Below, in pieces: positions 1 to 64,000 of a stretch of 64,000 nt of DNA. Under the pieces are notes generated by a model, which saw only the letters and a program-made list of their open reading frames with translations, searched no databases and was not told the origin of the DNA. The stretch is from contig JANYGX010000022.1 in assembly GCA_025362295.1 (NCBI GenBank), forward strand, positions 1 to 64,000, in the 5' to 3' direction. Every line of letters starts with the position of its first letter. Within the stretch, counting starts at the first letter, position 1. The translations under genes and the position numbers were made by a program. The DNA comes from Sphingomonadales bacterium (GTDB lineage Bacteria > Pseudomonadota > Alphaproteobacteria > Sphingomonadales > Sphingomonadaceae).

Positions 1-1
1 T

Positions 2-1192
2 GCCACCATTGGCAAGCCACTGTTCGACAAATCACAATTTGAATTGATCCAGACGGTCATCGATTCCGGCTTGCGCGGGCGCGGCGGAGCCGGCTTCCCC
101 ACCGGGATGAAGTGGTCGTTTGTCCCAAGAAACACGGGAAAACCGGTCTATTTGGTGATCAATGCCGACGAAGGCGAACCGGGCACCTTCAAAGACCGCC
201 TGTGCATGACCCGGGATCCGCACCTGCTCATCGAAGGGATGATCTGCACCGGCTACGCCCTCGGCGTTCGCACGGCCTACATCTATGTCCGGGGCGAAAT
301 GCTGCCCCAGATCCAGGCCCTCAACAACGCCATCCAAGAAGCTTACGATGCAAACTTGCTGGGGGAAAATATTGCCGGTTCCGGCTATTCCCTGGACATC
401 TATGTGCATCGCGGAGCCGGGGCCTACATCTGTGGCGAAGAAACCGCGCTGATCAATTCCCTTGAAGGTTTCAAAGGCCAGCCCCGTCTGAAGCCGCCGT
501 TCCCCGCCGTGTCCGGAGCCTTTGCCGCGCCGACGGTGGTCAACAACGTCGAGACGATCATGGCTGTCCCGGCGATCATCGCCAATGGGGCAAAATGGTA
601 TCGCCAGTGGGGCAGCGAAAAATCGCCGGGCTCCAAACTTTTTTCGGTCAGCGGCGATGTCAAGAATCCAGGGGTCTACGAAGTCCCCTTGGCCATGCCG
701 TTCAGCGAGTTCTTCGACTTGGCCGGCGGCCTGCAGGGCGAATTGCTGGGCTGCATCCCCGGCGGCTCGTCGGCCCCGGTGCTGACCGCCGAAGAAACCC
801 TGAAAGCGACCATGGACTACGAGGCCATCGCCGCCTTGAAATCGATGCTCGGTTCCGGCGCAGTGACTCCGTTCAACACCAGCCGCGACCCGGTGAAGAT
901 CCTCGAATCGATCGCCCGGTTCTATGCCCACGAAAGCTGCGGCCAGTGCACGCCGTGCCGCGAAGGCACTGGCTGGATGTGGCGCAGCATGGAGCGCATG
1001 GTGGCAGGCACCGCTGAGATTGAAGACATCGACATGCTGGAAGACGTGACACGGCAGATTGAAGGCCACACAATCTGCGCGCTTGGTGATGCGGCTGCAT
1101 GGCCGATTCAGGGCTTGATCCGGCACTACCGGCCAGTGATGGAAGAACGGATATATGCGCGAAAAAATGCGATGAAAGTGGCAGCAGAATAA
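2..1192 (+). CDS. nuoF: NADH-quinone oxidoreductase subunit F (5' end outside window)
   Basis: Peripheral-arm subunit of complex I that binds NADH and FMN and carries the N3 4Fe-4S cluster. The frame is open from base 2, so about 35-40 N-terminal residues lie outside the window (396 of roughly 430 are visible). Visible motifs are the glycine-rich GRGGAGFPTG (FMN/NADH site), GAGAYICGEETAL, and the cluster motif ESCGQCTPCREGTGW with the last cysteine in HTICALGD. Base composition is much richer in G+C than nuoG onward (bases 61-120 are 43/60 G+C), falling toward local values only near the 3' end. From memory of the family, the central part (SGDVKNPGVYEVPL, LGSGAV) looks more like beta/gamma-proteobacterial NuoF than the usual alphaproteobacterial form, which suggests replacement by transfer. 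Function is certain; the origin is inference. Confidence 0.96.
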   Translation, partial: ATIGKPLFDKSQFELIQTVIDSGLRGRGGAGFPTGMKWSFVPRNTGKPVYLVINADEGEPGTFKDRLCMTRDPHLLIEGMICTGYALGVRTAYIYVRGEMLPQIQALNNAIQEAYDANLLGENIAGSGYSLDIYVHRGAGAYICGEETALINSLEGFKGQPRLKPPFPAVSGAFAAPTVVNNVETIMAVPAIIANGAKWYRQWGSEKSPGSKLFSVSGDVKNPGVYEVPLAMPFSEFFDLAGGLQGELLGCIPGGSSAPVLTAEETLKATMDYEAIAALKSMLGSGAVTPFNTSRDPVKILESIARFYAHESCGQCTPCREGTGWMWRSMERMVAGTAEIEDIDMLEDVTRQIEGHTICALGDAAAWPIQGLIRHYRPVMEERIYARKNAMKVAAE

Positions 1193-1194
1193 TT

Positions 1195-1575
1195 ATGGGC
1201 CTGACTTACGCCAATATTGAATTGATCAATGAGCTTAGGCCGGATCTGTCACCAGTCAGAGTATCCGCATTGGTTGATTCTGGTGCCATAAACCTATGTC
1301 TGCCAGCAGAGATCGCCAGTCAACTTGGCTTAAAAACGCGCAGACGCAGTGTTGTGCAAATGGCAGACGAAACAACAATAGAAGTTGATGTCGTGTCACC
1401 TGTATCAATATTTTTTGAAAATCGAGAAACCACAACGACCGCACTCATCCACGGTGAAGAAGTGTTGCTTGGTGCTATTCCCATGCAGGATATGGATGTT
1501 TTGGTTGATCTCCGCAACGAGCGTTTGATTGTTAACCCTGATCATCCAAACTTTGCGATGTCTAAGGTTAAATAA
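1195..1575 (+). CDS. Retropepsin-like clan AA aspartic protease family protein, inside the nuo operon
   Basis: Small 126-residue protein with the hallmark of single-domain retropepsin-like (clan AA) aspartyl proteases: VSALVDSGAINLCLP near residues 20-35, where DSG carries the catalytic aspartate, and a later hydrophobic stretch plus LLGAIPMQDMDVLVD corresponding to the second family motif. Such proteins would work as homodimers. The ATG at 1195 lies 2 bases after the nuoF stop. An in-frame upstream start at 1099 would overlap nuoF by 94 bases and lacks the family N-terminus, so it was not used. No signal peptide is visible, so it is probably cytoplasmic. Members of this family occur scattered in bacterial genomes and often have no known substrate. 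Its place between nuoF and nuoG is unusual. Co-transcription is implied by spacing; a role in complex I is not. Confidence 0.75.
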   Translation: MGLTYANIELINELRPDLSPVRVSALVDSGAINLCLPAEIASQLGLKTRRRSVVQMADETTIEVDVVSPVSIFFENRETTTTALIHGEEVLLGAIPMQDMDVLVDLRNERLIVNPDHPNFAMSKVK

Positions 1576-1644
1576 ATGAACGCCTCAAATTCACTATTAA
1601 AAGTTTATCGTAGCCATAAATCATCTGATTTGGATTGCAATTAA
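1576..1644 (+). CDS. 22-codon ORF bridging the protease gene and nuoG
   Basis: A minimal ORF starts with ATG immediately after the stop of the protease gene (TAA ends at 1575) and stops with a TAA whose last base is the first base of the nuoG ATG (1644). The peptide is 22 residues, hydrophilic, with no recognised motif. The TAATG overlap is what one expects of a translational coupling leader that carries ribosomes to nuoG after the insertion of the protease gene. It may equally be chance spacer. No separate function is claimed. Confidence 0.3.
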   Translation: MNASNSLLKVYRSHKSSDLDCN

Positions 1645-3665
1645 TGCCAACATTAATCGTCGATGGAATAGAAGTCACCGTTCCTGTAGGTGCAACCGTG
1701 CTTCAGGCCTGCGAAGCCGCGGGCAAAGAAATCCCGCGCTTCTGCTATCATGAGCGCCTAAGCATTGCCGGCAATTGCCGCATGTGTCTGGTGGAAATTG
1801 CGCCAGGCCCGCCTAAGGTACAGGCGTCCTGCGCCATGCCCGCAGCCGACAAGCAAATTATCACCACAAATTCTGCCAAGGTCAAAAAAGCCCGCGAAGG
1901 TGTGATGGAATTTTTGCTCATCAACCATCCACTGGATTGCCCGATTTGTGATCAGGGTGGTGAATGCGATTTGCAGGATCAGGCGATGGCTTATGGTCGC
2001 GGCACCACCCGCTACGATGAAAATAAGCGCGCCGTCACCGAAAAATATATGGGCCCGCTGGTAAAGACGGTGATGACCCGCTGCATCCACTGCACACGCT
2101 GTGTGCGTTTTGCCGAGGAAGTTGCTGGGGTCGAAGAAATCGGTGCGATCGGCCGTGGTGAGGGGATGCAAATTACTACGTACCTTGAACACGCAGCGAA
2201 ATCCGAGATGCACGCCAACATCATCGACCTCTGCCCAGTCGGCGCCCTGACATCAAAACCTTATGCGTTTGAAGCACGGTCGTGGGAACTTAAAACCACG
2301 GCATCTATTGATGTGATGGATGCGGTCGGCTCCAATATCGCCGTCGCTTCGCGCGGCAATGAAGTGATGCGCGTGCTGCCGCGCCTCAACGAAGATATTA
2401 ACGAGGAGTGGATTTCAAACAAAACCCGTTTCGCGATTGATGGTCTTACCAAGCGGCGTTTGGACAAGCCTTATGTGCGCAAAAACGGCAAGCTGGTTGA
2501 AGCCAGCTGGAACGAGGCTTTCGCGACTATCAAAGAAGCTTTAACGGGTGTCAGCGGCAACGAAATTGCGGCCATTGCCGGTGATCTTGCTGATATGGAA
2601 ACCATGATCGCACTCAAAGATTTGTTAGGTGCACTCGGCTCAACCCGCGTGGATGCGCGGGAAGATGCTGCTGCCTTTGATGCAAAATCGCGTGCATCCT
2701 ATATTTTCAACTCCACAATTGCAGGCATTGAGAAAGCCGATCTTTGCTTGCTGGTTGGTACCAACCCGCGTCTTGAGGCAGCTATAATAAACACACGCTT
2801 GCGCAAGTCTGTGCGCAAACATGGGCTCAAGGTTATAAATCTTGGTCCAGTGTCTGATCTCACATATCCAGTTACGCAATTAGGCACTGACATCTCTATT
2901 CTCAAAGGTATTGCCAACGGAAGTCACCCGTTCGCGGAACAATTGAAAACAGCAAAGAACCCTATCATTATTCTGGGTACAGCGGCGCTTGCTCGAGCCG
3001 ACGGTGGTCATATTCTGGCCGCCGCACGGTCTATTGCTGATAAATATGCTATGGTAAAAGACGGCTTTAATGGTTTTAATGTGCTGCAAACTTCAGCGTC
3101 GCGCGTTGGCGCGCTTGATATCGGTTTTGCCACAGATGGCGCTATACCAGCGATTTTATCGGATGCAGCCGCCGGTAAACTGAAGGTTGTTTTCAACTAT
3201 GGTGCAGATAACATAGACTCAGCTGCTCTCAATAATGCTTTTACGATATATATAGGCACGCACGGCGATGCCGGGGTAAAATCTGCGGCTGTTATATTGC
3301 CTTCAGCGGCCTACACAGAAAAATCAGCCACTTATGTGAATACAGAGGGCCGCGCGCAACAAACCCAGAAAGCTGTGTTCCCGGTTGGTGACGCGCGGGA
3401 AGATTGGACAATCATTCGCGCGCTTTCCGGCGTCTTGGGTAAAACTCTACCCTACGATGATGTCCATGCATTACGTATCAGCAATATAGTCAAAGCCACA
3501 CCAGCCTGGAGTGCGTTCGGTGAATCGGGTGACATTTCTTCTGGCCCGGTTGTGCTGTCAATCACTGATTATTATCAAACCAACGTTGTTGCGCGTGCCA
3601 GTGAAACCATGGCAGAATGTAGCCGTGTTGGACGCGGCGATCCGCAACTGATGGCAGCGGAGTAA
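1644..3665 (+). CDS. nuoG: NADH-quinone oxidoreductase subunit G
   Basis: Iron-sulfur subunit of the complex I peripheral arm, 673 residues, close to the usual alphaproteobacterial length of about 690. The N-terminal 2Fe-2S ferredoxin domain shows CYHERLSIAGNCRMC followed by ASCAMP. Next come the His/Cys motif HPLDCPICDQGGEC for N5 and CIHCTRC with a distal cysteine (DLCPVGAL) for N4. The remainder is a molybdopterin-oxidoreductase-like domain without cofactor role. The start at 1644 gives MPTLIVDG, which matches the family; an upstream TTG at 1635 was rejected. Composition is typical of the rest of the window, unlike nuoF. Three bases separate it from nuoH. Confidence 0.97.
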   Translation: MPTLIVDGIEVTVPVGATVLQACEAAGKEIPRFCYHERLSIAGNCRMCLVEIAPGPPKVQASCAMPAADKQIITTNSAKVKKAREGVMEFLLINHPLDCPICDQGGECDLQDQAMAYGRGTTRYDENKRAVTEKYMGPLVKTVMTRCIHCTRCVRFAEEVAGVEEIGAIGRGEGMQITTYLEHAAKSEMHANIIDLCPVGALTSKPYAFEARSWELKTTASIDVMDAVGSNIAVASRGNEVMRVLPRLNEDINEEWISNKTRFAIDGLTKRRLDKPYVRKNGKLVEASWNEAFATIKEALTGVSGNEIAAIAGDLADMETMIALKDLLGALGSTRVDAREDAAAFDAKSRASYIFNSTIAGIEKADLCLLVGTNPRLEAAIINTRLRKSVRKHGLKVINLGPVSDLTYPVTQLGTDISILKGIANGSHPFAEQLKTAKNPIIILGTAALARADGGHILAAARSIADKYAMVKDGFNGFNVLQTSASRVGALDIGFATDGAIPAILSDAAAGKLKVVFNYGADNIDSAALNNAFTIYIGTHGDAGVKSAAVILPSAAYTEKSATYVNTEGRAQQTQKAVFPVGDAREDWTIIRALSGVLGKTLPYDDVHALRISNIVKATPAWSAFGESGDISSGPVVLSITDYYQTNVVARASETMAECSRVGRGDPQLMAAE

Positions 3666-3668
3666 ACC

Positions 3669-4778
3669 ATGGTATACGCTAAGCAACAAATAGGTTTCAC
3701 GGACTATTTCGTTCAGTATTTTGGTGATGGTGGCTATCTGCTTGCTAACGTGCTGCTTGTGCTTGGTATAGTGATTGGCATTTTGTTCGCCGTTGTGTTT
3801 GCGATTTACTTCGAGCGCAAGGTCATGGGCGCCATGCAAATGCGGCGCGGGCCCAATGTGGTGGGGCCATTTGGTATTCTGCAAACATTTGCCGACGGGC
3901 TTAAATTATTTCTCAAGGAAACCATTATTCCAGCCAGTGCCAACAAGGGCATCTATTTTATTGCGCCTATTCTTACCTTTACGCTTGCGTTGGTCGGTTG
4001 GGCAGTAATTCCGTTTCAGGATAGGGTTGTGCTTGCTGACTTGAATGTTGGCATACTCTATCTGTTCGCCATTTCATCGATGGGTGTTTACGGCATCATC
4101 ATGGCCGGCTGGTCGGCGAACTCTAAATACTCATTTCTTGGTGGATTGCGCTCGTCGGCACAAATGGTGTCGTATGAAGTCTCTATGGGATTTGTCATTG
4201 TCTGCGTCTTGCTTATGGCAGGGTCGCTCAACCTGAGTGCCATTGTGCGTGCGCAAGTTTCCGCCGTTGGCCCGATCAACATGTATTTCTTCCACCCGTT
4301 ACTGTTTCCAATGGGTGTTATATTTTTCATTTCGTCGCTGGCAGAAACCAACCGCACCCCGTTCGATTTACCGGAAGCTGAAGCCGAGCTCGTGGCAGGC
4401 TACCAGGTGGAATATTCATCGCTAGCCTTCGGCCTTTTCATGCTTGGCGAATATGCCAATATGATCATCATGTGTGCCATGACATCCATCCTGTTTTTTG
4501 GCGGCTGGCTGCCGCCGGTTAACTGGGCTCCACTCTATCTCGTGCCAGGCTTCATATGGTTTTTTGCAAAAATTATTTTCTTCTTTTTCTGCTTTGTATG
4601 GGTGCGCGCCACGGTGCCGCGCTATCGCTACGATCAACTCATGCGCCTCGGTTGGAAAGTATTTTTGCCGATATCGCTGGTGATGGTTGTGGTTATCAGT
4701 GGCTATTTGATGCTGTTTGACAAGATGCCGCAATCCTCGAACATAAGACATCAAGTCGCTGTGGAGCTGCCGAAATGA
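3669..4778 (+). CDS. nuoH: NADH-quinone oxidoreductase subunit H
   Basis: Membrane subunit at the junction of the two complex I arms, forming part of the quinone chamber. The 369-residue protein has about eight to nine hydrophobic segments and the conserved loops [11 protein letters not shown] and [17 protein letters not shown], the second containing the acidic cluster of the so-called E channel. It is slightly longer than the usual 340-350 residues because of an extended N-terminus. Its stop overlaps the nuoI start as ATGA, so translation is probably coupled. Confidence 0.97.
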
Positions 4779-5281
4779 ACACCACCACCCGCAAGCCATC
4801 AATCTTTGATGCTGCAAAGTCCCTGCTGCTCATTGAGCTGGTCAAATCCATGTCGGCAACGTTCATGCAAATGTTTAAACCGAAAGTCACGCTTAACTAC
4901 CCTTATGAAAAAGGCCCGCTGAGCCCGCGCTTTCGCGGCGAACACGCACTACGTCGCTATCCCAATGGTGAGGAACGCTGTATTGCCTGCAAACTGTGCG
5001 AAGCCGTATGCCCAGCGCAAGCAATCACCATCGAGGCTGAACCACGCGACGATGGCAGTCGTCGCACGACGCGATACGATATCGACATGACCAAGTGCAT
5101 TTATTGTGGTTTTTGCCAGGAGGCTTGCCCAGTCGATGCGATTGTAGAAGGCCCGAATTTCGAGTTCGCCACCGAAACCCGCGAAGAGCTGCTTTATGAT
5201 AAAGCCAAGCTGCTCGACAATGGCGACCGGTGGGAAAGTGAAATTGCACAAAATCTTGCACTGGATGCACCGTACCGGTAA
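4775..5281 (+). CDS. nuoI: NADH-quinone oxidoreductase subunit I (8Fe ferredoxin)
   Basis: Carries clusters N6a and N6b, which pass electrons to N2 in NuoB. The 168 residues contain two CxxCxxCxxxCP motifs ([12 protein letters not shown] and [12 protein letters not shown]) preceded by the family signature [28 protein letters not shown], here quoted only by its parts [16 protein letters not shown] and GEERC. The length is typical of alphaproteobacteria. The start overlaps nuoH by 4 bases. A 23-base gap precedes nuoJ. Confidence 0.97.
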
Positions 5282-5304
5282 GACGTTCACATGGTTAAGT
5301 CACA

Positions 5305-5910
5305 ATGATTCAGGCGCTCGCCTTCTATCTGTTTGCCAGCATCACAGTCATCGCCGGGATGATGGTGATCAGTGCCAAAAATCCTGTTCACAGTGTGCTG
5401 TGGCTGATCCTTGCGTTTTTCAACGCTGCCGGGTTGTTTGTTTTGCTGGGGGCTGAATTTCTGGCGATGATACTGGTGATTGTTTATGTTGGAGCAGTTG
5501 CCGTTTTGTTCCTGTTTGTGGTGATGATGCTCGACATCAATTTTGAGGAATTGCGCAAGGGTTTTTATACTTATCTGCCTTTTGGGTTGCTTGTCGGTGC
5601 GGTGCTGCTAGGCGAACTCGCGATTGTTGGCCTCGGCTGGGTAACGTCCGACCATGCGGCCTCCCTTAGCAGAATGCCGGCGCCAGCCAACGTGACAAAC
5701 ACCCAGGCACTCGGCCAAATTCTATACACAAAATACGTTTATGTGTTTCAAGCGTCAGGGCTTATTTTGTTGACAGCGATGATCGGCGCGATTGTGCTCA
5801 CTCACCGCACACGCGGCGGCGTACGCAAGCAAAACATCGGTGAGCAGAACATGCGCCAGCCGAGCGATGCGACGGCGCTGGTTCATGTTCAATCAGGGGA
5901 GGGGCTTTAA
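5305..5910 (+). CDS. nuoJ: NADH-quinone oxidoreductase subunit J
   Basis: Integral membrane subunit of the proton-pumping arm. The 201 residues contain five hydrophobic segments; the third includes the motif [16 protein letters not shown] with the pi-bulge glycine region characteristic of NuoJ/ND6. The C-terminal tail is hydrophilic. The gene lies between nuoI and nuoK in the standard order, with nuoK beginning 1 base after its stop. Confidence 0.96.
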
Positions 5911-5911
5911 T

Positions 5912-6220
5912 ATGGTCATTGGACTCGGCCACTATCTCACAGTTTCCGCGATTTTATTTGTGCTTGGAGTACTTGGTATTTTTCTCAATCGTAAAAATAT
6001 TATCATCATCCTGATGTCAATTGAACTCATTTTGCTGGCTGTGAACATCAATCTGGTGGCATTTTCATCATTCCTGAATGATATGGCCGGACAAATATTT
6101 GCAATGTTTGTGCTGACTGTTGCAGCAGGAGAGGCGGCTATAGGTCTCGCCATTCTCGTTATTTATTTCCGCAATCGCGGGTCTATTGCTGTTGATGATG
6201 TCAACATGATGAAAGGCTAG
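5912..6220 (+). CDS. nuoK: NADH-quinone oxidoreductase subunit K
   Basis: Small antiporter-like membrane subunit of 102 residues with three transmembrane helices. The two conserved membrane glutamates are visible in [13 protein letters not shown] and [12 protein letters not shown] longer reading from 5792 overlaps nuoJ out of frame and was rejected; the ATG at 5912 gives the family N-terminus MVIGLGHYL and has GGGGAGG-like purines just upstream in the end of nuoJ. Confidence 0.97.
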
Positions 6221-6226
6221 GGCGGC

Positions 6227-8224
6227 GTGATTCAGACGATTGTTTTTCTGCCGCTGCTTGCGGCCATCATTGCTGGCCTGTTTGGCCGCGCGCTTGGTGT
6301 GCGCTTCAGTCAGCTGATCACCACTGGTGCTGTTGGTATAGCAGCGTTGCTGTCATGGATTATTTTTACGCAATTTTTATCTGGCACGACACCTTACACT
6401 GTAACAATATCAAATTGGATTACGTCAGGCAGTTTATCACTTAACTGGGCTTTGAAGGTCGATACCCTTACGGCTGTTATGCTGGTGGTTGTGAACTCCG
6501 TTTCATCGCTCGTGCACCTCTATTCGATTGGCTACATGAGTGAAGATCCGCACCAGCAGCGCTTTTTCAGTTACCTGTCGTTGTTCACCTTTGCAATGTT
6601 GATGCTGGTGACGGCGGATAATCTGGTGCAAATGTTTTTTGGTTGGGAGGGTGTTGGTCTTGCGTCCTATCTGCTTATCGGCTTCTGGTATTACAAACCG
6701 TCTGCCAATGCCGCTGCCCTCAAAGCTTTTGTCGTTAATCGTGTCGGGGATTTCGGTTATTCACTCGGCATATTTGCCATATTTCTCGTGTTTGGCTCAG
6801 TTCAGTTCAGTGTTATTTTTGCCAACGCGCCGCACATGGCTGGCAAGAGTTTTGAATTTCTAGGGCTTCACGTCGATATTATGACTGCCATTTGCTTGCT
6901 GTTGTTTGTTGGTGCAATGGGAAAATCCGCACAGCTGGGCTTGCACACATGGCTGCCCGATGCAATGGAAGGGCCGACGCCGGTGTCCGCGCTTATTCAT
7001 GCGGCCACCATGGTCACTGCCGGTGTGTTCATGTTGGCGCGCTGCTCGCCGTTGTTTGAGCAAGCCCCAGCCGCGCTTGATGTTGTGTGTGTGGTTGGCG
7101 CACTCACGGCATTTTTTGCAGCAACTGTCGGCACAAGCCAGACTGATATCAAGCGGGTGATCGCCTATTCCACATGTTCGCAGCTTGGGTATATGTTTTT
7201 CGCGCTTGGTGTAGGCGCATACGGTGCTGCAATTTTTCACCTGTTTACTCATGCCTTTTTCAAGGCACTGCTGTTTTTGGGGGCTGGTTCGGTTATTCAT
7301 GCCATGCACCACGAGCAGGATATGCGCCACTACGGGGCACTGCGCAAATCTATTCCCATCACGTTTATCACCATGCTGATCGGTACCATCGCCATCACTG
7401 GGGTACCACCATTCGCCGGATTTTATTCCAAAGATACCATATTGGAAGCGGCATTTATGGCGCACTCGCAGGTGGGCTATTTTGCTTATGGGCTGGGTGC
7501 AATTGCTGCGACGCTTACCAGTTTTTATTCCTGGCGTTTAATGTTCCTTACCTTTTTTGGCGAGGCACGCTGGGCAACCTCGAAGCATATTCAACATGCC
7601 GTGCATGATGATCATCACGGGCACGATGCACACGATGGCACAGCGGGCTATCATCCGCATGAAAGCCCATGGGTCATGCTTATACCGCTCATCCTACTTG
7701 CAATCGGAGCAGCTGCAGCAGGTTTTGTGTTCCACACGCATTTTGTTGGTGAGGCGCGCGCCGAGTTTTGGAGGGCTGCAATTCATCCGACCAAACATGA
7801 TGTGCTGAATGACATTGAAGGCATTCCGCTGTTCTGGAAATGGTTGCCTACAGCTGGCATGGTGTTCGGATTATTGATGGCACTGAACAGCTATATCTGG
7901 AACCGTGCGGTGCCAAAACAATTCACCGACACGTTCTCGATGATGTACAAATTTTTCCTTAATAAATGGTATTTTGATGAGCTCTATAGCGTGCTGTTCA
8001 TAAAGCCAGCGTTGTGGCTGGGGCGGTTGTTCTGGAGCGCGGACAAGAATATAATCGATGGTGTTGGGCCAGACGGCGTTGCAGCACTGGTGCAACTCAC
8101 GGCGAAGCGTTCAAAGCTTATTCAAACAGGCTATGTCTATCACTATGCTTTCGCCACTCTTATTGGCGTGATCGCACTGCTCAGTTGGGCGTGGCCACAT
8201 GCTGGCAAAGCGATCGGGAACTGA
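6227..8224 (+). CDS. nuoL: NADH-quinone oxidoreductase subunit L
   Basis: Largest antiporter-like subunit (665 residues), with the long lateral helix at its C-terminus. Signature LHTWLPDAMEGPTPVSALIH is present, as are the charged residues of the Mrp-type half channels. The start is GTG at 6227, 6 bases after nuoK and preceded by GGCGG. A histidine-rich loop around residues 455-480 (HDDHHGHDAHDG) lies between transmembrane segments, as in other alphaproteobacterial NuoL proteins; it could bind metal, but nothing here shows this. Confidence 0.97.
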   Translation: MIQTIVFLPLLAAIIAGLFGRALGVRFSQLITTGAVGIAALLSWIIFTQFLSGTTPYTVTISNWITSGSLSLNWALKVDTLTAVMLVVVNSVSSLVHLYSIGYMSEDPHQQRFFSYLSLFTFAMLMLVTADNLVQMFFGWEGVGLASYLLIGFWYYKPSANAAALKAFVVNRVGDFGYSLGIFAIFLVFGSVQFSVIFANAPHMAGKSFEFLGLHVDIMTAICLLLFVGAMGKSAQLGLHTWLPDAMEGPTPVSALIHAATMVTAGVFMLARCSPLFEQAPAALDVVCVVGALTAFFAATVGTSQTDIKRVIAYSTCSQLGYMFFALGVGAYGAAIFHLFTHAFFKALLFLGAGSVIHAMHHEQDMRHYGALRKSIPITFITMLIGTIAITGVPPFAGFYSKDTILEAAFMAHSQVGYFAYGLGAIAATLTSFYSWRLMFLTFFGEARWATSKHIQHAVHDDHHGHDAHDGTAGYHPHESPWVMLIPLILLAIGAAAAGFVFHTHFVGEARAEFWRAAIHPTKHDVLNDIEGIPLFWKWLPTAGMVFGLLMALNSYIWNRAVPKQFTDTFSMMYKFFLNKWYFDELYSVLFIKPALWLGRLFWSADKNIIDGVGPDGVAALVQLTAKRSKLIQTGYVYHYAFATLIGVIALLSWAWPHAGKAIGN

Positions 8225-8227
8225 CGG

Positions 8228-9688
8228 ATGTACAGCTTTCCTATTCTCACAACAATGATTTTGGTGCCACTTGCGGCCAGCCTGCTTATTCTGTTGTTTG
8301 GCAATGCGCGGATGACAGCGCTGGCGGGCACACTCACCAACTTCGTGCTGGCCGTTATCCTTTGGATGAATTTCGATAACAACACTGCTGCTTTTCAGTT
8401 CACTGAAAATCTGAGTATTTTTGGCACCGCTTTTAGCTATCATCTTGGTATTGACGGCATTGCCATGTTGCTCATTGTGCTCAGTGCATTTCTCATGCCG
8501 CTGTGCATTCTGGCATCATGGGAGAGTATCGAAAAACGCCTCAATGAATATATGATCGCATTTCTTGTCATGGAAGCGTTGATGATTGGTGTGTTTTCCA
8601 GCCTCGATATCATCTTGTTCTATGTATTTTTCGAAGCAGGCCTCATCCCGATGTATCTTATCATCGGTGTGTGGGGCGGGGCACGGCGGATTTACGCAAG
8701 CTTTAAATTCTTTCTCTACACATTGCTTGGCTCGGTGCTGATGCTGCTTGCCATGCTGTACATGATCAGCAAATCAGGCACCACATCAATCCCCGAACTT
8801 ATGGAATACAAGTTTGCGGCACACACACAAATGTGGTTGTGGCTTGCCTTCTTTGCATCGTTTGCAGTTAAAATGCCAATGTGGCCGGTGCACACTTGGC
8901 TGCCGGATGCACACGTTGAAGCGCCGACAGCCGGCTCTGTGGTGCTGGCCGGTGTGCTCTTGAAAATGGGTGGCTATGGCTTCCTACGCTTTTCGCTGCC
9001 CATGTTCCCACAGGCCAGCCACGATTTGGTTTGGATTATCTTCGGCCTCAGCATGGTGGCGGTGATATACACGTCACTGGTGGCGCTGGTGCAGCAGGAT
9101 ATGAAAAAGCTGATCGCGTATTCGTCGGTTGCGCATATGGCGTTTGTGACCATTGGGCTGTTCACGTTTAATCAGCAAGGCATACAAGGCTCGATTCTCC
9201 AAATGCTCAGCCACGGCATTGTATCGGGTGCATTGTTCCTCTGTGTTGGTGTGGTTTACGACCGGATGCACACACGCGAGATTGCGGCATACGGCGGTCT
9301 CGTTAACCGCATGCCAGCCTATGCGCTTGTGTTCATGATTTTTACAATGGCCTCGGTTGGTTTGCCGGGAACCAGCGGATTCGTTGGTGAGTTTCTGGTT
9401 CTACTGGGGGCTTATCATGCAAGCACGTGGGTAAGTTTTGTTGCTGCGATCGGTGTTATTCTTGGAGCAGCCTATATGCTGTGGTTGTACTGGCGGGTAA
9501 TTTTTGGTGCGCTGACCAAGGACTCACTCAAAACTATCACTGATTTATCTCTGCGCGAGAAAGTGATTTTTGCACCGCTTATTGCGGTGGTATTCTGGAT
9601 GGGGATCTATCCGGCAAGTTTTCTGAAGCCGCTTGATAAACCAGTGGCCAAACTGGTTCAGCAAACGCGGATTGGAGGAGCACGTTGA
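8228..9688 (+). CDS. nuoM: NADH-quinone oxidoreductase subunit M
   Basis: Antiporter-like proton-pumping subunit, 486 residues with about 14 hydrophobic segments. The essential glutamate is in [17 protein letters not shown], and the lysine-containing segment and [18 protein letters not shown] are conserved. It begins 3 bases after nuoL and its TGA overlaps the nuoN ATG by one base (TGATG). Confidence 0.97.
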
Positions 9689-11157
9689 TGGAGTCCTTCG
9701 GTCAAAATATTTTTTTGGTGCACCCTGAAATTACACTTGCAGTTGGTGCCATGCTTCTCTTGATGATCGGTGTGTTTCGCGGCGATGGTGCGCTTAAACT
9801 CCTCAGCTGGATCGCCGTTGCCGTTTATGGCGTTGCCGCAGTTTTTGTAACCATATTGCCAGCTGACCGTCTGACAGCCTTTAACGATTTATTTGTAACG
9901 GATGGCACGGCACGTTTTTTGAAACTGGTGATTTACACGGCATCTGCAATCTCGTCAGTCATTGCAATTGCGTATCTGCAACGTCGCAACATCAATCGAT
10001 TCGAGTATCCCATTCTTATCATGCTGGCAACCACTGGCATGAGCATGATGGTCTCTGCCAACGATCTCATCACACTCTATGTCAGCCTAGAATTGCAGTC
10101 ACTGGCGCTTTATGTGTTGGCATCCATCCACCGCGACAATGCAAAATCAACCGAAGCGGGCCTTAAATATTTTGTGCTTGGTGCGTTATCATCAGGCTTG
10201 TTGCTTTATGGTTGTTCACTCGTTTATGGTTTTGCCGGTACAACCAACTTTGAGGGCCTGCGCACAGTGTTGCACGCAACACTTGAGCAGCCACCGGTGA
10301 TCGGTGTGTTGTTTGGCATGATTTTTGTTATTGTTGGTATAGCTTTTAAAATTTCTGCTGTACCGTTCCACATGTGGACGCCCGATGTGTACGAGGGTTC
10401 GCCCACACCCGTTACAGCTTTTCTGGCTAGCGCCCCCAAAGTGGCTGCCATGGGCTTGATGCTCCGCGTGCTCTTCGATGCTTTTGGTGGTCTAAGCGAA
10501 CAATGGCGGCAGATCATCATGATTTTGTCAGCCCTGTCGATGGGGCTTGGTGCTGTCGCAGCGCTTGGCCAAACCGATATCAAACGCTTGCTGGCGTATT
10601 CATCAATCGGCCACATTGGCTATGCCCTTATTGGTGTTGCTGTCGGCAACCATGAGAGTATCAGTGCCGTGCTGATATATCTTGTTATCTATATGTTCAC
10701 GACGCTGGCCTCGTTCCTGTGTGTATTGGCAATGCAACGCAATGGTGACCAGATAGAAGATATGTCTGAGCTTGGCGGGCTTGCTGTGCGCCAGCCAAAA
10801 TTGGCGCTGGCCTTTACACTTATATTGTTTTCACTGGCAGGTGTGCCGCCACTCATGGGCTTCTGGGCAAAGTTTTATATCTTCAAGTCTGCCATAGAGT
10901 TTGGCGGTTTACCAATGACGTTGCTAGCAGTTTGGGGTGTGTTAACGTCAGTGATCGCCACAGCCTACTATTTGCGGATTATAAAAATCATGTGGTTCGA
11001 TAAATCCAGTCAGGATTTCGACAAGCCAGACTATCTCGTCAATGATGTGCTGCTGACAGCAACGACACTATTTGTCTCACCTTTGGGCTGGATTTTTCTG
11101 GGGCCATTGCAAGCTGCGGCAATGCTGGCTGCCCGTGCCTTAATCGGCTCTGCGTGA
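9688..11157 (+). CDS. nuoN: NADH-quinone oxidoreductase subunit N
   Basis: Third antiporter-like subunit, 489 residues, with the signature FHMWTPDVYEGSPTPVTAF and multiple membrane segments. An alternative TTG one codon upstream exists, but the ATG at 9688 has a good GGAGGA ribosome binding site 8 bases away and overlaps the nuoM stop. It completes complex I. Its last codon region overlaps the biotin ligase GTG start (GTGA), so the operon continues without a break. Confidence 0.97.
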   Translation: MESFGQNIFLVHPEITLAVGAMLLLMIGVFRGDGALKLLSWIAVAVYGVAAVFVTILPADRLTAFNDLFVTDGTARFLKLVIYTASAISSVIAIAYLQRRNINRFEYPILIMLATTGMSMMVSANDLITLYVSLELQSLALYVLASIHRDNAKSTEAGLKYFVLGALSSGLLLYGCSLVYGFAGTTNFEGLRTVLHATLEQPPVIGVLFGMIFVIVGIAFKISAVPFHMWTPDVYEGSPTPVTAFLASAPKVAAMGLMLRVLFDAFGGLSEQWRQIIMILSALSMGLGAVAALGQTDIKRLLAYSSIGHIGYALIGVAVGNHESISAVLIYLVIYMFTTLASFLCVLAMQRNGDQIEDMSELGGLAVRQPKLALAFTLILFSLAGVPPLMGFWAKFYIFKSAIEFGGLPMTLLAVWGVLTSVIATAYYLRIIKIMWFDKSSQDFDKPDYLVNDVLLTATTLFVSPLGWIFLGPLQAAAMLAARALIGSA

Positions 11158-11882
11158 CGCAGATTATTCGCTATGCCGAGTTGGCATCCACGAATGACGA
11201 AGCGTTAAAACTTGCAGGCGAAGGCAATCGCAACATCTGGGTGATGGCAGACACGCAAACTGCCGGTCGCGGCAGACGAGGGCGCACTTGGGTTTCTGAT
11301 ACTATAGGTAATTTATATTGTTCGGGGATTGTCGATTTAAAGAATAGCCAGAAACATCCGTGGCAGCTGTCTTTTATTGCGGCACTGGCTGTTTACGACA
11401 GTGTGCAACCCCATGTCCCTGAATTGAAACTCAAGTGGCCTAATGATGTCCTGTCTCGCGGTCATAAACTCGCAGGCATTCTTCTTGAAGCCTGCACCGC
11501 GCCATCACCATGCGTAGTTGTCGGCATTGGCATCAATCTCGTTGCCCATCCTGATGTTCTGGATCGGCCAGCCACGAACATTAAAGCTATTGTTGGCAAA
11601 ACCATTGATTCGTATAATCTTCTTGAAGCACTTATAGCCTATTTCGACAGACATCACGCTGTGTGGCTTCAGTCTGGCTTTGCTTCTATCCGAAACAATT
11701 GGCTGGCGCGCGCGACCGGCCTTGGTAACCGCATTGATGTGCGGCTTGGCACAGAAACACTCACTGGCATATTCACAGATTTAGCAGATGACGGTGCCTT
11801 GTTGCTGAAACTTGACTCCGGTGCAATAAAGCCCATTCATGCAGGTGAAATTTTTGGAATGAGCGATGCTATTAGCCATTGA
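11154..11882 (+). CDS. birA: Biotin--[acetyl-CoA-carboxylase] ligase
   Basis: Activates biotin with ATP and attaches it to the biotin carboxyl carrier protein. The 242-residue protein has only the catalytic and small C-terminal domains and no N-terminal helix-turn-helix, so it is a class I ligase without repressor function. The biotinyl-5'-AMP loop is GRGRRGRTW, followed by KWPNDV and KLAGILLE. Start is GTG overlapping nuoN by 4 bases. Location after nuoN is conserved in alphaproteobacteria. Confidence 0.94.
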
Positions 11883-12639
11883 TGTTGGAAATACCAATGT
11901 TGTTTTTGCGGTTGTTGATAAAACTACAGTCAAACATCGCTGGCGTATATCAACGCAACACAACCGAACATCAGACGATTATATGGTCTGGCTGCACCAG
12001 TTATTTCTCATTGCCGGTATTGATCGCGCCACAATCACGGCGGCCATTATTGCAACCGTGGTGCCGCAAACCACTTTCAATTTAAGAAAACTCTGCCGTG
12101 ACTATTTAAGATTAGACGCGCGCGTTGTTGGCCAAGCAGGGCTTGATCTCAGTTTACGTATTGACATGCCTAACCCGTCCGAGGTTGGTGCAGATCGTCT
12201 GGTCAATGCCGTAGCGGCCCATGCTGCCTACAAAGGTGCACTTATTGTTGTTGATTTTGGCACCGCAACCACGTTCGATGTGATCGCAGCCGATGGCAGT
12301 TATCAGGGCGGCATTATTGCACCGGGCATAAATTTATCAATGGATGCGCTCTATATTGCAGCAGCAAAGTTACCGCGCATTGCCATTGAGCCACCCAATG
12401 CCGAAAACCGTGTCATCGGCAAATCAACAGTCGAGGCCATGCAATCAGGTGTATTCTGGGGCTATGTGGGCTTGATTGAAGGGTTGATCGCGCGTATCAA
12501 ACAAGAAATCGCTATGCCAATGACCGTTATAGCCACAGGCGGTCTTGCAACTCTGTTTGAACGTCATACATCAGCTATTGATCGTGTTGCACCCGATCTC
12601 ACTATTCAGGGCCTGGCACTGATCCACGTCCGCAACTAG
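11866..12639 (+). CDS. coaX: Type III pantothenate kinase
   Basis: Phosphorylates pantothenate in the first step of coenzyme A synthesis. The 257 residues show the ASKHA-fold motifs: [11 protein letters not shown] (phosphate 1, residues 1-11), [22 protein letters not shown] (phosphate 2) and ATGGLA near the C-terminus. The ATG at 11866 overlaps the end of birA by 17 bases. Such type III enzymes are insensitive to CoA feedback in characterised examples. Confidence 0.95.
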
Positions 12640-12657
12640 AAAGCTAAAATTTATCTC

Positions 12658-14313
12658 ATGAAAACCGATACCCCCGGCGAAGAATTGCTGTTTCTGCCCC
12701 TTGGTGGCTCCAACGAAATTGGCATGAATGTTAATTTGTATGGCTGTCGTGGCAAGTGGATCATGGTTGATCTCGGCATGACTTTTGCTGATCCGTCGCT
12801 GCCGGGCATTGATCTGGTATTTCCTGATCTCTCGTTTATTGAAGATCGTGCTGAAGATCTGCTTGGTATTGTACTAACCCACGGCCATGAAGATCATATT
12901 GGTGCCATCCCTTATCTCGCGGCTGAACTTGGTGTGCCACTGTATGCAACGCCGTTCACTGCTGGCCTTATTCGCCATAAATTGCAGGAGGAGGGTCTGG
13001 ACCGTGAGGTCAAACTAAAAATTATTCCCATGCAGGGTAAATTAACGCTTGGCGCGTTTGATATTCAATATGCGCATCTGGCGCACTCGATACCTGAAGG
13101 TAATGCCCTTATCATTGATACACCTTTTGGCCGCATTTTTCATACAGGCGACTGGAAACTCGACAAGGCCCCCATTCTTGGCAAGCCATCAACGCCGGAA
13201 TTTTTGACTAAGCTTGGGGATGAGGGTGTGCTGGCTTATGTTGGGGATTCCACCAATGTGTTTGAGGAGGAAGAATCAGGTTCCGAAACCGGTGTACTGG
13301 AGTCGCTCCTAGAAATTTGCAAAAATCGCAAGGGCCGCATTGTCATCACGACGTTTGCATCGAATCTCGCGCGTGTGCACACGATGGGTAAAGTTGCTGA
13401 AGCCACGGGTAGATCGCTGGTTTTGGTTGGCCGTTCGATGGACAGGATCGCGCGAGTCGGTCGTGATACCGGATATCTCAAAGATTTCCCTCCCGTGCTG
13501 GGTGCTGACGATGTTGATACTCTGGCACCGGATAAAACGCTTATTGTTTGCACAGGCTGTCAGGGTGAGCCGCAGGCTGCCCTTTCGCGTATTGCCACCG
13601 GTTCGCATTCCAGCATCAAGCTTAGCAAGAATGATCTGGTGGTTTTTTCATCGAAGAAAATTCCGGGGAATGATCTTGGTATTGCTCATATTCAAAATCA
13701 GCTGGCGCTGAAAGGCATTGAGGTGATCACCGAGAAAGACCATCACGTGCACGTGTCGGGGCACCCCGGCAAACCAGAACTACGCGCCATGCTGGGCTGG
13801 CTGCGACCACAGATTGCTGTGCCTGTGCACGGCGAACCGCGCCATCTGGCAGCCCATGCGGCTTTCGCGCGGTCTGTCGGTGTCAAGCAAACCGTGGTGC
13901 CAACCAATGGTTCTGTCATTCGTCTGGCACCCGGCGATGCAAAAATTATCAATCACGTGCCTGTCGGCCGCTTGGTACTTGATGGCGATGTGATCATTCC
14001 TGCGGATGGCCGAACAGTTGTCGAACGCCGTCGCTTGCAGGAGAACGGTTATATTTCAGCAACACTGGTGGTGAACAAGCGCGGCAAGTTGGTGGCGACA
14101 CCAGCAATAGCCTTGCAGGGTGTGCCGGTTGAAGAAGACCGCGAACGTTTTGTGAATGATATTATTGATGTTGCAGAGCGCGCCTATGACAAATTTGAAG
14201 GCAACGATGAAGCAAAGCAGCTGGAACATGTGAGGGTGGCCATACGTCGCTTTGCAAAGGATAATACGGGTAAGAAACCTGTGGTGGACGTTCAGTTTGC
14301 CAGGGTGAATTAA
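12658..14313 (+). CDS. rnj: Ribonuclease J
   Basis: Metallo-beta-lactamase/beta-CASP ribonuclease that acts in RNA maturation and 5' to 3' decay. The 551-residue protein has LTHGHEDHIGAIPY (zinc motif 2, near residue 75), FHTGDWK, and the beta-CASP region with VYTGCQGEP-like VCTGCQGEP and HVSGHP (motifs A-C). The length fits the family. It lies 18 bases after coaX, a position conserved in alphaproteobacteria, most of which have RNase J as well as RNase E. Confidence 0.95.
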   Translation: MKTDTPGEELLFLPLGGSNEIGMNVNLYGCRGKWIMVDLGMTFADPSLPGIDLVFPDLSFIEDRAEDLLGIVLTHGHEDHIGAIPYLAAELGVPLYATPFTAGLIRHKLQEEGLDREVKLKIIPMQGKLTLGAFDIQYAHLAHSIPEGNALIIDTPFGRIFHTGDWKLDKAPILGKPSTPEFLTKLGDEGVLAYVGDSTNVFEEEESGSETGVLESLLEICKNRKGRIVITTFASNLARVHTMGKVAEATGRSLVLVGRSMDRIARVGRDTGYLKDFPPVLGADDVDTLAPDKTLIVCTGCQGEPQAALSRIATGSHSSIKLSKNDLVVFSSKKIPGNDLGIAHIQNQLALKGIEVITEKDHHVHVSGHPGKPELRAMLGWLRPQIAVPVHGEPRHLAAHAAFARSVGVKQTVVPTNGSVIRLAPGDAKIINHVPVGRLVLDGDVIIPADGRTVVERRRLQENGYISATLVVNKRGKLVATPAIALQGVPVEEDRERFVNDIIDVAERAYDKFEGNDEAKQLEHVRVAIRRFAKDNTGKKPVVDVQFARVN

Positions 14314-14330
14314 TTTAAGGGGAAGTAATT

Positions 14331-14735
14331 GTGATCGGCGTTCTTAATCACGTTGCAATTGTAGTGCCCGATTTAAAATTGGCTGCTGAAACGTATCGCA
14401 ATACATTAGGCGCCAGTGTCAGTGCACCGGTTGACTTGCCAGACCACGGTGTCACCACCATATTTGTCAATCTTCCCAACACTAAAATCGAATTGCTGCA
14501 TCCATTGGGTATAGATTCGCCGATTGCAAAATTTCTTGAGCGCAACCCAGATGGTGGTATGCATCATATCTGCTATGAAGTTAAGGATATATTTGCTGCT
14601 AAAAATAAACTGCTTGAAGCAGGTGCGCGCATTACTGGGGATGGTGAGCCAAAAATAGGTGCACACGGCAAGCCGGTTTTATTCCTGCATCCAAAAAGTT
14701 TTATGGGCACACTTATCGAAATTGAGCAGGCTTGA
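14331..14735 (+). CDS. mce: Methylmalonyl-CoA epimerase
   Basis: Vicinal-oxygen-chelate protein of 134 residues that interconverts (R)- and (S)-methylmalonyl-CoA on the propionyl-CoA to succinyl-CoA route. The metal ligands expected for the family are visible: LNHVAIVV at the N-terminus, IELLHPLG, GMHHICYEV and the terminal LIEIE. The GTG start is preceded by AAGGGGAAG at a good distance. Neighbouring genes match the conserved alphaproteobacterial series. Confidence 0.93.
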   Translation: MIGVLNHVAIVVPDLKLAAETYRNTLGASVSAPVDLPDHGVTTIFVNLPNTKIELLHPLGIDSPIAKFLERNPDGGMHHICYEVKDIFAAKNKLLEAGARITGDGEPKIGAHGKPVLFLHPKSFMGTLIEIEQA

Positions 14736-14741
14736 TCTGCC

Positions 14742-15023
14742 ATGATTTTTGGCATGAGTGTTATATTTGCAAGTGCGCTTTACTTTGTCATCTGGTGGAT
14801 CACGCTGTTGGCTGTGCTGCCGTGGGGTGTTAAAAACACATCTGATATTGGCCGTAAGGATGGCCAAGGGCATGACCCTGGTGCGCCGGTGAAAGCTCAT
14901 ATGCTGCGCAAACTATTATGGACGACACTTCTGGCGTGTCTCTTTTGGGGGATTTTCGCAGCCAACATGGTTTTTGGCTGGGTCGAGATCAAAGATTTGC
15001 CAGGGCCCGACAAGTTGTATTAG
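14742..15023 (+). CDS. DUF1467 family membrane protein
   Basis: A 93-residue protein with two hydrophobic segments (about residues 6-26 and 60-80) and the central motif LPWGVKNTSDIGRKDGQGHDPGAP, given here as LPWGVK and GHDPGAP. Proteins of this type follow mce and precede proS in many alphaproteobacteria; here proS is absent and a convergent gene follows. Function is unknown. The gene ends within a strong inverted repeat. Confidence 0.85.
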   Translation: MIFGMSVIFASALYFVIWWITLLAVLPWGVKNTSDIGRKDGQGHDPGAPVKAHMLRKLLWTTLLACLFWGIFAANMVFGWVEIKDLPGPDKLY

Positions 15024-15032
15024 GCCCTGGCA
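14998..15032. terminator. Hairpin at the end of the nuo-DUF1467 operon
   Basis: Perfect 10-bp inverted repeat, TGCCAGGGCC (14998-15007) and GGCCCTGGCA (15023-15032), with a 15-base loop, followed by GTTCTTTGG on the plus strand and AAATCTTTG on the minus strand. It overlaps the stop codon of the DUF1467 gene. It sits between two convergent genes and can serve both; the T tract is weak. Confidence 0.6.
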
Positions 15033-15051
15033 GTTCTTTGGATAAAATAGT

Positions 15052-15858
15052 TTAGGATGCGTTGCGGCGTCTAAGAGCAATACCCATTGTTGCCATAGCA
15101 AGACCTAGTAAACCCAAACTACCTGGTTCAGGCACTGCGCCACCACCTGTACCGCCATTGCCACCTTGTCCGCCACCATTATCGCACTTGCAGGTGCCAC
15201 CTACGCGCGGCTTGCCATCCGAACAAATAGCCGATGTTGAGGTATGGTCTGTATCCATCCAGCCATCATTCTGTGAGAATGATGTCAGCAGGCTGCCATT
15301 GTAGGTCGCATGCTCCTGGCGTGTATTATGAAACCAGATGCCAACTGTGTCGCCGAATTGAGCACCTTTCCAGTTCGGCAGATTGATGGAATTAAGCGCT
15401 GACACATCAAGATTGAATGAATATTCAGAGGTGCTCTGAAATTTGAATGGCACATCAAAGGTCATCAAATAAGCGGATGCGTCTGTATAGCTGTTGGGGC
15501 TATTGCCACCATCATATTTATAGGCTGTAATTTTGTTGTTCTTGAGATCGCCATAAAGAATGGCCAATTGATCGACTATGCCTTTGGGGTTGCCGCCATT
15601 GTTGACAACCAGCCAGAAGCCATCATCTGTCACATTGTTTGTGCCCATGGCAACATCAACAGATAAATGCGGTGTGCCTGAAGTGACATCATATGTACTA
15701 TTCCAGCTAGTAATTTCCGAACCATAGCCAGCAGTGCTGGAAGCACTTTGCGGGTTAGACACAACATACTGTGTCGCTGCAGATGCAAAAGCTTGTGTGC
15801 TCATGGAATTGATGTACGTTGTTGCAAGAATTGCTAGTATGAGTTTGGTATATTTCAT
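15052..15858 (-). CDS. Exported PEP-CTERM sorting domain protein
   Basis: A 268-residue secreted protein. An N-terminal signal peptide ends near TQAFASA. The C-terminus has a glycine-rich linker (GGGQGGNGGTGGG), the motif VPEPGS, a hydrophobic helix and the basic tail RRRNAS, which is the exosortase recognition pattern. The central part (residues about 30-225) looks like a beta-rich extracellular domain; a CSDGKPRVGGTCKCDNG stretch could be disulfide-bonded. No function is recognised. No exosortase is encoded in the window. In other bacteria such proteins are linked to exopolysaccharide or biofilm formation. Confidence 0.85.
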   Translation of the reverse strand: MKYTKLILAILATTYINSMSTQAFASAATQYVVSNPQSASSTAGYGSEITSWNSTYDVTSGTPHLSVDVAMGTNNVTDDGFWLVVNNGGNPKGIVDQLAILYGDLKNNKITAYKYDGGNSPNSYTDASAYLMTFDVPFKFQSTSEYSFNLDVSALNSINLPNWKGAQFGDTVGIWFHNTRQEHATYNGSLLTSFSQNDGWMDTDHTSTSAICSDGKPRVGGTCKCDNGGGQGGNGGTGGGAVPEPGSLGLLGLAMATMGIALRRRNAS

Positions 15859-16020
15859 CGCGCTGTTCCCTAAAAATTAATTCTTGAAAACAAGAGCAAC
15901 GATTATGCCAAATCACTGATTAACTATTGCATGATCTGCAAAACAGGGACAAACATAACAAGGAAGCGAACGGGATATAGTTAGTAAATATAGTTACTGT
16001 AATGGGCATCGACACCTCGA

Positions 16021-16051
16021 TTGCTGAGCGTCTTATAGCCATACGTATAAA
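16021..16051 (+). promoter_or_regulatory. Putative promoter of the first GH13 gene with overlapping operator ATACGTAT
   Basis: In the 252-base gap between the PEP-CTERM gene and the GH13 gene, TTGCTG (16021-16026) and TATAAA (16046-16051) are spaced 19 bases. The perfect 8-bp palindrome ATACGTAT (16041-16048) overlaps the -10 element. The same 8-mer occurs upstream of the TonB receptor gene at 20142, and a related site precedes the transporter gene. Also seen here: a direct repeat ATATAGTTA (15975 and 15988) and an inverted repeat TGACG/CGTCA (16066-16070, 16078-16082). Assignment to the LacI-type regulator is inference. Confidence 0.4.
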
Positions 16052-16110
16052 CATAAGTGATGCTATGACGCTGTTAACGTCACTAAGGATATTTTGAAAA
16101 GGTATTGAGA

Positions 16111-17493
16111 ATGCGTATTTTTTCTACATTATTATTTACTCTGTTATGCAGCTGCTTTTTTAGTGTTGATGTTTCATCGCTTGCTGCTGCAACTGACCCT
16201 TATACACCACAAAACTTCGTCAGTCTGACCAACCCTGATTGGTCAAAAAATGCCATCCTGTATGAGTTGAACACGCGTCAGTTCAGTTCTGAAGGCACAT
16301 TCAAAGCTGCAGAAAAACAGCTGCCAAGATTGAAGACACTCGGTATTGATATTATCTGGCTCATGCCGATCAATCCCATTGGCATCAAAAACCGTAAGGG
16401 CACACTGGGTAGCCCGTATTCAGTGCGAGATTATCGCGCTGTCAATCCCGAATTCGGGACGCTTGAAGATTTGAAGTCGTTCGTCAGTGCCGCGCATAGA
16501 TTTGGGATGCATGTTATTCTGGATTGGGTGGCCAACCACACAGCATGGGATAATGCGTTGGTTGATGATCATCCTGATTATTATGATCACGACTGGAAAG
16601 GAGCATTTCACCCGACGCCATGGCGCGACTGGTCTGATATAATTGATCTTGATTACAGCCATGCTGGCCTTCGTCGCTACATGGCCGACTCGATGAGCTA
16701 TTGGGTGAAGACTGCCGATATTGATGGATTTCGCTGTGATGTGGCTGGCTATGTGCCGGTGGATTTCTGGAATACAGTCCGTAAAAATCTTTCAGCAATA
16801 AAGCCAGTTTTCATGCTGGCAGAATGGGACACCCGTGATTTGCACGCAGCGGCTTTTGATGCAACATATAGCTGGGCATGGTACAACACTGTAAAGGATA
16901 TTGCGCAAGGCAAGGCTGATGCTACAGCGCTATATACTTATTATGCCGACACTGCACGCAGCTATCCCCGTGAAGCCATGCGCATGACCTATATTGAGAA
17001 TCACGATAAAAATGCGTGGGACGGTTCCATGTATGATATTTTTGGTGATGCGATTCAAGTAACGGCTGTGCTCTCTGTTGTTGGCGAGGGCATTCCACTG
17101 ATCTACAACGGCGTTGAAGCGGGCAATCACAAGCGATTAGCTTTTTTTGACAAAGATCCGATTGTCTGGCGAGATGATCCTATGCGGAAGCTTTTTACAA
17201 ACTTGATTGCATTTAAAAAAGCCAACTCGTCACTCTGGAATGGCCAATGGGGTGCGCGGATGATCAAGGTTGATAACAGTGCCGAAGGCAAGATATTCAG
17301 TTTCATCCGACGTGGTCAGGGTAATACAGTGCTTGCTGTGCTAAACCTGACTAAAAACCCGCAAACGTTTTTATTGGATAAACAACTGTCACCAGGCGAT
17401 TATAAAGATTTTGCAACGCATGAAGCCGTAAATATTAACGACAAGACTATGATGACATTGCCGGCTTGGGGATATAAATTATTGTCTCGCTAA
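16111..17493 (+). CDS. Secreted alpha-amylase family (GH13) glycoside hydrolase
   Basis: A 460-residue GH13 protein that should cleave alpha-glucosidic bonds in maltodextrins or starch outside the cytoplasm. The signal peptide covers about residues 1-28 (hydrophobic core then SLAAA). The (beta/alpha)8 barrel motifs are DWVANH, DGFRCDVA with nucleophile Asp210, AEWD with acid/base Glu238, and ENHDKN with Asp299. The C-terminus is a short beta domain. The ATG at 16111 has GAAAAGG 8 bases upstream; a TTG two codons earlier was not used. It is convergent with the transporter gene, overlapping by 4 bases, and its promoter carries a motif shared with the TonB receptor promoter. Subfamily and product specificity cannot be fixed from sequence alone. 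Confidence 0.9.
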   Translation: MRIFSTLLFTLLCSCFFSVDVSSLAAATDPYTPQNFVSLTNPDWSKNAILYELNTRQFSSEGTFKAAEKQLPRLKTLGIDIIWLMPINPIGIKNRKGTLGSPYSVRDYRAVNPEFGTLEDLKSFVSAAHRFGMHVILDWVANHTAWDNALVDDHPDYYDHDWKGAFHPTPWRDWSDIIDLDYSHAGLRRYMADSMSYWVKTADIDGFRCDVAGYVPVDFWNTVRKNLSAIKPVFMLAEWDTRDLHAAAFDATYSWAWYNTVKDIAQGKADATALYTYYADTARSYPREAMRMTYIENHDKNAWDGSMYDIFGDAIQVTAVLSVVGEGIPLIYNGVEAGNHKRLAFFDKDPIVWRDDPMRKLFTNLIAFKKANSSLWNGQWGARMIKVDNSAEGKIFSFIRRGQGNTVLAVLNLTKNPQTFLLDKQLSPGDYKDFATHEAVNINDKTMMTLPAWGYKLLSR

Positions 17494-18947
17494 ACTTTCT
17501 CACTATGCACACGCATCATTGCAAGTGCGGCCATGGCCATCACAAACGTCGCGACAAGCATGGTCCAGATGGGTTCGCCCGGAAAGAGCGTACGCATCAA
17601 GCCGCCCATGAGTGTGGCAACCAGAAGCTGCGGTAGCACAATAAAAAAGTTAAAGATGCCAATATAGATGCCGAGTTTGTCTTGCGGCAAAACATCAGTC
17701 AGAATAACATAAGGCATAGTTAGGATCGATGCCCACGCTACGCCAATGCCAATCATGGGGAAAATCAATAACCATTTGTCCCGCATCATAAAAATCATTG
17801 CATAGCTGACAGCGCCAATTAGCAGGCATAACATATGTGTTTTCGGTGCGCCCAATCGGCGCGTTAGAAACGGCAGGCAAAAAGCCGCCACCGCAGCCAC
17901 GCCATTATAAACCGAGAACATAACATCAACCCAGTCAGCGCCATTATTATAAATTTGTGAAGCTGTATTGGTTGAGTGATAAATATACTGCGTGACAATT
18001 GGTGTCGTATATATCCACATGATAAACAGCGCTATCCATGTGAAAAACTGTGCGAGTGCCAAGCGCTTCATAGCTTCCGGCATTTGTGCAAGGTCGCTGA
18101 GAATAAATCCGAGGGCGCCAGATGATCCGGCAAACTGATTGAACACTTGCAACGCACCAAACACAGCCAGCCCACCACCCAGAATATAAAGTTGCTTATC
18201 AAGGTGGAAAGACCGGATTATAAATAGTATTGCAATGCCAGCACTCAACCACAGCCAGCCTTTGTCAGGCACGCTATAATTATCACGTTTCAACAGGGTG
18301 GCGTCACTGTCAAAGCTCCGCATCTCTTCCGGTGTATATTCGCGTGTGCGCAACACTGTCCACAGGACAGCACAAAAAATCGATGCCGCCCCTATATAAA
18401 AACCGTAGCGTACAGAGGGTGGCACGATGCCAGTTGCAGCTGTGTTGGCAATGCCAAGCTTCGTCATAATGATGGGAGCCAGCGACCCGATAACGGCACC
18501 GACACCGATAAAGGCGGTCTGAAATGCAAACCCTTTGGTGCGCTGGTCTGGGGGCACCATGTCTCCAACAAAAGCACGAAACGGTTCCATGGAAATATTC
18601 AATGACGCATCCAGCAGCCACAATAACAAGGCCGCAGCCATCAATATGCCAGCATTCGGCATCAACACCATAGCGAGTGTTGCAAGCACAGAGCCGCCTA
18701 GGAAATAGGGTCGCCGCCTGCCCAAACGCCCCCACGTACGGTCACTGTAATGGCCGATCAGTGGTTGCACCAGCAAACCGGTCACGGGTCCGGCAATCCA
18801 CAAGATTGCCAGATTATCAACACTGCTGCCAAGTGACTGGAAAATCCGACTGATATTGGCATTCTGAAGCGCAAATGCCATCTGAATACCCAAATAGCCG
18901 AATGAAATATTCCATAATCCCCAAAAGCCCTGGCGCGGTTTCTGCAT
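17490..18947 (-). CDS. GPH/MFS-type sugar transporter (SLC45-like, probable maltose/maltodextrin uptake)
   Basis: A 485-residue inner-membrane protein with 12 hydrophobic segments. The N-terminus WNISFGYLGIQMAFALQNAN, the loop GHYSDRTWGRLGRRRPY and the paired loop RRLGAPK are typical of the sucrose/maltose:proton symporters of the SLC45-like group found next to maltose loci in Caulobacter, Xanthomonas and Sphingomonads. It should move maltose or short maltodextrins from the periplasm into the cell. AAGGAG lies 8 bases upstream of the ATG. It reads in the same direction as the LacI-type regulator gene located 97 bases upstream. Substrate is inferred from context. Confidence 0.85.
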   Translation of the reverse strand: MQKPRQGFWGLWNISFGYLGIQMAFALQNANISRIFQSLGSSVDNLAILWIAGPVTGLLVQPLIGHYSDRTWGRLGRRRPYFLGGSVLATLAMVLMPNAGILMAAALLLWLLDASLNISMEPFRAFVGDMVPPDQRTKGFAFQTAFIGVGAVIGSLAPIIMTKLGIANTAATGIVPPSVRYGFYIGAASIFCAVLWTVLRTREYTPEEMRSFDSDATLLKRDNYSVPDKGWLWLSAGIAILFIIRSFHLDKQLYILGGGLAVFGALQVFNQFAGSSGALGFILSDLAQMPEAMKRLALAQFFTWIALFIMWIYTTPIVTQYIYHSTNTASQIYNNGADWVDVMFSVYNGVAAVAAFCLPFLTRRLGAPKTHMLCLLIGAVSYAMIFMMRDKWLLIFPMIGIGVAWASILTMPYVILTDVLPQDKLGIYIGIFNFFIVLPQLLVATLMGGLMRTLFPGEPIWTMLVATFVMAMAALAMMRVHSEKV

Positions 18948-19016
18948 AGCCCGTCTCCTTGTTGTTATGCCACAAGATTACAGAATTCATGTTTGCGCAC
19001 AATGCCATGAGCCGAT

Positions 19017-19026
19017 ACATACGAAT
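19017..19026 (-). promoter_or_regulatory. Putative LacI-type operator before the sugar transporter
   Basis: Read on the minus strand this is ATTCGTATGT, matching ATACGTATGT before the TonB receptor gene (20142-20151) at nine of ten bases, and ATACGTAT before the GH13 gene. It lies 69 bases upstream of the transporter start in the gap between transporter and regulator. Match was found by eye only. Confidence 0.35.
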
Positions 19027-19044
19027 GCATAAACTTTAGCCGAG

Positions 19045-20076
19045 TTATCGTGCCATGCAGGATTTACGTATAATAAGCTTTGCAGGCAGCACACTGGTGT
19101 CTGCCTTTTCATTGCGAATGAGTTTGAGCAAGGTATCAACAAGTGATTCGCCGGCGCGCTTGTAATCCTGCTGAACGGTCGTGAGTGGCGGATGAGCAAG
19201 ACTTGCTGCTGGAATATCATCGAAACCCACCACAGAAACATGCTGCGGTATAGCCACATTGTTCCCTTCTAGAGCGCGAATGGCACCAATGGCAATAAGA
19301 TCGCTTGCGGCAAAAATAGCATCAAATTTTACACTGCTGTTGATGAGTGCCATAGCGGCATCATAGCCAGATTGTTCTGTGTTTATGGCATTGATCTGCC
19401 TGTCGTTTGCAACGCGAATGCCACTGCTTTTTTGAGCCTCGCAACAGCCCCGGTACCGATCATGAAATTCAGGGTAGTGGCTGCTGGCGTCACCTAGAAA
19501 GGCAATACGCCTGCGGCCAATACTGATCAAATGTTGCGTTGCATCGTAGCCACCACGGAAATTATCGCAGCCAATTGTGGTGCCGGGCTGGCCGGGCTGC
19601 ACAAATCCCCAACGCACAAAATGTGTTCCTTGCTCTACGAGTTTTTCCAGCCTGGCATGATACAGCTCATAGTCACCGTAGCCCAATAAAATTATACCAT
19701 CAGCTTTTCGGCTATCTTCAAAATCCATATGCCAATTACTGGAGAGTTGTTGAAATGATATTAGCAGGTCATAACCACGTTGTGCACAGGTGCGTGTGAT
19801 AGATCCCAGCATGGACAAAAAAAACGGATTAATAAGCGAATCATCCGGCGTGGGGTCTTCAAAAAACAGCAGTGCAATTGTATTTGTCTGCTGCCGTCTC
19901 AAACTTGAAGCATTTTTATCAACCTTGTAGTTGAGCTGATGCGCAATGGCTTCAATGCGCTTGCGTGTCTGTTCACTGACTGTCGTGCTGCCACGTAACG
20001 CACGCGACACAGTGGGCTGTGAAACGCCAGCCAGCTGCGCAATATCAAACGACGTTGGCTTGGGGTGATGTGTCAC
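19045..20076 (-). CDS. LacI/GalR-family transcriptional regulator (probable maltodextrin regulator)
   Basis: A 343-residue repressor-type protein. The N-terminal helix-turn-helix and hinge region reads FDIAQLAGVSQPTVSRALRG followed by RKRIEAIAHQLNY, then a periplasmic-binding-protein-like domain with GFDDIPAASLAHPPLTTVQQ near the C-terminus. The GTG start has GAGG 8 bases upstream. It is divergent from the TonB receptor gene and upstream of the transporter gene. It probably senses maltose or an oligosaccharide and controls the surrounding genes, as MalR does in Caulobacter-type loci; the effector is inference. Confidence 0.9.
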   Translation of the reverse strand: MTHHPKPTSFDIAQLAGVSQPTVSRALRGSTTVSEQTRKRIEAIAHQLNYKVDKNASSLRRQQTNTIALLFFEDPTPDDSLINPFFLSMLGSITRTCAQRGYDLLISFQQLSSNWHMDFEDSRKADGIILLGYGDYELYHARLEKLVEQGTHFVRWGFVQPGQPGTTIGCDNFRGGYDATQHLISIGRRRIAFLGDASSHYPEFHDRYRGCCEAQKSSGIRVANDRQINAINTEQSGYDAAMALINSSVKFDAIFAASDLIAIGAIRALEGNNVAIPQHVSVVGFDDIPAASLAHPPLTTVQQDYKRAGESLVDTLLKLIRNEKADTSVLPAKLIIRKSCMAR

Positions 20077-20141
20077 TTATTTACCTCACTCATGCTGTAT
20101 TTGATGAAAAAAGATTATATTTGATAGGCGATGTATATTGA

Positions 20142-20149
20142 ATACGTAT
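20142..20149. promoter_or_regulatory. Palindrome ATACGTAT in the regulator/TonB receptor intergenic region
   Basis: Perfect 8-bp palindrome with central CG, as is common in LacI-family operators. It occurs again at 16041 in front of the first GH13 gene and in altered form at 19017. It lies upstream of the candidate -35 of the receptor gene and 66 bases from the regulator start, so it could control both directions. Confidence 0.4.
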
Positions 20150-20160
20150 GTGCATAGCTT

Positions 20161-20214
20161 TTGCAATAGAGCATAAAACAAGTAATAAATATGCATAGTT
20201 CGCAAAGGTGCGAA
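20161..20214 (+). promoter_or_regulatory. Putative promoter and second inverted repeat upstream of the TonB receptor
   Basis: TTGCAA (20161-20166) and TAATAA (20183-20188) are 16 bases apart and could be -35 and -10 elements. Just downstream lies TTCGC-N6-GCGAA (20199-20203 and 20210-20214), which would sit near the transcription start and could be a repressor site or part of the leader. The leader to the ATG at 20265 also has a GGGAGGA ribosome binding site. Boundaries are tentative. Confidence 0.35.
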
Positions 20215-20264
20215 TATATTTTGCAGTCAAACCAGACCGGATAGGCTGCCCTTGGGAGGACTAA

Positions 20265-23174
20265 ATGCTGAAATCACTTTCAAATTCAACGTCTGTGCGT
20301 GCCCGTCTTGTGTTGGGTACGAGCGTAACGGCCATTGGTGTCGCACTGGTGATGACTGTACCGTCTGCTGCGTATGCGCAGGCTGTAAACGATGCAAAAC
20401 CCGCGACCGCAGCTGATGCGAAAAACGAAAAGGTTGAGGAAATTGTGGTAACCGGCCTTCGTAAATCCATTGAAAGTTCAATTCGCGTTAAAAAATTGTC
20501 TACATCAATCGTTGAATCTATCACGGCAGAAGACGTGGGTAAATTGCCGGATGTGTCGATTGCCGACTCAATTTCGCGTCTGCCTGGTGTTACATCCCAG
20601 CGGCTTGAAGGCCGTTCGGATGTATTGTCTATTCGCGGCTTGGGGCCAGATTTCAGCACGGCTTTGTTCAATCACCGCGAAATAGTCTCCGTAAGCGACA
20701 ATCGAGGTTTCCAATACGACCAAATTCCATCTGAATTGCTGAACCGTGTTGATGTGATTAAAACGCCATCGGCCGATCTGGTCGGGCAGGGCCTTGCCGG
20801 AACAGTTGACATGACAACAATCAGTCCACTTTCGCAGGCACACCGTATACTTTCAGTTTCGGTTCGCGGTGAACTCAATGGTTTAAAATCGCTCAACCCG
20901 GATGTTACCAATAAAGGGTATCGTGGTGCATTGATTTATGTCGACAAGTTTGCCAATGATACCATAGGCATTTCATTGGGCGCCACAGCCATTTCAAGTC
21001 CTGTTCAGGTGCAGCAGTTTCAGGCCTGGGGTTATGCAACATTAAGCTTCAACAATGATAAATATGGAGATCGTCACCAGGTAACGCCTGGCAAAAATTC
21101 AGACAATGACACATTTACTGTCAAGCCGCAGTATGCGAATTTGCCATTCGGTACTCAGCTTTTGGGTGGAGCAAAAGCCTTCGCCACATCGAATCTGCTA
21201 AATCGTCAATCGGCTTTTGCGCGTTTTGAGTACAAGCCCGGCAGTAATTTTGAAATGTCGTTTGATGCTCTGTATTCAAAATATAAAACTACAGAGCAAC
21301 AACGTGGGCTGGAAATTCCGTTGGGCTTTAGCGGTGATCCCATAGTTTCGAACGTCACGACTGTAAACAATCTGGCCACAAACGTCACTTACAGCAATGT
21401 AACGGCCGTTCAACGCAACAACTACAACAAGCGCGACGCCAACACATTAGTGTTGGGCTGGAATGGAAAATATGATTTCAGCGATCATTTAAAACTAACG
21501 CTCGATGCAAATTATTCCCGTGCCAAACGACACGATTTCTTGCTGGAAACATATTCAGGGACCGGGTATCAAAAATCTGGTGTTAAAGACACTGTTACCA
21601 TCGCGCAGTTGCCGAACCAGACCTATAATTTTACAACGACTTTGAATTACAACGACCCGAATATTTTTAAATTAACAGACCCGCAAGGCTGGGGCTATAA
21701 TGGTGTTAGCCCGGTTGTGCAGGCAGGTTTTCTCAACGCACCTGACTTCAAGGATGAAATGAAATCATTCCGTGCAAATCTCGACGGCGATCTGCACGCA
21801 GGTGTGTTGTCGAGCTGGGAACTTGGCGTTAACTACAGTGATCGATCAAAAACAGCCGCTTATCGTTCTGCATTTCTGTCACCCGGGCCAACGCTGGCCA
21901 CCACGTCGCTGCCATTGCCGCCCTCTATTGGCAACACCAGCATAGCATATCTTGGTATTCCGGCTATTTACACATATAATCCGCTTGTAGCTTATGCCGC
22001 ACTGTTGCCAACCTTTGATAATCGCCCCGGCTCGTTGGCAAGAGATTATGTGGTCGATGAAAAAGTTATAACTGGCTATGTCAAAGTTAATATCGATGGT
22101 ATTATTGGTGCGCTGCCGCTCAAGGGTAATTTTGGCGTTCAGGTGGTGTATACCAACCAGAGTTCAAAAGGTTCTGCGGCAACCACAACCACAACAAAAG
22201 ATGCGAACGGCAACGACGTTCTTAACGTCATAGCACAACCGGTTACGGGTGGTGCAAAATATACATATGCCCTGCCAAGCCTCAATCTTTCACTTGAGGC
22301 TGACCATGATTTTTTTATTCGCCTCGGTCTTGCCAGAACCTTGGCGCGTGCGCGCCAAGATCAGATAGCGATCAGCTCGACATTTAGCGTTAATAACTCA
22401 AACAACAATTATGCGTTCAGTGGTAACGGGGGTAACCCGCAATTAAGACCATATATCGCGGATGGCGTGGATTTATCGTTTGAAAAATATTTTGCGCATG
22501 GCTCAGGGTATTTGTCTGTTGCCACATTCTACAAACACATCAGTAATTTTGTAGACTCAACAAACTTCACTTATCTTGATTTGTCCGGTGTTGCAAGTCA
22601 GTTGCTGTCTCCTGCAGAGTACACACAATTTAGCGGAAAATATTTCGCTATTATCACGTCGCCGACCAATGCAGCTAAGGGTGATATGAAGGGTATTGAG
22701 GTTGCCCTAACCTTACCCTTCTCGTTGTTTACAGAATCGCTGGATGGCTTTGGTTTGATTGCAAACGGCTCCTATACAGATAGCGCCGTGGCATTGAAGG
22801 CTGGCAAGGTTACAATTCCTGGCCTTTCCAAAGAGGTTGGTACACTGCAGGTATTCTTTGAAAAATACGGTTTGCAAGTGCGCAGCAGCCTGAACTACCG
22901 GAGCCAGTTTTTGGGTGAGGAGGCTGGCCTTTCAGCAACGCCAAACTTCCTGACGGTTGCCGCGACAACCACACTCGATGCGCAGGTTGGTTATGAGTTC
23001 AAGGAAGGTTTCATGAAGGGCTTTGCCATTCAGTTTCAAGCCAAGAACATCACCAATGAGCCATTTGTAACCTATAATCCGGTTGCCATTGGCCAGACTG
23101 TCGATAAACGGCAGGTTATAGATTATCAAAAATATGGCCCAACCTATCTGCTTGGCGCTACGTACAAATTCTGA
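20265..23174 (+). CDS. TonB-dependent receptor (probable maltodextrin/starch uptake)
   Basis: Outer-membrane transporter of 969 residues. Signal peptide ends near SAAYAQA (about residue 39). The TonB box region EEIVVTGLRKS (about residues 59-69) is followed by a plug domain with LPDVSIADSISRLPGVT and RGLGPDFSTALFN, then a 22-strand type barrel ending in the aromatic C-terminus GATYKF. It belongs to the large receptors typical of carbohydrate uptake in Caulobacterales, Sphingomonads and Xanthomonads, rather than the siderophore type. It leads the operon with halogenase-like and glycoside hydrolase genes, which points to alpha-glucan oligosaccharides as ligand. Energy would come from TonB-ExbBD; one such set is at 39-42 kb. 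Confidence 0.93.
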   Translation: MLKSLSNSTSVRARLVLGTSVTAIGVALVMTVPSAAYAQAVNDAKPATAADAKNEKVEEIVVTGLRKSIESSIRVKKLSTSIVESITAEDVGKLPDVSIADSISRLPGVTSQRLEGRSDVLSIRGLGPDFSTALFNHREIVSVSDNRGFQYDQIPSELLNRVDVIKTPSADLVGQGLAGTVDMTTISPLSQAHRILSVSVRGELNGLKSLNPDVTNKGYRGALIYVDKFANDTIGISLGATAISSPVQVQQFQAWGYATLSFNNDKYGDRHQVTPGKNSDNDTFTVKPQYANLPFGTQLLGGAKAFATSNLLNRQSAFARFEYKPGSNFEMSFDALYSKYKTTEQQRGLEIPLGFSGDPIVSNVTTVNNLATNVTYSNVTAVQRNNYNKRDANTLVLGWNGKYDFSDHLKLTLDANYSRAKRHDFLLETYSGTGYQKSGVKDTVTIAQLPNQTYNFTTTLNYNDPNIFKLTDPQGWGYNGVSPVVQAGFLNAPDFKDEMKSFRANLDGDLHAGVLSSWELGVNYSDRSKTAAYRSAFLSPGPTLATTSLPLPPSIGNTSIAYLGIPAIYTYNPLVAYAALLPTFDNRPGSLARDYVVDEKVITGYVKVNIDGIIGALPLKGNFGVQVVYTNQSSKGSAATTTTTKDANGNDVLNVIAQPVTGGAKYTYALPSLNLSLEADHDFFIRLGLARTLARARQDQIAISSTFSVNNSNNNYAFSGNGGNPQLRPYIADGVDLSFEKYFAHGSGYLSVATFYKHISNFVDSTNFTYLDLSGVASQLLSPAEYTQFSGKYFAIITSPTNAAKGDMKGIEVALTLPFSLFTESLDGFGLIANGSYTDSAVALKAGKVTIPGLSKEVGTLQVFFEKYGLQVRSSLNYRSQFLGEEAGLSATPNFLTVAATTTLDAQVGYEFKEGFMKGFAIQFQAKNITNEPFVTYNPVAIGQTVDKRQVIDYQKYGPTYLLGATYKF

Positions 23175-23190
23175 TTTAAAATATCTGTTT

Positions 23191-23233
23191 TAACCCCTGT
23201 CAGCTTTTATACTTTATATGTTGGCAGGGGTTA
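23191..23233 (+). terminator. Hairpin between the TonB receptor and the downstream operon
   Basis: TAACCCCTGTCA (23191-23202) pairs with TGGCAGGGGTTA (23222-23233) over 12 positions with one G-U pair and a 19-base loop. It is followed by TTTATTC, only a short T run. It may be a leaky terminator or a 3' stabilising structure that gives the receptor more mRNA than the enzymes. An ATG at 23218 lies in the loop, which argues against it as the start of the next gene. Confidence 0.5.
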
Positions 23234-23256
23234 TTTATTCAGGCAAACAAGGTCGC

Positions 23257-24759
23257 ATGAACAATAAAACAATAATCATTGTTGGTGGCGGCACAGCGGG
23301 GTGGATGGTTGCCGCAGCATTGTCGCGTTTTTTGGAACATGGTTATAATATACAGCTTGTTGAATCTGACGAACTCGGCACCATAGGTGTTGGTGAAGCA
23401 ACCATTCCTCAGATCCAGCTCTTTAATAAAGCGCTTGGCATTGACGAGAATGAGTTCATGCGTGCCACCAACGGTAGCTTTAAACTTGGTATACAGTTTG
23501 TTGATTGGTTGCGGCCTGGTCACAGTTATATGCATGCGTTCGGCACTATTGGCCGTGATCTTGGCCTTATTCCCTTTCATCAATACTGGTTGCGCGCACG
23601 TGCTCTTGGATCGAATGCCAGTTTAGATGCCTATACGCTGAGTGGCAGTGCAGCATTTGCTAACAAATTTATGCGTGGTGCACCGACTGTAAACGCACCA
23701 ATGGGTGCAGCTGCTTATGCCTTTCATTTTGATGCTGGGCTTTATGCACAATATTTGCGGCGCATTGCAGAAGCGCGGGGTGTTGTGCGCACAGAGGGTA
23801 AAATCACATCCGTGGCACTGGCGCCGCTGACCGGTTATGTGGAAAATGTTTCATTGGAACATGGCCTGACACTGCAAGGTGATATTTTTATTGATTGCTC
23901 GGGCTTTCGCGGATTGCTGATCGAAGAAGCACTGCACACAGGTTACGATGACTGGTCAAAGTGGCTGCCGTGTGATCGCGCATTGGCCGTACCGTGCGCA
24001 CCAGCCCCTGTGCTGACACCCTATACACGCTCAACAGCACAATCCGCTGGCTGGCAATGGCGCATTCCGTTGCAACATCGCACGGGCAATGGCCACGTTT
24101 ACTGCAGCGCCTACACGAGTGATGATGCAGCTGCTAACACTCTTATGAAAAATCTTGATGGTAAAGCGCTGACTAATCCAAGGCCGCTCAAATTTGTTAC
24201 AGGAAAACGTAAAAAAATATGGAATAAAAATGTTATTGCCATGGGGCTTGCGGCAGGTTTCCTTGAGCCGCTTGAATCGACCAGCATTCACTTGATACAA
24301 TCTGCCATTCAGCGCTTTATAAATTTTATACCCGGCATAAATATTTCCTCAATAGATGTTGAAGTGTTCAATGCGCAAATTGATTTTGAATATGAAAGAG
24401 TGCGTGATTTCATCATTTTGCATTATAAAGCCAATCAACGTGATGATCCATTTTGGCGTGCGTGTCGGGAAATGCCAATTCCACAAGCTCTCACTGATAA
24501 AATTGAATTGTTCAAAACCAACGGGCGTATTGTTCGTTTTAATGAGGAATTATTTGCAGAAGCAGGCTGGTTGCAGGTTATGTCAGGGCAGGGCATTGAG
24601 CCACAGAATTATCATCCACTGGCTGATCAACCCAGCGAAGAGGATTTGCTAGGATTTTTGTCCGCCATACGCTTAGCAGTTAGTCAGGGTGTGCATGCGA
24701 TGCCAAGTCACGCCGAGTATATTACTGAACATTGTCGTGCAACAGGTCATTATGCATAA
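23257..24759 (+). CDS. Tryptophan-halogenase-like FAD-dependent protein (first copy)
   Basis: A 500-residue flavoprotein of the tryptophan halogenase family. It has the FAD-binding GGGTAGWM (residues 10-17), the family GWQWRIPLQHRTGNG motif, Lys76 in GSFKLGIQF at the position of the catalytic lysine of PrnA/RebH, and LEPLEST containing the matching glutamate. Relatives next to TonB receptors are common in Caulobacterales, Shewanella and Sphingomonads, but their substrates are unknown, so halogenation should not be assumed. The ATG at 23257 follows AAGG; an upstream ATG at 23218 falls in a hairpin loop. It overlaps the next gene by 8 bases. Confidence 0.88.
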   Translation: MNNKTIIIVGGGTAGWMVAAALSRFLEHGYNIQLVESDELGTIGVGEATIPQIQLFNKALGIDENEFMRATNGSFKLGIQFVDWLRPGHSYMHAFGTIGRDLGLIPFHQYWLRARALGSNASLDAYTLSGSAAFANKFMRGAPTVNAPMGAAAYAFHFDAGLYAQYLRRIAEARGVVRTEGKITSVALAPLTGYVENVSLEHGLTLQGDIFIDCSGFRGLLIEEALHTGYDDWSKWLPCDRALAVPCAPAPVLTPYTRSTAQSAGWQWRIPLQHRTGNGHVYCSAYTSDDAAANTLMKNLDGKALTNPRPLKFVTGKRKKIWNKNVIAMGLAAGFLEPLESTSIHLIQSAIQRFINFIPGINISSIDVEVFNAQIDFEYERVRDFIILHYKANQRDDPFWRACREMPIPQALTDKIELFKTNGRIVRFNEELFAEAGWLQVMSGQGIEPQNYHPLADQPSEEDLLGFLSAIRLAVSQGVHAMPSHAEYITEHCRATGHYA

Positions 24760-26446
24760 AATATTATTTTTATTGCTACTATTGATGGCATCATCTTCAA
24801 GTGCTGAAAGTTTTCGCACACGGTTGCCACAGGATGAGGTTATCTATTTTGTGTTGCCAGATCGTTTTGAAAATGGAGACACCAGCAATGATCGCGGTGG
24901 AATGCAGGGTGATCGTCTGAAAACAGGGTTCGATCCCACCTCAAAAGGCTTTTATCATGGCGGAGATTTAAAAGGTTTGATGTCACGGCTGAATTATATT
25001 CAGGGTTTGGGTGTTACAGCCATTTGGCTTGGTCCTGTATATAAAAACAAATCTGTGCAAGGTGCGCCAGGACACGAAACGGCTGGCTATCATGGCTACT
25101 GGATTACAGATTTCACGCAGGTTGATCCGCATTTTGGCACCAATGCGGATTTGAAACAGTTGGTTGATGCAGCGCACGCACGTAATATAAAAGTCTACCT
25201 TGATATTATTACCAATCATACGGCAGATGTTATCAAGTATAAAGAGTGCAATCCCTGTGCGTATCGCAGCCTAGGCGATTATCCGAATGCAGCCTACACG
25301 CCGTTTGTGCCCGAATCCGAACATCATATTAAAAAACCTGACTGGCTTAACGATCCCAAATATTATCATAATCGAGGTGATTCAACGTTTCACGGTGAAA
25401 GTTCCTTGCTGGGTGATTTTAGCGGCCTTGACGATTTGAAAACAGAAGATCCAGAAGTTGTGCAAGGCTTCATCGATATTTATGGCAACTGGATTGATAA
25501 TTTTGGCATAGATGGCTTTAGAATTGATACTATAAAGCATGTCAATCCAGAATTCTGGCAAGTATTTATTCCAGCTATGCAATCCCGGGCGAGAGCAAAA
25601 GGCATTGCCAATTTTCATATATTTGGTGAAGTTTACAATGAAGATATGAACCCGGGTGGTCTTGCTAAATACACCCGTGAAGACAAAGTGCCGACAATAC
25701 TTGATTTTGCCTTTCGTGCTGCAATTCTTGCAACAATTGCTGGTCAACGCGGCACAGATATACTCACAAAACTATATGAAGGTGATGTGCTGTATGAAGG
25801 TGGCGCAGCAACGGCATTGCAGCTGCCAACCTTTATCAGCAATCATGATGCAGGGCGATTTGCCTATTTTGTGCGGAAAGCATTTCCAAGCGCAAGCGAC
25901 GCGGAGCAATTGAAAAGGGTTGTTCTCGCGCACGCCATGATGTTTACATTGCGTGGTGTGCCAGTTATTTATTCAGGCGATGAGCAAGGGTTTGTTGGCC
26001 ATGGTGGCGATCAGGATGCGAGAGAGGATATGTTTGCATCAAAAGTAACGGATTATAATAATACCATTTTACTCGGTGGTCATGCAGCGAAAAGTTTAAA
26101 CAATTTTAATCCCGATCATAAGCTCTATAAAGCATTTTCTTCACTCACGCATCTGCGAGCAATTAATCCTGCATTGCGTCGCGGGTTGCAAACGGTTCGA
26201 GCTGATGATGAAAAACCAGGCCTGTTTGCTGTGTCGCGGATTGATCCTGACAATGGTCACGAAACTATTGTAGCGTTTAATACATCGGTATTTCCGGTTG
26301 AACGTAATATTACTGTCAATACTAATAGTCACGCATTTCATGCACTGAAAGGAACTTGTGCGTCTTCAGAGAGAGTGTCCGGTAGCTATAATATTACAGT
26401 ACCACCACTCGATTACATAGTGTGCGCAACTGGTGATTTAAGATGA
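24752..26446 (+). CDS. Secreted alpha-amylase (GH13)
   Basis: A 564-residue GH13 enzyme with a clear signal peptide (MHKILFLLLLLMASSSSA), so active in the periplasm or at the cell surface. Barrel motifs: DIITNH, DGFRIDTIKH with nucleophile Asp259, FGEVYNED with the acid/base glutamate, and ISNHDAG with the stabilising aspartate. An insert with a cysteine pair (KECNPC) follows DIITNH. It starts inside the end of the halogenase-like gene, and its stop overlaps the next start as ATGA, so the genes are translationally coupled. It probably breaks maltodextrins imported by the receptor into shorter sugars. Confidence 0.92.
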   Translation: MHKILFLLLLLMASSSSAESFRTRLPQDEVIYFVLPDRFENGDTSNDRGGMQGDRLKTGFDPTSKGFYHGGDLKGLMSRLNYIQGLGVTAIWLGPVYKNKSVQGAPGHETAGYHGYWITDFTQVDPHFGTNADLKQLVDAAHARNIKVYLDIITNHTADVIKYKECNPCAYRSLGDYPNAAYTPFVPESEHHIKKPDWLNDPKYYHNRGDSTFHGESSLLGDFSGLDDLKTEDPEVVQGFIDIYGNWIDNFGIDGFRIDTIKHVNPEFWQVFIPAMQSRARAKGIANFHIFGEVYNEDMNPGGLAKYTREDKVPTILDFAFRAAILATIAGQRGTDILTKLYEGDVLYEGGAATALQLPTFISNHDAGRFAYFVRKAFPSASDAEQLKRVVLAHAMMFTLRGVPVIYSGDEQGFVGHGGDQDAREDMFASKVTDYNNTILLGGHAAKSLNNFNPDHKLYKAFSSLTHLRAINPALRRGLQTVRADDEKPGLFAVSRIDPDNGHETIVAFNTSVFPVERNITVNTNSHAFHALKGTCASSERVSGSYNITVPPLDYIVCATGDLR

Positions 26447-28080
26447 ACGATTCGACAATCAAAAATACTGTGATAAAAGCTCCAGATGAATGGTGGAAAG
26501 GGGCTGCAATCTATCAAATTTATCCGCGAAGTTTTGCTGACTCAAACGGAGATGGTGTTGGAGATTTACCAGGTATAACGGATCGATTGGAATATGTTGC
26601 TGCGCTTGGCGTTGATGCCATTTGGCTGTCACCATTTTTTACGTCGCCAATGAAAGATTTTGGCTATGACGTTGCAGACTATTGCAATGTAGATCCACTG
26701 TTTGGAACCTTAAATGACTTTGATGCACTGATTAAACGTGCGCATATTCTGGGTTTGCGTGTGACTATAGATCAGGTTTATTCACATACGTCAGATCAGC
26801 ATATATGGTTCATGGAGTCGCGTGCCAGTCAAAAAAATGATAAATCAGACTGGTACGTGTGGGCAAATGCAAAGGCAGACGGTTGCCCGCCAAACAACTG
26901 GCAATCCGTTTTCGGTGGTCCGGCGTGGACATGGGATGCGCGACGTCAGCAATACTACATGCATAATTTTTTGGGTAGCCAGCCGCAACTGAATGTACAT
27001 AACCGTGATGTTCAAGATGCATTGCTTGGCTCTGCACGTTTTTGGCTTGAGCGGGGAGTAGATGGTTTTCGCCTTGATGCTCTGAACTTTTCGATGCATC
27101 ATCCGAGTCTTCTAGATAACCCTCCTGCGGATACTATCGGCCATAATAGTGGCGCGTTGCGGTCTCGCCCCTTTGATTTTCAAAAACATATTTATAACCA
27201 ATCCCATCCAGATATTCCATTGTTTCTTGAACGGATCAGATCACTGACACTGGAGTACGGTTGCTGTTTCACAGTTGCAGAAGTGGGTGGTGCTGACGCT
27301 ACAGCTGAAATGCAAAACTTCACTATGGGAACAAATCGACTTAACAGTGCTTATGGATTTGATTATTTACACGCTCATAAACTTACAGCATCACTCGTTC
27401 GTAAAACCATAGAAGATTGGCCGAATGCAGTAGGCACAGGGTGGCCAAGTTGGGCTTTTTCAAATCATGATGCACCACGTGCCATATCACGCTGGGCATC
27501 GCCAGAAAACCTGGATGCATGTGCTCGATTGTGTATGTTGTTGTTAATTTCTCTTCGAGGTAATATTTTTATATACCAAGGTGAGGAGCTTGGTTTATCG
27601 CAAGTCGATATTGGTTTTAATGACCTTCGAGACCCTGAAGCGATTGCCAATTGGCCGCTTACTCACGGGCGCGATGGCGCTAGAACACCAATGCCATGGA
27701 AAAAGAACTGTTCAGGTCATGCATTTACCGATGGTAAACCCTGGTTGCCCTTTGGCTCTGATCATGCAGCTCTTGCTGTAGATCAGCAAGAACTTGATGC
27801 GGTCTCGATGCTCAACCTCACGCGTCAACTTATTGCGTTTCGTAAAAAACACATTGCGTTAGTTTGTGGCTCAGCAACAGTCATAAATACACCAGAGCCG
27901 CTTCTGGTAATTGAGCGAAAACATGGCCAGCAGCATTTGCTGTGCATTTTTAATTTTGGTGATACTGAAATCACATGGCAACCCGAAAATCCTGACGCAT
28001 GGCACATCCTGAAATCAGTTGGGAATGCATCACACTGGATGCTCCCGACATTCAGCGGCATGATAGTTGAAAGGCTATAA
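26443..28080 (+). CDS. Alpha-glucosidase (GH13, oligo-glucosidase type)
   Basis: A 545-residue GH13 protein without signal peptide, so probably cytoplasmic. The N-terminus WWKGAAIYQIYPRSFADSNG is typical of alpha-glucosidase/oligo-1,6-glucosidase subfamilies. Catalytic motifs: DGFRLDALN with nucleophile Asp212, VAEVGG with acid/base Glu280, and FSNHDAPR with Asp343. It would release glucose from maltose or short maltodextrins brought in by the GPH transporter. It overlaps the upstream amylase gene by 4 bases. Exact bond preference (alpha-1,4 or alpha-1,6) is not certain. Confidence 0.92.
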   Translation: MNDSTIKNTVIKAPDEWWKGAAIYQIYPRSFADSNGDGVGDLPGITDRLEYVAALGVDAIWLSPFFTSPMKDFGYDVADYCNVDPLFGTLNDFDALIKRAHILGLRVTIDQVYSHTSDQHIWFMESRASQKNDKSDWYVWANAKADGCPPNNWQSVFGGPAWTWDARRQQYYMHNFLGSQPQLNVHNRDVQDALLGSARFWLERGVDGFRLDALNFSMHHPSLLDNPPADTIGHNSGALRSRPFDFQKHIYNQSHPDIPLFLERIRSLTLEYGCCFTVAEVGGADATAEMQNFTMGTNRLNSAYGFDYLHAHKLTASLVRKTIEDWPNAVGTGWPSWAFSNHDAPRAISRWASPENLDACARLCMLLLISLRGNIFIYQGEELGLSQVDIGFNDLRDPEAIANWPLTHGRDGARTPMPWKKNCSGHAFTDGKPWLPFGSDHAALAVDQQELDAVSMLNLTRQLIAFRKKHIALVCGSATVINTPEPLLVIERKHGQQHLLCIFNFGDTEITWQPENPDAWHILKSVGNASHWMLPTFSGMIVERL

Positions 28081-28081
28081 T

Positions 28082-30115
28082 ATGAAGCGATTATATAATA
28101 TATTTTTGATAGTTACTGTATATTTTCAGGCAATGGCCTTGAAGGCTGAGACTGTGGCAACGATAACCTCGCCGAACAAAAATCTGGTTGTTCATATCTT
28201 GATCAACGGCGAAGGTCGGCCTGGGTATAATGTCGAAAGCAATGGCAAGAATCTTGTCTCGGAATCCCGTCTGGGCTTCTTACTCAGCGATGCACCACAG
28301 TTGGCGCGTAATTTCATATTCGTGAATGCTGTTGAACGAAGTGAAGATGGCACTTGGAAACAGCCGTGGGGAGAATGGGAAAGCATTCGCAACCACTTTA
28401 ATGAGTTAAAAGTTAGAATTCAGGAAAAAACACCATTGCACCGGCAACTCGATATTGTTTTTCGCGTATATGATGATGGTATCGGTTTTCGTTATGAGTT
28501 TCCGGAACAACCAACTCTAAAAATTGCAAATATCGTTGAAGAGTTAACGCAATTTAATTTGGCGGAGCCTGCTACTGCTTGGTGGATACCGGCTATTGAA
28601 TCCAATCGTGAAGAGTATTTATATAACAAAACGTCGATAGACGAAGTTGGTCTCGCGCAAACGCCGATGACCGTAAAGCTTTCAAGTGGCAGCTATATTT
28701 CTTTTCATGAAGCGGCACTTGTCAATTACTCGGCCATGAATATTCAAAAAGTTGAGGGCCGCCATCTGAAAGCCGTTCTAACCCCAAGCAGCTCAGGGCC
28801 TAAGGTTACAAGAGCTTTGCCATTTGTAACACCATGGCGAACCTTGACGATCGCAAGCGATGCACCAGGGTTATATATGTCGCATCTCATCCTGAACTTA
28901 AACGAGCCGAATAAACTTGGTGATGTATCATGGGTACACCCCCGAAAATATGTCGGTATCTGGTGGGGTATGCATCTCGATACTCAAAGCTGGGCATCAG
29001 GCGTAAAGCATGGTGCTACAACAGCCTACGCAAAAAAAATGATTAATTTTGCTTCAAAAAATGGTTTTTCTGGCTTGCTGGTTGAAGGCTGGAATCAAGG
29101 GTGGGATGGCGACTGGTTTGCAAATGGCGATGATTTCAGTTTTACCAAAGCCTATCCAGATTATGATCTTGATGCCGTCGTTGCGTATGGAAAAACCAAA
29201 AATGTCTCAATTATAGCGCACAACGAAACGTCAGCGAATGCTGCGCATTACGAGGCTGAAATGGGAGCCGCATTTGATCTTTATAAAAGCCTTGGTATTG
29301 ATACGATCAAGACTGGTTATGTTTCAGATGCCGGTGGCTTTCGAGTGCGAAAGCCTGATGGTTCGATAGTTTTTGATTGGCATGAAGGGCAGGCGTCATC
29401 TGTGCATCATCTTAAAGTTGTGACGGAAGCTGCAAAACGTCATATAGCGATAAATCCGCATGAACCGATTAAAGATACTGGATTGAGGCGGACTTACCCT
29501 AACTGGATTTCACGGGAAGGAGCCCGTGGTATGGAATACAATGCCTGGGGTGTGCCGAAAAATCCACCAGCGCACGAAGCCAATTTGGTATTCACGCGCA
29601 TGCTGTCTGGTCCATTTGATTCAACGCCAGGTGTGCTTAGTTTGAAAGGTCGCGATAACAGTGATATTTTGTCAACGGAAGCAAAACAGTTAGCGCTTTA
29701 TGTGGTCATTTACAGCCCTATACAAATGGTGCCAGACTTGCCGGAAAATTACGAAAATCACTTGCCAGCATTGCAATTCATAAAAGATGTGCCAACAGAT
29801 TGGTCAGACACCCGCGTTCTCGCTGGTGAAATTGGAGATCATGCTGTTATTGCAAGAAAAGACAGGGCCAGCGATAACTGGTATCTTGGTGCCGTTGGCA
29901 ACGATCAATCCCACATGCTGACTGTCAAACTTGATTTTCTCTCTGCACACACAACGTATCTCGCGCAGATTTATCGAGATGGCTCAAAGGCGGATTATCG
30001 CACCGAAGCCAAGCATTCTATGATTATTGAATCACGGAAAGTTCATGCAGGCGATAAATTGACTTTACCTATCGCACCGGGAGGTGGTGAGGCAATTCGG
30101 TTTGTCGCACAATAA
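28082..30115 (+). CDS. SusB-like alpha-glucosidase (GH97)
   Basis: A 677-residue GH97 enzyme with an N-terminal signal peptide (about 22 residues, ending near ALKAE), so periplasmic. The family layout is an N-terminal beta-sandwich, a barrel from about residue 280 and a C-terminal beta domain. Key motifs are AHNETSAN, IKTGYVSDAGG, NPHEPIKDTGLRRTYPNW and GMEYNAW. The glutamates in the HEP and MEY motifs fit the inverting SusB type, not the retaining alpha-galactosidase type, which would use an aspartate. The ATG at 28082 starts 1 base after the upstream stop. Its TAA overlaps the next ATG by one base. Confidence 0.9.
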   Translation: MKRLYNIFLIVTVYFQAMALKAETVATITSPNKNLVVHILINGEGRPGYNVESNGKNLVSESRLGFLLSDAPQLARNFIFVNAVERSEDGTWKQPWGEWESIRNHFNELKVRIQEKTPLHRQLDIVFRVYDDGIGFRYEFPEQPTLKIANIVEELTQFNLAEPATAWWIPAIESNREEYLYNKTSIDEVGLAQTPMTVKLSSGSYISFHEAALVNYSAMNIQKVEGRHLKAVLTPSSSGPKVTRALPFVTPWRTLTIASDAPGLYMSHLILNLNEPNKLGDVSWVHPRKYVGIWWGMHLDTQSWASGVKHGATTAYAKKMINFASKNGFSGLLVEGWNQGWDGDWFANGDDFSFTKAYPDYDLDAVVAYGKTKNVSIIAHNETSANAAHYEAEMGAAFDLYKSLGIDTIKTGYVSDAGGFRVRKPDGSIVFDWHEGQASSVHHLKVVTEAAKRHIAINPHEPIKDTGLRRTYPNWISREGARGMEYNAWGVPKNPPAHEANLVFTRMLSGPFDSTPGVLSLKGRDNSDILSTEAKQLALYVVIYSPIQMVPDLPENYENHLPALQFIKDVPTDWSDTRVLAGEIGDHAVIARKDRASDNWYLGAVGNDQSHMLTVKLDFLSAHTTYLAQIYRDGSKADYRTEAKHSMIIESRKVHAGDKLTLPIAPGGGEAIRFVAQ

Positions 30116-31629
30116 TGTCACCCGAAAAGCTATTCCGTATTGTTATACTCGGAGGTGGTACAGCAGGGTGGATGACAGCTAATCTTATGGCGCATCGCTG
30201 GCGCGACAAGCCAGTTGAAATCATCGTCGTTGAATCACCAGATATTGGTATTATTGGAGTCGGTGAAGGGTCAACGCCGCAGCTGCGAGAATTCTTTGCG
30301 AAACTTGATATTGCCGAAAATGAGTGGATGCCTTGCTGCAGTGCTACTTATAAAAATGGTATTTCCTTCTACGGCTGGACAGAATGTCCTGGGTTCGAGC
30401 ATTATTTCCACCCTTTTCCCACTGTGCTTGATGATCACACAGTACCATTTTTTTATTTTCATACGCGCGCCAGACGTACAGGACGCAATGTTCATGCACA
30501 TCCCGATCGTTTTTTTCTGCCAGCCGCCTTGGCAAGGCAACGTTTGGGGCCGAAGCCTGATAAAAACTTTCCGTTTGACGTGGCTTACGGCTACCACTTT
30601 GATGCCCATCTTGTGGGAATATTCTTACAAAAACATGCAACACAAAAGCTGAATGTTACCCACCTTCAATATACGATAACACATGTAAATAAGAATGCTA
30701 ACGGTGAAATTTCGTCACTTACAACCAGCGATGATCAATCAATTGAAGGTGATTTTTTTATTGATAGCAGTGGCTTTCGCTCAGCACTTTTGCAACAGGC
30801 GCTTGAAGAACCGTTCTTATCGTTCAAAGATAATCTTTTCAACGATAGCGCTGTCGCCATGCCAACAACTTGTGATGACGACGTAATTCTTTGTGAAACA
30901 CGCGCAGTTGCTCTCACCAATGGTTGGGCGTGGAAAATTCCACTGACCAATCGAACCGGTAATGGGTATGTCTACAGCTCCGATTTTATCAGTGATGATG
31001 CCGCTGAAACAGAATTACGCACCCACCTTGGATTGCTTGACAGTGATGTGCCGGCACGGCGTTTGAAAATGAACGTTGGTCAAGTATCGCGCCATTGGGT
31101 TAAAAACTGTTTGGCTGTAGGGCTGGCGCAGGGTTTCATTGAACCTCTGGAAGCAACCGCTTTGCATATTGTGCAAACAACAGTCGAAATGTTTATGGCA
31201 GCTTTTGAAGACGGAGAATTTACCAACACAAAAGCAGTGCCGTTTAATGAGGCTATAGCGGCACGTTTTAATGGTATCCGCGATTATATTGTGTGTCATT
31301 ACCGGATGAATGGACGCAAGGATACGGACTACTGGCGGGCCAATGCGGTAAACCAAAATTTATCTCATTCTTTGAAATCCATTATGTCGTGCTGGTTTAC
31401 CGGTGGTGATTTGGTGGCAGAGATTGAAGGCCAGAATATTGGTCAATACTATGCACCACTGTCGTGGCACTGCCTATTGGCCGGGTACGGGATTTTCCCT
31501 GAGGATGATAAATTGCAACCTCCGGAGGCAGGACTTGATATTGCCAACATGCAGAAAATTGATACATTTATTGACAGTTGCGCTTTAAATTTTGAATCTC
31601 ACGATAAGATGTTATCCCGTCTTAAATAG
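30115..31629 (+). CDS. Tryptophan-halogenase-like FAD-dependent protein (second copy)
   Basis: A 504-residue paralogue of the protein encoded at 23257-24759. FAD motif GGGTAGWM (residues 13-20), Lys80 in ATYKNGISF at the catalytic lysine position, GWAWKIPLTNRTGNG and IEPLEAT with the glutamate. The two copies differ strongly outside the motifs, so this is not a recent duplication. It is the last gene of the operon, coupled to the GH97 gene by a TAATG overlap. Substrate unknown. Having one copy at each end of the enzyme block suggests different substrates or a two-step reaction; this is inference. Confidence 0.88.
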   Translation: MSPEKLFRIVILGGGTAGWMTANLMAHRWRDKPVEIIVVESPDIGIIGVGEGSTPQLREFFAKLDIAENEWMPCCSATYKNGISFYGWTECPGFEHYFHPFPTVLDDHTVPFFYFHTRARRTGRNVHAHPDRFFLPAALARQRLGPKPDKNFPFDVAYGYHFDAHLVGIFLQKHATQKLNVTHLQYTITHVNKNANGEISSLTTSDDQSIEGDFFIDSSGFRSALLQQALEEPFLSFKDNLFNDSAVAMPTTCDDDVILCETRAVALTNGWAWKIPLTNRTGNGYVYSSDFISDDAAETELRTHLGLLDSDVPARRLKMNVGQVSRHWVKNCLAVGLAQGFIEPLEATALHIVQTTVEMFMAAFEDGEFTNTKAVPFNEAIAARFNGIRDYIVCHYRMNGRKDTDYWRANAVNQNLSHSLKSIMSCWFTGGDLVAEIEGQNIGQYYAPLSWHCLLAGYGIFPEDDKLQPPEAGLDIANMQKIDTFIDSCALNFESHDKMLSRLK

Positions 31630-31670
31630 TGAAATCATAACCCTTAATTATAGCTTTATTCATATTTTTG

Positions 31671-32351
31671 TTATGTAAGTTCCAAAAAAGTGTTCACTGT
31701 CAAGCGGCCCCGAAGCGGATCAGCTGTCAAAGTGGTCCCTGCATCTATGTGCGCACAGTGCAATGTAATGCCGCGATAGAGGATCGCGCGGTTAAACTTA
31801 GCCTCGTGCAGCGCAATTTGATCATACAGCGGCGTATCACCGGATATATAGCGTGCAATCGGCAGACCATCTCGCTGCACATCAGCTTCAAGCGTTTTCG
31901 AGAAATGCTCGAAGCGATCTGCTGTTACTGTTTCATAACCTGTCGAACGGTGACGGTAAAATGCTGTGCCGCCTTGTTCTGGTGTTCCAAGATAATGCAG
32001 CAAGGCAAGTCGTCGGGGATCAAGACCATCAAAGTGCGGTAGGCGCTGTATTGGCATCAACCTTTCTGCTGGCGTCGTCACTAGAGAGTATAATGATTCA
32101 ACAATATCAAACTGGCTTGCCCCAAAAACATCCGCTACTAACGATGCGAGGTTTTTTGTGAATTCAATAACGCTATCGGGCGCTACAGCGGATCGAATAC
32201 CTGGATAATAAGGCCCCATGATACCGAATTGCTGCGATGATGCCGCTTTTTTCAGCCCTTCAGGGTCCGATGCAAAATTATCGATAATGATGACAGGCTG
32301 CTGTTCTGTGCCATGATATTCAATTTTTACATCCCACCAACTATTGATCAC
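31671..32351 (-). CDS. DUF6445-like protein, possible 2-oxoglutarate/Fe(II) oxygenase fold
   Basis: A 226-residue protein convergent with the halogenase-like operon. It resembles the DUF6445 proteins that accompany TonB receptor/halogenase/SapC clusters. The residues His106-x-Asp108 (LPHFDG), a distal His (LHCAHI, 198 or 201) and Arg216 (RGRLTVN) are laid out as in prolyl-4-hydroxylase-like oxygenases. No signal peptide, so cytoplasmic. Start is GTG. It lies 41 bases from the end of the operon but on the other strand, so it has its own promoter. The oxygenase activity is a hypothesis from the residue pattern. Confidence 0.6.
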   Translation of the reverse strand: MINSWWDVKIEYHGTEQQPVIIIDNFASDPEGLKKAASSQQFGIMGPYYPGIRSAVAPDSVIEFTKNLASLVADVFGASQFDIVESLYSLVTTPAERLMPIQRLPHFDGLDPRRLALLHYLGTPEQGGTAFYRHRSTGYETVTADRFEHFSKTLEADVQRDGLPIARYISGDTPLYDQIALHEAKFNRAILYRGITLHCAHIDAGTTLTADPLRGRLTVNTFLELT

Positions 32352-32467
32352 CGCTCACCCAATTTGTTCCAATTATAAGTTATACAGTTTCAACATAGCT
32401 GTAGACATGAATAGGTATGCCGTCACGGCACCCTTTCACTGGTAAGATGATTGGACTATAGACAGTT

Positions 32468-34501
32468 ATGGCTCTTTCCCCCATTGCAGCGCCCGTCTCT
32501 CGTTCATCACCTCGTCGTGGTTTCCTGTATTATATCAAAATGATAACAGGCACACTTCTGGCTCTTGGTGTTGTTTGCCTGCTTCTTGGCTGGCTCTTGA
32601 TTTGGACGACAGCACAAAATTTGCCGAGTTTTCAGGAGTTGATAACCAAGCCGCGCGGCCAATCGGTCAATATTCGCGGGGCAGATGGCTCAATTTTAGC
32701 ACATATTGGCCCCAATTATGGGGAGTGGCTCAACAGTGAGGCGCTACCGAGCACCATAAAAACGGCTATGGTTGCCGTAGAAGATCGGCGTTTTTATCAT
32801 CATATCGGCGTTGACCCTGTTGGCTTGTCGCGTGCAATGTGGATCAACATCAAGGCGCACAGGTTCGTGCAAGGTGGTTCCACTATTACCCAGCAAGTGG
32901 TGAAAAACCTGTTTTTGACATCGGAAAAGTCAGTTGATCGCAAGGGCCGGGAGATCATCACAGCGCTGGCATTGGATTCAAAATTCACCAAAAATCAAAT
33001 TTTGGAATTGTACCTGAACAGGGTATATTTTGGTGGTGGGGCATTTGGTATCGATGCAGCGTCAAGGCGTTTCTATGGCCACTCGGCCCGCGAGATGTCG
33101 TTGCCTGAAGCCATTGTCATTGCTGGCCTTGTCAAGGCACCAACACGCTATGCGCCGTCTTCTGACCCACGTCAGGCCATTGCACGCGCCCACGTTGTGC
33201 TGGCAACCATGCTGGACAGCGGCGCTATCACACAGGAGCAGGCGCAAGCGGTGCGGCTTGATGCCCTACGCTTTGCCGCGCAGCCGCGCGAAAATAACGT
33301 GCGTTACTTTACGGACTGGGTGCTGACCCAGGTAGAAAGCCTGACGGATGAAAGCCAGCAACCGATAGACGTGCTGACAACGCTTGATCCCGTTTTACAA
33401 AAGAAAGCCGAGTCCGCAATCACCCGTAATGTGCCACACGGTTTACAAGGTGGGCTGGTATCGCTTGGCTACGATGGCTCAATCAAGGCCCTAGTCGGTG
33501 GTGCAGATTATGTAACGTCAAGTTACAATCGCGCCATATATGCGCGTCGGCAGCCGGGTTCTGCTTTTAAACTGTTTGTCTATCTGGCAGCTCTGGAAGC
33601 GGGCATGACACCCGAGAGCACGGAAGTCGATGAGCCAGTAAACTACGGTAACTGGTCGCCGGTTAACAGCAATCATCGCAACGTTGGCACAGTGTCGCTC
33701 ACAACGGCTTTCTCGCAATCGATTAACACAGTGGCGGTGAAACTTGCGGACAAGGTTGGCTTCAATCAGGTGGCAAGCGTTGCGCGTCGGCTGGGCATAT
33801 CAACGCCAATTTCGTCATTGCCGTCGATGGCGCTTGGGTCATCAGAGGTCACACTGCTTGATCTGACCGGTGCGTATGCCAGCGTGGCGCGTGGGGGTTC
33901 ATCAGCCAAGCCCTATGCCATTCGGCAAATTGTACGTGGTGATGGTGCTGTGCTCTACACCTATGCACCGGGTCTTGCTGAACAGGTGATCACCGCTGAC
34001 ACCGCCGCCAGCATGACGAAAATGATGATTGCCACAATTGAAAGCGGCACAGGGCGAGCGGCAAAACTTGATCGACCCGTGGCAGGCAAAACCGGCACCA
34101 CGTCGGATAACCGTGATGGCTGGTTCATGGGGTTTACGGGAGATTTAACCACCGGTGTATGGCTGGGGCGGGATGACGCCAAATCTGTTCCGGGCCTTGC
34201 GGGTGGCAAACTGCCAGCCCTAACGTGGGCAGACTACATGCGCGCAGCGACAGCTGGTTTGCCGGTGCAACCCCTGTTTGCACTGTCCAGTACAGCCGTG
34301 CCCACTGAACCTGATCAGGAAGCTTACGGTCTTAATCCGCCATACCCTCAATCAGATAACCCTACTAGCGATCAGCCTGCACCATCCCCTGATGAAGAGA
34401 ATAAAGCAGATGATGGAAACAACCGCCTGAATCAGGATTGGCTGGATAAAACACTGCGCAATTCAAACGCAGATGGCAAAGAAGCAGATAGGCAGATATA
34501 G
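32468..34501 (+). CDS. Class A penicillin-binding protein (PBP1-type transglycosylase/transpeptidase)
   Basis: Peptidoglycan synthase of 677 residues anchored by one N-terminal helix (about residues 24-48). The GT51 transglycosylase domain shows VAVEDRRFYHHIGVD (catalytic Glu), QGGSTITQQVVKN and LELYLNRVYFGGGAFGI. The transpeptidase domain shows SxxK in QPGSAFK, SxN in SQSIN and KTG in AGKTGTTSDNRDGWF. The C-terminal tail is acidic and low complexity. It is shorter than PBP1a of E. coli and resembles the compact PBP1-type enzymes of alphaproteobacteria. It stands alone in its direction. Confidence 0.94.
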   Translation: MALSPIAAPVSRSSPRRGFLYYIKMITGTLLALGVVCLLLGWLLIWTTAQNLPSFQELITKPRGQSVNIRGADGSILAHIGPNYGEWLNSEALPSTIKTAMVAVEDRRFYHHIGVDPVGLSRAMWINIKAHRFVQGGSTITQQVVKNLFLTSEKSVDRKGREIITALALDSKFTKNQILELYLNRVYFGGGAFGIDAASRRFYGHSAREMSLPEAIVIAGLVKAPTRYAPSSDPRQAIARAHVVLATMLDSGAITQEQAQAVRLDALRFAAQPRENNVRYFTDWVLTQVESLTDESQQPIDVLTTLDPVLQKKAESAITRNVPHGLQGGLVSLGYDGSIKALVGGADYVTSSYNRAIYARRQPGSAFKLFVYLAALEAGMTPESTEVDEPVNYGNWSPVNSNHRNVGTVSLTTAFSQSINTVAVKLADKVGFNQVASVARRLGISTPISSLPSMALGSSEVTLLDLTGAYASVARGGSSAKPYAIRQIVRGDGAVLYTYAPGLAEQVITADTAASMTKMMIATIESGTGRAAKLDRPVAGKTGTTSDNRDGWFMGFTGDLTTGVWLGRDDAKSVPGLAGGKLPALTWADYMRAATAGLPVQPLFALSSTAVPTEPDQEAYGLNPPYPQSDNPTSDQPAPSPDEENKADDGNNRLNQDWLDKTLRNSNADGKEADRQI

Positions 34502-34773
34502 TGTTATAATGAGTTTGTTTTGTTGACTCATAATGGGGACGGCACATGGAACGGACCCAGATATACGCTTAGGCCGATGAAGGTAAACCTATGGTTTCTG
34601 GTTTTTGCTCTGTCAGACAATGCGACAGTGTTTGTCGCATATTCCACACCTCGATTAAGACCGCGCCGGAAACCCTGAGCAGGTGCCGACGACAATCATA
34701 TGTTTTTCGACAGGCAGGTGTCGACGACTTTTCGGTCGTTGATGCAATTAGCCTAAGCGCCTGAAAGCAGACG
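34502..34773. repeat. Non-coding segment with clustered direct and inverted repeats at the left edge of the GC-rich cassette
   Basis: No credible gene was found. Two perfect inverted repeats share CGACA/TGTCG arms: ATGCGACA (34620-34627) with TGTCGCAT (34633-34640), and TCGACA (34707-34712) with TGTCGA (34719-34724). A 15-base direct repeat, GCAGGTGyCGACGAC, occurs at 34679-34693 and 34714-34728 with one mismatch; its 35-base period is not a multiple of three. Such spaced repeats are usual in protein-binding sites, for instance recombination sites or operators. Nearer the PBP gene there is only a weak hairpin (ATGAGT/ACTCAT around 34510-34532). Confidence 0.5.
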
Positions 34774-35112
34774 TCAGCGCCAAGCCCGGTCAACTGGGGC
34801 TTCGGCCCTGTCGCTCAAGCCATAATCCCGAATCACGCTGGCAACACGCAGGCGATAATCGGCGAACACGCCTTTACGTCCTTGCCCCTGTGCCGATTGA
34901 TGTCCGGCATGGGCGCGCCAAGCGGTAAGCGCAGCTTCGTCGCGCCAAAAGGACAGCGAGACGATTTTGCCGGGTGTATTCAAACTTTCGAACCGTTCGA
35001 TTGAGATGAAGCCGTCCATCTTGTCGAGTTCGCTACGCAACCCTTGCGCCAATGAGAGATAGGTCTCGTGCCCTGCTTCAGTTGGTTGCACTTCAAAGAT
35101 CACGGCAATCAT
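34774..35112 (-). CDS. Antibiotic biosynthesis monooxygenase (ABM) domain protein
   Basis: A 112-residue dimeric alpha/beta-barrel type protein. MIAVIFEVQPTEAGHETYL, the GFISIERFES segment and LSFWRDEAALTAWRAHAGH are typical of ABM-family enzymes, which include cofactor-free monooxygenases and haem-degrading proteins. Its start overlaps the stop of the alpha/beta hydrolase gene as ATGA, so the two are co-translated. Substrate is unknown. GC is higher than in the flanking genes. Confidence 0.85.
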   Translation of the reverse strand: MIAVIFEVQPTEAGHETYLSLAQGLRSELDKMDGFISIERFESLNTPGKIVSLSFWRDEAALTAWRAHAGHQSAQGQGRKGVFADYRLRVASVIRDYGLSDRAEAPVDRAWR

Positions 35113-36119
35113 GACGCGCTTCTCAGAAAGCTATTGATCGCTGTCCACAGCTTTGCCCGATTACGTTCGATATGGGCGAGATGGCCACTTTCAGGAATGA
35201 CGGCCTCGCTCAGTGCGACGCCGCGTGCTTGAAGCGCCGCCACATCGCCCGCCGTGCAAAGATTATCCCACTCGCCGCGCGCAACAAGCAGAGGGGTTTT
35301 GAGATTTTTCGGATCATACAGGTCTGCCCCGCCAAACATAGTAAAGACATCAGATTGCGGTCCGGTTGGCACTTTGACCGCAGGCGGAGTGCGTCCCACA
35401 GCAGCGGGATCGGTTGCAAGCCAGGTCGGGCCCCAATGATCAAGCATCGGTTCGGCAAGCACATCAGCATAGCCCTTTGGCGTGTCATGCACAAAACGCA
35501 GCCGTTGCTCCTCGACCGTCAACAGCCGCCAAGCAGGCATTGCGCCCGGTGCGGGAAGGTTATTGCCTGCGGGGTTGGCGCTAGGCTGGCGACGGAGGAT
35601 CGGTCCGAACAGAGCGATCCGCGAGACAAAAGCAGCGTGATCGATGGCGTAGCGCATGGCCGGGATCGTCCCCCAACTATGTGCAATGATCGCAATCTGG
35701 GGTGCACCTGATTTCTCGCAAATAAAGGCGGCGACGCGCGCAATCTGTTGGGTAGCATCCATTGCACGCAGCGGAAGGGGGCTTTGATCGGCAGGCTTGG
35801 CGAAAGCAACTGGGCGCGCAGATCGACCAAAGCCCTCAAAATCGAACGACCAGGCGTCGAAGCCGTCGGCATGGAGTTGATCCTCCCACGAGCGCCCATC
35901 CGCAAAACGATAGCCCATCGACAGCGCAGACGAAAAGGTCGCACCGTGAACATAGAGAACAGGAATCCCGCCTTTTCGCTCCATTCGGCGAACGCTCAGT
36001 CGAGGCGAACCGGCTAGATCAAAAAATTGCGGCTGATGCACCGTTACTGCTAATGCCGTTACACTCATCATAAACCTTCCTGTGGCAGTCGATGCCGCCA
36101 CAAACGTTCGCCGATCCAT
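35109..36119 (-). CDS. Exported alpha/beta hydrolase
   Basis: A 336-residue alpha/beta hydrolase. The N-terminus MDRRTFVAASTATG followed by a hydrophobic stretch resembles a Tat-type or long Sec signal. The oxyanion region is LYVHGATF, the nucleophile is the serine of AHSWGT, the acid is probably the aspartate of ARGEWDN and the base is the histidine of ESGHLAHIE. It resembles esterase/lipase-like hydrolases found next to ABM proteins. It is divergent from the ArsR-type regulator with 77 bases between the starts and has GAAGG before its ATG. Confidence 0.85.
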   Translation of the reverse strand: MDRRTFVAASTATGRFMMSVTALAVTVHQPQFFDLAGSPRLSVRRMERKGGIPVLYVHGATFSSALSMGYRFADGRSWEDQLHADGFDAWSFDFEGFGRSARPVAFAKPADQSPLPLRAMDATQQIARVAAFICEKSGAPQIAIIAHSWGTIPAMRYAIDHAAFVSRIALFGPILRRQPSANPAGNNLPAPGAMPAWRLLTVEEQRLRFVHDTPKGYADVLAEPMLDHWGPTWLATDPAAVGRTPPAVKVPTGPQSDVFTMFGGADLYDPKNLKTPLLVARGEWDNLCTAGDVAALQARGVALSEAVIPESGHLAHIERNRAKLWTAINSFLRSAS

Positions 36120-36172
36120 ACTGCCTTCTAATCAACTTGGTATTAGCGCCTCGACGGGGGATTGTCAGCAAG

Positions 36173-36185
36173 GAACGTTTCGTTC
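36173..36185. promoter_or_regulatory. Inverted repeat in the hydrolase/ArsR divergent region, candidate operator
   Basis: GAACG-TTT-CGTTC is a perfect 5-bp inverted repeat centred 18 bases upstream of the ArsR-type ATG, and a further GAAC half-site follows at 36192. In this position it would let the regulator block its own gene and the hydrolase-ABM operon. No test was possible. Confidence 0.4.
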
Positions 36186-36196
36186 ATGATCGAACT

Positions 36197-36862
36197 ATGA
36201 GTGAATGCCCTGACTTTGCTGAAGCTGCCACCCTAATGGGTGATCCTGCCCGCGCCCGGATGTTGACAGCATTGCTCGATGGCAAGGCATGGACCGCAAC
36301 CGAACTTGCCTTGGAGGCCGGTGTCGCATCGTCAACCGCAAGCGCGCATCTGGCCCGGATGATGACAGGAGGTCTAATCACCAATGTCCGGCAAGGGCGG
36401 CATCGCTATTTCCGACTGTCTGGGTCTGATGTAGCAGCGGCAATCGAAGCGCTGATGGCGCTATCTGCCCGGACGACGCCCTCAAAACGCCTCCCCGGTC
36501 CGCAAGATGCTGCGCTGCGCCATGCGCGCAGTTGCTATGGTCATCTTGCCGGAACTACCGGCGTGGCGCTATTTACTATGCTGACCAAAATGGGCTGGAT
36601 CGGGAACGACGGACAGGGCTGGCGCTTTGATGAAGCCGGACGGCATGCCTTTGGCGCATGGGCGGGTATCGATTCCGGCACTCTTACCAAAACAGGACAC
36701 AACTGCCTCGACTGGAGCGAACGCCGTGAGCATTTGGGCGGAAAACTTGGGCGTGATATATTTACGCTATTGATCGATCAGGGTCTGTGTTCGCAGGGCG
36801 ACGGGCGTGCCGTCCGTATTCCAGACGCATTCGCTGAACGAATGGCGGCTTTGGCGGTTTGA
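36197..36862 (+). CDS. ArsR-type winged-helix transcriptional regulator
   Basis: A 221-residue regulator. The N-terminal winged helix reads MGDPARARMLTALLDGKA, TATELALEAGVASSTASAHLA and GRHRYFRL. The long C-terminal part contains ARSCYGHLAGTTGV, a motif seen in the extended ArsR-like family that often sits beside monooxygenase or hydrolase genes; Cys and His there could sense a ligand or metal. The ATG at 36197 begins the conserved part; the frame is open further upstream but with no recognisable start signal. It probably represses the divergent hydrolase-ABM operon. Confidence 0.87.
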   Translation: MSECPDFAEAATLMGDPARARMLTALLDGKAWTATELALEAGVASSTASAHLARMMTGGLITNVRQGRHRYFRLSGSDVAAAIEALMALSARTTPSKRLPGPQDAALRHARSCYGHLAGTTGVALFTMLTKMGWIGNDGQGWRFDEAGRHAFGAWAGIDSGTLTKTGHNCLDWSERREHLGGKLGRDIFTLLIDQGLCSQGDGRAVRIPDAFAERMAALAV

Positions 36863-36931
36863 AAACGGAAACCTGCCTATCCGCTCCCCTAACATTGCTG
36901 CCGATACGTCAGGCCCGCGCTTAGCGTATAT

Positions 36932-37031
36932 CTGTACCCATTATATATCGCGATCCTGTAGTGCAGCCATTTCCTTATCGCAGCTGACAAAAAGGAGAAT
37001 CCCAGCCTTTTCCGGGATAATGGGTATACAG
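36932..37031. repeat. Imperfect inverted repeat at the right edge of the GC-rich cassette
   Basis: CTGTACCCATTAT (36932-36944) is the reverse complement of ATAATGGGTATACAG (37017-37031) apart from a 2-base insertion. The arms are about 72 bases apart in the 185-base gap between the ArsR gene and the convergent beta-helix gene. It could be a terminator-like fold or a mobile-element end. A smaller ATACG/CGTAT pair lies at 36904-36929. Confidence 0.35.
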
Positions 37032-37047
37032 CGCATGATTGAGCTAT

Positions 37048-38739
37048 CTATTGCTCAAAGGCGCCTATGTCATATTGTTCGCCTTGCGGACGCCCCGCAC
37101 CGGCAAAATCAGACACGACTGACAGAATATTAAGACCCTTGTTGATGCCTGGAGATGCAACACCCAGCCTATAACTGTCTGCAGAATAAGATTCACCACC
37201 AACAAAACCAGGCACGCCCAATACAGTATTGGCACGCACAACCGCGGGATCAAAATCCAGCGATACAGCATCGGCGACCATATTATTAAGCGCTTTTATA
37301 TTGACGGCATTGCGCTGGCCCAGGCGTATGGCTTGAGGATAGCTGATGTTGTTTGCAACAGTAACATTGGTGCCGCGAGCCACCACTATGCCAGTCTTGA
37401 ATGTGTCAGGCCCAGTGTAAAGATTTACAATTGTATTATTGGCAATTAACGAACGTGCAAGGCCGCTTGGCCCAATCACACCCGCTGAATTTGCATACGG
37501 AAACGATGTGATACCGTCACCTGTGCCGATCACCACATTGTTGGTGACAACAACGTTCGTAACAATCGGCGTTGTGTCTGTGGCACCATCAAGATCGGCA
37601 TTCTCGTTGGCTATGCGAATGCCATCGGGGTAATTGAGTTTGGCGCGCCCAAAAGGGCCAAAAGTATTATATTTACCAGTGATATAAGACAGATTGCGAT
37701 CAACGATGACATTGCCGATATCTGTATCAACGTAAATGTTTATCGAATAATTATCATACACCTGGTTGTTGCGAATAACCCAATATGAGCAGCCGAGATA
37801 CGGCCCCACGCCCTCACCGTGGTTATCATGAATTTTGCTATCCAGTATATTCACACGTGCTGCGTTGAACCCAATAATGGCATGAGGCCACGTTATATTA
37901 TAGTCACCACGCGGCCAATTCACCAAACCACTGTCATGCACGTTGCAATTTTGCATTGTTGCACCAACCCAATTGTCGAGCCGGAAAGCATATTGCCAGT
38001 TGTAGCCAATTTCACAGTTTTTGACAGTCAGGTTGCGGTTCACATCCGTAGGCTGACGATTGTCAACAAAGCGCGCACCCCAAAAAGCGACGATGCCGCC
38101 TCGGTGCACAGTGCCATCGAACACGATGTTATTGACGGGCCGGTTTTTTGTATCGTTCCATATGTATATTCCCGGTGAATCATCCGTGCGCTCACTTAAA
38201 ATAACGATGCTGCGACCTTGGGGGGATGTTCCGTTCCATGGCCAAACAGTGATAACACCAGTGGCTGTATCGGCCGAAAAACTGCCTTTGACGACCGGTT
38301 GACCGCCCATAACCTTCTTATAAAGCTGATCATCAATTATCAGGCGCTGGATGGTGTTGTTCGCTGCCGTATCCGGCGCTGTAAATATGGGTTGGGTAGT
38401 GTATAATGTTCCACCGGCATAGATCCAGCTGCCTGCCCGCAGGCCGTGATCAATAATCGATTTGCCACCACCTGCGGCCTTGAATGTGATGGGCTTTGAA
38501 ACCGTGCCGCCATTGCGGATATGAATGGTGCGCTCGTAATAAATGCCAGGCAGAATATATACAAAATCACCAGCGCGGGCGCTGTCAGCACCACGTTGAA
38601 TTGTTTGAAACGGCAGCGTAATAGTACCAATATTGATATCATTGCCTTTGGGGGAAATATAATAAGCGCTAGCCTCAGTTTTTGATATGTAAGCTATTGA
38701 TAAAATGAACATTATAATAAATTTTAAAAGGTTAGTCAT
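37048..38739 (-). CDS. Secreted right-handed parallel beta-helix protein
   Basis: A 563-residue exported protein. The signal peptide ends near SKTEASA (about residue 25). It continues with YYISPKGNDINIGTITLPFQTIQ, the DUF1565/pectate-lyase-like entry motif, followed by many short repeats rich in N, V and I (for example VNNIVFDG, NLTVKNCEIGYN, WVIRNNQVYDN, TNVVVTNNVVIG, SLIANNTIVN, TNVTVANNISY), which build a right-handed beta helix. The C-terminal AGRPQGEQYDIGAFEQ is the usual end of this group. It could be a polysaccharide lyase or a surface-binding protein; no catalytic residues are recognised with confidence. Confidence 0.85.
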   Translation of the reverse strand: MTNLLKFIIMFILSIAYISKTEASAYYISPKGNDINIGTITLPFQTIQRGADSARAGDFVYILPGIYYERTIHIRNGGTVSKPITFKAAGGGKSIIDHGLRAGSWIYAGGTLYTTQPIFTAPDTAANNTIQRLIIDDQLYKKVMGGQPVVKGSFSADTATGVITVWPWNGTSPQGRSIVILSERTDDSPGIYIWNDTKNRPVNNIVFDGTVHRGGIVAFWGARFVDNRQPTDVNRNLTVKNCEIGYNWQYAFRLDNWVGATMQNCNVHDSGLVNWPRGDYNITWPHAIIGFNAARVNILDSKIHDNHGEGVGPYLGCSYWVIRNNQVYDNYSINIYVDTDIGNVIVDRNLSYITGKYNTFGPFGRAKLNYPDGIRIANENADLDGATDTTPIVTNVVVTNNVVIGTGDGITSFPYANSAGVIGPSGLARSLIANNTIVNLYTGPDTFKTGIVVARGTNVTVANNISYPQAIRLGQRNAVNIKALNNMVADAVSLDFDPAVVRANTVLGVPGFVGGESYSADSYRLGVASPGINKGLNILSVVSDFAGAGRPQGEQYDIGAFEQ

Positions 38740-38832
38740 GGCACTTCCTTTAATTAATCTAAAGTATTTGTACCATAATGAATATTAACCTAAGATGAAT
38801 AAATTATGAATTGGTTGCTATTAAGCTACACT

Positions 38833-38855
38833 AAAAAGCTCATGAAGCTCTTTTT
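38833..38855 (-). terminator. Weak terminator-like hairpin downstream of tonB
   Basis: AAAAAGCT (38833-38840), a 5-base loop, then AGCT-c-TTTTT (38846-38855) form a bulged stem with A and T tails on either strand. It lies about 100 bases past the tonB stop in an AT-rich 217-base gap before the beta-helix gene. Pairing is short. Confidence 0.35.
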
Positions 38856-38956
38856 ATTGAACTATTATGAGGATTTTTCGCTGGGATAACGAGTTTGGGT
38901 AAACTTCAAAATATAATGATATTAAACTTAAGTTCATGAGCACAAAACGAAAACTG

Positions 38957-39667
38957 CTAAGCTCCGAGATGCTTTAAAGTTACCCTTTGAGGAAATTTAA
39001 TTTGTGCGGGTGGATTATCAAGATCGTTTAACTTTTCGAGGATCGCCACGATCATTTTATCTCGTGCAGAATCTCCAGATGTTTTTACAATTTCAGCTTT
39101 GGTAAGCTTGCCATTCTTATCTATCCAAACATCAACCACTGTATTATAACGATCTTTTTTTAATTTATCATCTTCATTAACGGCTTCATCAATTTTTGAT
39201 TGCAGCCCACGGCGATAAAATCCATCGCTGAATGCACCCGAAGGCGGACCGCCACAATTGACCAGACAGTCTCCGGTGCTGCCAACGGCACCCATGCCGC
39301 TGCCACTGCCAGCCGCTGCACCTTCGCCATTTGGGGAAGCTTCTGAATCTTGTTGCACGGCCTGCGCCACATTGGTTTTTTGCGGCACTGCCGCTTGCGG
39401 TTTATCGACGGGTGTTTCTTTTTCTTTTGGCTCAGGTGGTTTTTCCGGCGGCGGTGGGGGAGGTGGCGGCGGCGGGGGAGGCGGTGGCAACAACACCATC
39501 GAAGGCGGCGGCGCTTGCTTGCGGGTCTCGCTGTTGGTTGAAGTAAGACCTTTATAAATCAGCCCGGCCAAACTGAGCAAAACGATGCCACCCACGTATG
39601 GCGCATAGCTGGTTTTCTTTTTGCGTGGGCCCTTGTTGAGGGGCGGCGGAGGAGTGGGTTGATCCAT
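38957..39667 (-). CDS. tonB: Energy transducer TonB
   Basis: Couples the inner-membrane proton gradient to outer-membrane receptors. The 236-residue protein has a cytoplasmic N-terminus, one membrane anchor (about residues 21-41), a proline-rich periplasmic spacer with thirteen consecutive prolines in a run and then EKPPEPKEKETPVDKPQ, and a C-terminal TonB/TolA-like domain ending in LKHLGA with FYRRGLQSKIDEAV and VDVWIDKNGKLTKAEIVKTSG. It is the last gene of the exbB-exbD-tonB operon. It may serve the starch receptor at 20 kb. Confidence 0.9.
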   Translation of the reverse strand: MDQPTPPPPLNKGPRKKKTSYAPYVGGIVLLSLAGLIYKGLTSTNSETRKQAPPPSMVLLPPPPPPPPPPPPPPEKPPEPKEKETPVDKPQAAVPQKTNVAQAVQQDSEASPNGEGAAAGSGSGMGAVGSTGDCLVNCGGPPSGAFSDGFYRRGLQSKIDEAVNEDDKLKKDRYNTVVDVWIDKNGKLTKAEIVKTSGDSARDKMIVAILEKLNDLDNPPAQIKFPQRVTLKHLGA

Positions 39668-39681
39668 AGTGAAGCACTAAA

Positions 39682-40083
39682 TCACTTGTGCAACTTACCG
39701 GTGACAAGCGAGGTTTTGATTTCGATGCGGCGGAGCAAATCAAGCACCTCTACAACTTTCTGATATTCAACCGTTGCATCACCTTTGACGACAACAGACA
39801 CATCTGGGCTAACAGATTTTTCCGTGCGCAATCGCGCCTCAAGATCTGTCAATGTCACCGGGTAGGCATCTAGGAATATTTGTCCCGCGGTGTTGATGGT
39901 CACGGCTTTGGTTTTTGGTTGCGCAAGGCTTTGCGCTGAGCTCGCATTCGGCAAATTCACCTTGATACCCTGCACCGAAGCTGTCGTCATGATGATGAAA
40001 ATCACCAACAGCACATAGGCCAAATCAAGCATCGGTGTGATGTTTATATCATCATAGGGTTTATCGCCGTCATCCGCTTTCAT
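39682..40083 (-). CDS. exbD: Biopolymer transport protein ExbD
   Basis: Proton-channel partner of ExbB, 133 residues. It has DDINITPMLDLAYVLLVIFIIM with the conserved membrane aspartate in MLDLAYV, a single transmembrane helix and a periplasmic domain with VVVKGDATVEYQKVVEVLDLLRR, quoted by its ends VVVKGD and DLLRR. It lies 14 bases upstream of tonB and 11 bases downstream of the ExbB fusion gene. Confidence 0.93.
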   Translation of the reverse strand: MKADDGDKPYDDINITPMLDLAYVLLVIFIIMTTASVQGIKVNLPNASSAQSLAQPKTKAVTINTAGQIFLDAYPVTLTDLEARLRTEKSVSPDVSVVVKGDATVEYQKVVEVLDLLRRIEIKTSLVTGKLHK

Positions 40084-40094
40084 GGGTGTGGCTC

Positions 40095-41846
40095 CTATTC
40101 AGCCGCGCGCAGATGGCTGGGTTTTTGACTGTGTGCCTCGCCGGTGCGGGCAATAAACTCATCCACAAACACTTGCATATTGGCCATGATATTCTTGATG
40201 CGGATGGTGAGATAGTTGTAGCCGAACAACGACGGAATAGCGACAGCCATGCCTGCAACCGTAGCCAGTAGCGCTGCTGAAATTCCTGGTGCAATCGCGT
40301 TGATGTTAACATCACCCGCCTCGGCTATTGCTGCAAATGTAATCATCACGCCAATCACTGTGCCTAGCAGGCCGACAAATGGCCCACCGGATATGGCGAT
40401 GGTCAGCATCACCATCCACTTTGACAGGCTCTGATTTTCCCGTACCTGCTTGGCGTCCATGAGTGAGCGGACAACTTCCACGGCTTCCGGGTGCAAGCTG
40501 GATATTTCACCGGAGCGATTGCGGCGCTGAATTTCCTCTGCACCCGCATGGTAAATTCGGTAAATTGACGAATCTTCGAAGTCCTCCAGCGCATCGGCAG
40601 GCACGTGATTTGCATTGTCTAGCTTGTTGATATCTCCACCAAGTTTGCGGTAGTACTCAAGGAAAATTTCGTTAGCTTTGTCAACCTTACTGAGATACAT
40701 CGCCTTGGTAAACATCACCCAACCGGCAACAGCACCCATGATAGCAAGAATGGCGATTACCACTTTAGCGTCCGGTGTCAGGTGCGAGAAGATAATGCCA
40801 AAATAGCCGCCGTGGCCACCCTGCTTTTCATCTGTACCGAATGTGAGGAGCTTGGCTTGCGGGCCTTGACCATTTGCATCTGCCAAAATCACAGATGTCG
40901 AACGCGCCACTTTTGAAATACGGGTTTCATCCAGTTCACCGGCAAACGTACCACCGATAATGGTGTCTGCATTCAGTGCCGGGAGGGTGCCATCTACCGA
41001 TGCCACGTCCTGACCATTAACATAAAGCTTGATGGATTTGCCATCCGCCGTCACAGCAACATGCGACCATTGACCAGCCGAAATTGCAGCTGTTCCTTTA
41101 ACATTGCCTGCACCACCGCCACCAACGATCGTTACGGTCGGCACACCGGTTGCCAGTGCAACAGTGAGTCCACCGCGGTTATAAATAACGGCATTCGGAT
41201 CAAGCTTGTCAGGTTTCACCCAGGTGCTGAAGGTGAACTGACCCCCAGCCGGTGTTGCAAGCGATGCAGACGCCAACACTGTCAGGCCCGTCGTACCATT
41301 AAATTTACCAGAATGGCCTATGATACCACCTTCATCAGTGCCTGAAAGCGCATTTTTAGCACTGTTATGATAGGCGGTTTTATCAGAAACTGGAGCTGCC
41401 GGTGCATCATCATAATGAAATACTAAAGTCTGATCGGCATCGAATGTCTTTGCGCTCTCGACAGCCGGCGGTGCTTTCTTGTTGCCGTAGTAGAGCCAGA
41501 TCACGGATTTTTCACCGCCATTCATTTTTGGCACATCCACCCACAATGTAGCGACACCCAAAAGGGCATCGAAATTCTCGATATGATACGTAAGAGGTGT
41601 TTTGTCATCAGCCGCGATCATGCGAATATCCGCACCATTTTCGAGCGCATCGGCAAACTGGAAATTGCCGCTGTGCAAACGCACCAGCACCGGCACACGA
41701 CCAACAGGGCCAGCTATGTTTAGGCCGGTAGGGCTAGAATCCACAGTCAGCTGTTTTCTGAATGCCCAATCGTCCTGCCACCAAGCGCGCGCTGTGCCTG
41801 GCATTGCCATGAGCACCAGGGCAATGATCGTAAACCAACGCTTCAT
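40095..41846 (-). CDS. exbB: ExbB proton channel fused to an exported DUF2341-LamG sensor-like domain
   Basis: A 583-residue protein, far longer than ordinary ExbB (about 230-250). A signal peptide (residues 1-21, ending GTARA) is followed by a DUF2341-like beta domain (about 35-140; VPVLVRLHSGNF, LWVDVPKMNGGEKSVIWLYYG), a LamG/concanavalin-like domain (about 155-305; FTFSTWVKPDKL, WSHVAVTADGKSIKLYVNG, GELDETRIS), and a MotA/TolQ/ExbB channel (about 340-570) with GGPFVGLLGTVIGVMITF and three membrane helices. The lectin-like part should lie in the periplasm. Similar fusions are known in other proteobacteria, without a described role. It could let glycans or envelope state gate TonB energisation; that is inference. 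Confidence 0.88.
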   Translation of the reverse strand: MKRWFTIIALVLMAMPGTARAWWQDDWAFRKQLTVDSSPTGLNIAGPVGRVPVLVRLHSGNFQFADALENGADIRMIAADDKTPLTYHIENFDALLGVATLWVDVPKMNGGEKSVIWLYYGNKKAPPAVESAKTFDADQTLVFHYDDAPAAPVSDKTAYHNSAKNALSGTDEGGIIGHSGKFNGTTGLTVLASASLATPAGGQFTFSTWVKPDKLDPNAVIYNRGGLTVALATGVPTVTIVGGGGAGNVKGTAAISAGQWSHVAVTADGKSIKLYVNGQDVASVDGTLPALNADTIIGGTFAGELDETRISKVARSTSVILADANGQGPQAKLLTFGTDEKQGGHGGYFGIIFSHLTPDAKVVIAILAIMGAVAGWVMFTKAMYLSKVDKANEIFLEYYRKLGGDINKLDNANHVPADALEDFEDSSIYRIYHAGAEEIQRRNRSGEISSLHPEAVEVVRSLMDAKQVRENQSLSKWMVMLTIAISGGPFVGLLGTVIGVMITFAAIAEAGDVNINAIAPGISAALLATVAGMAVAIPSLFGYNYLTIRIKNIMANMQVFVDEFIARTGEAHSQKPSHLRAAE

Positions 41847-42071
41847 ATTCGCTCTCCTTGCACCTGCAAAATATCAAATTATTATATATCGAATCATCTA
41901 ATTTCGCGGTTTTACACACGTTAGTTTGTTAAACAGGACTTTTATGAAACTAATGTGACAATCCGTTAACTTATCCACAACTTGGTTTGCATTAAAAGCT
42001 GCGGCGAAATAGCTGTTGCCCAGAGCTGGAGGCTGCGCTAATTATTTGATTATATTGTATAGGATACCTTA
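41847..42071. other. Divergent region between the exbB fusion and sdhB
   Basis: AT-rich 225 bases that must hold both promoters. A CTCTCC (GGAGAG on the minus strand) ribosome binding site precedes the exbB fusion gene, and AGGATAC precedes sdhB. TTGATTATATTGTATAGG just before sdhB contains -10-like sequences, but no element can be assigned with confidence. No RNA gene seen. Confidence 0.4.
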
Positions 42072-42860
42072 ATGGCTGAATTTGCATTGCCTGCTAACTC
42101 CAAACTCAAGCCAAGCGGTAAAACTTGGCCAGCCTCAACAGGTGCCAAAAATATTAAAGAATTCAAGGTTTATCGGTGGAACCCGGATGATGGCCAAAAC
42201 CCCCGGATGGATAGTTATCAAGTGGATATCGACACCTGCGGCCCCATGGTGCTGGATGCACTGATCAAGATCAAGAATGAGATCGATCCAACACTTACCT
42301 TCCGACGTTCCTGTCGGGAGGGCGTCTGCGGCTCTTGCTCAATGAACATTGATGGTACCAATGGCCTCGCCTGCACCAAGGCCATAGAAGATTGCGTCTC
42401 CAAAGCCGTGTCGATTACACCACTCCCGCATATGGAGGTAATCAAAGACTTGGTACCTGATTTCAAACATTTTTATGCCCAATACGCTTCGATTAAGCCA
42501 TGGTTGCAAACCAGCACGCCAACGCCGTCTGGTGTCGAGCGGTTGCAATCAAAGGAAGAGCGCGAGAAAATTGATGGTCTTTATGAGTGCATATTGTGTG
42601 CATGCTGCTCAACATCGTGCCCAAGCTATTGGTGGAATGGCGATAAATATCTCGGCCCAGCCATATTGTTGCAGGCCTATCGATGGCTGGCCGACAGTCG
42701 CGATGAAAATACCGGTGAACGGCTGGATGATCTGGAAGATCCATTCCGGCTATACCGTTGCCACACAATAATGAATTGCGCCAATGCTTGCCCCAAGGGC
42801 TTAAACCCAGCCAAAGCCATAGGCGAAATCAAGAAAATGATGATTGAACGTCAGCTTTGA
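42072..42860 (+). CDS. sdhB: Succinate dehydrogenase iron-sulfur subunit
   Basis: Electron-transfer subunit of complex II, 262 residues. The 2Fe-2S cluster motif is [16 protein letters not shown] with a distal cysteine in GLACTKA; the 4Fe-4S and 3Fe-4S motifs are [17 protein letters not shown] and [17 protein letters not shown]. Length and N-terminus fit the mitochondrial/alphaproteobacterial type. Unusually, sdhC, sdhD and sdhA are not upstream: the adjacent gene is the divergent exbB fusion. The rest of complex II must be encoded elsewhere. Confidence 0.96.
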
Positions 42861-42869
42861 TGATCAGTG

Positions 42870-43631
42870 CTACAGCAGTTGCAGTCGTCTCATAGCTGTT
42901 ACAGGCTGGCACACGGTGCTTGCCAGCCTATCAACAACAATAGCCAATGGCTCAATAACCGTGCGCATATGAAAGGCATTTGCATGCAGAAGTTGCGATG
43001 CATCCGCCATGATACCGACGTGTCCGGGGAAAAAAACCAGGTCCCCGCGCTGCAACTCTGCTTGCACGACCGGGTGGCCCAAAACTTTTTGATCGCCAGA
43101 GTCGCGCGGGCAATATACGCCACACGCCTGCAAAGCAACCTGCACCAGTCCGGAACAATCTATGCCCTGCCGTGAGCGCCCACCCCATAAATATGGTGTA
43201 CCCAACATGTCGGCAGCTTCCGCCGTCCAGTCTGTTTGAAAACTATTGAGCGGTGCAATATCTTGCAGCGGCACATGGCTGCCATCTGCAAGCACGGCAA
43301 ATGTGTCGAGCGTGCAGCTCACATGCAAGAGGGAGCCGCGCCAGAGTGCACGAACAACCGGGGCCTTTATAGATGCATTATTATACGCATGACTTTGTAT
43401 GGCTTTGATCCGGTGCGTTGCAGGCATTTGTGGTGCAGAGGCCAGATTGGCAGCCAGAATATAGCCTTCATATTTGTCGCGCCCACAGCTGCCCTTTGCC
43501 CACATTCCAACCTGTTCAATAATTTCAAATGGTTCACCAAAGAGCAGTTGACTGATCTGCTCTGAGTCATCTGAAGGCTGCTTCCGCAACGGGGCAATTG
43601 ATGTAACTACTATATGGTTCAATAATTTCAT
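42870..43631 (-). CDS. NlpC/P60-family cell-wall peptidase with SH3-like domain
   Basis: A 253-residue C40-type endopeptidase that cuts peptide stems of peptidoglycan. An N-terminal bacterial SH3 domain (about 10-75) and a second SH3-like region precede the catalytic domain with WGGRSRQGIDCSGLV (catalytic Cys), GHVGIMAD (His) and HANAF. No obvious signal peptide, as in many alphaproteobacterial members. An ATG at 43631 was chosen; the frame extends three codons to a TTG. It is convergent with sdhB, 9 bases apart. Confidence 0.9.
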   Translation of the reverse strand: MKLLNHIVVTSIAPLRKQPSDDSEQISQLLFGEPFEIIEQVGMWAKGSCGRDKYEGYILAANLASAPQMPATHRIKAIQSHAYNNASIKAPVVRALWRGSLLHVSCTLDTFAVLADGSHVPLQDIAPLNSFQTDWTAEAADMLGTPYLWGGRSRQGIDCSGLVQVALQACGVYCPRDSGDQKVLGHPVVQAELQRGDLVFFPGHVGIMADASQLLHANAFHMRTVIEPLAIVVDRLASTVCQPVTAMRRLQLL

Positions 43632-43668
43632 TTGATGCAAATACTAATTTTAAATTGCTTTATCAACA

Positions 43669-44823
43669 TCAATCCGATGGTAGCATTTTGCCGCTGTTAA
43701 GGCGGGCTGTCGCAATTGCCAGAATAATGACTGTGAAGATGGCTTCCATCATCAATGTGACTGGCCAGGCACTATTCAAAAAATTACCAAGTGTCAGCAG
43801 ATGCTTTAGTGTCATAACCTCAAACAACACCGGCAAATTTTTCATCCAGACTTTATCAAAATAACTTGCATTAGCGAGCATTGAGAGCAGAATGGGGACA
43901 ATCATGGTGAAACCAATATAGGCTTGCGCCTCTTTGAAACTGCGCGCGGCAAAGCCCACAAGCAATTGCAAGGCAGCCAAAAAACTCGCAAACCCGACAA
44001 GATAGAGCAGTGTAACGGGCACTTCAGCAAAACCATAGCCAAAGCCGATACCCATCTGTGCTAGTTGCCCGGAGGCATTGAGAATGGCGAATGTGAGGCC
44101 GCATGTGGCAATGCCCGCCAGCCCAAAAATAGTTATAGTAAGCCATTTTCCAAGCACTATGGCAAGGCGTGACACGGGTTGCGCCAGCAAAATTTCCAGT
44201 GAGTGTCGCTCCCGCTCACCAGCTGTTGTATCAATGGCAAGGCTCATGCCAGCCGAACTGCAGGCAACAAGGAAAAAAAACACCACGCTTTGCGAAAAAT
44301 AAATTGCAAATGCCGAACTTTCATCAGTGTTGTGGATTTCGATTGCAAAGGGTGACAGCAACACCGGCGGCACCCCGCGCAAAATCAAGCGCTGGACGGC
44401 AAGGGTTCTTTCGTAATTTTCCAGTGCGCCTTCGACCTTGTTGAGAGCATTGTCATTGTCACGACGGCTGCCCGTGAGGGTGATTTGAACGGCTTCACCG
44501 CTGGTGATTTTTTGCCCATAGTTTGCAGCTATGGTCAAAATAACGCCAATATCGTGACTGGCATTTTTCGATTGCTGGACATCAATATTTTCACTGACAA
44601 GATGAGCCACAAGGTTGGGTGCGTAACGAGCACCAATGACCAGAACTGAGACTGGTTTGTTCACACTATCATTCCCCGGTTGAAGATAGATGGAGGCCAG
44701 CATGATCAGCGGACCGAACACGCCATAAAATAATGTTAGAAATACGCTGCGCTTGTCTCGTGTGGCGTCACGAAGTTCTTTGCCAAGAATAATGGCTGTA
44801 TCGTGCAGAAGAGAGCGGCTCAT
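43669..44823 (-). CDS. ABC-2 type transporter permease (NatB-like)
   Basis: A 384-residue membrane protein with one N-terminal helix (LTLFYGVFGPLIMLASIYL), a periplasmic domain of about 130 residues and five to six further helices. The motif TTAGERERHSLEILLAQPVSRLAIVLGKW is the ABC-2/NatB signature, quoted here as GERERHSLE and LLAQPVSR. With the preceding ATPase gene (4-base ATGA overlap) it forms an exporter of the sodium/multidrug NatAB type. Substrate unknown. Confidence 0.86.
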   Translation of the reverse strand: MSRSLLHDTAIILGKELRDATRDKRSVFLTLFYGVFGPLIMLASIYLQPGNDSVNKPVSVLVIGARYAPNLVAHLVSENIDVQQSKNASHDIGVILTIAANYGQKITSGEAVQITLTGSRRDNDNALNKVEGALENYERTLAVQRLILRGVPPVLLSPFAIEIHNTDESSAFAIYFSQSVVFFFLVACSSAGMSLAIDTTAGERERHSLEILLAQPVSRLAIVLGKWLTITIFGLAGIATCGLTFAILNASGQLAQMGIGFGYGFAEVPVTLLYLVGFASFLAALQLLVGFAARSFKEAQAYIGFTMIVPILLSMLANASYFDKVWMKNLPVLFEVMTLKHLLTLGNFLNSAWPVTLMMEAIFTVIILAIATARLNSGKMLPSD

Positions 44824-45554
44824 TTGATGGCCTCCAGATCAAAGCCGCTCAGTGCAAAAAAAGCATCTTCCAGATTGGGCTGCTGTGCTTCAATGCGAAT
44901 ATCCTCACAACTGCCCTGAGCAACAATTTTGCCCCCAGCCATTACCACAACTGTATCAGAGAGTTCTTCCACATCTGCCATCACGTGACTTGCCAGCAAA
45001 ATAGCATGACCGTCTTTCTTGAGCGATTTTAACACAATCCTCAAAAGCTTGACCGCATACAGATCGAGTGCACGGGTAGGTTCATCAAATATCATGGTTT
45101 TGGGCCTGCCAACTATAGTGGCCGCAAGAGCCACCTTCACCCGCTGGCCAGCAGAAAACCCCTTGGCACGTCGCTCGGCCAGTGCTCCGATGGCCAGTGT
45201 TTCCATCGCATCGCCAACGGCAGCATGCAGATGCTTCTCATCAACCCCTCGCAGACGCGCTGCGTAAGTGATTTGCTCGCGTGCCGTTAGTCTTGGATAG
45301 AGCCCAAAACGATCAGGAAAAAATCCAAGAGTGGAAACGGCTGCTGCACGATTGCTGGATACTCTTTTGTCATCAATAGAAATATGGCCAGTATCAGGCT
45401 TTAAAAGACCTGCAATCATTCGAAGTGTTGTGGTTTTGCCAGATCCGTTGGCGCCCAACAACGTCGTGATAGCACCGTCTGGCACAGTGAGAGTTACATT
45501 CTTAACGGCTTCTGTTTTGCCAAAAGATTTTGAAACGGCTTGAATATCAATCAC
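44820..45554 (-). CDS. ABC transporter ATP-binding protein (NatA-like)
   Basis: A 244-residue ATPase with Walker A GANGSGKTT (about residue 35), the variant signature FSAGQRVKVALA, Walker B KTMIFDEPTRALD and the H-loop LLASHVMAD. It is the partner of the downstream permease. The signature begins with F instead of L, which is common in this family. Six bases separate it from the upstream exported hydrolase gene, suggesting one operon. Confidence 0.92.
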   Translation of the reverse strand: MIDIQAVSKSFGKTEAVKNVTLTVPDGAITTLLGANGSGKTTTLRMIAGLLKPDTGHISIDDKRVSSNRAAAVSTLGFFPDRFGLYPRLTAREQITYAARLRGVDEKHLHAAVGDAMETLAIGALAERRAKGFSAGQRVKVALAATIVGRPKTMIFDEPTRALDLYAVKLLRIVLKSLKKDGHAILLASHVMADVEELSDTVVVMAGGKIVAQGSCEDIRIEAQQPNLEDAFFALSGFDLEAIK

Positions 45555-45560
45555 TCGGTA

Positions 45561-47057
45561 TTATCCATTTCTGCTGGCAAGTGGGGCTTGCGGCTTTGGT
45601 CGGGTCAGGCAGCTGGTATCAATGCCATGCATGGAAGCCTGCTCTAGAAACGCAGTTATTATTTTCGGCGCACAGCCAAACATGCTGACACCGTGTCCAG
45701 AAGCTGGCGCAACTATGTGAGTTGCATGATAAAACTGTGCGGCGGTGGCTGCCCCAAGAGGTGGCGGCGTTACCGGATCAAGGCCACCAGATAAAATTAG
45801 CGCAGGCACGTTTGACTGGATGGTCTGCCATACTGATTTTGGTACGATGCCATGTGGCCATGCAGAGCACAGTGCTGCTGTGCGATCAAACTCGGTCATG
45901 CCAGATAGTGTATTCTGAGCGGCAACTGCAACACTTGAGCGCGTTGTATATTGAAAATCTTCAGCACACAAAACGGACAGCTGGTGGCCATCGCTAAGAG
46001 CATCTTCACCAAGTTGCGTGCTGACTTGAGCGGCAATAGCCATCAGGGGCAGATAGTTTGCATGGCTTGCCATGCGAATGATTACGGGCACAATCGCACG
46101 ACTGTCTGGATTGTAAAGTGCCATGCCAATGACATTAATTATTACATTTTCATTTATAATAATCGTGCGAGGCACGCCAGTGAGCGGATTATCTGCTGTA
46201 ACCACTTCAGGTTTATTATGCACCTTAAGCAGCAGATTATGCAAGTCGGATCGAATGTCCGGGCCTTTTGCGGCACAAGCCTTATCAAGCTTGCAGGCGA
46301 TGGCGACAGCATTGATAGCGACGTCCATGATGTGCGGGATGGTTGCGAAAATAGATTGGCTGCGCCGTGTGGCACCATCGAGAATGACAGTGCGTACTTT
46401 TTCAGGGTAGGCGGCGATATAATGTTGTGCCAGCCTTGTGCCATACGAACCACCCCAAAGATTGATTGTATTATAGCCAAGGCTCTCGCGAATAGCATTT
46501 ATGTCTAGGGTAATTTCAGTCGTGGTAAAATATCGTGGATTATTTTTCTGACTCGCAGCACATGCTTTGAACAATTTCACCACAGCTGCCGTATCGTTCA
46601 CCAGAAGCGCAGACGGCTGCAGACACAAAAGCGGTGTAGACCGTGCTGTGCCGCGAGGATAAATCAACACCAGATCGCGTGTCTTGTTCACACTGCTGAA
46701 GGCGCTTTTGATCATCGGTAAGAGCATATCAGCAGACTGCCCCGGCCCACCGGGTAAAATGAATAAAGGATCTTGGTGTGAACCACGCGACAGGGCCGGA
46801 AACACCGCTGCAAAAATAGAGATATTTTTACCCTTGAGAGCGTGCCAATCCAGCGGCACGGCAAGGGTCAGGCAATGTGCCGCATCTTCAATGCCTGGCA
46901 AAAAGCATCGTGTGGTTTGTGCATGTTGTGTTTTGGCACAAACCTGCGCACTTATGGATAAAGTAAGCACTTGCAAGATGACCAGCCATATTTTCTTGCT
47001 AAATCTCAAAGCCACTTCTCCACAATCCATTTCTGGTCTATGGCTTAAATTAGTCAT
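45561..47057 (-). CDS. Exported alpha/beta hydrolase, proline iminopeptidase/TAP-like
   Basis: A 498-residue (longest reading) secreted peptidase-like hydrolase. After a signal sequence (IWLVILQVLTLSISAQVCA) it shows ILPGGPGQS (oxyanion region), the nucleophile motif WGGSYGTRLA, the acid in LILSGGLDPVTPP and the base in SGHGVSMFGC. The C-terminal TAP-like cap domain fits tripeptidyl or prolyl aminopeptidases. The start is uncertain: the first ATG (47057) leaves only 19 bases to the divergent helicase start. ATG at 47030, or GTG/TTG at 47015/47009 after GGAG, would give a more normal signal peptide. Confidence 0.82.
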   Translation of the reverse strand: MTNLSHRPEMDCGEVALRFSKKIWLVILQVLTLSISAQVCAKTQHAQTTRCFLPGIEDAAHCLTLAVPLDWHALKGKNISIFAAVFPALSRGSHQDPLFILPGGPGQSADMLLPMIKSAFSSVNKTRDLVLIYPRGTARSTPLLCLQPSALLVNDTAAVVKLFKACAASQKNNPRYFTTTEITLDINAIRESLGYNTINLWGGSYGTRLAQHYIAAYPEKVRTVILDGATRRSQSIFATIPHIMDVAINAVAIACKLDKACAAKGPDIRSDLHNLLLKVHNKPEVVTADNPLTGVPRTIIINENVIINVIGMALYNPDSRAIVPVIIRMASHANYLPLMAIAAQVSTQLGEDALSDGHQLSVLCAEDFQYTTRSSVAVAAQNTLSGMTEFDRTAALCSAWPHGIVPKSVWQTIQSNVPALILSGGLDPVTPPPLGAATAAQFYHATHIVAPASGHGVSMFGCAPKIITAFLEQASMHGIDTSCLTRPKPQAPLASRNG

Positions 47058-47076
47058 CCAAACAATTGGTTAAATT

Positions 47077-49710
47077 GTGCGCCCTAACGTCTCTTCTTCC
47101 CATATTACAGCCGTTTTGGGGCCTACTAACACAGGCAAGACTCATCTGGCGGTTGAGAGATTATGCGGTCATGTCTCCGGTATCATGGGCTTTCCGCTAC
47201 GTCTGCTGGCGCGCGAGGTCTATGATAAAGTGGTGGCTATCAAAGGGGCCCAAAATGTTGGATTGATTACTGGCGAGGAAAAGATACTCCCCCCCCATGC
47301 ACGGTATTTTCTTTGCACGACCGAATCGATGCCGATGAACCGCGATGTTTCGTTTCTGGCAATTGATGAAGCCCAAATGGCCGCTGATGATGAGCGTGGC
47401 CATGTTTTCACTGAGCGGCTGTTGCATGCGCGGGGTCGCGATGAGACCATGATCCTGGGCTCTGATGTGGTGCGACCACTGATACAGTCGCTCGTGCCGG
47501 AGGTGAGCATTATATCACGCCCCCGTTTTTCAACGCTTCGCTACACAACGCCCAAAAAACTCTCACGGCTACCCAAACGCTCGGCTATTGTGTGTTTTTC
47601 AACAGAGGAAGTTTACGCCATAGCGGAGATGTTGCGTCGTCAGCGTGGTGGCGCTGCCGTAGTCATGGGGGCTCTATCGCCGCGCACGCGCAATGCTCAG
47701 ATTGACATGTATCAATCTGGCGAGGTGGATTATCTGGTTGCAACGGATGCCATAGGCATGGGCCTTAATATGGATATTACCCACATTGCTTTTGCCAATA
47801 TAGTCAAATTTGATGGCAAGCGTCGCCGCCGGCTAACGCTTGCTGAAATGGGCCAAATTGCTGGCAGGGCAGGGCGGCACCAGCGGGATGGTAGCTTTTC
47901 CATGCTGCATCTGAACGACCGCGATGCCGGTTTTGATGCAGATGAAGTGGCGGCGCTTGAAGCGCACAGCTATCCGGCATTAACTCAATTACGCTGGCGC
48001 AACCCTGAACTCAATTTTACCAATCTTGAGATGCTGATTACGTCGCTGGAGAAGCGTAGCCCGCGACCAGAGTTGCACCGTACCGATGAAACCATCGACC
48101 TCGCTGTGCTCAAACGATTGGCTGTCGAACCTCTTGTGATTAAGCGAGCTGGTAATGCCTCCGAAATTCGGCGGTTGTGGAGCGTATGCCAGTTGCCGGA
48201 TTACAGAAAAACCGGTGCTGAGCAGCACAGTCGTTTGGTACTCAAACTTTTTGATAACTTAAGCAGTGGCCATTTAACTATTCCTGTCGAATGGATCGGA
48301 GCTGAAGTGTCGAGGCTTGATAATGGCCTGGGGGATATTGACACACTGGCCGCTCGCATATCTGGTATCCGCACATGGACGTATATTGCCAACCAACCGG
48401 ATTGGCTAGATGATCCGCTTCAGTGGGCGGCGCGTACCCGAACTATTGAAAACACACTGTCCGATGCTTTACACGAACAGTTAATGCAGCGTTTTGTTGA
48501 TCGCCGCACATCGATCTTGATGCGGGATGTGAAGCTTCGGGACAGCCTTGCTGTCACTGTAGACAACGATGGTTCGGTTGAAGTTCAAGGGGTGGCGATT
48601 GGAAATCTCTCTGGTTTTACTTTTACAGTTGATCCTTTGGCAAAAATGTCAGAAAAGCGATTGGTGATGGCAGCTGCAGAACGCGCGCTATCAGGTGAGA
48701 TGAAAGCAAGGGCACAGGTTTTGGTGACAAGCGACGCAAGTGCAGTGGTGCTGGGGTTTGACGGCACGGATGTACCCTCCATTATGTGGCAGGGCAGGGT
48801 GGCAGCAACGCTTAAAATTGGGCGATCATTGGTTGAACCTGTGGTGGTTTTACATGAGGGTGCAGCGCAACTGGCACCCGATATCCGTACGATGGTGCAA
48901 ACTAGGCTGGAGCAGTGGCTTTCGGCTGAAATCGAGCTGAAGTTAAAACCACTGGCTGCATTGCATCTACTGGCACGAAAATCGCCAGCCTTGGATGGTA
49001 TTTCTGGTGCCGCTCGTGGGTTGATTGTGCAGTTGATTGATGCGGGTGGATGTCTGCCACGCACAGCGCTCACGGAAATGATTGCCGGGCTTGTCGGTGA
49101 CGATAGAAAATTGCTGCGCGAAGCCGGATTGAAGCTAGGTCAGGTGCATGTATTTTGTCCTGCATTGCTAAAGCCTGAAACTATTCGATGGAGACTGGCG
49201 CTACACAGTATTTATGCATCAGGTGCAAGACAGCAGTGTCTTCAGGATATGCTGTGGAGTGGGCGCACTTCGGTTCGTGTTACAAATGATATGCCTGCAG
49301 ATTGCTTTGTTGTCGCAGGATACTGGCCGGTCGGCGCCAAAGCCTTGCGAGTCGATATGGTTGAGCGGTTAGCAGATGTGTTGCGCGAACCGGCAAAATC
49401 AAGATTACCCTTTGTTCCACCAGAATCCGCGATATCTTTAATAGGCGTAACGAACGATGAATTTGCCGAAGTTATGTTAGCACTCGGCTACAGAAAGCGT
49501 TTGATTGATGCGCCAGCTAAGTGCGCCAAGGCAGATGAGGAACATGAAGCCACTCCAGGCATAAGTGTTATACCTGAAAAAATAGTAGTGTATCAGTGGC
49601 GAGGCCAGCAAAAATCAGTTAAGCCTGAAAAGTTAGTGACAACAGAGAATATTTCTCGAACAGCCTTTGCAGACCTCGCCGACATGTTTGGCCGTAACAG
49701 CCGAGGCTGA
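47077..49710 (+). CDS. SUV3-like DEAD/DEAH RNA helicase
   Basis: An 877-residue superfamily 2 helicase of the SUV3 group, the alphaproteobacterial relative of the mitochondrial RNA degradosome helicase. Motif I is GPTNTGKTH with Lys21, motif II DEAQ (AIDEAQMA), motif V VATDAIGMGLNMDI and motif VI QIAGRAGRHQ. The C-terminal half is long and lacks a recognisable catalytic domain. Start is GTG at 47077. In many alphaproteobacteria this gene is followed by an S4-domain RNA-binding protein and ferredoxin; here it is convergent with the molybdoenzyme gene with no gap. Confidence 0.92.
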   Translation: MRPNVSSSHITAVLGPTNTGKTHLAVERLCGHVSGIMGFPLRLLAREVYDKVVAIKGAQNVGLITGEEKILPPHARYFLCTTESMPMNRDVSFLAIDEAQMAADDERGHVFTERLLHARGRDETMILGSDVVRPLIQSLVPEVSIISRPRFSTLRYTTPKKLSRLPKRSAIVCFSTEEVYAIAEMLRRQRGGAAVVMGALSPRTRNAQIDMYQSGEVDYLVATDAIGMGLNMDITHIAFANIVKFDGKRRRRLTLAEMGQIAGRAGRHQRDGSFSMLHLNDRDAGFDADEVAALEAHSYPALTQLRWRNPELNFTNLEMLITSLEKRSPRPELHRTDETIDLAVLKRLAVEPLVIKRAGNASEIRRLWSVCQLPDYRKTGAEQHSRLVLKLFDNLSSGHLTIPVEWIGAEVSRLDNGLGDIDTLAARISGIRTWTYIANQPDWLDDPLQWAARTRTIENTLSDALHEQLMQRFVDRRTSILMRDVKLRDSLAVTVDNDGSVEVQGVAIGNLSGFTFTVDPLAKMSEKRLVMAAAERALSGEMKARAQVLVTSDASAVVLGFDGTDVPSIMWQGRVAATLKIGRSLVEPVVVLHEGAAQLAPDIRTMVQTRLEQWLSAEIELKLKPLAALHLLARKSPALDGISGAARGLIVQLIDAGGCLPRTALTEMIAGLVGDDRKLLREAGLKLGQVHVFCPALLKPETIRWRLALHSIYASGARQQCLQDMLWSGRTSVRVTNDMPADCFVVAGYWPVGAKALRVDMVERLADVLREPAKSRLPFVPPESAISLIGVTNDEFAEVMLALGYRKRLIDAPAKCAKADEEHEATPGISVIPEKIVVYQWRGQQKSVKPEKLVTTENISRTAFADLADMFGRNSRG

Positions 49711-50493
49711 TCATATTCCAGCAAACCACTCATACCCGCGATCGGGCCAATAGCCGCCCTTGCCACTACCCAAATTTGCAAAGCTCTGCACCAGTTCGAT
49801 CCGCATAATATATTTGGCTTGTTTATAGCCAAGTTGACGTTCAACCCGTAGCCGCACAGGCGCGCCGTGCGCGACACTGAGCTGTGCACCATTTAGAGTG
49901 TGGGCGAGTATTGTTTGCGGATGAAACACATCGACCAGATCTATGCTTTCGTAATATTGGCCTGCAGATTGCTCACCACCTTTGCTTGCTTCACCATCAA
50001 GATTATCAGCGCAGTGAAATACAGCGTAGCGTGCTCCTTGCAATAACCCGGCACGATTGATAAGTGGCCCCAATTGTGGACCGCTCCATTGGCCAATAGC
50101 GCTCCAGCCTTCCACACAATCATGGCGCGTAATCTGCGTGCGTGCTGGCAATGCCCGCAACTGTGCCAGAGATATGTCAAGTGGCTGCCGCACCAGACCA
50201 TCTATACGAAGACGCCAATTAGCAAAGCCAGCAGCGACATGATCTTGATACGCATTATCTTCTGGCATTGTGGTGCCATTCGCTTTGAACACGGGCGATA
50301 TATCGGCACGGTCAAACTCTTTGGCCAGAGCTGTGCGACTGATAAGCGTACGTTGGGCAACGCGGGTCAACCCTTCAGCTTGCTCTATACCATGCATCAA
50401 TATGGGGTTATTGGTGATCTTGTCGCAACCACTGAGCAACAAGCCACCAACGCCCAGCAATGTGTTTCGCCGCGAGAGAAATATGCTGCTCAC
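49711..50493 (-). CDS. Molybdopterin-dependent oxidoreductase (sulfite oxidase fold), lipoprotein-like
   Basis: A 260-residue enzyme of the sulfite-oxidase/MsrP fold. The molybdenum-binding cysteine is in RHDCVEGWSAIGQWSG, and APVRLRVERQLGYKQAKYI is the conserved cofactor region. The N-terminus has SRRNTLLGVGGLLLSGC, which combines a twin-arginine motif and a lipobox cysteine, so export by Tat and lipid anchoring are both plausible. It forms a 4-base overlap with the cytochrome b gene, the expected electron partner. Substrate unknown; methionine sulfoxide, sulfite or another oxo-compound are possible. Confidence 0.9.
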   Translation of the reverse strand: MSSIFLSRRNTLLGVGGLLLSGCDKITNNPILMHGIEQAEGLTRVAQRTLISRTALAKEFDRADISPVFKANGTTMPEDNAYQDHVAAGFANWRLRIDGLVRQPLDISLAQLRALPARTQITRHDCVEGWSAIGQWSGPQLGPLINRAGLLQGARYAVFHCADNLDGEASKGGEQSAGQYYESIDLVDVFHPQTILAHTLNGAQLSVAHGAPVRLRVERQLGYKQAKYIMRIELVQSFANLGSGKGGYWPDRGYEWFAGI

Positions 50494-51344
50494 GAGTCGA
50501 TACCGTGAATTAGCTTGTATTTGCCAGTGATCATCGACCGAAGCAAATTCCCAAAACCCGCCAGCATGACCAGCACCACATGAACAATCACAAATAATAT
50601 AATTAGGTTTGCCGTTATAAAGTGCAGTGAACGTGCAGTGGCTCTGCCACCGAAAAGGTCAACAAGTGGTAAAGCAGCATTCACGCCTGGTGACATTGAA
50701 AGACCAGTCAACACCATCATTGGTAGGATGATAAACAGAATAAGAATATATGTGAGTTTCTGAATAACATTATAGTGTCGTGCGGCTTCACCTTTGGGAA
50801 ATTTCAGTCGCACATGTTCCCAGATATCATGAACTATTGTACGTAGTTTTAACTCCTGACGACGCGGCAGAATATCGCGCCTGAGGTGGCCATTCAGCAA
50901 TCCTGCCCCAAGATATAGAAATCCGTTTATAATAAATATCCAGGCGCAGAGAAAATGCCAGCGCCTGCCTGATGCAAGATCGCGATCACTTGGTACGGTT
51001 ATGTAGCCAGGGAAGCCTTGTTCGATTTCATTATCATTTTTAATCTGCACTCCCAAGAAGCCTGTAGTATCAAAATGTTTTGAACCAATAGTCGTGATGC
51101 CAACAGTATCTGATTCATCATCCTTAGCCGCAACAGATGATATTGATAGCCATGGCCGGTCAGCGTCGGCTCCATACTGCCCCCAATAGAGACGGGGGTG
51201 CGCATTAAAAATCTGTAATCCGCTCATCAGCAGCAGGCTAAGTGCAACGACATTGATCCAGTGTGTAATTCTGGTTACTTTGGTATGACGATCGATCCAC
51301 TCAATGCGGGGCAATGCGTTTTGTGTTAAAATTTTATCATCCAT
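50490..51344 (-). CDS. Cytochrome b561/b6-type membrane protein
   Basis: A 284-residue di-haem membrane cytochrome. Histidine-bearing helices are seen in TRITHWINVVALSLLLMSG, RRWHFLCAWIFIING, YNVIQKLTYILILFIILP and RSLHFITANLIILFVIVHV. A hydrophilic loop of about 75 residues follows the first helix. It would pass electrons between the quinone pool and the Tat-exported molybdoenzyme encoded directly downstream. It belongs to the same operon. Confidence 0.9.
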   Translation of the reverse strand: MDDKILTQNALPRIEWIDRHTKVTRITHWINVVALSLLLMSGLQIFNAHPRLYWGQYGADADRPWLSISSVAAKDDESDTVGITTIGSKHFDTTGFLGVQIKNDNEIEQGFPGYITVPSDRDLASGRRWHFLCAWIFIINGFLYLGAGLLNGHLRRDILPRRQELKLRTIVHDIWEHVRLKFPKGEAARHYNVIQKLTYILILFIILPMMVLTGLSMSPGVNAALPLVDLFGGRATARSLHFITANLIILFVIVHVVLVMLAGFGNLLRSMITGKYKLIHGIDS

Positions 51345-51441
51345 ATTTTTTTACTGCTTACACTGCCGAAAACCGAATGCTGCAGTGGGAAGGAGATCAA
51401 ACCAAAACCAGCGCAGCATATCGGTCAGTTTTCTAATCAGC

Positions 51442-51726
51442 TTATTTGGCGGGTGCCATTGCATCAGATTTCATAGCATCGGATTTCATTGAATCGTTGT
51501 GCATGGAATCGGTTTTCATCATTTTAGAATGCTTTTTATGATGCCGGTTTTTTTTCATGTTATCTGGTGTCATGTGACCGCTTGCCATATGGTCAGTTGC
51601 CATCTTATCTTTTGCCATAGCATCTCCAGCAGGGGCTGTTGCCATAGCGTCTTGGGCAACTGCCGGGTGTGCCAAAACGGTCGCAGAAATTAAACCGATT
51701 GCTAGCTGTTTGAGTATACTCTTCAT
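51442..51726 (-). CDS. Exported Met/Asp/Lys-rich pentapeptide repeat protein (MXKDX type)
   Basis: A 94-residue secreted protein. Signal peptide MKSILKQLAIGLISATVLAHPAVAQ (given by ends MKSILK and AVAQ). The mature part is repetitive: DAMAKDKM, TDHMASGHM, then MKTDSM, MHNDSM, MKSDAM, MKSDAM, with a His/Lys cluster RHHKKHSK. Methionine and histidine density suggests copper or other metal binding, unproven. The ATG at 51726 has GGAG 7 bases upstream; a longer reading from 51771 was rejected. Located 97 bases upstream of the cytochrome b/molybdoenzyme operon in the same direction. Confidence 0.8.
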   Translation of the reverse strand: MKSILKQLAIGLISATVLAHPAVAQDAMATAPAGDAMAKDKMATDHMASGHMTPDNMKKNRHHKKHSKMMKTDSMHNDSMKSDAMKSDAMAPAK

Positions 51727-51920
51727 CAAAGTCTCCGTAAATAAACTGCCTTGTGATATTATAAAGTACACTAGACAGAAAATGCACTTTCGAAAAGTAA
51801 ATTACGGATTTGTCCCTTGCGTTGGCTTTCATAAAATACACTATTTTTTGCTAAATCGTGCTTTTACTATTAAGCTTTGTCCGCACTTAGTAGAAATCAC
51901 CTAAATAGGGTTAAGTTTGC

Positions 51921-52793
51921 ATGCAAGACATTATTACTGGCAAGGACTTTTATTTGAGCGGTCCATATGCTAGGTATATGGACATGGTTGCCCCAGTTGG
52001 TCAGCTCTTAATCCGTCATGGCCGATGGCCAGCTGGCGCTTATCCCGTTCCAGCTCTAGACGATTTTAATTTGCAACTTGCAACGGATGCCCAGGGGCAC
52101 AGATTTGATCTTGATTTTGGCGCTGGACGATCAAGTCACCTATTCTGTCATGGAGATTTTCATTTTTCACCGCCAGGCGTCAGTTGCGACTACAAATGCC
52201 ATGGTCAAGTTACAGTTATGGCAATTCATATATCGCCGCTTATGCTTGAAGATCTGGCAATAGATAATTGCAGCATTAAAGATTTTGGTAAACTTCACAG
52301 CGGTAAATTCCGCGATTCTTTAGTGCAAAGCGCCATGCTTCGCCTGTTGCAAGAGGGTCTAGCCCCCAATGCTGCAAGTCAGTGCCTTGCAGACACACTC
52401 AAATTAACCATTCTTGCGGCTTTGGTATCGCGCGTTTGCTCTCAAACTACTCAAACAATTTCACCAAAGGCGTTATCACCCTATCAATTACGCAAAGCAA
52501 CAGAGTATGCAGAAAGTGCGCTCGAAACGCCTTTACGATTGAAGGCATGGGCATCTCACATAGGTTTGTCATCTTTTCATTTTGCAAGAGCTTTCAAAAT
52601 CAGCACGGGCACATCACCACACCAATATTTATTGCAAGCACGGGTGCGTCATGCAGAACAAATGATGCAAGAAACGCAAAAATCGCTAATTGAAATAGCC
52701 TTTTCATCGGGTTTTTCCAGTCAGGCACATATGACCCGGTTATTTACGAAGCTGAGAGGAAGATCACCGGGGCTTGCAAGAAAATTACTTTAG
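51921..52793 (+). CDS. AraC-family transcriptional regulator
   Basis: A 290-residue regulator with an N-terminal ligand-sensing part and a C-terminal double helix-turn-helix: LRLKAWASHIGLSSFHFARAFK followed by GTSPHQYLLQARVRHAEQMM and SLIEIAFSSGFSSQAHMTRLFTKLRGRSPG (quoted as LKAWASHIGLSSFHFARAFK, GTSPHQYLLQARVRHAE and IAFSSGFSSQAHMTRLFTK). It is divergent from the MXKDX repeat gene with 194 bases between, so it may control that gene and the redox operon; this is inference. Confidence 0.9.
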   Translation: MQDIITGKDFYLSGPYARYMDMVAPVGQLLIRHGRWPAGAYPVPALDDFNLQLATDAQGHRFDLDFGAGRSSHLFCHGDFHFSPPGVSCDYKCHGQVTVMAIHISPLMLEDLAIDNCSIKDFGKLHSGKFRDSLVQSAMLRLLQEGLAPNAASQCLADTLKLTILAALVSRVCSQTTQTISPKALSPYQLRKATEYAESALETPLRLKAWASHIGLSSFHFARAFKISTGTSPHQYLLQARVRHAEQMMQETQKSLIEIAFSSGFSSQAHMTRLFTKLRGRSPGLARKLL

Positions 52794-52836
52794 ACCAAAA
52801 TATACAAAGCAGCGTAGTCTCAAGATCAGCTTGTGA

Positions 52837-53181
52837 TCAGACAGAAAAAACCGAAAAGCTTGATCCGCAACCGCAGGACGACTGCGCATTGGGGTTCTTT
52901 ACCTGAAAAGCTGCCGCTCCTAGTGTTTCCGTATAATCGATTACAGCACCGCCAAGGAAAGGCAGGGAGGTCGCATCAATCAACATAGCCACTCCATCGC
53001 GCTCAACGACCAGATCGTCTTCGGCCACTGTTTCATCAAAGCCAAAGCGATATTGAAAGCCGGAACATCCACCGCCAACAACAGACAGACGCAGTTTGAT
53101 GTCTGGTTTGCCCTGTCGCAATTTGAGTGCTGCAACGCGCGTTGCGGCTGAGAGGCTTAATGTAGGAGCAGTTTCATTCAT
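52837..53181 (-). CDS. erpA: Iron-sulfur cluster insertion protein (ErpA/IscA type)
   Basis: A-type carrier of 114 residues that delivers Fe-S clusters to target enzymes. The three conserved cysteines are in GGGCSGFQY and the terminal SSCGCGSSF; the length is typical. The ATG at 53181 was taken over an earlier in-frame codon because it begins MNETAPTLSLS, the usual N-terminal layout. It stands alone, divergent from the isochorismatase-like gene. ErpA versus IscA assignment rests on general similarity. Confidence 0.88.
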   Translation of the reverse strand: MNETAPTLSLSAATRVAALKLRQGKPDIKLRLSVVGGGCSGFQYRFGFDETVAEDDLVVERDGVAMLIDATSLPFLGGAVIDYTETLGAAAFQVKNPNAQSSCGCGSSFSVFSV

Positions 53182-53320
53182 AATACACACATAATCTAAA
53201 TCGTGATTTATTTAAAGAGGCATATTGTTATATGACTAATCTATGTCACGGAAACGTCACTTGATACTAAAGCACAACAATAGTATGTGGATAGTGGTTT
53301 GAACAATAAGGGGAAAAGCT

Positions 53321-53917
53321 ATGTCCAACGTTACACTGCGCGGGCTAATGGGCTTACCCACCAGCCCGGCAGGGATCGCCACTTCTGCCCTGATCATGGT
53401 GGATTTGCAAAACACCTATACTAAAGGTGTTATGCGACTCGAAGGTGTCGAATCTGCGGTCTTGCAGGCCAAGGCAATCTTAGAGCGGTTCCGTCAAGCC
53501 GGGCGGCCTGTGATCCACATTATCCATGATGCAGGGCCTGGCTCACCCTACGATATTACGGCCGAGATAGGCCAAATTATCAGTGAAGTCGCGCCTGATG
53601 AGGGTGAGCTTGTGATTGCGAAAAATTATCCAAGTTCATTTGAGAAAACGAATCTTGACGAGAAGCTAAAGACACTTGATGTCAGCAACATTGTTTTGGC
53701 TGGCTTTATGACTCACATGTGCATCAACTCTACTGCGCGTGCCGGCTTCAACCATGGGTATAGTCCTACCATAATAGCCAGCACTACGGCCACACGTGCA
53801 TTACCTATGGTAGGTGGCGATATGGTGCCGGCAAAAACAGTGCATGAAGCGTCGCTTGCTGCTGTGGCAGATTTATTTGCGCTGGTGCTGCCTGAAGTGA
53901 TGAGTTTACCGAACTGA
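53321..53917 (+). CDS. Isochorismatase-like cysteine hydrolase
   Basis: A 198-residue hydrolase of the isochorismatase/nicotinamidase superfamily. Catalytic aspartate in ALIMVDLQNTY (about residue 28), lysine in VIAKNYPSSF and cysteine in GFMTHMCINSTAR (about residue 132). Substrate unknown. ATG follows GGGGAAAAG. Nothing else recognisable in the 146 bases between its end and the trhO gene. Confidence 0.9.
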   Translation: MSNVTLRGLMGLPTSPAGIATSALIMVDLQNTYTKGVMRLEGVESAVLQAKAILERFRQAGRPVIHIIHDAGPGSPYDITAEIGQIISEVAPDEGELVIAKNYPSSFEKTNLDEKLKTLDVSNIVLAGFMTHMCINSTARAGFNHGYSPTIIASTTATRALPMVGGDMVPAKTVHEASLAAVADLFALVLPEVMSLPN

Positions 53918-54063
53918 ATGTAAGGCTTGTTCAGATAAGCAATTTGACGAGCATGCTCAATATTTTGTGATAATTATTGGATTGAAGGAATTATTTGCCT
54001 TCTCGGAATGGTCATTACCATTAGAATTCACATTGAAGAATGATAACTTAAAACAGTTTAATT

Positions 54064-54999
54064 CTATGATTTTGAACGCGATAAATTTGGCCCAATATGC
54101 CGTTTACCCTCTGCCTTGGCTTTCTCGCATTGCTTTTGTCGCTCGCTAAAGCGCGCTCGCTGTACCTCTGTGGTGCTCAAGTGGCAATGTGGGCATGATA
54201 TACCCAGAACAAAATAAGGTGAAGTTTTGTCATTATCTGAAATTGGCATTTTGCAGGCTGTACATTGACCGTAGCTACCGACGTTTAAACCATGGCCGAC
54301 AGACACGCGCTGATCAAAAACAAAGCATTCGCCATCCCACAGGCTCTGCTCAACTGGAATTGTTTCAAGATACTTTAATATGCCCCCATTCAGATGATAG
54401 ACCTCATCAATGCCACTAGATAAAAGAAATGCGCTAGCTTTTTCACATCTTATGCCACCTGTACAAAACATGGCAATTTTCTTTTTATCATGAAGGGGTT
54501 GTTGCTGGCGAAACCAGTCAGGAAATTCGCTGAAGGTTTTGATGTCCGGTTTGATTGCGCCTTTGAAGCTGCCGATGCTCATCTCGTAATTATTACGGGT
54601 ATCAATCACGACCACATCAGGATCGCTGATCAACTGGTTCCAGTCTGCCGCCGCTACGTACTTGCCAACGGAAATACTGGGATCAGCTTGCGGCTGGCGC
54701 ATAGTGACAATTTCACGTTTCAACCGCACCTTCATGCGGTAAAAGGGGGAGGTATCACTGTAGGAGACTTTATATTGCAAATCTGCACACCCTGGCAAAG
54801 TCAGAATGTGCGCTATCATGACATCTATTCCTGACTGTGTGCCCGAAACTGTGCCATTGATGCCTTCCGGAGCAAGTAAAATGGTACCATAAAGGTCATT
54901 TGATTTACAGAGGGCCAAAAGTGGCATTTGCACAGCCAAACAATCGGTGATTGTGGCAAATTTATAGAATGCGGCAATGACAAAGGGCTTAGAACTCAT
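54064..54999 (-). CDS. trhO: tRNA uridine(34) hydroxylase TrhO (rhodanese-domain)
   Basis: A 311-residue protein of the YceA/TrhO family, which makes 5-hydroxyuridine at tRNA position 34. It has the N-terminal YceA-type domain (LLAPEGINGTVSG), a rhodanese domain with the catalytic cysteine in FCTGGIRCEKASAF, and a C-terminal zinc-like region with CTACKMPI and GISCPHCH. It is divergent from sppA. The C-terminal tail is basic. Confidence 0.93.
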   Translation of the reverse strand: MSSKPFVIAAFYKFATITDCLAVQMPLLALCKSNDLYGTILLAPEGINGTVSGTQSGIDVMIAHILTLPGCADLQYKVSYSDTSPFYRMKVRLKREIVTMRQPQADPSISVGKYVAAADWNQLISDPDVVVIDTRNNYEMSIGSFKGAIKPDIKTFSEFPDWFRQQQPLHDKKKIAMFCTGGIRCEKASAFLLSSGIDEVYHLNGGILKYLETIPVEQSLWDGECFVFDQRVSVGHGLNVGSYGQCTACKMPISDNDKTSPYFVLGISCPHCHLSTTEVQRARFSERQKQCEKAKAEGKRHIGPNLSRSKS

Positions 55000-55036
55000 A
55001 ATCAGTCTTTATTAAAGCCGCTAAGGCTAGTAATCA

Positions 55037-56965
55037 ATGCCGAGAACAACTTATCGATATGGACACACTATGACATTTTTGAAACGGCTTTGGAATTTTC
55101 TGGTAGGGCTGAAAAACGTTGTCGTTACACTGCTTGTGCTCGGTTTGCTGGCGTTACTGCTACGCTATGCATTTCATACTGAAAGCGCGCAAGTTCCCAA
55201 TGGAAGTGTTTTGCGAGTGGCGCTGGATGGCTTTGTTGTCGAACAACGCACAGCCGTAAGTCCGCGCGAGGCACTGACCAGTTCAAATGGTCTCCCCAAT
55301 GAAATTTTGCTTGCAGATTTATTACTGGCACTCGATCACGCTGCTAAAGATAGTCGCATTAAAGCGGCAACACTGGAACTTGATAATTTTGCAGGCGCTG
55401 GCCCTGCCACGCTTGAGTCTGTAGGTGAAGCTTTGGAGGCTTTCAAGCGTTCTGGTAAGCCCGTAATTGCTCATGGTATAGAGTTTTCGGATAAGCAATA
55501 TTATCTTGCCGCTCATGCCAATGAAATTCAGCTCGATCCAATGGGTTCGGTGATGTTGCAGGGCTACGGCACATACCAGCTTTATCTGAAGAATGCGATT
55601 GACCGCCTGAAGATTAATGTGAACGTGTTTCGGGTTGGCAAATACAAATCTTTTGTTGAGCCATACACACGCACAGACATGTCACCGGAGGCCCGTGAGG
55701 CAGACAAAGCGCTGCTAGATACATTGTGGGAAACCTACACACAAGAAGTTGAGACCGCGCGCGAAAAAGGTTTCAAAGTGATGCCTTATATTAACACATT
55801 GGCCAGTGGTGTTTCTGCACTACAGGGCAACACTGCACAGTATGCATTGGATCATAAAGCCGTAGACAAACTGGCTGATGAAGCAACGTTTGTATCCTAT
55901 ATGCAAAAGCGCTATGGTCCCGGTGAAGACCAAGACGAGCTGGAAAGTTTTGCGCAGGTTTCCATCAACAATTATATAACGGCAACTAAAGCCGTGCTAA
56001 CGACAAGCGGAGATGCCATAAGCGTTGTTTATGCAGTTGGTGAAATTGTCGATGGGGAGCATGGCTCAGGCACGGCCGGTGGCGACAGTGTTTCCCGACT
56101 TATTCATCAGGCAATCAATGACAGCAGCACCAAGGCCATCGTGTTGCGAGTTGATTCACCTGGTGGCAGTGTGTTTGCCTCAGAAAAAATTCGCCGCGCA
56201 TTGCTTGACGCCAAAGCCAAAAAAATTCCAGTGATTGCGTCAATGGGTAGTGTAGCCGCCTCAGGTGGCTACTGGATATCCACAGCAGCTGATGAAATTC
56301 TGGCCGAACCTGCCACCATTACGGGCTCGATTGGTATTTTCGCTATAATTCCAACCTTTGAAAATACCCTTGGCATTGCAGGCGTTAAATCTGACGGGGT
56401 AGGCACAACAAAGTTTTCCGCGTCTGATGATATAACTCAGGCCTTTTCGCCAGATATCAAAACTTTTATTCAATCAACGACAGAAAATGGTTATGGCCAG
56501 TTTCTCAGTCGTGTGGCCGAAGCGCGGCATATGAGCGTTGCACAAGTCAATGAGATTGCACAAGGCAGGGTTTGGGCAGGCAGCACAGCACATCAGTTGA
56601 AGCTGATCGACCGGTTCGGTGGCCTCGATGAAGCACTGCGCACAGCTGCACGGCGTGCTGGCCTTAAATCCTGGCATATGAATGTTATACAGCAGTCCGA
56701 AAGCTTGCCATCGCAATTGCTGAAGATGGTCACCAGCAGGGGTGAAAGCCGCAGCACAGCGCCTTCTGCACGCGGCTTGGCAGGGATCGCAGCAGCCGAC
56801 CAGTTGTCCCGTGCTGCTCTCCTACTGACTGGTCAATCACTGACAGATCGCAACGGACTTTATGCGTGGTGCCTAGAATGTTCAGTGCTAGCACCAACAC
56901 ATCAATTTGTGGCAAAAACTTCAGATAAAGTTGCATTGCTTCGAATGTTGGCTAACACGCAGTGA
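55037..56965 (+). CDS. sppA: Signal peptide peptidase SppA, 67K type
   Basis: Membrane-anchored serine protease that digests cleaved signal peptides. The 642 residues contain an N-terminal anchor (about 22-48) and two tandem ClpP-like domains. The catalytic lysine is in FRVGKYKSFVEPYTR in the first half and the serine in GSVAASGGYW in the second, as in the long double-domain SppA. AAGG lies 10 bases before the ATG at 55037; ATG at 55070 is an alternative start with a weaker site. It ends before a 209-base AT-rich gap with nothing recognisable. Confidence 0.93.
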   Translation: MPRTTYRYGHTMTFLKRLWNFLVGLKNVVVTLLVLGLLALLLRYAFHTESAQVPNGSVLRVALDGFVVEQRTAVSPREALTSSNGLPNEILLADLLLALDHAAKDSRIKAATLELDNFAGAGPATLESVGEALEAFKRSGKPVIAHGIEFSDKQYYLAAHANEIQLDPMGSVMLQGYGTYQLYLKNAIDRLKINVNVFRVGKYKSFVEPYTRTDMSPEAREADKALLDTLWETYTQEVETAREKGFKVMPYINTLASGVSALQGNTAQYALDHKAVDKLADEATFVSYMQKRYGPGEDQDELESFAQVSINNYITATKAVLTTSGDAISVVYAVGEIVDGEHGSGTAGGDSVSRLIHQAINDSSTKAIVLRVDSPGGSVFASEKIRRALLDAKAKKIPVIASMGSVAASGGYWISTAADEILAEPATITGSIGIFAIIPTFENTLGIAGVKSDGVGTTKFSASDDITQAFSPDIKTFIQSTTENGYGQFLSRVAEARHMSVAQVNEIAQGRVWAGSTAHQLKLIDRFGGLDEALRTAARRAGLKSWHMNVIQQSESLPSQLLKMVTSRGESRSTAPSARGLAGIAAADQLSRAALLLTGQSLTDRNGLYAWCLECSVLAPTHQFVAKTSDKVALLRMLANTQ

Positions 56966-57174
56966 ATTATAATTTGATATGTTATCATAATTTCTAGTAC
57001 ATATTATCTGGATAAATCCTCTTGATATATCCCAAGTCCGTTCTTTTTATTGGCACAGGAATCTCTTAGTAGTCTATTGTCAGAGTTTTGTTTTTTCACA
57101 GGGTTATTGTGAACTAGCAGCCGGCCATTACCTATGAATCCCTATAAACAAATATGAACTTTCTTTATACAATC

Positions 57175-58485
57175 TCACTGAGAGGCCTGCAGCATATTCT
57201 CAACCCGTACAAATTTCTCACGCGGTGAGCCCGCTCTTGCGTTAGCAATTTCTGCCGCCTCAATGTTCTTCCATCCAGCAAAACTGACGGCATAGAGATC
57301 GTTATCGGTAATCACTTTTCCCAAACCAGCTCTACCCTCATGAACACCAGATGATGGGTGCGCCATAATCAAATCTGCAATTGCATAGCCATCCGGTCGG
57401 TTGGTGCCGATGGTGCCGGTAGGGCCTCGCCTCGCCCAGCCGACACAATATATCCCACCTAATGCTCCAGAAGGTACTTCGATCAGGCCATCCACATTCA
57501 TGAATCGGCCTTGATCATTATCAAATGGCACTCCGGCAATAGGGCTCGTGCGATAGCCGATGCAAGAAACGATCAACCCGCATGGCAGGTCGGTTATTTC
57601 GCCGGTGCCAATTGCTTTGCCATTTTCAACCCGGGTGCGCTCAAGCTGTATATGCTCTACACGACCATCTCCCGTCACAGCCACGGGCTTCGAGTAGAAC
57701 CGGAAATTTATGCGCTTGGGTTTGTCATGAGCTGCGATCTCGGCAAACTTGCGCAAATGCACTATAACCTTGCGTAGCCCCGGATCAGCGTTATCTTCTG
57801 CACCGGCAGGTGGCATGTCAGAAGCATCCGTAACAGCTTTTGTATCATGCAATTCACCCAGCTCGCCGAGTTCTTTGGTGGTGAATGATGCATCGAGCGG
57901 CCCACGCCGTCCGATAATTGTTACTTGCCGAAGCGGGCTTTTATGGATGAGTTCAGCCGCAGGCCGCGCCAGATCAGATGTCGCCATTTCATCCGGCGTT
58001 TTCATCAACACGCGCGCCACATCAATGGCCACATTACCATTGCCAATAACCACCGCGTGCTCGAAGTTTAGCGATGGTGCGAGATCGGCAAAGTCAGGGT
58101 GGCCATTGTACCAACCGACAAAAGCCGCAGCCCCGATCACTCCTTTAAGCGTTTCCCCTTCTATACCCAGCGCCCTGTCACCTGGAGCACCGGTTGCCAA
58201 AACCACGGCATCGTAAAGTTTACGCAAATCAGCAACACTTACAGCATCGCCAATGTTTATATTACCAAAGAATGCAACATCGCCGTCATTGTGAGTTGCC
58301 TCAAACCGTCGCGTTACAGCCTTAATCGATTGATGATCAGGGGCGACGCCGGCCCTGATCAATCCATACGGTGTTGGCAAACGATCAATTATATCAACCT
58401 GTGCATCTGGTCGAGATTTTATGACGGCTTCAGCTGTATAATAGCCTGCAGGGCCAGAACCTATTATGGCAACTTTGAGTGGCAT
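57175..58485 (-). CDS. fprA: Ferredoxin--NADP+ reductase, FprA/adrenodoxin-reductase type
   Basis: A 436-residue FAD enzyme that passes electrons between NADPH and ferredoxin. The FAD motif is VAIIGSGPAGYYTAE at residues 5-19, followed by DRLPTPYGLIRAGVAPDH, the NADP motif VVIGNGNVAIDVARVL and the C-terminal GWARRGPTGTIGTNR. The form is that of mycobacterial FprA and mitochondrial adrenodoxin reductase. AAGGAAA lies 10 bases upstream of the ATG, and a 16-bp palindrome lies 38 bases upstream. Confidence 0.93.
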   Translation of the reverse strand: MPLKVAIIGSGPAGYYTAEAVIKSRPDAQVDIIDRLPTPYGLIRAGVAPDHQSIKAVTRRFEATHNDGDVAFFGNINIGDAVSVADLRKLYDAVVLATGAPGDRALGIEGETLKGVIGAAAFVGWYNGHPDFADLAPSLNFEHAVVIGNGNVAIDVARVLMKTPDEMATSDLARPAAELIHKSPLRQVTIIGRRGPLDASFTTKELGELGELHDTKAVTDASDMPPAGAEDNADPGLRKVIVHLRKFAEIAAHDKPKRINFRFYSKPVAVTGDGRVEHIQLERTRVENGKAIGTGEITDLPCGLIVSCIGYRTSPIAGVPFDNDQGRFMNVDGLIEVPSGALGGIYCVGWARRGPTGTIGTNRPDGYAIADLIMAHPSSGVHEGRAGLGKVITDNDLYAVSFAGWKNIEAAEIANARAGSPREKFVRVENMLQASQ

Positions 58486-58522
58486 GACCTGAAATTTCCT
58501 TACGGCGAGTTTTTATATGATG

Positions 58523-58538
58523 TGTAAATTCATTTACA
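58523..58538. promoter_or_regulatory. 16-bp palindrome upstream of fprA, candidate operator
   Basis: TGTAAAT-TC-ATTTACA, a perfect 7-bp inverted repeat centred about 45 bases before the fprA ATG and next to a CATATAAAA stretch on the minus strand that could be a -10. The form TGTAAA-N4-TTTACA is that of a dimeric regulator site. The regulator is not known. Confidence 0.4.
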
Positions 58539-58631
58539 TTTGCAAGATAAGATTTGAGCCAGCCCTGTAACGGCGGTTTGGATACATTCGAAGTTAGTCC
58601 CGTGCTCAGTTTTGGGCCGGGGGAGCAAGGT

Positions 58632-58844
58632 TGAAGGTGTTCATCGGTCGGCTGCGCGACGAAGTTCCTGAACGAGACGCTGTTCACCAGTCTGGCGCAA
58701 GCGCGCGCTGCGCTGTCGCTCTGGCACGACGATTACAACCTCATGCGCCCGCACAGCGTTCTGGGCTGGAAGACTCCTGCAAAAATAGCATCACAACTCC
58801 AAAGGTCCAACGAAAGCAGTAGAAAGAAATATCTGAAAATATAA
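58632..58844 (+). pseudogene. Remnant of IS3-type transposase C-terminus, frameshifted
   Basis: The first part reads FIGRLRDEV in one frame and continues after a one-base shift as LNETLFTSLAQARAALSLWHDDYN followed by MRPHSVLGWKTPAKIASQL, ending at a TAA at 58842-58844. Together these match the end of the integrase-core transposases of IS3 elements (NGRLRDE-LNETLF, W-DYN-RPHS-LG-KTPA). Quoted pieces are given by motif. Everything upstream of the DDE core is missing, so it is inactive. Composition is GC-rich at the start and then local. Confidence 0.85.
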
Positions 58845-58896
58845 GGCTTGGCATTCCCGCCAGCCTCAGCCATCAACAACAAGGACTCTATTTATG
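58792..58896 (+). repeat. Direct repeat, copy 1 (IS3 remnant 3' tail)
   Basis: 105 bases that recur at 62526-62630 with many identical blocks, for example CACAACTCCA, AGAAAGAAATAT and GGCATTCCCGCCAGCCTCAG followed by CCATCAA and AACAAGGACTCT. It covers the transposase stop codon and the tail of the element. The two copies, in the same orientation, flank argD-hslO-acyl-CoA dehydrogenase. Confidence 0.85.
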
Positions 58897-59031
58897 GCTA
58901 GACGTTCATATGGAGCTTGGTCAAATTACCCACCACGCATCGAAAATATTCAACATATTTACTTACAATTAATAAATGTTTTTGCAAGCCCGAAATATAG
59001 TTAATGCCAAACTGAGCCACCTGCTCTTTAG

Positions 59032-59091
59032 TTGACACATGCGCCACAACATTTCATATATCGCGCATCACAAGACGGCATAAAACCGTCT
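59032..59091 (+). promoter_or_regulatory. Putative argD promoter with short leader hairpin
   Basis: TTGACA (59032-59037) and CATATA (59055-59060) are 17 bases apart. The expected start near 59067 is followed by a small hairpin, AGACGG (59073-59078) with CCGTCT (59086-59091), before the ribosome binding site AAGGAA at 59105. The -35 is a consensus match; the -10 is moderate. Confidence 0.45.
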
Positions 59092-59118
59092 ATTGATGTA
59101 ACCCAAGGAACCTCATTC

Positions 59119-60309
59119 ATGATCACCCCTGTGATGCCCGTTTATGCTCGTGCCAATATCGAAGTGGATCATGGCGAGGGGGTTTATCTGTACGATGCGG
59201 CCGGCCACAAGTATCTCGACTTTGCTGCTGGTATTGCAGTTAATGTTGTGGGGCACGGGCACCCGCATCTGGTGAAGACTATGCAGGCGCAGGCAGCAAA
59301 GCTCTGGCACACATCGAACCTCTACCGCATTCCCGAGGGCGAGCGGCTGGCTGAGCGGTTGCGCGAAAATACGTTTGCCGACACGATGTTTTTCACCAAC
59401 TCCGGCGCTGAGGCGTGGGAGTGTGCCGTGAAAGTGGCGCGGGCCTATCAGGGCGCTGTTGGCCATCCGGAAAAATTTCGTATCATCACCTGTTCAAATG
59501 CGTTTCATGGCCGCACGCTGGCGGGCATTGCGTCCACCGATCAGGAGAAATTGCGCAAGGGTTTTGAGCCATTGCCGGATTGGTTCAAGGTGGTGCCGTT
59601 CAACAATCTTGCTGCACTTGAGGCAGCGATTGATCCGAGTGTCGGGGCGATCAAGTTTGAACCGATTCAGGGTGAGGGCGGTGTTACAGCAGCGACACAG
59701 GAGTTTATGCGTGGCGCGCGTGCACTTTGTGACAAACACGACCTGCTGCTCATACTAGATGAAATCCAGTGCGGTGTCGGACGCACCGGCAAATTTTTCG
59801 CTTATGAGCATTATGGAATTGAGCCGGATGTCATGTGTATTGCAAAAGGCATCGGCGGTGGCTTTCCGATGGGAGCCTGTCTGGCGACAGAGCGTGCCGC
59901 GAAAGGCATGACCATCGGCACGCATGGCTCCACGTATGGTGGCAACCCGATGGCTATGGCCATTGGCAATGCAGTGCTCGACGTGGTGCTGGAGCCGGGC
60001 TTTATGGAGCATGTTACTGCGATGGGCCAGCGGCTTGAACAGTCACTGCTGCAAATGATTCCCAATCACGAGGATATTTTTGTGAATGAGCCGGTGCGCG
60101 GCATGGGCCTGATGCGCGGCATAAAAGCCAAAGTGCCAAGTCGGGATTTTGTCAATCATGCACGGGCGTCAGGCATTATGGCCGTGGCCGCCGCCGGTGA
60201 TGTGGTGCGGCTTTTACCGCCGCTGATTATTGAAGAAAAACATATCGCCGAAGCCATGGACAAACTGTCGGCGGCGGCCCGCAGCTACCCTGTTGCCAAA
60301 GCTGCGTGA
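59119..60309 (+). CDS. argD: Acetylornithine aminotransferase
   Basis: PLP-dependent class III aminotransferase of 396 residues that makes N-acetylornithine in arginine synthesis and may also act in lysine synthesis. It has YLDFAAGIAVNVVGHGHP, FTNSGAEAWECAVKVAR (phosphate site), LILDEIQCGVGRTGKFFAYE with the PLP-binding aspartate and IAKGIGGGFPMGA with the Schiff-base lysine. The ATG at 59119 has AAGGAA 8 bases upstream; a TTG at 59032 is part of the promoter, not the start. It overlaps hslO as GTGA. argF, often between argD and hslO in alphaproteobacteria, is missing here. Confidence 0.94.
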   Translation: MITPVMPVYARANIEVDHGEGVYLYDAAGHKYLDFAAGIAVNVVGHGHPHLVKTMQAQAAKLWHTSNLYRIPEGERLAERLRENTFADTMFFTNSGAEAWECAVKVARAYQGAVGHPEKFRIITCSNAFHGRTLAGIASTDQEKLRKGFEPLPDWFKVVPFNNLAALEAAIDPSVGAIKFEPIQGEGGVTAATQEFMRGARALCDKHDLLLILDEIQCGVGRTGKFFAYEHYGIEPDVMCIAKGIGGGFPMGACLATERAAKGMTIGTHGSTYGGNPMAMAIGNAVLDVVLEPGFMEHVTAMGQRLEQSLLQMIPNHEDIFVNEPVRGMGLMRGIKAKVPSRDFVNHARASGIMAVAAAGDVVRLLPPLIIEEKHIAEAMDKLSAAARSYPVAKAA

Positions 60310-61238
60310 GCAAAATTACCCCAGAGCAACAACCTTTTATTGACAACGTTTTGCCGTTCCAGATCGAGACACTGGATGTGCGTGGCAGGTTTGTGCGGCT
60401 GGGGCCGGTTTTGAATAATGTGCTTGCCGCTCACCAATATCCGGCACCGGTTGCCTTTCTGCTCGCTGAAGCTTTGGCGTTGACAGCCCTGCTGGGGTCG
60501 GTGCTGCGCGACGGCGGCGCGCAAGTGACCATTCAGGCGCGCTCTGATGGGCCAGTGCGCTTGCTAGTGACAGATTATCTGGTGAGCGATAAGGGCGTCG
60601 GGCACATTCGCGGCTATGCAGAATTCGATGCGGCTAAAATCGCTGCCTTGCCATCAACAACGCGACTGGAACAATTATGTGGTCACGGTCATCTTGCACT
60701 CACTATTGATCAACCCGGCGAAAACGATCGCTATCAGGGCATTGTGCCGCTTGAAGGTGTTGATTTGAGCGAAGCCACCCAAACTTATTTTGAGGCCTCC
60801 GAGCAGCTGCCGACCGTTTGCAAGCTCGCTGCACGACACAACGAGCAAACCGGACTTTGGTCGGCAGGTGGGTTGCTTGTGCAACATCTGGCGCGCAGTG
60901 AGGCAGGTGGTGAGCGCTTGTTTGCATCAGATGCTTACCCCAACTGGCTCTACGCGAAGGCGCTGGCAAGCACTATCAAGGCCGTTGAGCTTTGCGACCA
61001 GTCACTGTCTTTGACAGATTTGATCTGGCGCCTGTTTCATCAGGATGAGCCGCGCATTTTCCCGGCTCTTGGCATCACCAAAGGCTGCCGCTGCACCCGC
61101 GAGCGCATTCAGGGGGTTCTCAGACAATTCAGTTTTGAGGAGCTGGTCGATATGCGCGAGCCGGATGGATCGTTCAAACTCAACTGTGCGTTTTGTAGCA
61201 AGGATTGGATTATTGAACGGCCGGAGGAACACACCTGA
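60306..61238 (+). CDS. hslO: Hsp33 redox-activated chaperonin
   Basis: Holdase chaperone switched on by oxidation, 310 residues. The C-terminal zinc-binding cysteines are in KGCRCTRE (CxC) and LNCAFCSKDW (CxxC), the redox switch of Hsp33. The N-terminal domain contains LLTDYLVSDKGVGHIRGYA, quoted as LLVTDYL and GHIRGYA. GTG start overlaps argD by 4 bases, so the two are co-translated. Confidence 0.94.
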   Translation: MSKITPEQQPFIDNVLPFQIETLDVRGRFVRLGPVLNNVLAAHQYPAPVAFLLAEALALTALLGSVLRDGGAQVTIQARSDGPVRLLVTDYLVSDKGVGHIRGYAEFDAAKIAALPSTTRLEQLCGHGHLALTIDQPGENDRYQGIVPLEGVDLSEATQTYFEASEQLPTVCKLAARHNEQTGLWSAGGLLVQHLARSEAGGERLFASDAYPNWLYAKALASTIKAVELCDQSLSLTDLIWRLFHQDEPRIFPALGITKGCRCTRERIQGVLRQFSFEELVDMREPDGSFKLNCAFCSKDWIIERPEEHT

Positions 61239-61297
61239 ATTTGATGCAAACGTAAATTATGCTATTGTCGTCTTAACAACATTTCAAAGGACATTTT

Positions 61298-62440
61298 ATG
61301 CTCGACACACAGGACCGCAGCGTATTTTCACCGGAGCATGAACAATTCCGCGATAGTGTGCGTAAAATGTTCGCGCGCGAGTTGGAACCCAATATTCAGA
61401 CCTGGGAAGCGGCAGGCAAAGTGAGCAAAGACTTCTGGTTGAAATGCGGGGAGGGGGGTCTGCTGTGCCCCACCGTACCGCCGGCATATGGTGGCCTCGG
61501 GTTAGATTTTGGCTATAACGCCGTGATTGACGAAGAGATTGGCTATTCAGGATGCAGTGCTGGCATCACCTTGCAGTCAGACATTGTGGCGGATTATCTG
61601 GTGGCCTACGGTTCGGAAGAGCAAAAACTCAAATGGCTGCCGCGCATGGTGAGTGGCGAGACGATCACGGCGATTGCCATGACTGAACCAGGTGCGGGAT
61701 CAGATCTGCAGGGCATCCGCACCACGGCCAAGCGCGATGGCAACCATTATGTCATCAATGGTTCAAAAACTTACATCACTAACGGCCAGAATGCTGATCT
61801 CATCATTGTGGTGGCCAAAACGCAGCCGGAGCTGGGTGCCAAGGGCACCTCGCTCATTCTGGTTGAGTCAGATCGCGAGGGTTTTGAACGCGGTCGTAAT
61901 CTTGATAAAATTGGCCAGCATTCAGCCGACACGTCGGAGTTGTTTTTCAAGGATGTGCGAGTGCCGATGACTAATTGTCTTGGTGAGGAGAACATGGGTT
62001 TTATATATCTGATGAGCCAGCTGCCGCAGGAGCGGCTTTCGATTGCGATTGCTGGTCAGGCCTCCGCCCAGCGCGCATTTGATGAAACCGTTGTGTTTGT
62101 TAAAGACCGTAAGGTGTTTGGCAAAACCGTATTTGATTTCCAGAATACAAAATTTGTGCTTGCGGATTTGAAAACAAGTTTACAGGTCGGTTGGGCACAT
62201 ATTGATCATTGCCTGGCGCGCCACTTGAAAGGCAAACTGACAGCTGCAGAAGGGTCGGCGGCCAAGCTCTGGCACACAGAGTTGCAGTGGGATGTGGTTG
62301 ATGCCTGCCTGCAACTTCACGGTGGTGCTGGTTACATGAATGAATATGCGATAGCGCGGCTATGGCGCGATGCCCGGGTGCAGCGCATCTATGGCGGCAC
62401 ATCAGAAATCATGAAAGAGGTTATCAGTCGGACAATATAA
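61298..62440 (+). CDS. Acyl-CoA dehydrogenase
   Basis: A 380-residue FAD enzyme of fatty acid or branched-chain acyl-CoA oxidation. Motifs: AMTEPGAGSDLQGIRTTA, the flavin-binding INGSKTYITNGQ, LPQERLSIAIAGQASAQRA and LHGGAGYMNEYAIARLWRDARVQRIYGGTSEIM, with the base expected to be the glutamate in GGTSEIMKEV (long stretches are quoted in part: LHGGAGYMNEY, ARLWRDARV, IYGGTSEIMKEV). AAAGGA lies 8 bases before the ATG. Chain-length specificity is unclear. Confidence 0.93.
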   Translation: MLDTQDRSVFSPEHEQFRDSVRKMFARELEPNIQTWEAAGKVSKDFWLKCGEGGLLCPTVPPAYGGLGLDFGYNAVIDEEIGYSGCSAGITLQSDIVADYLVAYGSEEQKLKWLPRMVSGETITAIAMTEPGAGSDLQGIRTTAKRDGNHYVINGSKTYITNGQNADLIIVVAKTQPELGAKGTSLILVESDREGFERGRNLDKIGQHSADTSELFFKDVRVPMTNCLGEENMGFIYLMSQLPQERLSIAIAGQASAQRAFDETVVFVKDRKVFGKTVFDFQNTKFVLADLKTSLQVGWAHIDHCLARHLKGKLTAAEGSAAKLWHTELQWDVVDACLQLHGGAGYMNEYAIARLWRDARVQRIYGGTSEIMKEVISRTI

Positions 62441-62525
62441 ACTGACAGAGTTTGCCAACAATATTTGAAGTGACAAAGTAAAGAGTGTATTCGTTTGTCT
62501 ATCCTGTTAACCCACTCGCGTTGCC

Positions 62526-62630
62526 CACAACTCCACAGGCTCAACAAAAGCAGAAGAAAGAAATATTTGAAATATTAAGGCGCGGCATTCCCGCCAGCCT
62601 CAGCCATCAAGAACAAGGACTCTTCTTATG
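62526..62630 (+). repeat. Direct repeat, copy 2 (IS3 remnant 3' tail)
   Basis: Same length as copy 1 (58792-58896) with scattered substitutions; the transposase reading frame is no longer present upstream, so only the 3' tail of the element survives. Divergence between copies suggests old insertions, or one insertion partly duplicated. Confidence 0.85.
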
Positions 62631-62638
62631 AATGAACG

Positions 62639-62657
62639 CCAAAACAGGGCCAGTTCA
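62639..62657 (+). mobile_element. Candidate IS3-type right terminal repeat
   Basis: Read on the minus strand this is TGAACTGGCCCTGTTTTGG, which has the TGAAC-G-CCC layout common to ends of IS3 elements. It lies just downstream of repeat copy 2, at the side where the right end should be for a plus-strand transposase. No left end and no target duplication were found. Confidence 0.4.
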
Positions 62658-62745
62658 CCCAAAAGAATATCACTAACAACCTAAGCTAAAATGACGAAAA
62701 TTTACATATTACACTTTCAATGTCAAATTTAACAAAAACTTTAAT

Positions 62746-63852
62746 ATGACCCAGAAAACAATTCTTTTCATCTCGGATAATTTTTCCCCTATCGTCGGTG
62801 GCACGCCGACTGTTTATCATCAAATATGTTCGAGAAATTCTGAACTTGTCTATGGCTTGAGTTCCACACACACCATGGGTGCAGAAAAGGCAGGTTGGCG
62901 GGAATATGATGCCAGATGCGGATATGCCATGCAGAGACTTAAATATCTTAAATCACCAGAACGCGCCGCGTCAGGCGAACGGCTAATTGGATTGATGTCA
63001 GGGATACTTTATGAAGTGGGCTTTGCAGCAATAATATTCTTAACGCTGGCTCAAATCTTTTGGAAAAAAAAGATAACATCTGTTTGTATAGGAGAACTTG
63101 TTTATTGTGGTTGGATCGGACTCGTATGTAAATATATTTTTTGCAAAAAACTCATACTCTATTGTCATGGTGAAGAGTTGACAATTGCACACAACACACG
63201 GGCTGGATCACTTCGTCAAATTGTGCTGCAAAAAGCCGATATAATTATTGCCGTTAGCCGGTTTTGCTCTGATGCCATTGTATCGAAATACGGGATTAAT
63301 CCTGTGAAAATAAAAATTCTTACAAATGGCGTTAGCTTAGAAGATTTTTATCTGCCAGACACAGCAAAGCAAAACTTGAAGAATTCTGGATATGAAAATA
63401 AGAAAATAATTCTTGCGGCTGGTCGGCATGTGCCTCGCAAGGGTTTTGATGCTCTCATTAATGCATTGCCAGCTCTTATTCAACGCATGCCGAATGTGCA
63501 CCTGATTGTTTTGGGGGAAGGTCCTGAAACAAACAATTTAATATCTCTTGCAAACACATTGAACATGTCTGCTCATGTTGAATTTAAAGGTAAGGTTTCC
63601 GCTTCTTCGTTACGACATCACTATCAGATGGCAGACGTGTTTGTGATGCCAAACAGAACCATGCCGGATGGTGATACGGAGGGGTTTGGTCTGGTTTTTC
63701 TTGAGGCCAACGCTTGTGGCACTATCAGTGCGGGTGGGACAGCGGGTGGTGCAATTGAGGCCATTAAATTGGCATATCAGGCTATAGCGTTGAATATGCG
63801 CGAGCCAATTCCTGGCAAAAAAGTGCAGACCTCTTTCGCGACATTGTCATGA
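62746..63852 (+). CDS. Glycosyltransferase family 4 protein with damaged C-terminus
   Basis: A 368-residue GT4/GT-B glycosyltransferase, probably for exopolysaccharide or lipopolysaccharide. N-terminal FISDNFSPIVGGTPTVYH, middle ILAAGRHVPRKGFDALI and the nucleotide-sugar motif EGFGLVFLEANACG are intact. After GGTAGGAIEAIK (about residue 340) the expected DG-x-TG-L-V loop is missing and the frame ends at 63852 with an atypical tail. A different frame (63767-63860) reads GISGYSVEYARANSWQKSAD then LFRDIVMIA and stops, which looks like the true family C-terminus. This indicates a deletion plus frame change, so the product may be inactive. Confidence 0.8.
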   Translation: MTQKTILFISDNFSPIVGGTPTVYHQICSRNSELVYGLSSTHTMGAEKAGWREYDARCGYAMQRLKYLKSPERAASGERLIGLMSGILYEVGFAAIIFLTLAQIFWKKKITSVCIGELVYCGWIGLVCKYIFCKKLILYCHGEELTIAHNTRAGSLRQIVLQKADIIIAVSRFCSDAIVSKYGINPVKIKILTNGVSLEDFYLPDTAKQNLKNSGYENKKIILAAGRHVPRKGFDALINALPALIQRMPNVHLIVLGEGPETNNLISLANTLNMSAHVEFKGKVSASSLRHHYQMADVFVMPNRTMPDGDTEGFGLVFLEANACGTISAGGTAGGAIEAIKLAYQAIALNMREPIPGKKVQTSFATLS

Positions 63853-63904
63853 TTGCATAGCTGATACTCTTGACGCCGTGATTTAATGCTTTACCGTTAA
63901 AGTT

Positions 63905-64000
63905 ATGGTTTATAGTTTTACCAGTGATGCACTACAAGACATCGGCGCGACAGATGATGAGGATTTTGACATTCTTGAGGCGGCACTTGTTCTCGCAAGC
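63905..64000 (+). CDS. Start of a gene, possible SirB1-like transglutaminase/TPR protein (3' end outside window)
   Basis: An open frame begins with ATG at 63905 and runs off the end: 32 residues, MVYSFTSDALQDIGATDDED and then FDILEAALVLAS. The acidic stretch followed by EAALVLA resembles the N-terminus of SirB1-type proteins of alphaproteobacteria, but the piece is too short to be sure. No clear ribosome binding site is seen. Confidence 0.4.
   Translation, partial: MVYSFTSDALQDIGATDDEDFDILEAALVLAS

Follow-up and report, generated by a model that had tools for sequence, protein, structure and literature searches.

FDH1-type flavin-dependent halogenase (FDH) genes track a class of TonB-dependent receptor and not the glycan taken up at the locus. 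We reached this result from a 64,000-nucleotide stretch of a Sphingomonadales contig (JANYGX010000022.1; the window), in which 20265-31629 is an alpha-glucan uptake operon encoding a TonB receptor, FDH1, two GH13 enzymes, a GH97 enzyme and FDH2. Upstream of it, 16105-20076 holds a third GH13 gene and the genes of an MFS transporter and a LacI regulator. The set of TonB-dependent receptor (TBDR), alpha-glucan hydrolases, inner-membrane transporter and regulator is thus complete for a maltodextrin-type CUT locus (carbohydrate utilization with a TonB receptor). The features are as follows.

16041-16055: operator-like site ATACGTATAAACATA, upstream of the third GH13 gene
16105..17493, + strand: third GH13 enzyme (Pfam PF00128, 118 bits)
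17490..18947, - strand: MFS sugar transporter (PF07690, 74.4 bits)
19045..20076, - strand: LacI-family regulator, transcribed divergently from the receptor operon (PF13377/PF00356)
20142..20156, + strand: operator-like site ATACGTATGTGCATA, between the LacI and receptor genes
20265..23174, + strand: TonB-dependent receptor, TonB-Xanth-Caul subfamily (TIGR01782, 547.6 bits)
23191..23233, + strand: terminator-like hairpin between receptor and FDH1 (dG -27.3 kcal/mol, z -3.73)
23257..24759, + strand: FDH1, flavin-dependent halogenase of the BrvH/Xcc4156 type (PF04820, 633.7 bits)
24752..26446, + strand: GH13 enzyme (PF00128, 226 bits)
26443..28080, + strand: GH13 alpha-glucosidase-like enzyme (PF00128, 392.7 bits)
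28082..30115, + strand: GH97 enzyme (PF10566, PF14508, PF14509)
30115..31629, + strand: FDH2, second flavin-dependent halogenase (PF04820, 424.2 bits; assigned by clade and predicted fold)
31671..32351, - strand: DUF6445, predicted 2OG/Fe(II) oxygenase (PF20043, 237.7 bits)

The receptor scored 547.6 against a TIGR01782 cut-off of 310, and FDH1 and FDH2 (634 and 424 bits) both exceeded the PF04820 cut-off of 21 bits. Pfam and TIGR01782 matches therefore bore out the original prediction of a receptor, two halogenase-like flavoproteins, GH genes and a DUF6445 protein. The predicted transporter was also found, as the MFS gene at 17490..18947, outside the segment 20265-32351 in which it had been placed. 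The flavoprotein genes occupied both ends of the GH block and were coupled to it, as predicted: the FDH1 stop overlapped the following GH13 ATG by 8 nt (24752-24759), and GH97 overlapped FDH2 by 1 nt. The two operon GH13 genes overlapped by 4 nt. The longest GH97 ORF starts at TTG 28067, ATG 28082 being the preferred start; the start of the GH13 enzyme at 24752..26446 resembles a signal peptide, as judged by eye. A strong terminator-like hairpin (-27.3 kcal/mol, z -3.7) set the TBDR apart from FDH1, and among 21 receptor-FDH gaps, 14 reached z <= -2, this one among them. The DUF6445 gene is convergent with FDH2 across a 41-bp gap; because it lies on the opposite strand, it is a neighbour outside the operon. 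A one-mismatch copy of GAATACGTATG at 32409 gave no evidence that DUF6445 is co-regulated: copies with at most two mismatches numbered 10, against 14.7 expected by chance. The operator-like pattern had been picked after the sites were seen, so its chance figure flatters it.

To what the halogenases are linked was surveyed across genomes. Within 19 genomes, 55 of 60 FDHs lay no more than 10 kb from a TIGR01782 receptor, and by our arithmetic about 3% of the DNA in those genomes lies that close to one. An FDH was nearby for 118 of the 123 receptors of the window's clade. These counts support a conserved association of such flavoproteins with receptor loci. The linkage was seen in alpha-glucan (GH13/GH97) and beta-glucan (GH16/GH3) loci alike; the nearest FDH shared the receptor class in all 109 pairs, and the FDH and receptor trees were correlated (Mantel r 0.58, against at most 0.14 in 2000 permutations). 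Co-inheritance in an operon would by itself yield agreement between the two trees. Nine alpha-glucan receptor loci (L215, L248-L250, L254 and L256-L259) had no FDH in the 14 kb covered, indicating that FDH is dispensable for such loci. Since the same kind of FDH occurs in GH16/GH3 loci and these alpha-glucan loci lack it, alpha-glucan specificity of the halogenases is not supported, and neither is the proposal that the flavoproteins act on something particular to the alpha-glucan pathway. The original prediction treats the link between such flavoproteins and TonB receptors as known. Halogenase genes presumably occur in sugar loci of Xanthomonas too, and peptide-modifying dioxygenases were reportedly the subject of a survey in 2010. 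Our literature search, whose coverage excluded most subscription journals, found no paper on a receptor-halogenase link; in the available text of PMC11337851 both words appear in an unrelated setting and the genes are not linked.

Both flavoproteins contain GxGxxG, WxWxIP and the catalytic Lys and Glu. The Lys of FDH1 is residue 89 in the longest ORF (start 23218) and Lys76 from the preferred ATG 23257, the start on which the predicted number holds; that of FDH2 is Lys80, as predicted. The Glu lies in EPLEST in one protein and EPLEAT in the other (EPLEATAL in FDH2). Lys and Glu were retained in 53/53 FDH-I rows, 6/6 FDH2-type rows and 73/79 rows overall, as well as in 125/125 FDHs longer than 450 aa from later loci, a few of which possibly repeat earlier ones. 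Degenerate FDH paralogues occur alongside intact ones. The Fx.Px.Sx.G motif, with Gly at the halide site, is replaced by ESTS (Ser) in FDH1 and EATA (Ala) in FDH2. According to the available text of PMC7336383, BrvH and other X. campestris halogenases are also non-Gly at this site yet active; because of these exceptions, the motif does not define the FDH family. The best PDB matches of FDH1 were 9luq, 6y1w and 6frl. FDH2 formed a separate clade (support 1.0), and its structure model, the one covered by the fold comparison, matched PDB halogenases with Z up to 41.6. Judged from sequence, FDH1 and FDH2 are halogenase-type enzymes with intact catalytic residues, and of a known kind (BrvH, Xcc4156). 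A Pfam scan of 30 proteins of the window turned up no flavin reductase.

The DUF6445 protein is a predicted 2OG/Fe(II) oxygenase of prolyl-hydroxylase-like type. Its model (pLDDT 96.6) has a double-stranded beta-helix fold, and H106, D108, H198 and R216, corresponding to the HxD...H iron triad and the Arg for 2OG, were invariant in 53/53 aligned rows. The oxygenase assignment in the original prediction was thus upheld at the level of predicted fold and motif. A sequence search of the PDB gave no match at E up to 1; the model gave 186 matches at E <= 0.001, the top rows being mostly named 2OG/Fe(II) oxygenases. The best structural matches were the protein hydroxylases OGFOD1 (Z 13.9), algal P4H (13.2), LH3 (12.9) and PHD2, and small-molecule 2OG enzymes (HygX) scored almost as high. 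Among 80 DUF6445 loci, an FDH lay within 6 kb in 52 and within 300 bp in 37, receptor and FDH were both present in 46, and 26 had no FDH in the DNA covered. This genome has three FDH loci, each with a gene of a 2OG-oxygenase family no more than a few kb away. A fixed FDH2-DUF6445 pair was rejected as a general rule: DUF6445 was near 6 of 11 FDH2-type clade members, five of these six coming from a search made with DUF6445, and in the seven genomes with an FDH2-type gene from an unbiased search it adjoined that gene only in this one. FDH2 and DUF6445 are accessory parts. On the question, raised with the original prediction, of whether such loci consistently carry both paralogues with DUF6445, the FDH1 type proved near-universal in the receptor clade and the FDH2 type and DUF6445 sporadic, so that the three form no fixed set.

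We then looked in the receptor for a target residue. An alignment of 31 FDH-linked (of 33) and 35 unlinked (of 37) TIGR01782 receptors had no aromatic column that set the linked group apart. W476, in a probable extracellular loop as read from the sequence, was invariant in 37/37 FDH-linked clade receptors, was F or Y in five sisters in the same alignment, and was kept in 47/47 FDH loci of the later locus set. Four outgroup alpha-glucan receptors (L256-L259) have neither an FDH nor W at this position. Across the 66 receptors, in which this loop is loosely aligned, W occurred here in 11/31 linked and 3/35 unlinked sequences. W476 was also present in 5/5 clade members that lack a nearby FDH; one of these, G202, comes from a genome in which PF04820 had no match at E 1e-40. 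W476 was therefore rejected as evidence of a halogenation site. It may serve in sugar binding. No obvious RiPP precursor-peptide gene was seen in three locus gaps (ORFs of at least 20 aa). The proposal that a receptor residue is the target thus drew no support from the sequence comparison; the receptor itself is a possible target.

Our leading explanation, which we hold tentatively, is aromatic halogenation by a system dedicated to the receptor, with a hydroxylase as an optional part. FDH1 would belong to one lineage of FADH2-dependent halogenases serving one TonB receptor class, and appears cytosolic, as its start does not look signal-like by eye. With O2 and halide, it would most likely brominate or chlorinate an aromatic side chain in a protein or peptide connected with receptor biogenesis, the first candidate being the receptor before export. 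FDH2 might make a like modification at a different position or on a further partner, and DUF6445 might hydroxylate the same target. We infer from these data halogenation in vivo, a protein substrate and the receptor as target. Against this explanation stand the missing target column, the presence of W476 where FDH is absent, the alpha-glucan loci that lack an FDH, the 26 DUF6445 loci that show none, and the lack of a flavin reductase among the window proteins scanned. A fuller form, in which FDH1 and FDH2 halogenate TonB receptors or their partners in the cytosol before export, one halogenase lineage per receptor class, and DUF6445 or its Cupin_8 and TPR-2OG relatives elsewhere supply the hydroxylation, is rather doubtful. 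The available texts of PMC7336383 and PMC5945002 describe BrvH and Xcc4156 as having open pockets that do not take free Trp, and propose a peptide substrate; native substrates of BrvH-type halogenases are described as not established (PMC7336383). The survey ties this lineage to one outer-membrane receptor class and to 2OG oxygenases. If the fuller form is true, a protein-modifying halogenase system would tune nutrient receptors. Because the survey identifies both loci that have the enzymes and loci that lack them, what these halogenases do can be tested directly through mass spectrometry of a single receptor.

It is also conceivable, if doubtful, that the substrate of the FDHs is a small, diffusible aromatic, an indole-like signal or Trp-derived metabolite made when sugar is present, the receptor linkage being co-regulation only. 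FDH2 is nearest in sequence to free-tryptophan halogenases and scores level with them in fold, and free indole and its derivatives are in vitro bromination substrates of BrvH and Xcc4156 (available text of PMC5945002 and PMC7336383); however, the authors of the BrvH study doubted that indole is the natural substrate, given its low turnover (PMC5945002). A dedicated lineage per receptor class exceeds what a shared small signal needs, and no biosynthetic genes were found among the ten locus proteins scanned. Less probable is that the FDHs no longer halogenate in vivo and have instead the role of a flavin-dependent monooxygenase, a redox sensor or a chaperone-like partner of the receptor operon. 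The degenerate paralogues fit this idea, as does a weak similarity, far below the cut-off, to the peptide-modifying flavoenzymes QhpG and LodB. The halide-site Ser and Ala would fit too, but BrvH and Xcc4156 are likewise non-Gly there and still active (available text of PMC7336383), and the retention of Lys and Glu in all of the 53, 6 and 125 rows is hard to account for without halogenation chemistry. That the target of the FDHs is the imported glycan, or something attached to that glycan, is very improbable despite the tight operon with alpha-glucan hydrolases, because alpha-glucan carries no aromatic group, which also makes the once-proposed glycan-linked aromatic unlikely, and because the same FDH type occurs in beta-glucan loci and is missing from some alpha-glucan ones.

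We compared the locus with known systems. The maltose/maltodextrin CUT loci of Xanthomonas (XCC2469) and Caulobacter (malA) have the TonB receptor, alpha-glucan enzymes, sugar transporter and repressor in common with it, and the word halogenase is absent from the main text of that description as available (PMC1790865). The Caulobacter vibrioides control genome gave matches to both PF04820 and TIGR01782. DUF6445 resembles prolyl and lysyl hydroxylases and OGFOD1 in model fold and in its invariant H, D, H and R. The lanthipeptide tryptophan halogenase MibH (5uao), a model for a peptide substrate, shares the variant-A fold; its match to FDH2 was lower (157 bits, Z 36.3), and no obvious precursor-peptide gene accompanied FDH2 in the gaps examined. 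FDH2 aligned with BorH (6ul2) at 310 bits, and its model matched SttH, PyrH and further halogenases with a Z of about 40, but it is shorter than BorH and RebH in the segment before SYYC, presumably the region holding free Trp. Unlike the tryptophan halogenases BorH, RebH, PrnA, PyrH and SttH, it stands in a sugar-uptake context. FDH1 matched the variant-A FDHs BrvH (PDB 6frl) and Xcc4156 (PDB 6y1w) over its length (488 and 493 bits), with GGGTAG, WQWRIP and the catalytic Lys and Glu as in BrvH, and with the Ser that BrvH, per the available text of PMC7336383, carries where most FDHs have Gly. Unlike BrvH and Xcc4156, FDH1 sits in an operon that also encodes a receptor, alpha-glucan enzymes and a second FDH, and a 2OG oxygenase gene lies beside that operon.

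Gene calls combined with Pfam and NCBIfam profiles revealed a complete alpha-glucan uptake locus at 16105-31629 of the window, whose source genome comprises 2.59 Mb in 37 contigs. Genes for a GH13 enzyme, an MFS transporter and a LacI regulator are followed, divergently from the regulator, by genes for a TonB-dependent receptor (TBDR), FDH1, two GH13 enzymes, a GH97 enzyme and FDH2. The receptor, the two flavin-dependent halogenase-like proteins (FDHs) and the neighbouring gene are:

20265-23174, TonB-dependent receptor (TIGR01782)
23257-24759, FDH1 (PF04820)
30115-31629, FDH2 (PF04820)
31671-32351, minus strand, DUF6445 protein (PF20043), a predicted 2OG/Fe(II) oxygenase, convergent with FDH2

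FDH1 through FDH2 form a single coupled run in which genes overlap by 8, 4 and 1 nt, with a 1-nt spacing ahead of the preferred GH97 start. The original prediction of an alpha-glucan locus carrying two halogenase-like proteins and, next to them, DUF6445 was right. A 14-bp hairpin sits between the receptor and FDH1 genes. Counting this gap, 14 of 21 same-strand receptor-FDH gaps folded with z ≤ -2 against 60 mononucleotide shuffles, and 7 did not; GC-rich stems followed by T runs, as judged by eye, were common in them. Such elements would fit a leaky terminator setting receptor expression above that of the enzymes. A PEP-CTERM protein is encoded on the opposite strand directly upstream of the GH13 gene (15052-15858). 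Elsewhere in the window, an ExbB/MotA proton-channel domain is fused to DUF2341 and Laminin-G-like domains (40095-41846); a TonB_2 protein (38957-39667) lies close by, as does a beta-helix protein (37048-38739).

The wider linkage pattern is stronger than is visible from the window alone. PF04820 was found in 36 of 59 relatives at E ≤0.001 (33 over the cut-off), and DUF6445 in 15 of the 59. We compared 60 FDHs with 70 TIGR01782 receptors in 19 genomes, after dropping FDH rows below 170 bits and leaving out genomes outside the receptor search. A receptor lay within 10 kb of 55/60 FDHs, and an FDH within 3.5 kb of 33/70 receptors; by our own arithmetic, about 3% of the roughly 60 Mb in these genomes is within 10 kb of a receptor. 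The window's order, TBDR-FDH-GH13-GH13-GH97, was found again in several genera. GH16 plus GH3 (beta-glucan) was a second common setting, and further FDH loci carried SapC and Cupin_8.

Searching the order with a profile built from the receptor clade of the window found matches in 136 of 296 genomes. The clade set contained 124 receptors scoring at least 796 bits; 10 from already mapped genomes, all with an FDH, were left out. At least 82 of the 124 had an FDH within 10 kb among the matches listed. Of the other 42, 41 were fetched, with an FDH in the stretch for 36 and none for 5, and an FDH was near 118/123 receptors of the clade. Four of the five genomes concerned have FDHs elsewhere; in the fifth, G202, none was detected at E 1e-40. 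Loci L215, L248, L249, L250 and L254, with same-clade alpha-glucan receptors and no nearby FDH, offer a natural comparison set. Among 12 lower-scoring rows, none of eight receptors had a nearby FDH; the remaining rows were fragments or L116, itself unlinked. Four of the eight (L256-L259) belong to full GH13/GH97 loci.

For 109 receptor-FDH pairs (88 from the window's receptor clade, 21 others), receptor and FDH tree distances correlated with r 0.58, the best of 2000 permutations reaching 0.14. The nearest FDH relative was paired with the same receptor class in 109/109, and in two-locus genomes the within-genome FDH distance exceeded that to the counterpart in another genome in 8/8 comparisons shown. 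Operon co-inheritance alone could be enough to give this tree agreement.

By sequence, FDH1 is assigned to the BrvH/Xcc4156 type (top PDB chains 9luq, 527 bits; 6y1w, 493; 6frl, 488). FDH2 fell in a separate clade (support 1.0, 11 members), closest by sequence to tryptophan halogenases; against its predicted model (pLDDT 83.3), SttH, AbeH, Xcc4156 and PyrH tied at Z 40.8 to 41.6. Alignment of 79 FDHs from the relatives and the window showed that both Lys and Glu were kept in 73: 53/53 of the FDH1-type class (FDH-I), 6/6 FDH2-type, 14/16 other class-II-like (one exception cut off at Lys, one degenerate) and 0/4 of a degenerate class. Both residues were also kept in a further 125/125 FDHs longer than 450 aa from later loci, a few of which may repeat earlier ones. 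This retention amounts to a strong constraint on halogenase chemistry, short of proof. Five degenerate FDH paralogues were observed:

L031:12300-13505
G023:C1:920387-921520
G014:C1:57993-59480
G032:C15:181375-182742
G029:C35:314964-316577

All five lack the GGGTAG box and catalytic Lys, four lack Glu, and four are flanked by two intact FDH-I genes; a conserved pseudohalogenase subunit is possible.

A genome scan gave 417 DUF6445 relatives, the named ones mostly alphaproteobacteria, many of them sphingomonads. Among the best 80 of the 417, 52 loci had an FDH within 6 kb, and in 37 the distance was no more than 300 bp. A receptor of either type lay within 6 kb in 49 loci, together with an FDH in 46; 26 had no FDH in the stretch examined, some stretches being short. 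Four loci (L138, L141, L149, L159) combined FDH2-type, FDH1-type, DUF6445, GH13, GH97 and receptor genes in an order differing from the window's. In L144 (Lysobacterales), DUF6445 adjoins an FDH2-type gene, and GH13, GH97 and receptor genes were not detected at the locus. DUF6445 was present in 10 of 60 loci from the receptor-clade follow-up, all 10 also with an FDH. Each of the three FDH loci in the window's genome lies within a few kb of a 2OG-oxygenase-family gene; for two of them this is DUF6445, and for the third it encodes a TPR plus 2OG-FeII_Oxy_5 protein. The latter (L026:4726-6099) is divergent from a TonB receptor, with an FDH after the receptor. At L025:12316-14583, a 755-aa protein without a match in Pfam and NCBIfam searches has an FDH-DUF6445 pair on one side and a TonB receptor on the other; it may recur, since many DUF6445 loci are spaced in a similar way.

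In an alignment of 53 DUF6445 sequences (the window's plus 52 of 61 length-filtered members from the 80 loci), H106, D108, H198 and R216 were invariant. Named 2OG/Fe(II) oxygenases made up most of the top fold matches to the model predicted from it (pLDDT 96.6). Ranked by Z, OGFOD1 came first (13.9), then mimivirus L230 (13.3), lysyl hydroxylase (13.2) and algal P4H (13.2), with SnoN and HygX at 12.8, so this order does not decide between protein and small-molecule substrates.

A putative receptor-tied protein target of the halogenases would fit a linkage that spans glycans, halogenase lineages dedicated to a receptor class, the presence of 2OG partners, and the open pocket published for BrvH and Xcc4156 (PMC7336383). 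A search for an aromatic target residue, using alignments of FDH-linked versus unlinked receptors, was negative, and the FDH can be lost while the locus stays. The main rival is a small aromatic metabolite. A glycan-borne target, considered for the alpha-glucan case, is unlikely, and the earlier proposal that the flavoproteins act specifically in that pathway was unsupported, as FDHs also occur in GH16/GH3 loci and GH13/GH97 loci occur without them. The window's enzymes are members of known families; within the literature searched, it is their combination, and its scale, that is new.
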